A stretch of 21,825 nucleotides of DNA from a virus. Positions 1 to 21,825 of this stretch are shown piece after piece. The number at the start of each line of letters is the position of its first letter. Within the stretch, counting starts at the first letter, position 1. The stretch spans positions 1 through 21,825 of the IMG/VR virus record IMGVR_UViG_3300006166_000210, one strand, 5' to 3'. The notes below the pieces were generated by a model. That model did no database searches. It was not told where the DNA came from and saw only the letters and a program-made list of their open reading frames with translations. Both the position numbers and the translations under genes were made by a program.

Positions 1-1
1 T

Positions 2-739
2 ATAATGTCGAAGCTTGAACATGCTAAGTATAGATTTGGATTCACTGGTACATTAGATGGTACACAGACTCATAAGTGGGTCTTAGAGGGATTGTTTGGT
101 CCAGCATATAAAGTAACTAAGACTGATGACTTAATGCAGAAGGGACATCTTGCAAAATTAGATATTACTTGTATTGTATTAAAGCATCCACCTAAAAAGT
201 TTGAAGTATTTGAAGATGAAGTTCAATATATTATAACTCATGATCAAAGAAATAACTTTATTAAAAATTTGGTAGTGGACTTAAAAGGTAATACTTTGGT
301 TTTATTCCAGAGAGTAGAAACTCATGGTTTACCTCTTTATGAATTGATTAACGATAATACAGTTCCAGGTAGAAAAGTATTTTTTGTTCATGGTGGAGTA
401 GGTACAGTAGAACGGGAAACCGTAAGAGAGATAGTTGAAAGAGAATCAAATGCAATCATTGTAGCATCTTATGGTGTGTTCTCAACAGGTATAAATATTA
501 GAAACCTGCATAATGTGGTTTTTGCTTCTCCCAGTAAATCTAGAATCCGTAATTTACAAAGTATTGGAAGGGTTTTGAGAAGAAGTAAAGATAAAACCAA
601 AGCAATGCTGTATGATATTTCTGATGACTGTACTCATAATTCTCAGAAAAATTACACATTAAATCACCTCATCGAACGAATCAAAATCTACAACGAAGAG
701 AAATTTAACTATGAGATTGTAAATGTAAATCTAAAGTAG
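2..739 (+). CDS. uvsW: UvsW-type recombination/late-replication DNA helicase, C-terminal part (5' end outside window)
   Basis: This is the C-terminal part of a superfamily 2 helicase. The frame is open to the window edge: codon ATA directly precedes the first ATG at 5, so the real start lies upstream and that ATG is an internal Met. Counting from it, TGT (motif III) is at residues 14-16, a motif V-like segment (VASYGVFSTGIN) at about 153-164 and motif VI (QSIGRVLRR) at 185-193. In T4, UvsW unwinds branched DNA and R-loops and helps shift replication from origin-dependent to recombination-dependent initiation. The Walker A and B motifs would be on the missing N-terminal side. The gene is followed after six bases by a small ORF with its own AGGA, so co-transcription is likely. 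The uvsW assignment agrees with the neighbouring 55-47-46 order. Confidence 0.9.
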   Translation: MMSKLEHAKYRFGFTGTLDGTQTHKWVLEGLFGPAYKVTKTDDLMQKGHLAKLDITCIVLKHPPKKFEVFEDEVQYIITHDQRNNFIKNLVVDLKGNTLVLFQRVETHGLPLYELINDNTVPGRKVFFVHGGVGTVERETVREIVERESNAIIVASYGVFSTGINIRNLHNVVFASPSKSRIRNLQSIGRVLRRSKDKTKAMLYDISDDCTHNSQKNYTLNHLIERIKIYNEEKFNYEIVNVNLK

Positions 740-745
740 GACTAT

Positions 746-1153
746 ATGGAAGACGATTTTTATGCCACTATTAAACTTAAATCTGGTGAGGAGATCTACA
801 CCAAAGTTTCTCCATGCTTTGAGAATAATAAAACAATCTTACTTGTAACAAATCCTATTACATTACAACAGATCAATGGACCAAGAGGTCTAACAGGATA
901 TAAGTTAGAACCTTGGTTAAAGACGACTAAAGATGATATATTTATTATTGATATGGAGAATGTATTGACTATGAGTGAGTCTAAAGATATTGAAATGATT
1001 ATGATGTATCAAGCATGGATAAGAGAATCTGCTGAGGACTTCCCTAAAGATCCTACTGGTACTAGAAAAAAAATTAATAGAAAGATGGGATATATTGCCA
1101 ATGTTAACGATACTAAAGAGATATTAGAAAAGCTCTTTAAAGATTCCCCTTGA
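746..1153 (+). CDS. Small conserved-looking beta-rich protein, possibly Sm-like (family copy 1 of 4)
   Basis: This encodes 135 aa of unknown function. AGGA at 738-741 precedes the ATG. The N-terminal ~80 residues follow a pattern that recurs in three other proteins of this window (starts 13515, 19806, 20151). The pattern is a KSGEEI-type turn between two strands, then V at the end of the second strand, an NP pair, an L-x-PW pair (EPW near residue 57), and a hydrophobic strand with 'ENVLTM' before the C-terminal helix. Alternating hydrophobic strands with a glycine turn resemble Sm/LSm small beta-barrels, but that is only inference from pattern. This copy has an extra basic and acidic helical C-terminus of about 50 residues. 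It lies between uvsW and gene 55 and could act in recombination or transcription, but no function can be assigned. Confidence 0.75.
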   Translation: MEDDFYATIKLKSGEEIYTKVSPCFENNKTILLVTNPITLQQINGPRGLTGYKLEPWLKTTKDDIFIIDMENVLTMSESKDIEMIMMYQAWIRESAEDFPKDPTGTRKKINRKMGYIANVNDTKEILEKLFKDSP

Positions 1154-1172
1154 ACCTCTACAAAGGTTATTT
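1153..1172 (+). terminator. Weak hairpin after the uvsW-distal ORF
   Basis: AACCT (1153-1157) can pair with AGGTT (1164-1168) across a 6-nt loop, followed by ATTTT. The stem is only five pairs, so termination would be weak at best. It sits in the 98-bp gap (1154-1251) that also carries the gene 55 promoter, which is a sensible place for a transcript boundary. Confidence 0.25.
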
Positions 1173-1198
1173 TACATGCGTATGAATACCTTGTCAAG

Positions 1199-1227
1199 TT
1201 GTCCAAACAATCTAGAGGTGCTATAAT
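1199..1227 (+). promoter_or_regulatory. Sigma-70-like promoter for gene 55
   Basis: TTGTCC (1199-1204) and TATAAT (1222-1227) are separated by 17 bp, matching the host primary-sigma promoter layout. The gp55 start codon is 30 nt past the start of the -10 box, giving a short leader with AAAGGAAAG as ribosome site. Transcription by unmodified host polymerase would make the late sigma factor before late genes are needed. Confidence 0.6.
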
Positions 1228-1251
1228 TACTTTAACACAAAGGAAAGTCGT

Positions 1252-1737
1252 ATGGCTGGTGTAACAAAAAGAAAAAGATCAGTTCATTATGTAAACAATA
1301 AAGAGTTTCTTGCTGCTTTAATTGCATACAAGAAAGATGTTGCTGAAGCAGAAGAACTAGGTAAAGATAAGCCTAGAATTACAAATTATCTTGGTGAGTG
1401 TTTTTTAAAGATTGCTACTCATTTATCGTTTAAACCAAACTTCGTTAATTACATCTTTAAGGATGATATGATCTCTGATGGAATCGAAAATTGCGTTCAA
1501 TATATACATAATTTTAATCCTGAGAAATCCCAGAATCCTTTTGCTTACTTTACGCAGATTATACATTATGCGTTTCTTAGAAGGATACAAAAGGAGAAGA
1601 AGCAATTAGAGATCAAGAATAAGATTCTTGAAAAGACTGGATATGATGAAGTCTTTTATGATGATAATAATGATGGTGGAAATTATTCTGATTATAATAG
1701 TATCAAAGATCAAATTCATTCTAAATCTAGATCCTAA
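1252..1737 (+). CDS. 55: Late-transcription sigma factor gp55
   Basis: This encodes 161 aa and resembles T4 gp55 (185 aa), the divergent sigma subunit that directs host RNA polymerase to late promoters. Shared signatures include YVNNKEFL at residues 13-20, a DDMISDGIE segment near 71-79, HNF with NPFAYFTQ near 86-102, and RRIQKEKK near 110-117. These correspond to the sigma region-2-like part that reads the -10 element. A ribosome site (AAGGAAAG) and its own promoter precede the gene. T4 gp55 ends in a short hydrophobic tail that binds the sliding clamp gp45. Here the C-terminus is acidic and then polar, with no obvious equivalent. The downstream order (small ORF, 47, 46) matches the T4-like pattern and supports the call. 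Confidence 0.93.
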   Translation: MAGVTKRKRSVHYVNNKEFLAALIAYKKDVAEAEELGKDKPRITNYLGECFLKIATHLSFKPNFVNYIFKDDMISDGIENCVQYIHNFNPEKSQNPFAYFTQIIHYAFLRRIQKEKKQLEIKNKILEKTGYDEVFYDDNNDGGNYSDYNSIKDQIHSKSRS

Positions 1738-1916
1738 TGATATTAAAACAAGAAGTCATTGAGAAAATTCAATTGGCAATGCTACACACCAAAAAGAATG
1801 GTGATATGAATTGGTTGGATGGTGATGAGATTGATGTTTGTCTTGCTGGTACATTTGCTGGTGACAAATTTATTACTATAATTAATAGGACTCGCAGCAA
1901 CACGACTAAAAAATGA
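1737..1916 (+). CDS. Small hypothetical protein between genes 55 and 47 (59 aa)
   Basis: The start ATG shares its A with the gp55 stop (TAATG) and the stop overlaps the gp47 start (ATGA), so the frame exactly fills the gap between two known genes. That linkage is typical of translational coupling and is the main reason to call it real. The protein begins MILKQEVIEK, has a possible amphipathic N-terminal helix, then an acidic loop (NWLDGDEID), a short beta-like stretch (FITIIN) and a basic polar tail. I recognise no family. It could be an accessory factor for the nuclease or simply a small early protein. Confidence 0.65.
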   Translation: MILKQEVIEKIQLAMLHTKKNGDMNWLDGDEIDVCLAGTFAGDKFITIINRTRSNTTKK

Positions 1917-2947
1917 AGGTTGCCATCATAACCGATCAGCATTTTGGTGCTCGTAAGAATTCCAAATTGTTCCACGACTATTTTTTAAAGTTCTATAATG
2001 ATGTATTCTTTCCTACCATAGAGGAGCGTGGGATTGATACTATTATTGATATGGGAGATACCTTTGATAATAGAAAGGGTATTGATTTTGCTGCCTTAGA
2101 TTGGTCAAAGAAAAATTATTATGATAAGTTAAGTCACTGTAAGATACATACTATAGTTGGTAATCATACTGCATATTATAAGAATACTAATACTGTTAAT
2201 GCTATAGATTTATTGTTACGTGAATATGATAATATAATTTGTTATTCGGAAGCAACTGAAACAAAGTTTGGAAGGTTAAAGGTTTTATTTGTCCCTTGGA
2301 TGAATAGTGAGAATGAGCAGAGCACCCTTACTAAGATTGCTAAATCAAAAGCAAAGATGGTTATGGGTCATTTAGAAATTAATGGATTTACTGCCACCCG
2401 TGGTCACGTAATGATGGATGGATATGAATCTAATATATTTGATAAGTTTGCAAAAGTATTTTCTGGTCATTATCATACGAGATCTAATAATGGAAAGATT
2501 TATTACTTAGGTAATCCATATGAAATGTTTGCTAATGATACTGGAGATGATAGAGGATTCCATATTTTTGATACAGAGACTTTAGAGACTGAAGAGATAC
2601 GAAATCCTTATAGATTATTCCATACAATAACTTATGAAGATAATGATCATCAGACATTTGATGGTAGACAATTTAAGGATAAGATAGTAAAATTATTGGT
2701 AAAGAAGAAGTCTTTTCCTAAGAAGTTTGATCAATTTGTAGATAAGTTATATGCCGCAGATGTTGCTGAACTTAAGATCATTGAAAACTTCCAAGAAGAA
2801 ATAGATCATGACAACATTGATATAGAATCTGAAGATACAATCTCCCTATTGAATAGGTATGTTGAGGAATCTGACTCTAATATTAATAAGTCTCAGATTC
2901 AGAGTCTAATTCAGGACATCTATAAAGAGGCATGTGAATTAGTCTAA
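1913..2947 (+). CDS. 47: Recombination endonuclease subunit gp47 (SbcD/Mre11-type)
   Basis: This is a calcineurin-like metallophosphoesterase of 344 aa, close to the T4 gp47 length. Metal-ligand motifs appear in order: D8-Q-H10, GD at 48-49, GNH at 83-85, GH at 152-153 and GHYH at 185-188. The usual first motif is D-x-H, and here x is Gln. With gp46 it forms the Mre11/Rad50-like complex that resects DNA ends for recombination-dependent replication and helps degrade host DNA. The start overlaps the preceding small ORF by 4 nt (ATGA), and the stop is shared with the next start (TAATG). A DUF3110-like gene separates it from gene 46. Confidence 0.95.
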   Translation: MKVAIITDQHFGARKNSKLFHDYFLKFYNDVFFPTIEERGIDTIIDMGDTFDNRKGIDFAALDWSKKNYYDKLSHCKIHTIVGNHTAYYKNTNTVNAIDLLLREYDNIICYSEATETKFGRLKVLFVPWMNSENEQSTLTKIAKSKAKMVMGHLEINGFTATRGHVMMDGYESNIFDKFAKVFSGHYHTRSNNGKIYYLGNPYEMFANDTGDDRGFHIFDTETLETEEIRNPYRLFHTITYEDNDHQTFDGRQFKDKIVKLLVKKKSFPKKFDQFVDKLYAADVAELKIIENFQEEIDHDNIDIESEDTISLLNRYVEESDSNINKSQIQSLIQDIYKEACELV

Positions 2948-3216
2948 TGTACATTCTTACTTTAGAAGGTCGAGAGGACCAAGGAGCATACTCTGTTACA
3001 AATGAAGAAGGGAGACAAGTTCTCTATCTTTTTGAACAGGAGGATGATTGTGATAGATTTGCTATGATGTTAGAGGAGAGGGAAACAATTCCTGAATTAA
3101 ATGTCTTAGAGGTTGATGACAATCTAATTGTTAAAACTTGCCAACTGCATGGTTATGAATATGCAGTCATTACTAAAAATGATCTTGTGATACCACCTGA
3201 CGATGATAACATTTAA
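2947..3216 (+). CDS. DUF3110-like small protein between gp47 and gp46
   Basis: This encodes 89 acidic residues. The layout fits the DUF3110 family of cyanobacteria and cyanophages: an N-terminal strand (MYILTLEG), a 'GAYSV' segment, a hydrophobic strand ending in LF, an acidic E-x-DD-x-x-RFA helix, then GYEYAVI and a proline-rich end. The molecular role of that family is not known. The gene starts on the stop of gp47 and overlaps gene 46 by 14 nt, so its synthesis is probably coupled to the nuclease subunits. It might modulate the gp46/47 complex, which is speculative. The family name comes from memory of the pattern and would need a profile search. Confidence 0.7.
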   Translation: MYILTLEGREDQGAYSVTNEEGRQVLYLFEQEDDCDRFAMMLEERETIPELNVLEVDDNLIVKTCQLHGYEYAVITKNDLVIPPDDDNI

Positions 3217-4918
3217 ATCTATTAAATATAAAAATTTTCTTAGTACTGGTAATCAATTCACCGAAATTAATTTTAATGGATCTGCCTTCAATACTTTAAT
3301 TGTTGGTAATAATGGTGCGGGTAAATCTACAATATTAGATGCTTTAACATTCTCTTTGTTTGGTAAGTCATATAGGGGTGTTACTAAAAGTCTTCTTGTA
3401 AATTCAGTGAATGAGAAGGATACTATAGTAGAGGTAAATTTTCTTATTGGTACAGTTAAATGGAGAATTGTAAGAGGTATTAAACCTAATAAATTTGAGA
3501 TTTATAAAAATGATGAACAGTTAAATCAAGATTCTCATGCAAATGCACAGCAGACTTGGTTAGAGAATGTAGTTCTTAAGATGAATTACAAGTCATTTAC
3601 ACAGATCGTTATTCTTGGTAGTAGTAACTTTGTTCCTTTTATGCAACTTAGTGCTCCTAATAGGAGAGAAGTTATTGAAGATATTTTAGATATTAAAATT
3701 TTCTCTTCAATGAATAGTATTCTTAAAGAGAAGGTTAAAGGTGTAAGAGAATCTATAAGAGAACTTGAATTTAAAAAGATAACCCTTGAAGAGAAGTATG
3801 AGATGCAGCAATCTTTTATAGATGAGATTGAAGCATTAGGTAAGAAGGATATTAATAACAAGAAGAAGAATATTAAAGAGTTAATCGGTGAGCAAGATAA
3901 GTTGTTAGAAGAAGAAAAACAACTTGAAGAGTTGTTAAGTAATAAGAATAAAGAGGTTGTAGAATACTCTGGATCTAAAGCAAAACTTAAGAAGTTAGGG
4001 AATCTCAAAGGTAAATTAGGTCAGAAAGTAGCGACCATTACTAAAGAGCATAAGTTCTTCACAGGCAATACAGTTTGTCCTACATGTACCCAAGACATTG
4101 AAGAGACCTTCAGGATAAATAAAATTGCGGACTCCCAAAATAAAGCAAAAGAGTTGCAATCAGGTTATAAAGAACTTGAAGAAGCAATTAAAGAGGAAGA
4201 GTTGAGGGAGTCCACATTCATTACTTTATCAGAAGAGGTTACTAATCTAACGCATGGCATTTCTCAAGTTAATACAAAGGTCTCTGGTTACCAAAGACAA
4301 GTCCGAGATCTTGAACAGGAAATTCAAACTATTACCACTCAACTTGAAGATAGAAATATTGAACATGAGAAGCTAACAGATTTTAAACAGCAATTTGAAC
4401 TTGCTTGCGCTAGTGCAGAATCCAAGAAAGATGATATAATAAAATTTGACTTCGTATCAGATCTCCTGAAGGATGGTGGTGTTAAAACCAAAATCATCAG
4501 GAAGTATCTTCCATTGATTAATCAACAAGTCAATAGATACCTCCAGATGATGGAGTTCTATATTAATTTCTCATTGGATGAAGAATTCAATGAGTCTATT
4601 AGATCTCCTATTCAGGAGGATTTTTCTTATGCTTCTTTTTCTGAAGGTGAGAAAATGAGAATTGACTTAGCACTCTTGTTTACTTGGCGAGAAGTTGCTA
4701 AAATAAAAAACTCACTTAACTGTAATTTGATTATCTTTGATGAGACTTTTGATTCTTCCTTAGATGGATTTGGAACTGAAGAATTTTTGAAGATAATTAG
4801 ATACGTTGTTAAGGACGCTAATGTCTTTGTAATCTCTCATAAGGAGGGTTTACAAGATAAGTTCACCAACGTAATTAGATTTGAAAAAATTAAAGGATTC
4901 AGCAGGATGACATCATGA
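3203..4918 (+). CDS. 46: Recombination endonuclease subunit gp46 (SbcC/Rad50-type ATPase)
   Basis: This 571-aa ABC-type ATPase is interrupted by coiled coils. Walker A (GNNGAGKST) is at residues 35-43, a Q-loop-like region follows near 130-150, and long charged helices span about 170-400 with a CPTC zinc hook at 292-295 in their middle. The ABC signature (FSEGEK) is near 479-484 and Walker B (LIIFDE) at 509-514. The protein pairs with gp47, using ATP and hook-mediated dimerisation to regulate DNA end resection. The length is close to T4 gp46. It overlaps the preceding ORF by 14 nt and the following epimerase by 4 nt (ATGA), so it lies inside one long operon. Confidence 0.96.
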   Translation: MITFKSIKYKNFLSTGNQFTEINFNGSAFNTLIVGNNGAGKSTILDALTFSLFGKSYRGVTKSLLVNSVNEKDTIVEVNFLIGTVKWRIVRGIKPNKFEIYKNDEQLNQDSHANAQQTWLENVVLKMNYKSFTQIVILGSSNFVPFMQLSAPNRREVIEDILDIKIFSSMNSILKEKVKGVRESIRELEFKKITLEEKYEMQQSFIDEIEALGKKDINNKKKNIKELIGEQDKLLEEEKQLEELLSNKNKEVVEYSGSKAKLKKLGNLKGKLGQKVATITKEHKFFTGNTVCPTCTQDIEETFRINKIADSQNKAKELQSGYKELEEAIKEEELRESTFITLSEEVTNLTHGISQVNTKVSGYQRQVRDLEQEIQTITTQLEDRNIEHEKLTDFKQQFELACASAESKKDDIIKFDFVSDLLKDGGVKTKIIRKYLPLINQQVNRYLQMMEFYINFSLDEEFNESIRSPIQEDFSYASFSEGEKMRIDLALLFTWREVAKIKNSLNCNLIIFDETFDSSLDGFGTEEFLKIIRYVVKDANVFVISHKEGLQDKFTNVIRFEKIKGFSRMTS

Positions 4919-5823
4919 CAAAATCATTAGTAACTGGAGGAGCAGGATTCATAGGATCAAACCTCGTAGATAAACTTCTTGAGATGGGACACCAGGTAGT
5001 CTGTATAGACAATGAATACTCGGATGCCCATGATCATTTTTATTGGAACGATAAAGCAGATAACCACAAGTTTGATATTTGTGATTATGAGAATACTCGC
5101 CCGTTATATGACGGTGTAGATTATGTGTTCCATATTGCAGCAGAAGCAAGAATTCAACCAGCAATAGAGAACCCGATTAGAGCAGTTCAAATAAATTCTG
5201 TAGGAACCTGTACAGTGCTTCAGTGTGCTAGAGAGGCAGGTGTTAAGAAGGTGATGTATTCATCCACTTCATCTGCTTATGGTATGAATAAAGTACCAAA
5301 TTCAGAATGTCAATCTGATGATTGTTTGAATCCTTATTCAGTATCTAAGGTGAATGGTGAGAAGTTATGTACGATGTATACAGACCTCTTTGGTCTTAAG
5401 ACTGTTATTTTTAGATACTTTAATGTATATGGAGAACGTCAACCACTAAGAGGACAGTATGCTCCTGTTATTGGTATCTTCCTACGTCAACTGGCAGCAG
5501 GTGAGAAGTTAACTATTGTGGGTGATGGTGAGCAACGTAGAGACTTTACTCATGTATCAGATGTAGTACAGGCAAATTATCTTGCTGCTATTACTGATGT
5601 TGATGATGAGTATTATGGATGTATCTACAATGTAGGTAATGGTAAGAATTATTCTGTCAATGAAGTTGCAAGAATGATTACTTGTTTAGATAGTAGATTA
5701 ACATATATACCTGAGAGACCTGGTGAAGCAAGAGAGACACTTGCACAGAATACTCTTCTGAGACTTATCTTCGGGTGGAGACAAACTGTAGAACTGGAGG
5801 ATTGGATTAGTGGACAAAGATGA
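4915..5823 (+). CDS. NAD-dependent nucleotide-sugar epimerase/dehydratase (extended SDR)
   Basis: This 302-aa extended short-chain dehydrogenase has a glycine-rich NAD site TGGAGFIGS at 7-15, D32 where an adenine-ribose acidic residue is expected, and an HIAAEA segment near 73-78. The catalytic set is T118 (in SSTSSAYG), Y141 and K145 (YxxxK). The C-terminal sugar-nucleotide region has RYFNVYGERQ, an RDFTHVSD stretch and YNVGNG, and ends with RPGEAR and a GW motif. The closest families are UDP-glucose/UDP-GlcNAc 4-epimerases, and the exact substrate cannot be read from the sequence. It would act in the cytoplasm to supply a modified sugar for host surface glycans or phage glycosylation. No glycosyltransferase is next to it in this window. 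It follows gene 46 with an ATGA overlap and is an accessory insertion relative to the T4 order. Confidence 0.9.
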   Translation: MTKSLVTGGAGFIGSNLVDKLLEMGHQVVCIDNEYSDAHDHFYWNDKADNHKFDICDYENTRPLYDGVDYVFHIAAEARIQPAIENPIRAVQINSVGTCTVLQCAREAGVKKVMYSSTSSAYGMNKVPNSECQSDDCLNPYSVSKVNGEKLCTMYTDLFGLKTVIFRYFNVYGERQPLRGQYAPVIGIFLRQLAAGEKLTIVGDGEQRRDFTHVSDVVQANYLAAITDVDDEYYGCIYNVGNGKNYSVNEVARMITCLDSRLTYIPERPGEARETLAQNTLLRLIFGWRQTVELEDWISGQR

Positions 5824-6034
5824 TTCCAATTGGCGGCAGGAGATGAAGGCATATACCACTAGCAGGTATGAGTTAGATCTACTTGATAATGGTCCTAAGA
5901 GTCTTGCTCAATCTTGGATGATGGGTGCATTGCACAACAAATGGAAGAAGATCTATGGTATAGTAGATCCTGAACCCCCTGATTGTTCATCCAATCTTAA
6001 GGACTCACTTAAAAAGTTCGATGACATTACCTAA
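5810..6034 (+). CDS. Small hypothetical protein, probable GTG start (74 aa)
   Basis: GTG at 5810 is preceded by GGAGG (5796-5800) with 9 nt spacing. That decides the start over the in-frame ATG at 5843, which has AGGAG immediately against it and no proper spacing. The frame overlaps the epimerase by 14 nt and the next ORF by another 14 nt. The protein is rich in Trp, Lys and Asp, with a predicted helical centre (SLAQSWMMGALHNKWKKIY) and a proline-rich acidic end (DPEPPD). There is no membrane segment or known motif and the function is unknown. The good ribosome site and tiling between neighbours support a real gene. Confidence 0.7.
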   Translation: MDKDDSNWRQEMKAYTTSRYELDLLDNGPKSLAQSWMMGALHNKWKKIYGIVDPEPPDCSSNLKDSLKKFDDIT

Positions 6035-6242
6035 CTGGCAACACAATTCGGGCAAAGAACCGAAGCGAACGCTTAAACCTCAAGCGTTACGCAGTGCAAG
6101 AGAACGACGTAGACAGTTAAAAAAGCGTCTACTTAATACCTCTTCCCCACGGAAGGGGTTTTATAATGTGTACATACAAGAGGAAGCACATGACAGTCAA
6201 TCTAGAAATCAAAGGTCAGTTAGCAAAATTGCTTGCTACTGA
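6021..6242 (+). CDS. Small basic hypothetical protein overlapping a terminator and the next gene
   Basis: This encodes 73 aa starting within the last 14 nt of the previous ORF. The first ~40 residues are strongly basic (RSARERRRQLKKR), which suggests nucleic-acid binding, and the last ~30 look like random coil. The ORF runs through a strong hairpin terminator (6138-6162) and 53 nt into the VWA gene. Transcripts that stop at the terminator would therefore lack a stop codon for this frame. The basic N-terminal part may be the genuine conserved portion, with the tail being read-through coding. I do not recognise it and rate it as a probable but uncertain gene. Confidence 0.5.
   Translation: MTLPNWQHNSGKEPKRTLKPQALRSARERRRQLKKRLLNTSSPRKGFYNVYIQEEAHDSQSRNQRSVSKIACY
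6068..6132 (+). repeat. Two inverted repeats just upstream of the terminator
   Basis: AACGCTT (6068-6074) pairs with AAGCGTT (6082-6088) over a 7-nt loop. GTAGAC (6109-6114) pairs with GTCTAC (6127-6132) over a 12-nt loop. With the terminator hairpin at 6138-6159 they form three successive stems in about 90 nt. The stretch is richer in CG dinucleotides than its surroundings. It lies within the basic 73-aa ORF, so the pairing may partly reflect coding, but it could also give a structured transcript 3' end. Confidence 0.45.
6138..6162 (+). terminator. Rho-independent terminator
   Basis: ACCTCTTCC (6138-6146) pairs with GGAAGGGGT (6151-6159): nine pairs including one T-G, with loop CCAC, followed by TTT and AT-rich DNA. 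It would end the 55-47-46-epimerase transcript. The T-run merges directly into the TATAAT of the next promoter. Confidence 0.75.
6162..6167 (+). promoter_or_regulatory. -10-only promoter candidate for the VWA gene
   Basis: TATAAT lies 28 nt before the ATG at 6190, in the same position as other TATAAT boxes here (27-30 nt before ATG at 1252, 8602 and 16221). No -35 match lies 16-18 bp upstream, where the terminator stem sits. This could be a phage-specific class needing an activator or gp55-type sigma. It also argues that the ATG at 6166, which lies inside the box, is not the start. Confidence 0.45.
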
Positions 6243-8418
6243 AGATCTGATTATAGAGAATAAGCAAGTAGAGACTGCAATGTTTAACGTTGATACTCGT
6301 GTTTTAACTCTACCAATGTGGGATGCAGATGAGAAGGTATATGATATGTTGGTTGCTCATGAAGTAGGACATGCACTATTCACACCTAATAGAGATCCAA
6401 GAAAAGGTCTTCCTCAGACATTCCTTAATGTTACAGAAGATGCTCGTATTGAGAAGTTGATGAAGCGTAAGTATGAAGGTCTTCCTAAGACATTCTATGG
6501 TGGTTATGATCAATTATATAAGGATGACTTCTTTGATCTTGCTGGTGTTGACATTGATAATATGAATCTTGCGGATAGAATTAATCTCCACTTTAAGATT
6601 GGTCCTTTTATGGGTATCAAATTTAATGAGGAAGAGCAAAAGATTGTTGATGCAACTGCTAGTGCAGAGACTTTTGAAGATGCAGAAGACGCAGCAGAGA
6701 TGTTGTACAATTACTGTAAGGAAGAACTTGAAGAGCAAAAAGCACAACAGAAGAAGGAAGAAGAAGAATTTGATGCAATGATGAAGATGCAAGGAGAGGG
6801 TATGGGTGAAGATGATTTGAATTCTGATGTTTTTGAATCATATAATGAAGATCAGATAGATAGTGATGATGACACTGATGGAGAAGGTGAAGGAAGTCCA
6901 AAATCTGGTCGTCCTGATTTGGGAGAAGATGAGACAGATTATGATGATATTAGTGATGATATTACTGATAGTGCAACAGGAAATGAAGCAAGTGGTCCTT
7001 CTGAGAATGATTCAGAACCTCAAGTTAGAACTGATCAAGCATTAGCAAAAGCGATTAGAGATTTAGTTAATGATGAAGCACAACCAAATCAATATTTGGA
7101 ATTACCTAATTTAAATTTAGATACAGTCATTAACCCAAACACCACTGTTCATACTCATATAGAAGAGTACTGGAGACAATATGAACAGGATAAGATAGCG
7201 TGTAATGAAGACTTCCGTTATCTATTATCAGATTATGATACTGTTGATGAGGCATATCATAAGTACAGAAAGGAAGCACAAAAAGAAGTAAATTATCTTG
7301 TTAAAGAGTTTGAGTGTAAGAAGGCAGCAGACTCATATGCAAGAGCAACAGTATCTAAGACTGGAGTTCTAGACTGCTCTAAACTTCATACCTATAAGTA
7401 CAATGAAGATCTATTCAAGAAGGTAACAACTCTTGCTGATGGTAAGAATCATGGTTTAGTATTCATTCTTGATTGGTCAGGTTCAATGTCAAACTGCCTA
7501 ATGGATACCCTTAAGCAGTTATATAATCTTATATGGTTCTGTAGAAAGGTTGCTATTCCGTTTAGAGTATATGCTTTTACTTATGAGTTTAATCGTACTA
7601 TGGAAGGTAATGGATATAATCTTTTACAACACTATGAACCAAAGGAAGGATTAATTGCTGTAGATGAAAGATTCTCTTTAATGGAATTCTTTACTAGTGA
7701 ATCAAACAGTAGAGAGTCTGAAAAACAGATGATGAATATATGGAAGATTGCATATGGAATGAAGCACTATTGCTCATATCCTATTCCACCAAGATTAAAT
7801 TTATCTGGTACTCCTTTAAATGAGACTATAGTTGCTTTGGATAAAATTCTTCCATTGTTTAAAAAGCAGACTGGTGTTCAAAAGGTTCAATGTGTAATCC
7901 TTACTGATGGTGAAGCGAATCATCTTCCTAGACATAAGTTAGTAGAGCGTCGTTGGGAGGACACACCATTTTTAGGATGCCAATCCATCAATCCAGTACG
8001 TGACCATCTACGCAACCGTAAGAATGGTAGAACATATAGGATCAAGCATTCATGGAATGAGTTTACAGGTACTCTTATATCATATGTAAAAGATAATAAT
8101 CCAGGTATCAACTTCATTGGTATTAGACTTCTTGCTCCCCGTGATGCTGGATACTTTGTTGACCGTTATTGTGGATGGAATAGTCCACAAGCAGTTAAAG
8201 CAAAGCAGCAATGGAAGAAGACTAAGAGTTTCTCTATAGAACTTGATGGATACAATAAGTATTTTGGTTTATCATCTGCTACTCTCGCAAGTGATGATGA
8301 CTTTGAAGTTCAGGAAAATGCAACTAAGGTTCAAATCAAAAGAGCATTCATTAAATCTTTGAAAACTAAGAAACTAAATAAGAAGGTCTTAGGGGAATTC
8401 GTGGAGTTAATCGCATAA
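6190..8418 (+). CDS. VWA-domain protein with N-terminal HEVGH metallopeptidase motif (CobT-like)
   Basis: This encodes 742 aa from ATG 6190, chosen because AGAGGAAG lies just upstream and a promoter -10 covers the alternative ATG at 6166. The N-terminal ~100 residues carry HEVGH at 57-61 followed by NVTEDARIE at 80-88, where E83 or E88 is a plausible third zinc ligand as in gluzincin-type folds. A low-complexity acidic linker spans about 175-280. The C-terminal von Willebrand A domain has the MIDAS residues DWSGS at 428-432, T541 in SGTP, and D573 in LTDGE. The VWA domain plus acidic linker resembles CobT, the partner of the AAA+ protein CobS in cobaltochelatase. The next enzyme gene (8602) is CobS/MoxR-like, so the two probably form a chelatase or metal/protein-remodelling complex. 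Whether the HExxH part cleaves protein or only binds metal is unknown. Confidence 0.88.
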   Translation: MTVNLEIKGQLAKLLATEDLIIENKQVETAMFNVDTRVLTLPMWDADEKVYDMLVAHEVGHALFTPNRDPRKGLPQTFLNVTEDARIEKLMKRKYEGLPKTFYGGYDQLYKDDFFDLAGVDIDNMNLADRINLHFKIGPFMGIKFNEEEQKIVDATASAETFEDAEDAAEMLYNYCKEELEEQKAQQKKEEEEFDAMMKMQGEGMGEDDLNSDVFESYNEDQIDSDDDTDGEGEGSPKSGRPDLGEDETDYDDISDDITDSATGNEASGPSENDSEPQVRTDQALAKAIRDLVNDEAQPNQYLELPNLNLDTVINPNTTVHTHIEEYWRQYEQDKIACNEDFRYLLSDYDTVDEAYHKYRKEAQKEVNYLVKEFECKKAADSYARATVSKTGVLDCSKLHTYKYNEDLFKKVTTLADGKNHGLVFILDWSGSMSNCLMDTLKQLYNLIWFCRKVAIPFRVYAFTYEFNRTMEGNGYNLLQHYEPKEGLIAVDERFSLMEFFTSESNSRESEKQMMNIWKIAYGMKHYCSYPIPPRLNLSGTPLNETIVALDKILPLFKKQTGVQKVQCVILTDGEANHLPRHKLVERRWEDTPFLGCQSINPVRDHLRNRKNGRTYRIKHSWNEFTGTLISYVKDNNPGINFIGIRLLAPRDAGYFVDRYCGWNSPQAVKAKQQWKKTKSFSIELDGYNKYFGLSSATLASDDDFEVQENATKVQIKRAFIKSLKTKKLNKKVLGEFVELIA

Positions 8419-8567
8419 TGTTAACAAGAGAAGAATGGGATATGATTGCTAGGTGTGTGCATAGTCACCCACCTAGTATTACTACTGAACAGGCAAATAA
8501 CTTAATTCAGAAACTATCCGAGACAGTTGAAGAACTGGAACATCTAAAAGAGAATAGTTTAGTATGA
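8418..8567 (+). CDS. Small hypothetical protein (49 aa) between the VWA and CobS-like genes
   Basis: The start shares its A with the stop of the VWA gene (TAATG) and the frame ends 35 nt before the CobS-like gene. It reads as a probable helical protein starting MLTREEWDMI, with a CVHSHPP segment and a C-terminal charged helix (SETVEELEHLKE). There is no recognised family. Exact abutment suggests translational coupling to the VWA gene, so it could be an accessory subunit of that complex, which is inference from position only. Confidence 0.6.
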   Translation: MLTREEWDMIARCVHSHPPSITTEQANNLIQKLSETVEELEHLKENSLV

Positions 8568-8572
8568 GGGTC

Positions 8573-8578
8573 TATAAT
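8573..8578 (+). promoter_or_regulatory. -10-only promoter candidate for the CobS-like gene
   Basis: TATAAT lies 29 nt before ATG 8602 with no recognisable -35 box at the normal spacing. The predicted leader is about 17 nt, A/C-rich and without a Shine-Dalgarno sequence. Confidence 0.4.
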
Positions 8579-8601
8579 GTGTATAACAAATAAACAACAT
8601 T

Positions 8602-9747
8602 ATGCCTTTTGAAATTAAAATGACTGAAGACCAAATCAAAGATGGGTTAAAGAATGCATACGGCACAGAATTTACTGCTGCTGATATTCGTGCCTTCTGT
8701 GCCATGAATGATATTGGTTATCAGACAGTCACTAAGAAACTACTTAAGCATAAAGTAGAGAAGGGTAAATGGAATTTGGAAGTTACTACACAGGCAGTTG
8801 AGAATATAGAGCGTTCATTTAAAGCACCTGCTGCTCCTATTACTGCTCCTGCTGTAGTTCAAAATCTTATCCCAGAGAAAGATCCAACTTTTGTTAAGTT
8901 TGGAAACTTCAATGATGTTAAGAAGATTATTCAATCCAAGTTGTTTTATCCAACATTCATTACTGGTCTATCTGGTAATGGTAAAACATTTAGCGTCGAA
9001 CAGGCGTGTGCTCAATTAGGAAGGGAGTTAATTCGTGTCAACATCACAGTCGAAACGGACGAAGATGATCTCATTGGTGGTTTCCGTCTTATTAATGGCA
9101 GCACTGTTTGGCACAACGGTCCTGTTATCGAAGCACTCGAAAGAGGGGCAGTATTGCTTTTGGATGAAGTTGATCTTGCCTCTAACAAGATCTTGTGTCT
9201 CCAGTCCGTCTTAGAAGGTAAAGGTGTATTCCTTAAGAAGATTGGTAAGTTTGTAAATCCTGCTAAAGGATTTAATGTTCTTGCTACTGCTAATACAAAA
9301 GGTAAGGGATCTGATGATGGTAGATTCATAGGAACTAATGTTCTTAATGAAGCATTCTTAGAGAGATTTTGTGTTACCTTTGAGCAACAGTATCCAACAC
9401 CTCAAACTGAGTACAAGATTCTTGTAGCAAAGGCACTAGAGGTTGGTCTATCTAAAGGTGATCATGACCTTAATCAGAATTCTGACTTCTGTCAGCGTCT
9501 TGTAGACTGGGCAGACATTATCCGTAAGACCTTCTATGATGGTGGTATAGATGAAGTTATTAGTACTCGTCGCTTGACACATATCATCCGTGCGTTTAGT
9601 ATCTTCAATAACAAGGAGAAGGCAGTTAATATATGCCTCAATAGGTTTGATGATGAGACTAAGCAGTCCTTCTTAGAACTTTATGATAAAGTTGATCCTG
9701 ACTTTGCACCAGCAGAAGATGGACAAGAAGATGAATCCTTGGTATAA
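8602..9747 (+). CDS. cobS: CobS/MoxR-type AAA+ ATPase
   Basis: This encodes 381 aa. An N-terminal helical region (1-90, partly Ala/Pro-rich near 75-90) precedes an AAA+ core. Walker A (GLSGNGKT) is at 122-129, Walker B (LLLDEVD) at 185-191, sensor 1 (ATAN) at 228-231, and a likely arginine finger R255 is in AFLERF. The MoxR branch is indicated by the DLIGGF and WHNGP segments (near 156-175). T4-like cyanophages are known to carry a cobS homologue annotated as part of cobaltochelatase, the aerobic cobalt-insertion step of B12 synthesis. The upstream VWA protein is a natural partner. No CobN-like subunit is present in the window, so the phage pair would have to use host subunits or act on a different target. 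The leader lacks a clear Shine-Dalgarno. Confidence 0.88.
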   Translation: MPFEIKMTEDQIKDGLKNAYGTEFTAADIRAFCAMNDIGYQTVTKKLLKHKVEKGKWNLEVTTQAVENIERSFKAPAAPITAPAVVQNLIPEKDPTFVKFGNFNDVKKIIQSKLFYPTFITGLSGNGKTFSVEQACAQLGRELIRVNITVETDEDDLIGGFRLINGSTVWHNGPVIEALERGAVLLLDEVDLASNKILCLQSVLEGKGVFLKKIGKFVNPAKGFNVLATANTKGKGSDDGRFIGTNVLNEAFLERFCVTFEQQYPTPQTEYKILVAKALEVGLSKGDHDLNQNSDFCQRLVDWADIIRKTFYDGGIDEVISTRRLTHIIRAFSIFNNKEKAVNICLNRFDDETKQSFLELYDKVDPDFAPAEDGQEDESLV

Positions 9748-9762
9748 TATTAGGAGAAAAGA

Positions 9763-10458
9763 ATGTCTATTATGAGTGATGAGCAGAACAGAGTGACCCC
9801 TCAGGAATCTGATGAGTATGATCCACCAAAGGCAAAAGATGCCGATAGGATCACCTCATTAGAAAGTGAGGACTATGATCTGATCAATCCTGAACCAAAG
9901 CACTCTAAGTATTGGTATGATTGGGATAGAAATGGACTAACTGAAAATCCATTTCAAGGAACCAATCATTATGCTAGTGCAGTTGACTTCCAAGTAGAGA
10001 ACATGGTTGGTGCTGCAGAAACTATTAACATTGATACTAGTGGTTTTGATCTTTATGGAAAAGATGTTGTTACCTTTGGTGCAGATACTACAGCACAAGT
10101 AGCTCCAGATACTATAACATTTGGTGATTCAAAACCAGAACCAGATCTGTCGTTCAAGTCACATAAGTATCAAGAAGATAAAGGTATTGCAGATCTTAAA
10201 GATTATGTCTCTTCCACTTATAAGGGACATTATACAAATAGCAATTCTGATACCCAAACTCTTGATCTTATTCACTCTGTGGGTGATGCAGAATCGTTCT
10301 GTCGCTCTAATGCAATTAAGTATTTGAGTCGCTATGATAAGAAGGGATCTGCAAAACAGGATATACTAAAAGCAATGCATTATTGCTTACTCCTTTATTA
10401 CTTCAGTGGTAACACTAAAGAACCTGATTACACTAACACTCGTTATGAAACTTTCTGA
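9763..10458 (+). CDS. Acidic protein with C-terminal DUF3310-like domain
   Basis: This encodes 231 aa with AGGAG at 9752-9756, six nt before the ATG. An in-frame ATG three codons later is possible. The first ~140 residues are acidic and low in predicted order, with repeated DT/TFG segments (near 86-121). The C-terminal ~60 residues match the DUF3310 pattern: an HY pair near 156-157, LDLIHSVGD, then SNAIKYLSRYDKKG (182-195) and QDILKAMHYC. DUF3310 occurs in many phage proteins, including the T7 gp1.7 nucleotide kinase, but kinase activity cannot be claimed here. The gene overlaps the clamp gene by 14 nt. A TATAAT at 9743 overlaps the preceding stop codon and may be coincidental. Confidence 0.8.
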   Translation: MSIMSDEQNRVTPQESDEYDPPKAKDADRITSLESEDYDLINPEPKHSKYWYDWDRNGLTENPFQGTNHYASAVDFQVENMVGAAETINIDTSGFDLYGKDVVTFGADTTAQVAPDTITFGDSKPEPDLSFKSHKYQEDKGIADLKDYVSSTYKGHYTNSNSDTQTLDLIHSVGDAESFCRSNAIKYLSRYDKKGSAKQDILKAMHYCLLLYYFSGNTKEPDYTNTRYETF

Positions 10459-11110
10459 TAAAACTGTCAATCTACTTAAGAATTTTAGCAACATAAATCA
10501 ATCTATTCTTTTTAAAGAGGGTAGTAAACTTCGCACTATGAGTGTGATGAAGAACATTCTTGCAGAAGCAGAAGTTAATGAAAAATTCCCAAAAGATTTT
10601 GGGATATATGATTTGAATCAATTCCTTAATGGTATGGGATTGCATCAGAATCCAGATTTGGATTTTACTAATGATAATCATGTGGTTATCAAAGAAGGTA
10701 GAATGAGATCCAAATACTTCTTTGCTGATCCTAGTGTAATAGTCACACCTCCAGATAAGAATTTGGATCTTCCTAGTGAAGATGTATCATTTGAATTGAA
10801 TACGCAACAGTTAGATCGTTTACTCAAAGCAGCAGCAATTTATCAGTTACCAGACTTAGCAGTTGTTGGTGAGAATGGTGTAGTAAGGATTGTTGTTAGA
10901 GATAAGAAGAATGATACTTCTAATGATTTTGCTATTACAGTTGGCGAGACAAAGGATGTATTCAACTTCAACTTCAAAGTAGAGAATATTAAGATTATTC
11001 CTGGTACTTATGATGTAGTTGTATCTCAGAAGTTATTGTCTAGGTTTAAGTGCAAGGATTATGATCTTACATACTTCATTGCATTAGAACCTGATTCTTC
11101 CTTTGGGTAA
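10445..11110 (+). CDS. 45: Sliding clamp gp45
   Basis: This 221-aa protein resembles T4 gp45 (228 aa), the trimeric ring that tethers polymerase to DNA and activates late transcription. The start MKLSDKTVNLLKNFSNIN is very like the T4 start, so ATG 10445 is preferred over the longer frame from 10406. Other matches are IYDLNQFL, an ADPSVIVTPP segment near 98-107 and a final ALEPDS. Its 14-nt overlap with the preceding gene suggests coupled translation. The stop shares bases with the following methyltransferase start (TAATG). RegA represses this gene in T4, so control by the regA gene downstream is plausible. Confidence 0.95.
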   Translation: MKLSDKTVNLLKNFSNINQSILFKEGSKLRTMSVMKNILAEAEVNEKFPKDFGIYDLNQFLNGMGLHQNPDLDFTNDNHVVIKEGRMRSKYFFADPSVIVTPPDKNLDLPSEDVSFELNTQQLDRLLKAAAIYQLPDLAVVGENGVVRIVVRDKKNDTSNDFAITVGETKDVFNFNFKVENIKIIPGTYDVVVSQKLLSRFKCKDYDLTYFIALEPDSSFG

Positions 11111-12039
11111 TGAGAAATTCTATCCTCTATGGGGATTGTAGAGAGACCTTAAAAGAGTTTGCTTCTCATACTGATAAGGCGAGGATGTGTGTAACGTCCC
11201 CGCCTTATTATGGTCTTAGGGACTATGGTGGTGAAGAGAATCAAATAGGTCAGGAACAGTCTCCAGAAGACTTTATAAAAAATTTAGTTGAAGTGTTTGG
11301 TTTGGTAAGAGATTGCCTAACTGATGATGGTACTCTATGGGTAAACATAGGTGATAGTTATTACAACTATAGACCTGGTAAAGGTCAGTCACAACCTAAA
11401 CAAACTGTATCTAGAACTAAACAAGATCTACCTGAGAAGTGTGCTAAACGTGCTAATAAGTTAGAAGGATTAAAGGAGAAGGATCTAATTGGTATCCCTT
11501 GGATGCTTGCATTTGCACTACGTGCGGATGGATGGTATTTGAGGCAGGATATAATATGGCATAAACCAAATCCAATGCCTGAGAGTGTGAAGGATAGGTG
11601 TACCAAATCACATGAATACATTTTTCTATTAAGTAAGAACAAGAGGTATTATTATGATAATGAAGCAATTAAAGAACCTGCTAAGGATTGGGGAACACGG
11701 GACAGGACAAACGGTAAGTATCATAATAAAGGGACAGGATTGTCACCTCACACTGGTCTTAGTAAATCATACGCTAAAAAGAATAAGCGAAGTGTATGGA
11801 GGGTAACTAACAAACCATATAAGGGAGCACACTTTGCAGTATATCCACCTGATCTTATTGAACCATGTATAAAGGCAGGTAGTCAAAGAGGGGATATTAT
11901 ATTAGATCCGTTTATGGGATCTGGGACAACTGCTAGGGTTGCAAGGTCTCTAAATAGAGATTACATTGGATGTGAACTTCACGAGGATTATCGTGACTTG
12001 ATTGAGATACCTTCTTTAGATGGATTAGTTGAGAAATGA
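11110..12039 (+). CDS. Site-specific DNA methyltransferase (beta-class, TSPPY motif)
   Basis: This encodes 309 aa. Catalytic motif IV (TSPPY) is at 29-33 and the AdoMet-binding motif (DPFMGSGTT) is near the C-terminus at 266-274, the order expected of beta-class amino-methyltransferases. TSPPY is common in N4-cytosine enzymes, though N6-adenine activity cannot be excluded. The central variable region (about 85-240), including an IIWHKPNPMPES segment, is the likely target-recognition part. No matching restriction gene adjoins it, so it may be an orphan that protects phage DNA from host restriction. It is inserted between clamp gene 45 and clamp-loader gene 44, which are adjacent in T4. It starts on the gp45 stop and overlaps a tiny membrane ORF by 4 nt. 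Confidence 0.92.
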   Translation: MRNSILYGDCRETLKEFASHTDKARMCVTSPPYYGLRDYGGEENQIGQEQSPEDFIKNLVEVFGLVRDCLTDDGTLWVNIGDSYYNYRPGKGQSQPKQTVSRTKQDLPEKCAKRANKLEGLKEKDLIGIPWMLAFALRADGWYLRQDIIWHKPNPMPESVKDRCTKSHEYIFLLSKNKRYYYDNEAIKEPAKDWGTRDRTNGKYHNKGTGLSPHTGLSKSYAKKNKRSVWRVTNKPYKGAHFAVYPPDLIEPCIKAGSQRGDIILDPFMGSGTTARVARSLNRDYIGCELHEDYRDLIEIPSLDGLVEK

Positions 12040-12155
12040 AAAAGTATGCTCCATTTAAATTGGACTGCTTTGGAGTTTTAGGAATAGTCTTATTAGTGAG
12101 TGGTATTGGATCATTGTTCTTTGTTTATTATGCTATAATGGAAACTATGAAATGA
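12036..12155 (+). CDS. Tiny single-pass membrane protein (39 aa)
   Basis: The frame is linked by ATGA overlaps on both sides, to the methyltransferase stop and to the next start. The peptide has a basic N-terminus (MKKYAPFK), one hydrophobic stretch at about 12-34 with small residues (GVLGIVLLVSGIG), and a short polar tail. This is consistent with an inner-membrane or thylakoid-membrane peptide, N-terminus inside by the positive-inside rule. There is no recognised family. It may be a short accessory membrane protein acting with the next gene, which has the same architecture. Confidence 0.6.
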   Translation: MKKYAPFKLDCFGVLGIVLLVSGIGSLFFVYYAIMETMK

Positions 12156-12349
12156 TTAAAGTATGGAGGATCTGGAAGTATGCCTTGGGAAGTTTCGAGG
12201 ATACTAAAACTGCAAAGTACGATAATGCAGTCTGTATTATTCGTAGTTTTATCTTTGTCAGTTATCTTGTTACTAATTGTTTTATTATTGCTGGTGTCAT
12301 AAGACACTGGAACCCACCTAATCATGTACAAAGTATGCGGACAAGATGA
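12152..12349 (+). CDS. Small membrane protein (65 aa)
   Basis: The N-terminal 25 residues are amphipathic and charged (VWRIWKYALGSFED), followed by one hydrophobic helix at about 28-50 (with SFIFVSYLVTNCFIIAGVI), then RHW and a basic tail. It starts inside the stop of the 39-aa membrane ORF (ATGA). I have an impression that similar short proteins recur in cyanophages, but I cannot confirm it here. The function is unknown. The pair of consecutive one-helix proteins could form a membrane complex. Confidence 0.7.
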   Translation: MIKVWRIWKYALGSFEDTKTAKYDNAVCIIRSFIFVSYLVTNCFIIAGVIRHWNPPNHVQSMRTR

Positions 12350-12584
12350 TTCCTATCCTAGGAACATCGTATTTGAAAGAGAATATGAAGATTGGACAGA
12401 TGCTCAAGATAAAGCTGTCCAATTGCTTGAAGATGATGTAGAATGGGTTCAGATCCTTATAGGGGATACTGATGATTGGGGCATGCTCCAAGAGTTAAAT
12501 CTAGAGAGAGGTATTAAAGATGATACCTTTAGTACTCATACTCTAGCACCATATTATGTGAGATTGAGAAATTATGAGGGATGA
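12324..12584 (+). CDS. Small acidic hypothetical protein (86 aa)
   Basis: This is an acidic protein with a strand-like start (MYKVCGQ), a central Asp/Glu-rich helix (DWTDAQDKAVQLLEDD), then a VQILIGD strand and DDWG. It overlaps the membrane ORF by 26 nt, the longest overlap in this group, and gp44 by 11 nt. No Shine-Dalgarno is evident, consistent with translation coupled to its neighbour. No known domain was recognised. It lies just before the clamp loader, as small ORFs do throughout this region. Confidence 0.65.
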   Translation: MYKVCGQDDSYPRNIVFEREYEDWTDAQDKAVQLLEDDVEWVQILIGDTDDWGMLQELNLERGIKDDTFSTHTLAPYYVRLRNYEG

Positions 12585-13518
12585 ATTCCTTTGGGTTGAG
12601 AAGTATCGACCCAAGACAATTGAAGAATGTATTTTACCTGAGAGTATCAAGAAAACTTTTCTTGAGTTCTTGGCGGCAGGAGAAGTGCCAAACTTACTTC
12701 TTGCTGGTCCTGCAGGGTGTGGTAAGACAACAGTTGCTAAAGCACTGTGTAACGAATTAGGAGTAGACTCTTATGTCATTAACGGATCGGATGAAGGCAG
12801 GTTTCTTGACACTGTTAGGAATAACGCCAAGAACTTCGCAGCAACAGTATCTTTATCTTCTGAGGCAAAGCATAAGGTCATCATCATCGACGAGGCAGAC
12901 AATACCACTGCCGACGTACAACTCCTTCTTAGAGCGTCTATTGAGGAGTTCTCAAACAACTGCAGATTTATCTTTACCTGCAACTACAAAAACAAGATCA
13001 TTGAGCCCCTCCATTCGAGATGCTCAGTCATCGAGTTCTCAATCGCAGGAAAACAAAAACCAGCAATTGCTGGACAATTCTTCGCAAGACTTAATACCAT
13101 CTTGGAACAAGAACGGGTTGAGTCTGATAAGAAAGTCCTCGCAGAACTTATCAACAAACACTTCCCAGACTGGAGAAGAGTCCTCAACGAGTGTCAACGA
13201 TACTCAGTAAGTGGAAAGATAGATTCTGCAATTCTTGCAACCTTTGGGGATGTAAAGACTGAGGATCTAGTAAAACAATTAAAGGGTAAGAAGTTTACGG
13301 AAGTCCGTAAATGGGTAGTTCAGAATCTGGACAATGATCCTGCTCTTATTCTTAGAAGAATCTACGATTGCATGTATGATTCTTTGGAACCTAGCAGCAT
13401 ACCTGCCGCAGTTCTGATCATTGCAAAATACCAATATCAGATAGCGTTTGTTGCAGATCAAGAGATTAATCTCATGGCGGCATTAACTGAACTAATGTGT
13501 GAATGTAACTTCAAATGA
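12574..13518 (+). CDS. 44: Clamp loader large subunit gp44 (AAA+ ATPase)
   Basis: This 314-aa protein is close to T4 gp44 in length. The start LWVEKYRPKTIEE is the usual clamp-loader N-terminus. Walker A (GPAGCGKTT) is at 45-53, Walker B (IIIDEAD) at 103-109, sensor 1 near 133-137 (FTCNY), and the SRC arginine-finger motif at 148-150. With gp62 it forms a 4:1 complex that opens gp45 and loads it at primer-template junctions. Here gp62 is separated from gp44 by about 1.85 kb of inserted genes, whereas they are adjacent in T4. The region 12850-13200 is noticeably richer in C than neighbouring genes. Confidence 0.96.
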   Translation: MRDEFLWVEKYRPKTIEECILPESIKKTFLEFLAAGEVPNLLLAGPAGCGKTTVAKALCNELGVDSYVINGSDEGRFLDTVRNNAKNFAATVSLSSEAKHKVIIIDEADNTTADVQLLLRASIEEFSNNCRFIFTCNYKNKIIEPLHSRCSVIEFSIAGKQKPAIAGQFFARLNTILEQERVESDKKVLAELINKHFPDWRRVLNECQRYSVSGKIDSAILATFGDVKTEDLVKQLKGKKFTEVRKWVVQNLDNDPALILRRIYDCMYDSLEPSSIPAAVLIIAKYQYQIAFVADQEINLMAALTELMCECNFK

Positions 13519-13841
13519 CAGAACCAAGAAACAGAAATGAAATGAACGTTAAAGTCGTTCGTTTAGTAACAACAGAAGATGTTGTAGCAGATTTATTAGA
13601 AGAGACTGATGAATCAGTTACTATTCGTGGAGGAATCGTAGCAGTTCCAACTAAGGATGGTAACATTGGATTTGCATCATGGACTCCTCTTCTTGCTAGT
13701 CCTGTTGAGGATGTAACAATTAACAAGAGTAATGTTGTTTATGTTGGTGAACCTAACCCTGCGTTAATAGATCATTACGTAAATCAGTTTAGTAAAATTG
13801 TAACCCCTGACTCCGTACAAGACGGTATTATTGTTCCCTAA
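13515..13841 (+). CDS. Small beta-rich protein, possibly Sm-like (family copy 2 of 4)
   Basis: This encodes 108 aa starting in the gp44 stop (ATGA). A second ATG at 13542 begins directly at the conserved part, so a 99-aa product is possible. The pattern VKVVRLVTTEDVVADL, a loop, a strand ending in VP, an ASW-TP pair (aligning with the PW pairs of the other copies), then a VTINKSNVVYVGEP strand and a helix with Y parallels the proteins starting at 746, 19806 and 20151. This copy is the most divergent, with TTED in place of TGE. The function is unknown. Its position between clamp-loader and DNA-modification genes suggests a DNA- or RNA-related role, which is inference. Confidence 0.75.
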   Translation: MTEPRNRNEMNVKVVRLVTTEDVVADLLEETDESVTIRGGIVAVPTKDGNIGFASWTPLLASPVEDVTINKSNVVYVGEPNPALIDHYVNQFSKIVTPDSVQDGIIVP

Positions 13842-14362
13842 TGATTGACATTAAACTTTGTGATTTGAATAGTTTTTTTGGTTGTGTTGATGCAACTAAC
13901 ACAACAGAATTAAAAACTAATGCCTTTCGTCCTCTTAGGACTTATCTACAGGAGAAGTCTTTTGAGAAGCATTCTGGTGGTCAACTGACTTATGTTGGTA
14001 ACTATGCAGATGGTCAAGACTTCGTTGACAATGATGGAGTCCCTTATGAGATGAAAGGTTCTTTGGGATTATTTAATAAGAATGGATCATGCAAACAGGT
14101 TATCCTAAAAAATAATATGCCTGGTCGTAGCAAACAGAACTTAGAGAAGACCTTTGAGTACATGCTTTTAGTTGATACTAAGAACATGAGTCTTGCTGTT
14201 ACTACTTGGGATGTTGTTGAGAGTAGATCCAAACTTGATGGTGCAGGTGCAACATTTAAACTTCAAGCAGGTGACTTTACTATGCTTGCTGAGAATGTTA
14301 AACCAACTGCAAAGAACATTACTGCTAATGAACTTCTAGAATCTCTAGAGAGCATTCTATGA
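13841..14362 (+). CDS. Candidate PD-(D/E)XK endonuclease, PvuII-like active-site segment
   Basis: This encodes 173 aa. The segment at 57-72 reads DGQDFVDNDGVPYEMK, giving D60, E70 and K72 in the spacing D-x9-E-x-K. From memory PvuII has GNDAVDNAGQEYELK with D58, E68 and K70 at identical spacing and several shared neighbours (VDN, G, YE-K). After the motif come a strand-like VILKNN and a second strand pair (FEYMLLVD and LAVTTWDVV), as expected for this fold. The length is close to PvuII (157 aa). The start shares a base with the previous stop and the stop overlaps the Dam-type methylase start (ATGA). That adjacency suggests a restriction-modification pair, or a phage nuclease whose sites in phage DNA are protected by methylation. 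Specificity cannot be read. Overall similarity outside the motif is low. Confidence 0.6.
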   Translation: MIDIKLCDLNSFFGCVDATNTTELKTNAFRPLRTYLQEKSFEKHSGGQLTYVGNYADGQDFVDNDGVPYEMKGSLGLFNKNGSCKQVILKNNMPGRSKQNLEKTFEYMLLVDTKNMSLAVTTWDVVESRSKLDGAGATFKLQAGDFTMLAENVKPTAKNITANELLESLESIL

Positions 14363-15222
14363 AGAAGTCCCTGAAGTCTCTTAAAACACCTCTCAGGTAT
14401 CCTGGTGGTAAGTCTCGTGCTTGTATAAAGATGGAGAAGTATCTACCTAATTTGGCAACCTATGAGCAATATAGAGAACCCTTTATTGGGGGTGGGTCTT
14501 TTGCTATACATGTTACTAAGTTGTATGATGGTTTACCTATTTGGGTAAATGATTTATATAAACCACTGTTTACATTTTGGCAGCAACTTCAGGGATCTGG
14601 AAAGGAAATGTCTGAGAGATTGTTAGAGATTAAAGAGGAATATAATATACCAGATAAGGCAAAAGAATTTTTTAAAACAGCGAAGGAGATTATTAGTGAT
14701 AAAGAACAATCCGACTTTGATCGTGCCGTTGCTTTTTATGTTGTTAACAAGTGCTCTTTTTCTGGTCTCACTGAGTCCTCGTCCTTCTCACCTCAGGCAA
14801 GTACCTCCAACTTTACTGTTAGAGGAATTGAAAAACTTCCAGACTACCAAGAGTTAATAACCAATTGGGTTATAACAAATTATTCTTATGAGGATGTTTT
14901 AAAGAATGGTATTGATTCCTTTATATACTTAGATCCTCCTTATGATATTAAGGATAATCTATATGGTAAGAAGGGTGGAATGCATAAGACATTTGATCAT
15001 GATAAATTTGCAGAAGATTGTGAGGCATGTGAATCTCACCAATTAGTATCATATAATAATTCTCAATTAGTAAAGGATAGATTTGCTGGTTGGGATGCAG
15101 CGGAATATGAACTAACATATACCATGAGATCTACTGGAGATTACATGGGTGATCAAAGTACTCGTAAGGAGTTACTTTTACTAAATTATGAAAGGAGCAG
15201 TTTAATGGAGTTCTTCAAATGA
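14359..15222 (+). CDS. DNA adenine methylase, Dam/D12 class
   Basis: This is a 287-aa alpha-class N6-adenine methyltransferase. The N-terminal LRYPGGKSR is at 12-20, AdoMet-site EPFIGGGS at 40-47, an NDLYK motif near 64-68, and catalytic DPPY at 192-195. The insert between about 75 and 180 is the helical target-recognition part. Dam itself methylates GATC, and GATC occurs often in this window, but the target of this enzyme is not shown by the sequence. It overlaps the nuclease candidate by 4 nt upstream and the 52-aa ORF by 4 nt downstream. It could protect phage DNA from that nuclease or from host restriction, or mark it for regulation. Confidence 0.92.
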   Translation: MKKSLKSLKTPLRYPGGKSRACIKMEKYLPNLATYEQYREPFIGGGSFAIHVTKLYDGLPIWVNDLYKPLFTFWQQLQGSGKEMSERLLEIKEEYNIPDKAKEFFKTAKEIISDKEQSDFDRAVAFYVVNKCSFSGLTESSSFSPQASTSNFTVRGIEKLPDYQELITNWVITNYSYEDVLKNGIDSFIYLDPPYDIKDNLYGKKGGMHKTFDHDKFAEDCEACESHQLVSYNNSQLVKDRFAGWDAAEYELTYTMRSTGDYMGDQSTRKELLLLNYERSSLMEFFK

Positions 15223-15377
15223 AATGTAGAGTAAAGTTGTATGTTGCTGGCAAACTCTTTAATGAGGATGTATATGCCAGAGACTATGCGGAGGCAAGAC
15301 AAGTTGCTCTTGCAAGAAATCCAAACGCCAGAGTCGTTGGTGTTAATGCGATAATGGAGTCATTTAATGAAGACTGA
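15219..15377 (+). CDS. Small hypothetical protein before gp62 (52 aa)
   Basis: The frame overlaps the Dam stop by 4 nt and the gp62 start by 11 nt, so it tiles the gap exactly. The protein has an N-terminal strand (MKCRVKLYVAG), an acidic turn, a helix (ARDYAEARQVALARN), then a strand (ARVVGVNAI), giving a compact beta-alpha-beta outline. I think similar peptides occur next to gp62 in other cyanophages but cannot verify that here. The function is unknown. Translation of gp62 may be coupled to it because gp62 has only weak ribosome-site sequence inside this ORF. Confidence 0.7.
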   Translation: MKCRVKLYVAGKLFNEDVYARDYAEARQVALARNPNARVVGVNAIMESFNED

Positions 15378-15750
15378 ATTGAAGGAATGGTTAAATTCAA
15401 TTAATCATACCAAGGAGGATTTAACTGAAGATCCTGATGCAATTAAGTCTTATCCTCCATACATTATTAACAAATGTCTGTCTGGACACCTGGATTGCGT
15501 TCTCTTTGCTAATGAAATGAACAAATATCCTTCCTTAGATAAGGATATGCAATATAAATTTTATCTAAATAGTCTGAGGAAACGGAAGAGATTCTCTCCG
15601 TGGATGCGGAAAGATAAGATTAGTAACCTTGACCTTGTTAAACAATACTATGGTTATAGTAATGAGAAAGCAATGCAAGCGTTGAATATTTTATCCAAAG
15701 AACAACTCGATTTTATTAAACAACGACTTGACATTGGTGGAATGACATGA
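15367..15750 (+). CDS. 62: Clamp loader small subunit gp62
   Basis: This encodes 127 aa, shorter than T4 gp62 (187 aa), as is usual in cyanophages. Typical segments are LKEWLNSINHTK at the N-terminus, YPPYIINKCLSGHLDC near 29-44, RKRKRFSPWMRKDK near 71-84 and YYGYSNEKA near 94-102. The position immediately before regA is the same as in T4 (44-62-regA-43) and supports the call despite low similarity to T4. It joins gp44 in the clamp loader and contributes the non-ATPase subunit. Its last bases overlap the regA start (ATGACATGA region). Confidence 0.88.
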   Translation: MKTELKEWLNSINHTKEDLTEDPDAIKSYPPYIINKCLSGHLDCVLFANEMNKYPSLDKDMQYKFYLNSLRKRKRFSPWMRKDKISNLDLVKQYYGYSNEKAMQALNILSKEQLDFIKQRLDIGGMT

Positions 15751-16187
15751 CTAGTAGTACTATTGAACCACAAGTTAACTGGAAGCCTGAGATGATGGTG
15801 GAGGTTATGCTTAACGAACCAGATGATTTTTTAAAAGTCCGTGAGACTTTAACAAGAATTGGTGTAGCATCAAGGAAGGAGAAAAAGTTATATCAATCTT
15901 GCCATATTCTTCATAAGCAAGGTAGATATTATATTACTCACTTCAAAGAATTATTCGCATTAGATGGGAAACACGCTAACCTTACTGTTAACGACGTTCA
16001 GCGTCGGAATCGTATCGCTCGTTTGCTTTCTGATTGGGGTCTCATATCTGTAGTCAATGCTGAGAGCATATCTGATGTTGCTCCCTTAAACCAAATCAAG
16101 GTTTTAGCATATAAAGATAAGGGTGAATGGATCCTGGAACAAAAATATAACATTGGTTCTAAGAAAAAAGTGGAAGTTACTGAATAG
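15747..16187 (+). CDS. regA: RegA translational repressor
   Basis: This encodes 146 aa. From residue ~17 it follows T4 RegA (122 aa) closely: PDDFLKVRETLTRIGVA near 25-41, LYQSCHILHKQGRYYITHFKE near 48-68, an RRNRIARLL segment, and LSDWGLI. RegA binds mRNA around start codons and represses many early T4 genes, including 44 and 45, so the same operon targets are likely here. The protein has an N-terminal extension of about 16 residues and a slightly longer basic C-terminus than T4. It is the last gene of the clamp-loader block. A TATAAT box and a new unit (glycogen phosphorylase) begin 6 nt after its stop. Confidence 0.94.
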   Translation: MTSSTIEPQVNWKPEMMVEVMLNEPDDFLKVRETLTRIGVASRKEKKLYQSCHILHKQGRYYITHFKELFALDGKHANLTVNDVQRRNRIARLLSDWGLISVVNAESISDVAPLNQIKVLAYKDKGEWILEQKYNIGSKKKVEVTE

Positions 16188-16193
16188 ATAGAG

Positions 16194-16199
16194 TATAAT
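16194..16199 (+). promoter_or_regulatory. -10-only promoter candidate for glycogen phosphorylase
   Basis: TATAAT lies 27 nt before ATG 16221, with no good -35 at 16-18 bp spacing. No terminator separates it from regA, so read-through from upstream is also possible. The leader is short and has no Shine-Dalgarno. Confidence 0.45.
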
Positions 16200-16220
16200 A
16201 TCTGTAACAGTACAACCGTT

Positions 16221-18605
16221 ATGTCACAATTGTATAATGGTATCAGTGAACGTCTTTTTTATACTTTAGGTAAAAGACCTGATACCGCATCACCACATGA
16301 TTTCTATATGGCATTATGCTATGCTGTGAGAGATCAGATGATGACTTATTGGTTGGATAGTAAACCAAAGTCAAAGAAGGAAGTCGCATATCTATCTGCA
16401 GAATTTTTAATTGGACCTCAACTTAATAGGAATCTTATTAACTTAGGAATTCTTAAAGAGGCAGAAGAAGCATTAAAGGAATATGGTTATTGTTTAGATA
16501 AAGTTGTTGCACAAGCAGAGGAACCAGGACTTGGCAATGGTGGTCTTGGTCGTCTGGCTGCATGTTATATGGAGTCTCTATCGACTCTAAAGGTTCCTGC
16601 TACTGGATATGGTATAAGGTATAAGTATGGTATCTTTAAACAGATTATAAGGGACAATCAGCAAATTGAGATAACCGATAATTGGTTGCATGGAGATTGG
16701 CCATGGGAGTTATGTCAACCAGAAGAATCTGTTTTAGTTGGATTTGGTGGTAGAGTAGAGAATTATATTTCAGATAGAGAGCATTATAGAGTACGTTGGG
16801 TTCCTGATGAACAGGTAGTAGCAGTTCCCTATGATGTATTGCAATTAGGGTATAGGGTTAATTCTTGTAATAGATTAAGATTATGGAGAGCGGATGCTAC
16901 TGAGACATTTGATTTCTATGCATTTAATATTGGAGATTATCTTGGTTCAGTAGAACAGAGTGTTACTTCTGAGACCATCTCTAAGGTACTGTATCCTAAT
17001 GATGGTACAGATCAGGGTAAGACATTGCGATTGAAGCAACAGTTCTTCTTTGTCAGTGCATCTCTTCAAGATATGCTTAGGAGTTTAGAGAAGCGTAATA
17101 TTCCTTTAACTGAATTCCCAGATTATTATGCAGTTCAACTAAATGATACTCATCCTTCTATTGCAGTAGCAGAGTTGATGAGATTGCTTGTAGATGAGCG
17201 TCATATGGAGTGGGAAGATGCATGGGAGATAACACATAAGACTATTGCATATACAAACCATACTCTTCTTCCAGAGGCATTAGAGAAGTGGAGTCTTAAA
17301 TTATTTAAGAATCTTCTTCCACGTCATATGGAAATAATCTATGAGATTAATCGTAGATTCCTAAATTTGGTTCGTCTTCAGTATCCTGGAAATGAATCAA
17401 TCTTAAGTAAGTTATCTATCATTGATGAGACAGGTAATAAGTTTGTTCGTATGGCACACTTAGCAACCGTAGGATCACATCATGTTAATGGTGTTGCTGA
17501 GTTGCATTCTGACTTAGTTAAATCTCAATTGATGCCAGAGTTTAATGACTTATGGCCTCATAAGTTTACTAATGTAACTAATGGTGTTACTCCTCGTAGA
17601 TGGATAGCATCTTGTAATCCTTCCCTATCAGAGGTTCTTACTGAATATTGTGGTCCAGATTGGATTACTGATATGGGACAACTTAAAAAGTTAGAAGAGG
17701 AAAAATCTTACGAACTATTGGAGAAGTTGGGAGAAGCAAAACTTCTCGGTAAACATCATCTTGCTTGTTACATCTTTAACAATCTAGGAATATCTGTAGA
17801 TCCTTCTAGTATGTTTGATGTTCATGTTAAGAGGATACATGAATATAAGCGTCAGCACTTACTTGCACTTCAAGTTATCGCCCAGTATCTTCGTATCAAA
17901 AACGGAAAGGACTTCGTTCCTCGCACAGTAATATTTGGTGGCAAAGCAGCACCTGGATATTATATGGCAAAGTTGATTGTTCATTTTATTAATTCTATTG
18001 CTGAGACAATTAATAGTGATCCTGATATGGATGGTAAGTTACGTGTAGTATTCTTACCAAACTATAGTGTTAAGTTAGGAGAACTTGTATATCCTGCTGC
18101 TGATTTATCTGAACAAATTTCTACTGCTGGTAAGGAAGCATCGGGTACAGGTAATATGAAGTTCCAAATGAATGGTGCTTTAACTATTGGTACATTAGAT
18201 GGTGCTAACGTAGAGATACGTAATCTAGTTGGTAAAGAGAACTTCTTCTTATTTGGTAAGACAGAATCTGAGATAGGAGAATTGTGGAGGAACAATTATG
18301 ATCCTAAGCACTACATGAGTGCTGAACTTTGGGAAGTGATTAACCTTATTAAAGGTGGGCATTTTAGTGGGGGTGATAAGGATACCTTTAGACCACTCTT
18401 AGATAACTTATTGAATAATGATCCATTCTGTGTCTTTGCTGATTTTGATGATTATCTTAATGCTCAAGATGCAGTGAATGAGGTATGGAAGAATAGAGAT
18501 GAGTGGAATAATATGTCTCTTTTAAATATTGCACGATCAGGATTCTTCTCTTCTGATAGATCTATTAGGGATTACTGCGACAAGATATGGGGGATATCTG
18601 TTTGA
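16221..18605 (+). CDS. glgP: Glycogen phosphorylase (alpha-glucan phosphorylase)
   Basis: This 794-aa enzyme is slightly shorter than bacterial GlgP (about 800-840). The family blocks are present in order: VAYLSAEFLIG near 55-65, EPGLGNGGLGRLAACYMES at 101-119, GYGIRYKYGIFKQ near 129-141, VQLNDTHPSIAVAE near the middle, TNHTLLPEALE, then FTNVTNGVTPRRW, and VKRIHEYKRQ. The cofactor site EASGTGNMK has its PLP lysine at K647, followed by GTLDGANVEI. It cleaves alpha-1,4 glucans with phosphate to release glucose-1-phosphate. No truncation or lost catalytic block is evident, so it should be active. A long N-terminal regulatory extension of the animal type is absent. In a cyanobacterial host it would mobilise stored glycogen to fuel the pentose phosphate route during infection. 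Base and codon use look like the neighbouring phage genes. It overlaps the oxygenase ORF by up to 19 nt. Confidence 0.96.
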   Translation: MSQLYNGISERLFYTLGKRPDTASPHDFYMALCYAVRDQMMTYWLDSKPKSKKEVAYLSAEFLIGPQLNRNLINLGILKEAEEALKEYGYCLDKVVAQAEEPGLGNGGLGRLAACYMESLSTLKVPATGYGIRYKYGIFKQIIRDNQQIEITDNWLHGDWPWELCQPEESVLVGFGGRVENYISDREHYRVRWVPDEQVVAVPYDVLQLGYRVNSCNRLRLWRADATETFDFYAFNIGDYLGSVEQSVTSETISKVLYPNDGTDQGKTLRLKQQFFFVSASLQDMLRSLEKRNIPLTEFPDYYAVQLNDTHPSIAVAELMRLLVDERHMEWEDAWEITHKTIAYTNHTLLPEALEKWSLKLFKNLLPRHMEIIYEINRRFLNLVRLQYPGNESILSKLSIIDETGNKFVRMAHLATVGSHHVNGVAELHSDLVKSQLMPEFNDLWPHKFTNVTNGVTPRRWIASCNPSLSEVLTEYCGPDWITDMGQLKKLEEEKSYELLEKLGEAKLLGKHHLACYIFNNLGISVDPSSMFDVHVKRIHEYKRQHLLALQVIAQYLRIKNGKDFVPRTVIFGGKAAPGYYMAKLIVHFINSIAETINSDPDMDGKLRVVFLPNYSVKLGELVYPAADLSEQISTAGKEASGTGNMKFQMNGALTIGTLDGANVEIRNLVGKENFFLFGKTESEIGELWRNNYDPKHYMSAELWEVINLIKGGHFSGGDKDTFRPLLDNLLNNDPFCVFADFDDYLNAQDAVNEVWKNRDEWNNMSLLNIARSGFFSSDRSIRDYCDKIWGISV

Positions 18606-19156
18606 GTATTCCTATAGCACCATTAAATCCACCACAAGGATCAACGTGCCCTTTTGTCTATGCATCTAATGTCTTTACTGAAGAACAGTTAGATAGTATT
18701 GAAGACATGGTTGATATGAATAGTGGTACTCAATTTAATGATGAGATTAAAAAATCATGGGTTACTATGATTGGATATAATGAGGATAGTCATTGGTTAT
18801 TCTCTCAATTATCTAAAGTTGTTCATCAATTAAACACTGAGTATTATAGATTTAATTTAACTCAACTTGACGATAATATTCAGTATGCTTGCTATAGTAA
18901 AGGTTCAGAATATAAATGGCATACTGATTATACTAACTGTCCTACTCCTGCTAGAAAATTTACGGTAGTTGTTCAGTTGAGTGATCCTTCAGAATATGAA
19001 GGTGGTCAGTTTGAATTATTCCCAAAGGTGGAAGTTCCGAAAGAACGTGGTCTCGTTCATATCTTCCCACCGTACCTTTACCATAGGGTAAAAACCGTAC
19101 AATCTGGGGTTAGAAAAGTTTTAGTTACTTGGGTTTGGGGTCCACCATTCGCTTAA
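18587..19156 (+). CDS. 2-oxoglutarate/Fe(II)-dependent oxygenase (prolyl-4-hydroxylase-like)
   Basis: This encodes 189 aa from ATG 18587. An in-frame TTG at 18602, eight nt after a GGGGG run and sharing the glgP stop region, is a possible alternative start. The double-stranded beta-helix motifs are clear: H112 and D114 in KWHTDY, distal H166 in YLYHRV, and R176 (GVRK) for 2OG binding, with GGQFELF near 139-145 between them. Such enzymes hydroxylate proteins or small molecules using iron, oxygen and 2-oxoglutarate. Cyanophages carry many of them and the substrates are mostly unknown. It is probably co-transcribed with glycogen phosphorylase, but a functional link is not shown. Confidence 0.9.
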   Translation: MGDICLSIPIAPLNPPQGSTCPFVYASNVFTEEQLDSIEDMVDMNSGTQFNDEIKKSWVTMIGYNEDSHWLFSQLSKVVHQLNTEYYRFNLTQLDDNIQYACYSKGSEYKWHTDYTNCPTPARKFTVVVQLSDPSEYEGGQFELFPKVEVPKERGLVHIFPPYLYHRVKTVQSGVRKVLVTWVWGPPFA

Positions 19157-19197
19157 CCGAATAAAAAGTTCTGGTTATCCGATTGTATCATTTGAGT

Positions 19198-19246
19198 GTT
19201 TGTGTTTAAATAATAGTGTCGCCTTCGGGGACATCAAAACACAAAC
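19198..19246 (+). other. Nested stem-loop structure upstream of hsp20
   Basis: An outer perfect 10-bp inverted repeat, GTTTGTGTTT (19198-19207) with AAACACAAAC (19237-19246), encloses an inner stem. The inner stem is TGTC-G-CC with loop TTCG and GG-GACA (19217-19233, one bulged G). UUCG loops on a CC/GG stem are very stable. No T-run follows, so it is a poor terminator. It sits in the 114-bp gap 19157-19270, and the hsp20 ribosome site AAGGAG (19257-19262) lies just outside the stem. Possible roles are a 5' stabiliser, a processed 3' end of the oxygenase transcript, or a protein-binding leader. Confidence 0.65.
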
Positions 19247-19270
19247 TCGCTTATTTAAGGAGCTACTATC

Positions 19271-19705
19271 ATGACTAACCTAACACGTTTTCATACGGCA
19301 GATATGCCACTACTGTTCGATAAGATAATGAAGAACAGTATAGGGATGGACGATTATTTTGATCGGTTCATGACTCTACAAGAGACCACATCAAACTATC
19401 CCCCATATAATTTAATTGAAGTAAACAATGTCGAATCGAGACTCGAAATCGCCCTTGCGGGGTTTACGAAAGATGAAGTATGCGTCTATACGGAGTTTGG
19501 AAAACTACATGTACAAGGCAGCAAAGAAGAACAGGAAGATGTTGGAACGTTTAGACATAAAGGATTGGCCAACAGGTCTTTCTCTAGGGTCTGGCAAATC
19601 TCAGATGATACCGAGGTACGAGAGGTCGAATTTAGAGACGGATTACTCGTCGTTCGATTAGGTAAAATAGTTCCAGAACATCATGCTCGAAAAGAGTATC
19701 TATAA
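19271..19705 (+). CDS. hsp20: Small heat-shock protein Hsp20 (alpha-crystallin domain)
   Basis: This encodes 144 aa. After a variable N-terminal arm (1-42), the alpha-crystallin domain runs from YPPYNLIEV (43-51) through EIALAGFTKDEV, a GKLHVQG segment (77-83), FSRVWQI (104-110) and the conserved DGLLVVRL (123-130). The C-terminus is short, with KIVPE in place of a full I-x-I motif. It is an ATP-independent chaperone that would hold unfolded phage or host proteins. hsp20 near gene 43 is a hallmark of T4-like cyanophages. TAAGGAG lies 8 nt before the ATG, the clearest Shine-Dalgarno in this part of the window, and a stable RNA structure precedes it. A strong terminator follows. Confidence 0.94.
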   Translation: MTNLTRFHTADMPLLFDKIMKNSIGMDDYFDRFMTLQETTSNYPPYNLIEVNNVESRLEIALAGFTKDEVCVYTEFGKLHVQGSKEEQEDVGTFRHKGLANRSFSRVWQISDDTEVREVEFRDGLLVVRLGKIVPEHHARKEYL

Positions 19706-19734
19706 ATAAAACTGAATATCGTCGCCGCAAAGTG

Positions 19735-19771
19735 GGGGTGTACTGGCAAAATCCAGTTGACACCCCTTTTT
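19735..19771 (+). terminator. Strong Rho-independent terminator after hsp20
   Basis: GGGGTGTACTGG (19735-19746) pairs with CCAGT + ACACCCC (19753-19766), interrupted only by a two-base TG bulge. That gives twelve pairs with loop CAAAAT, followed by five Ts. It ends the hsp20 transcript. The right arm also contains the -35 box of the next promoter. Confidence 0.85.
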
Positions 19772-19785
19772 ATTGGCTGTATAAT
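19757..19785 (+). promoter_or_regulatory. Perfect-consensus sigma-70 promoter upstream of the gp43 group
   Basis: TTGACA (19757-19762), a 17-bp spacer and TATAAT (19780-19785) match the primary-sigma consensus exactly. It would allow host RNA polymerase to transcribe the two small ORFs and gene 43 early. The ATG of the first gene is 26 nt after the start of the -10 box. The -35 box lies inside the preceding terminator. Confidence 0.85.
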
Positions 19786-19805
19786 ACCTACAAAGATAAC
19801 CCATT

Positions 19806-20150
19806 ATGGCAAATAAACTAGCAGTAATTAAAACTGGTGAACAGATCATTACAAAGGTTGAAGAGATGCTTTTGGATGATAAGGTTGTTGGATACTTCTT
19901 TATTAAACCATGTGTTGTAAATACTTCAGAACCTATTGTTAATAAAGAAAGTGGTGGTGCTTCTTTTGATATCAAATTAGCACCTTGGATTCCTTTAGGT
20001 AAAGGAACTAGGTTCCCAGTACCCTTGGATTGGATCGTCACTTTTATTGACCCAGTTGATGAACTATCATCAATGTATATGAATGATGTTCTAAAGGAAA
20101 AGGAAGAGACCCAAGAAAAAACAATCGTAATTCCTGAGGAGGATAGTTAA
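19806..20150 (+). CDS. Small beta-rich protein, possibly Sm-like (family copy 3 of 4)
   Basis: This encodes 114 aa and is the first gene after a consensus promoter, with a short leader lacking a Shine-Dalgarno. The pattern is clearest here: LAVIKTGEQIITKVEE at 5-20, a strand ending in KP near 35, LAPWIP near 60-65, then a DWIVTFIDPVDEL segment near 75-87 and a helix with MYMND, followed by an acidic tail. It aligns by eye with the proteins starting at 746, 13515 and 20151. Glycine between two strands followed by a conserved Val is reminiscent of Sm-type barrels, but the fold is unproven. The position directly before gp43 suggests expression with the polymerase. Confidence 0.8.
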   Translation: MANKLAVIKTGEQIITKVEEMLLDDKVVGYFFIKPCVVNTSEPIVNKESGGASFDIKLAPWIPLGKGTRFPVPLDWIVTFIDPVDELSSMYMNDVLKEKEETQEKTIVIPEEDS

Positions 20151-20426
20151 ATGGCAGATGAACTTAAACCACAATTAATTGTATTTCATACTGGAGGTAC
20201 AGTAGTTGCTGAGATTGAAGAAGTTGGAGCAGACATTGGAGAACCTGATTGCAAAATCAAGAACCCATATAACATTGTTCCTCAACAGAATGGTAATGCT
20301 ACTTTGCAACCTTGGATGGGTGAACTAACCAATCAAAAAGAATTTATGATTAGTTCTGACAAGATCTTGACTATATGCGAACCACTTGGTAAAATAAAAG
20401 ATACTTATGAAAGTCTAAACTCGTAA
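20151..20426 (+). CDS. Small beta-rich protein, possibly Sm-like (family copy 4 of 4)
   Basis: This encodes 91 aa starting directly after the stop of its neighbour, with GAGGAGGA just upstream inside that gene. It shares the family pattern: LIVFHTGGTVVAEIEE near 8-23, KNPYNIV near 37-43, LQPWMG near 52-57, a SDKILTICEPLGKI segment near 69-82 and Y near 86. It is most similar in layout to the adjacent copy, suggesting tandem duplication followed by divergence. The stop overlaps the gp43 start (TAATG). The function is unknown, and coupling to the polymerase is the only context clue. Confidence 0.8.
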   Translation: MADELKPQLIVFHTGGTVVAEIEEVGADIGEPDCKIKNPYNIVPQQNGNATLQPWMGELTNQKEFMISSDKILTICEPLGKIKDTYESLNS

Positions 20427-21825
20427 TGAGGTTCTATACGAACGTTCAAATGGTTGGGGACAACTTCTTAGTTCGTGGTTATGAAGATGGAAAACACTTC
20501 GCAACCCGTGAGAAGTTTTACCCAACCCTTTTTGTTGAATCACCTAAGAAGAAAACCCATTATAAGACTCTTGATGGTACGCAGGTAGCACCTGTTAAAC
20601 CTGGAACTGTTCGTGAGACTAGAGAATTTATAAAGAAGTATGAACCTGTACCAGGTTTTGATGTGTATGGTAACGAGAGATTTATTTACCAGTACATATC
20701 TGAGAAGTATCCTGATGATGAACTGAAGTTTGATATTAGTAAAATTAAATTAGTAACCATTGATATTGAGGTTGAGTCTGAACAAGGATTCCCTGATGTA
20801 GAATCTGCTGCTGAGGAGATACTTCTTATATCAATTCAGGATTATGCCACTAAAGAGATTATTACTTGGGGTAAAGGTCCATTTAAGACACATCAAGATA
20901 ATCTCTATTACAAGCAATTTAATAATGAGTATGATCTTTTAAATGACTTCATCAATTGGTGGATGATAGAAGAGAATACCCCAGAGGTTATTACTGGATG
21001 GAATAGTAAACTGTATGATATACCATATATTGTTCGTAGGATAGATCGTATTCTAGGTGAGAAACTTAAGAAGAGATTATCTCCTTGGGGTTTGGTGACA
21101 GAAGACAGACATGTCATCATGGGAAGAGAACAGCTTTCATATGATATTGGTGGTGTATCTCAGTTAGACTATCTTGACCTTTATAAGAAGTTTACTTATA
21201 AGGCACAGGAGTCTTATAGATTGGATTATATTGCTAGTGTAGAATTGGGACAGAAGAAGTTAGACCATAGTGAATTCGACACATTTAAAGACTTCTATAC
21301 ACAAGGGTGGAAAAAATTTGTAGAGTATAATATAATTGACGTAGAACTTGTTGACCGTTTGGAAGGCAAGATGAAGTTGATTGAACTCGCACTCACTATG
21401 GCATATGAAGCCAAGGTGAATTACGAAGATGTATTTTATCAAGTTCGTATGTGGGATACAATCATATATAACTACCTAAAGAAGAGAGGTATTGTCATAC
21501 CTCCTAAAATTAAAACTGATAAAGACGCAAAGTACGCAGGAGCTTATGTCAAGGAACCGAAACCAGGACGCTATGATTGGGTTGTTAATTTTGACCTCAA
21601 TAGCCTCTATCCTCATCTTATTATGCAGTACAATATCTCCCCAGAAACCCTCAGGGAGACTAGACATCCCAGCTCGAGCGTTGAACGGATTCTGAATAAA
21701 GAGTGTGAGTTTGATGGAGACTATGCTGTATGTGCTAATGGAGCACAGTACAGGAAGGATGTGAGAGGGTTCCTACCAGAACTCATGGATAAGATGTATG
21801 GAGATCGTGTGATCTTCAAAAAGAA
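20426..21825 (+). CDS. 43: DNA polymerase gp43, N-terminal part (3' end outside window)
   Basis: ATG 20426 overlaps the previous stop (TAATG), and the frame is open to the window edge (466 full codons). It is a family B polymerase of the T4 type. The N-terminal domain resembles T4 gp43 (YPTLF, then DGTQVAP). The 3'-5' exonuclease motifs are intact: Exo I TIDIEVE with D113 and E115, Exo II TGWNSKLYD with N193 and D198, and Exo III with D305 after YNII. Polymerase motif A is DLNSLYP starting at D390, followed by NISPETL. Motifs B and C and the clamp-binding tail are beyond the window. It replicates the phage genome with gp45, 44 and 62. No Shine-Dalgarno is visible, so translation is probably coupled. 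In T4 this gene is self-repressed and also a RegA target. Confidence 0.96.
   Translation, partial: MRFYTNVQMVGDNFLVRGYEDGKHFATREKFYPTLFVESPKKKTHYKTLDGTQVAPVKPGTVRETREFIKKYEPVPGFDVYGNERFIYQYISEKYPDDELKFDISKIKLVTIDIEVESEQGFPDVESAAEEILLISIQDYATKEIITWGKGPFKTHQDNLYYKQFNNEYDLLNDFINWWMIEENTPEVITGWNSKLYDIPYIVRRIDRILGEKLKKRLSPWGLVTEDRHVIMGREQLSYDIGGVSQLDYLDLYKKFTYKAQESYRLDYIASVELGQKKLDHSEFDTFKDFYTQGWKKFVEYNIIDVELVDRLEGKMKLIELALTMAYEAKVNYEDVFYQVRMWDTIIYNYLKKRGIVIPPKIKTDKDAKYAGAYVKEPKPGRYDWVVNFDLNSLYPHLIMQYNISPETLRETRHPSSSVERILNKECEFDGDYAVCANGAQYRKDVRGFLPELMDKMYGDRVIFKK

Follow-up and report, generated by a model that had tools for sequence, protein, structure and literature searches.

Gene organisation of the locus

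The window analysed here, a stretch of viral DNA of 21,825 nucleotides, carries a pair of neighbouring genes on the plus strand, as are all features described below. The first gene (6190..8418) encodes a zincin-VWA protein of 742 amino acids (phrog_459, 'peptidase', E 1.6e-263; T4-GC 146), whose homologue is likewise annotated 'peptidase' in P-SSM2, S-PM2 and HTVC008M. Its start at the ATG at 6190 is backed by homologues; the longest open reading frame begins at 6166. The second gene (8602..9747) encodes a MoxR/CobS-like AAA+ ATPase of 381 amino acids (phrog_249, E 4.2e-134; T4-GC 150), which matches Pfam AAA_5 (E 3.6e-17) and finds Midasin (top) and CobS as its best PDB chains by sequence. 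It contains GLSGNGKT (residues 122–129, 8965..8988), LLLDEVD (residues 185–191, 9154..9174) and STRR at residue 321, which we take to be Walker A, Walker B and sensor-2-like motifs. The MoxR-type ATPase that the initial annotation had placed downstream of a VWA protein is thus present and intact, and cobS follows the zincin-VWA gene in 49 of the 50 loci with room for it. A promoter-like TATAATGTGTA common to the regions upstream of both genes was rejected, as 6 matches against an expected 5.26 is no excess over chance.

Searches with the zincin-VWA protein returned nothing useful from Pfam and NCBIfam, no PDB chain by phmmer at E up to 10, and unrelated PDB chains only in a profile search (best E 0.17). 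Its N-terminal domain (residues ~1–199, 6190..6786) is followed by an acidic linker (residues 200–280, 6787..7029; 29 D/E and 3 K/R among 81 residues), mostly of low confidence in the model (pLDDT under 50 at 202–273), and by a VWA region of the MoxR-partner type (residues 301–742, 7090..8415). When this range of the model was compared using VIA-align, the MIDAS domain of Midasin was the best VWA match (Z 16.8, 216 aa, rmsd 3.2), and the NorD VWA domain gave Z 15.5 (246 aa, rmsd 4.7). A complete MIDAS, D428-W-S430-G-S432 with T541 and D573, is made up of DWSGS (residues 428–432, 7471..7485; D428, S430, G431 and S432 invariant in A1 and A4) and the invariant T541 (7810..7812) and D573 (7906..7908). 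The HEVGH, NVTEDARIE and full MIDAS initially assigned to a single protein all lie in the 742-residue product. With a Walker-motif AAA+ ATPase adjoining a MIDAS-VWA protein, the gene pair has, judged by sequence and model, the make-up of a MoxR-VWA machine, and its products are predicted to form a physical complex.

Conservation and predicted fold of the N-terminal domain

In the AlphaFold2 model, HEVGH (residues 57–61, 6358..6372) falls within a helix spanning residues 48–64, and NVTEDARIE (residues 80–88, 6427..6453) within the next helix, spanning residues 76–94. Since HExxH arose by chance in 48 of 2000 shuffles of the zincin-VWA protein, the case for the motif rests on conservation. HExxH and N-x2-ED-x-R-x-[ED] are kept in 100/100 T4-like homologues encoded on IMG/VR and GTDB contigs; the second motif ends with E in 97 of them and with D in the other 3. 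This count covers 100 of 101 loci, L053 included; L108 gave no match by that method, and its HEAGH was seen separately. N80, E83, D84 and R86 are invariant across 64 rows. Of the two glutamates singled out at the outset, E88 was rejected as third ligand of the predicted metal site, being D in some relatives, and E83, which is invariant and sits 22 residues past H61 on the next helix, appears the better candidate.

The model of residues 1–205 (pLDDT 91.1, pTM 0.84) runs from strands to the HExxH helix and then to the E83 helix. Its PDB neighbours by VIA-align are mostly HExxH zincins, namely ArdC (best Z, 7.3 over 118 aa at 4.1 Å), selecase (Z 7.0, 95 aa, 3.2 Å), Wss1 (Z 6.4, 67 aa, 2.4 Å) and IrrE, a Z of about 7 being middling by VIA-align's own note. 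With Foldseek, the best PDB match of this domain had E 0.059, and none fell under 0.001. The selecase/abylysin minigluzincins, Wss1 and IrrE/PprI are zincins in which an HExxH helix is followed by a glutamate helix. ArdC of R388 is described in the same way in a passage of PMC7213743, and the phage domain is like it in this respect. The matched chains of these proteins, as titled, have no VWA or AAA+ partner, and their glutamate helix differs from that of the phage domain: the gluzincin motif given in the same source, (E,H)xx(A,F,T,S,G), is not matched by E83-D-A-R86 of the window protein. T4-like rows have R at position 86, and other mobile elements mostly one of R, F, M and W. By conservation, predicted fold and structural neighbours, the N-terminal domain looks like a zincin, in line with the fused protease domain first raised as a possibility.

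Relatives of the pair and loss of the motif

Relatives of the pair are found on phages, conjugative plasmids and other plasmids. In phage XG4 the VWA and an HEVSH domain are encoded by two adjacent genes in swapped order, which indicates that the zincin is a separate module, and in Gordonia GodonK the MoxR partner gene carries HETGH and DVSGS. The partner genes of the distant phage MoxR ATPases that were examined (Staphylococcus, Lactobacillus, Acinetobacter, Mycobacterium) have no HExxH and were not counted as the pair.

The check on HExxH conservation proposed at the outset had a mixed outcome. No T4-like relative departs from the motif. In the comparison of other mobile-element relatives (in which the L131 row was misframed), however, both histidines are gone from Pseudomonas phage hairong, Stenotrophomonas phage BUCTxx99 and an Acinetobacter plasmid, all of which keep the pair; catalysis can thus not be a requirement throughout. 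ICP2 retains HExxH while lacking an equivalent of E83. In a tree of the ATPases, which has very long branches and was used for this grouping only, the true CobS rows (8 of 28, with a mis-framed Nonlabens CobS row dropped) form one group and the HExxH-bearing rows fall in several; independence of the three histidine losses cannot be derived from it.

These losses bear on whether the protein could instead be a metal-binding, non-proteolytic adaptor, whose zincin fold would serve for docking or metal sensing and whose target would be remodelled mechanically, as by NorQD or Midasin. That NorD and Midasin are the best VWA matches is consistent with such an adaptor, as is the precedent of ArdC, whose protease site is dispensable for its known function according to a passage of PMC7213743. 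Both histidines, E58 and E83 are nevertheless invariant in the 100 T4-like homologues, which range down to about 28 percent identity, a pattern that suggests that the active site itself, with its general base, is under selection. We therefore regard an adaptor of this kind as possible but rather unlikely.

Gene neighbourhood

The pair is flanked upstream by gp47 (SbcD/Mre11-like, 1913..2947; phrog_100, E 2.4e-114) and gp46 (SbcC/Rad50-like, 3203..4918; Pfam AAA_23/SMC_N), and downstream by the gp45 sliding clamp (10454..11110; phrog_223, E 3.6e-86) and the gp44 clamp loader (12574..13518; phrog_168, E 1.8e-132). Among IMG/VR loci, gp46 lies upstream in all 37 with at least 3 kb of upstream sequence, and gp45 or gp44 is present in all 23 with at least 5.5 kb downstream. 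Replication or recombination genes also adjoin the pair in 16 of the 19 mobile-element stretches carrying it that were opened, a set that leaves out a NorQ/NorD pair on a Sinorhizobium plasmid (L111) and an IncC stretch with its VWA gene outside it (L112). The surroundings of the pair in CRP-810, Woes and GodonK show no clear replication neighbours. The initial proposal that the pair matures a metalloprotein or remodels a host complex was not borne out, gene order pointing to phage DNA replication and recombination.

A host-directed protease-remodeller, serving takeover or counter-defence and expressed with replication genes by happenstance, would fit the presence of the antirestriction protein ArdC among the structural neighbours, and the occurrence of relatives on phages and on plasmids, conjugative ones among them. 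However, the place beside replication and recombination genes is kept across very different genomes, an unusual pattern if the function were host-specific counter-defence, and no defence target was identified; we think this explanation improbable.

Relationship to cobaltochelatase

CobS is listed among 25 core genes of T4-like cyanophages in a passage of PMC3037559, and is read as a B12 gene in passages of PMC8651126, PMC11288001 and PMC11705849, the first of which (Liu et al. 2021) also treats phage CobST acting with host CobN to raise cobalamin output. The phage pair shares the gene-pair architecture of the cobaltochelatase CobS-CobT. At the level of family models, the zincin-VWA protein had no TIGR01651, PF06213 or PF11775 match at E up to 1, whereas the one true CobT tested passes TIGR01651 (786.1 against a cut-off of 759.05), and the window ATPase stays far below the NCBIfam TIGR01650 (CobS) cut-off (70.8 bits versus 558.55). 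HExxH is absent from all 28 usable true CobT rows, so that on the CobT side the conservation check came out negative; L131 and L143 were dropped from an original 30 because the wrong frame had been chosen, and their other frame is also without HExxH.

A direct hhalign comparison of the T4-like and true CobT N-terminal domains gave a weak match (9.5 percent, with column-shuffled controls reaching at most 0.8 in 20), and an indirect chain through other mobile elements gave 98.3 and 96.0 percent. The homology claim thus rests on the intermediate mobile elements, through which the N-terminal domain appears to be a distant homologue of that of CobT.

CobT works with CobN. The latter (PF02514) was found in none of 10 complete related phage and plasmid records, which upholds the earlier remark that CobN is missing, as far as these records go; the window alone, a 21.8-kb fragment, is too short for such a judgement. 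Host CobN could serve where a phage record has none, and Synechococcus elongatus was positive in the PF02514 control, so cyanobacteria can have it. Related pairs also sit on E. coli and Klebsiella plasmids, close to those of Escherichia and Klebsiella phages, and to our knowledge these hosts have no CobN. The hosts of CRP-810, which carries the pair, are presumably CHUG roseobacters. They are taken as B12 auxotrophs, since auxotrophs that we take to be its hosts are named in a passage of PMC12478193.

That phage CobST captures host CobN and lifts cobalamin output is, despite the distant homology to CobT, the CobS match of the ATPase and the occurrence of CobN in cyanobacteria, the least probable of the alternatives, given the family cut-offs not reached, metal-site residues retained here and absent from true CobT, CobN in 0/10 records, the Escherichia, Klebsiella and CRP-810 hosts, and neighbours that are mostly replication genes. 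In keeping with the doubt that the initial annotation cast on a B12 role, the pair has a MoxR-VWA make-up and does not score as CobS/CobT; the label 'B12 gene' is weakly supported for it.

Likeness to known systems

Midasin (Rea1/Mdn1), a single giant eukaryotic chain of ribosome assembly whose MIDAS-type VWA is driven by AAA+ modules, is the top match of both the VWA region and, by sequence, the ATPase; we know of no zincin domain in it. DUF2201/COG3864 proteins are said to join a VWA-like domain to a putative metallopeptidase and to be encoded near MoxR genes. The zincin-VWA protein had no match at E up to 1 to PF13203 or PF09967, which we take to be the accessions of this type. NorQ-NorD, which carries out FeB insertion into cNOR, is like the phage pair in its MoxR ATPase partner and in joining an N-terminal domain, a disordered linker and a VWA domain (a top structural match) in one protein, but the NorD N-terminal domain, for which the NorQD papers mention no metal site, contrasts with the gluzincin-like phage domain. 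By term counts, 'HExxH', 'zinc' and 'peptidase' do not occur in the text of PMC9976466, nor 'zinc' or 'histidine' in that of PMC13036017. On conflict systems, two passages of PMC7159879 mention metallopeptidase domains that in rare cases act as effectors fused to vWA proteins, and coupled peptide-processing systems with a gene for a zincin-like metallopeptidase; neither passage describes a zincin-VWA/AAA+ pair.

Proposed role of the pair

On balance, we think it probable that the pair is a MoxR-VWA remodeller with an intact gluzincin-type site that acts on a DNA replication or recombination protein, and not a cobaltochelatase. By analogy with NorQD, a hexamer of the ATPase would bind the VWA domain and use ATP to turn or pull it. 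The MIDAS would serve as the grip on a protein target, and the N-terminal domain, on its long acidic linker, would offer a second contact point. The ligands of a zinc ion would be H57, H61 and E83, E58 would act as general base, and the target, most likely a phage DNA replication or recombination protein, would be cleaved or opened. True CobT would have a related N-terminal domain without the metal site. The pair would thus remodel DNA-metabolism proteins in the manner of a metalloprotease, with a putative metal, proteolytic activity and substrate. Counting against this remodeller are the Foldseek result and middling Z for the N-terminal domain, the loss of both histidines in three relatives, the lack of an E83 equivalent in ICP2, the off-motif R86, the ArdC precedent, the neighbours in CRP-810, Woes and GodonK, and the weak direct match to CobT. 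The rival readings partly overlap with it, and their probabilities need not sum to one.

Wss1/SPRTN with Cdc48 are DNA-linked metalloprotease-unfoldase systems. A speculative and rather doubtful extension, by analogy with these, is that the pair is their phage and plasmid counterpart, an AAA+-driven zincin-VWA machine that would clear proteins blocking phage DNA ends or forks beside gp46/gp47 and the clamp; CobT would have been derived from it later, by loss of the zinc site.

The pair occurs in T4-like phages that infect marine bacteria, usually among their genes for DNA copying, and is commonly given the label of vitamin B12 machinery. If CobS has as its partner an intact zincin-VWA protein that belongs to the replication module, B12 readings of cyanophage CobS would need revisiting, and the role of cyanophage cobS would become testable with point mutants. 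Metalloprotease-type members would then join the MoxR-VWA class, and an origin of the chelatase subunit CobT would be suggested.

Conservation of a putative metal site

Re-reading of the sequence confirmed the motifs that the initial annotation had placed in the zincin-VWA protein (6190-8418, 742 aa; 'peptidase', phrog_459), HEVGH at residues 57-61 and NVTEDARIE at 80-88. The MIDAS is complete, as had been claimed (D428, S430, S432, T541 and D573 are all there), and the partner MoxR/CobS-like ATPase (8602-9747, phrog_249) has both Walker A and Walker B. Since an HExxH appeared in 48 of 2000 shuffles of the protein, the motif by itself is of little weight, and the claim is carried by conservation. 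H57, E58, H61, N80, E83, D84, R86 and E88 were invariant in an alignment of the window with 79 of 80 IMG/VR loci. When the locus absent from this first alignment was restored and GTDB contigs were included, HExxH and N-x2-ED-x-R-x-[ED] were kept in 100 of 100 rows, the last position being E in 97 and D in 3; the lowest identity among T4-like homologues is about 28 percent. Because D replaces E88 in the pelagiphages Mosig and HTVC008M and in Ochrobactrum phage OC, while H57, E58, H61 and E83 are retained, E83 is the likelier third ligand of the putative metal site.

The expected conservation of H57, E58, H61 and E83/E88 across phages holds among T4-like homologues, apart from the change of E88 to D in some of them, and is incomplete elsewhere. 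HExxH is kept in 11 of the 14 non-T4-like relatives examined (phages RHEph10, CRP-810, ICP2, Woes, SSU5 and GodonK; E. coli and Klebsiella SSU5-like plasmids, an Enterobacter plasmid, an IncC plasmid and an Anaerobiospirillum contig), and both histidines are lost in the other three, hairong (SEIAK), BUCTxx99 (REVST) and an Acinetobacter plasmid (QEVAK). As ICP2 also has V at the E83 equivalent, these replacements suggest that any catalysis may be dispensable in some lineages, which counts against a universal protease role. The metal site of ArdC is described as dispensable for conjugation (PMC7213743). The 755-aa GodonK protein (6528-8795), with HETGH, DVSGS and a MoxR ATPase nearby, is a remote variant of the zincin-VWA and ATPase arrangement.

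Predicted fold and modularity

An AlphaFold2 model of the N-domain (residues 1-205, 64 sequences; pLDDT 91.1, pTM 0.84) has three strands, a helix at 48-64 carrying HExxH and a helix at 76-94 carrying E83. HExxH zincins predominate among its VIA-align neighbours, led by ArdC (Z 7.3, 118 aa, 4.1 Å), selecase (Z 7.0, 95 aa, 3.2 Å), ZMPSTE24 (Z 6.7, 129 aa, 3.8 Å), abylysin (Z 6.5, 92 aa, 3.0 Å) and Wss1 (Z 6.4, 67 aa, 2.4 Å), with IrrE/PprI, BlaR1, aminopeptidases and others ranking below. Since Foldseek alone gave zero matches with E under 0.001 and a Z near 7 is middling, the zincin reading draws on fold, motif and conservation combined.

In the whole-protein model (pLDDT 77.3), the VWA half is best matched by the Midasin MIDAS domain (Z 16.8, 216 aa, 3.2 Å), followed by the NorD VWA (Z 15.5, 246 aa, 4.7 Å); the top nine rows are all Midasin or NorD, and other VWAs start at Z 12.6, with another NorD row at 12.0. 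The linker joining the two domains is acidic and predicted to be probably disordered, so that the protein shares with NorD the layout of an N-domain, a flexible linker and a VWA. For NorQD, ATP-driven VWA rotation is proposed to stretch the linker (PMC13036017).

In the Pseudoalteromonas phage XG4 record, which is flagged unverified, the VWA (5869-8111) and the HEVSH domain (8483-9406) are two adjacent genes upstream of the ATPase, in swapped order, and both match phrog_459. This arrangement shows that the zincin domain is a separable module. The phrog_249 match of the XG4 ATPase reading frame starts only at position 174 and no Walker A is visible, perhaps through a frameshift.

Relation to cobaltochelatase subunits

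The zincin-VWA protein of the window has no CobT match in Pfam or NCBIfam, and its ATPase scores 70.8 bits against an NCBIfam CobS cut-off of 558.55. A true CobT exceeds its own cut-off (786 versus 759), on which scale an E. coli plasmid protein (L114) reaches 69, SSU5 84, CRP-810 179 and OC nothing. Distant mobile-element proteins do match the CobT family PF06213, those of L114 (4.1e-26) and a Klebsiella plasmid (L113, 5.6e-14) both having HEVAH. By hhalign, such proteins align with the T4-like N-domain (98.3 percent, E 1.5e-14) and with true CobT (96.0 percent, E 4.5e-9); the direct comparison of N-domain and true CobT is weak (9.5 percent). Across the 28 usable of 30 true CobT rows, the position of H57 is mostly Ala/Ser, that of E58 mostly hydrophobic and that of H61 mostly Arg/Lys, and the E83 equivalent is retained in 27. 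With the HExxH positions thus replaced, the alignments suggest that chelatase CobT is a relative without the putative metal site. In an unrooted ATPase tree with long branches, eight true CobS rows form one group (99/99), and HExxH-bearing systems are scattered over several other places.

Liu et al. (PMC8651126) call the 'peptidase' label of the cyanophage protein mistaken and propose that phage CobST captures host CobN, raising cobalamin output. CobN (PF02514) was found in none of ten complete related records (six phages, four plasmids). Synechococcus elongatus matches PF02514 in a control search, so that a cyanobacterial host could provide the subunit; we consider such hijacking possible there, though improbable. 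For the T4-like branch, contrary to that paper, present evidence supports a peptidase-like reading. The CRP-810 paper (PMC11288001) describes cobS function in phages as uncertain. The Caulobacter vibrioides control genome matches PF06213, is not among the PF02514 matches, and apparently has chelatase-type CobT without CobN.

Gene neighbourhood

The window has a T4-like cyanophage gene order: gp55 (late sigma), gp47, gp46, the pair, gp45, gp44, gp62, regA and hsp20. At the DNA level it is closest, within the phage collection, to Prochlorococcus phage P-SSM2 and to virus contigs from marine single cells, each alignment spanning a small part of it. Among loci with room, gp46 lies upstream of the pair in 37/37 IMG/VR loci and 12/15 GTDB contigs, cobS downstream in 49/50 (none found in L038) and 11/14, and gp45 or gp44 downstream in 23/23 and 8/10.

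An NAD-dependent epimerase gene (4915-5823; PF01370, E 6.2e-57) separates gp46 from the zincin-VWA gene; this interval is empty in S-PM2, and different genes occupy it in P-SSM2, Mosig and HTVC008M. Genes for two DNA methylases (11110-12039 and 14359-15222), one belonging to the Pfam family N6_N4_Mtase and one to MethyltransfD12, flank the clamp-loader gene. Between regA and a 2OG-Fe(II) oxygenase gene lies a full-length glycogen/carbohydrate phosphorylase (16221-18605; PF00343, 1030 bits). A search of 50,697 phage records at E up to 1e-10 gave 18 matches, headed by S-SCSM2R (72 percent); no other match carries the name of a cyanobacterial phage.

Replication or recombination genes lie inside 16 of 19 opened mobile-element stretches holding the pair, a hand-picked rather than random set whose T4-like members are kin. 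These comprise six T4-like phages including XG4; SSU5 (ligase, pair, DnaE); RHEph10 (ligase, pair, sigma factor, DnaE); hairong (primase, ligase, pair, DnaE); BUCTxx99 (helicase, primase, pair, DnaE); ICP2 (pair, primase, polymerase); and plasmids that carry either ssb, an exonuclease gene and bet or recT, or, as in L113, a DNA polymerase gene. None was found in the stretches of CRP-810, Woes and GodonK; CRP-810 has an endonuclease V gene near the pair. IncC plasmid pSD_174 (1331-9324) and locus L109 (4848-9320) hold arrays in which MoxR ATPase, DUF3150 and HExxH-VWA genes accompany ssb, bet/recT and a lambda-type exonuclease gene; in these arrays DUF3150 appears to be a third component.

Among the papers listed, no description of an HExxH site in a phage CobT or 'peptidase' homologue was found in the accessible text of the open PMC literature, a scope outside which preprints and most subscription journals fall. 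The feature is real, strongly conserved and under-described. Taken together, the pair has the make-up of a MoxR-VWA machine with a predicted gluzincin-like domain and sits chiefly in the DNA-metabolism modules of phages and plasmids; its architecture class is already known, and what is new is the variant bearing a putative metal site and its relation to CobT.
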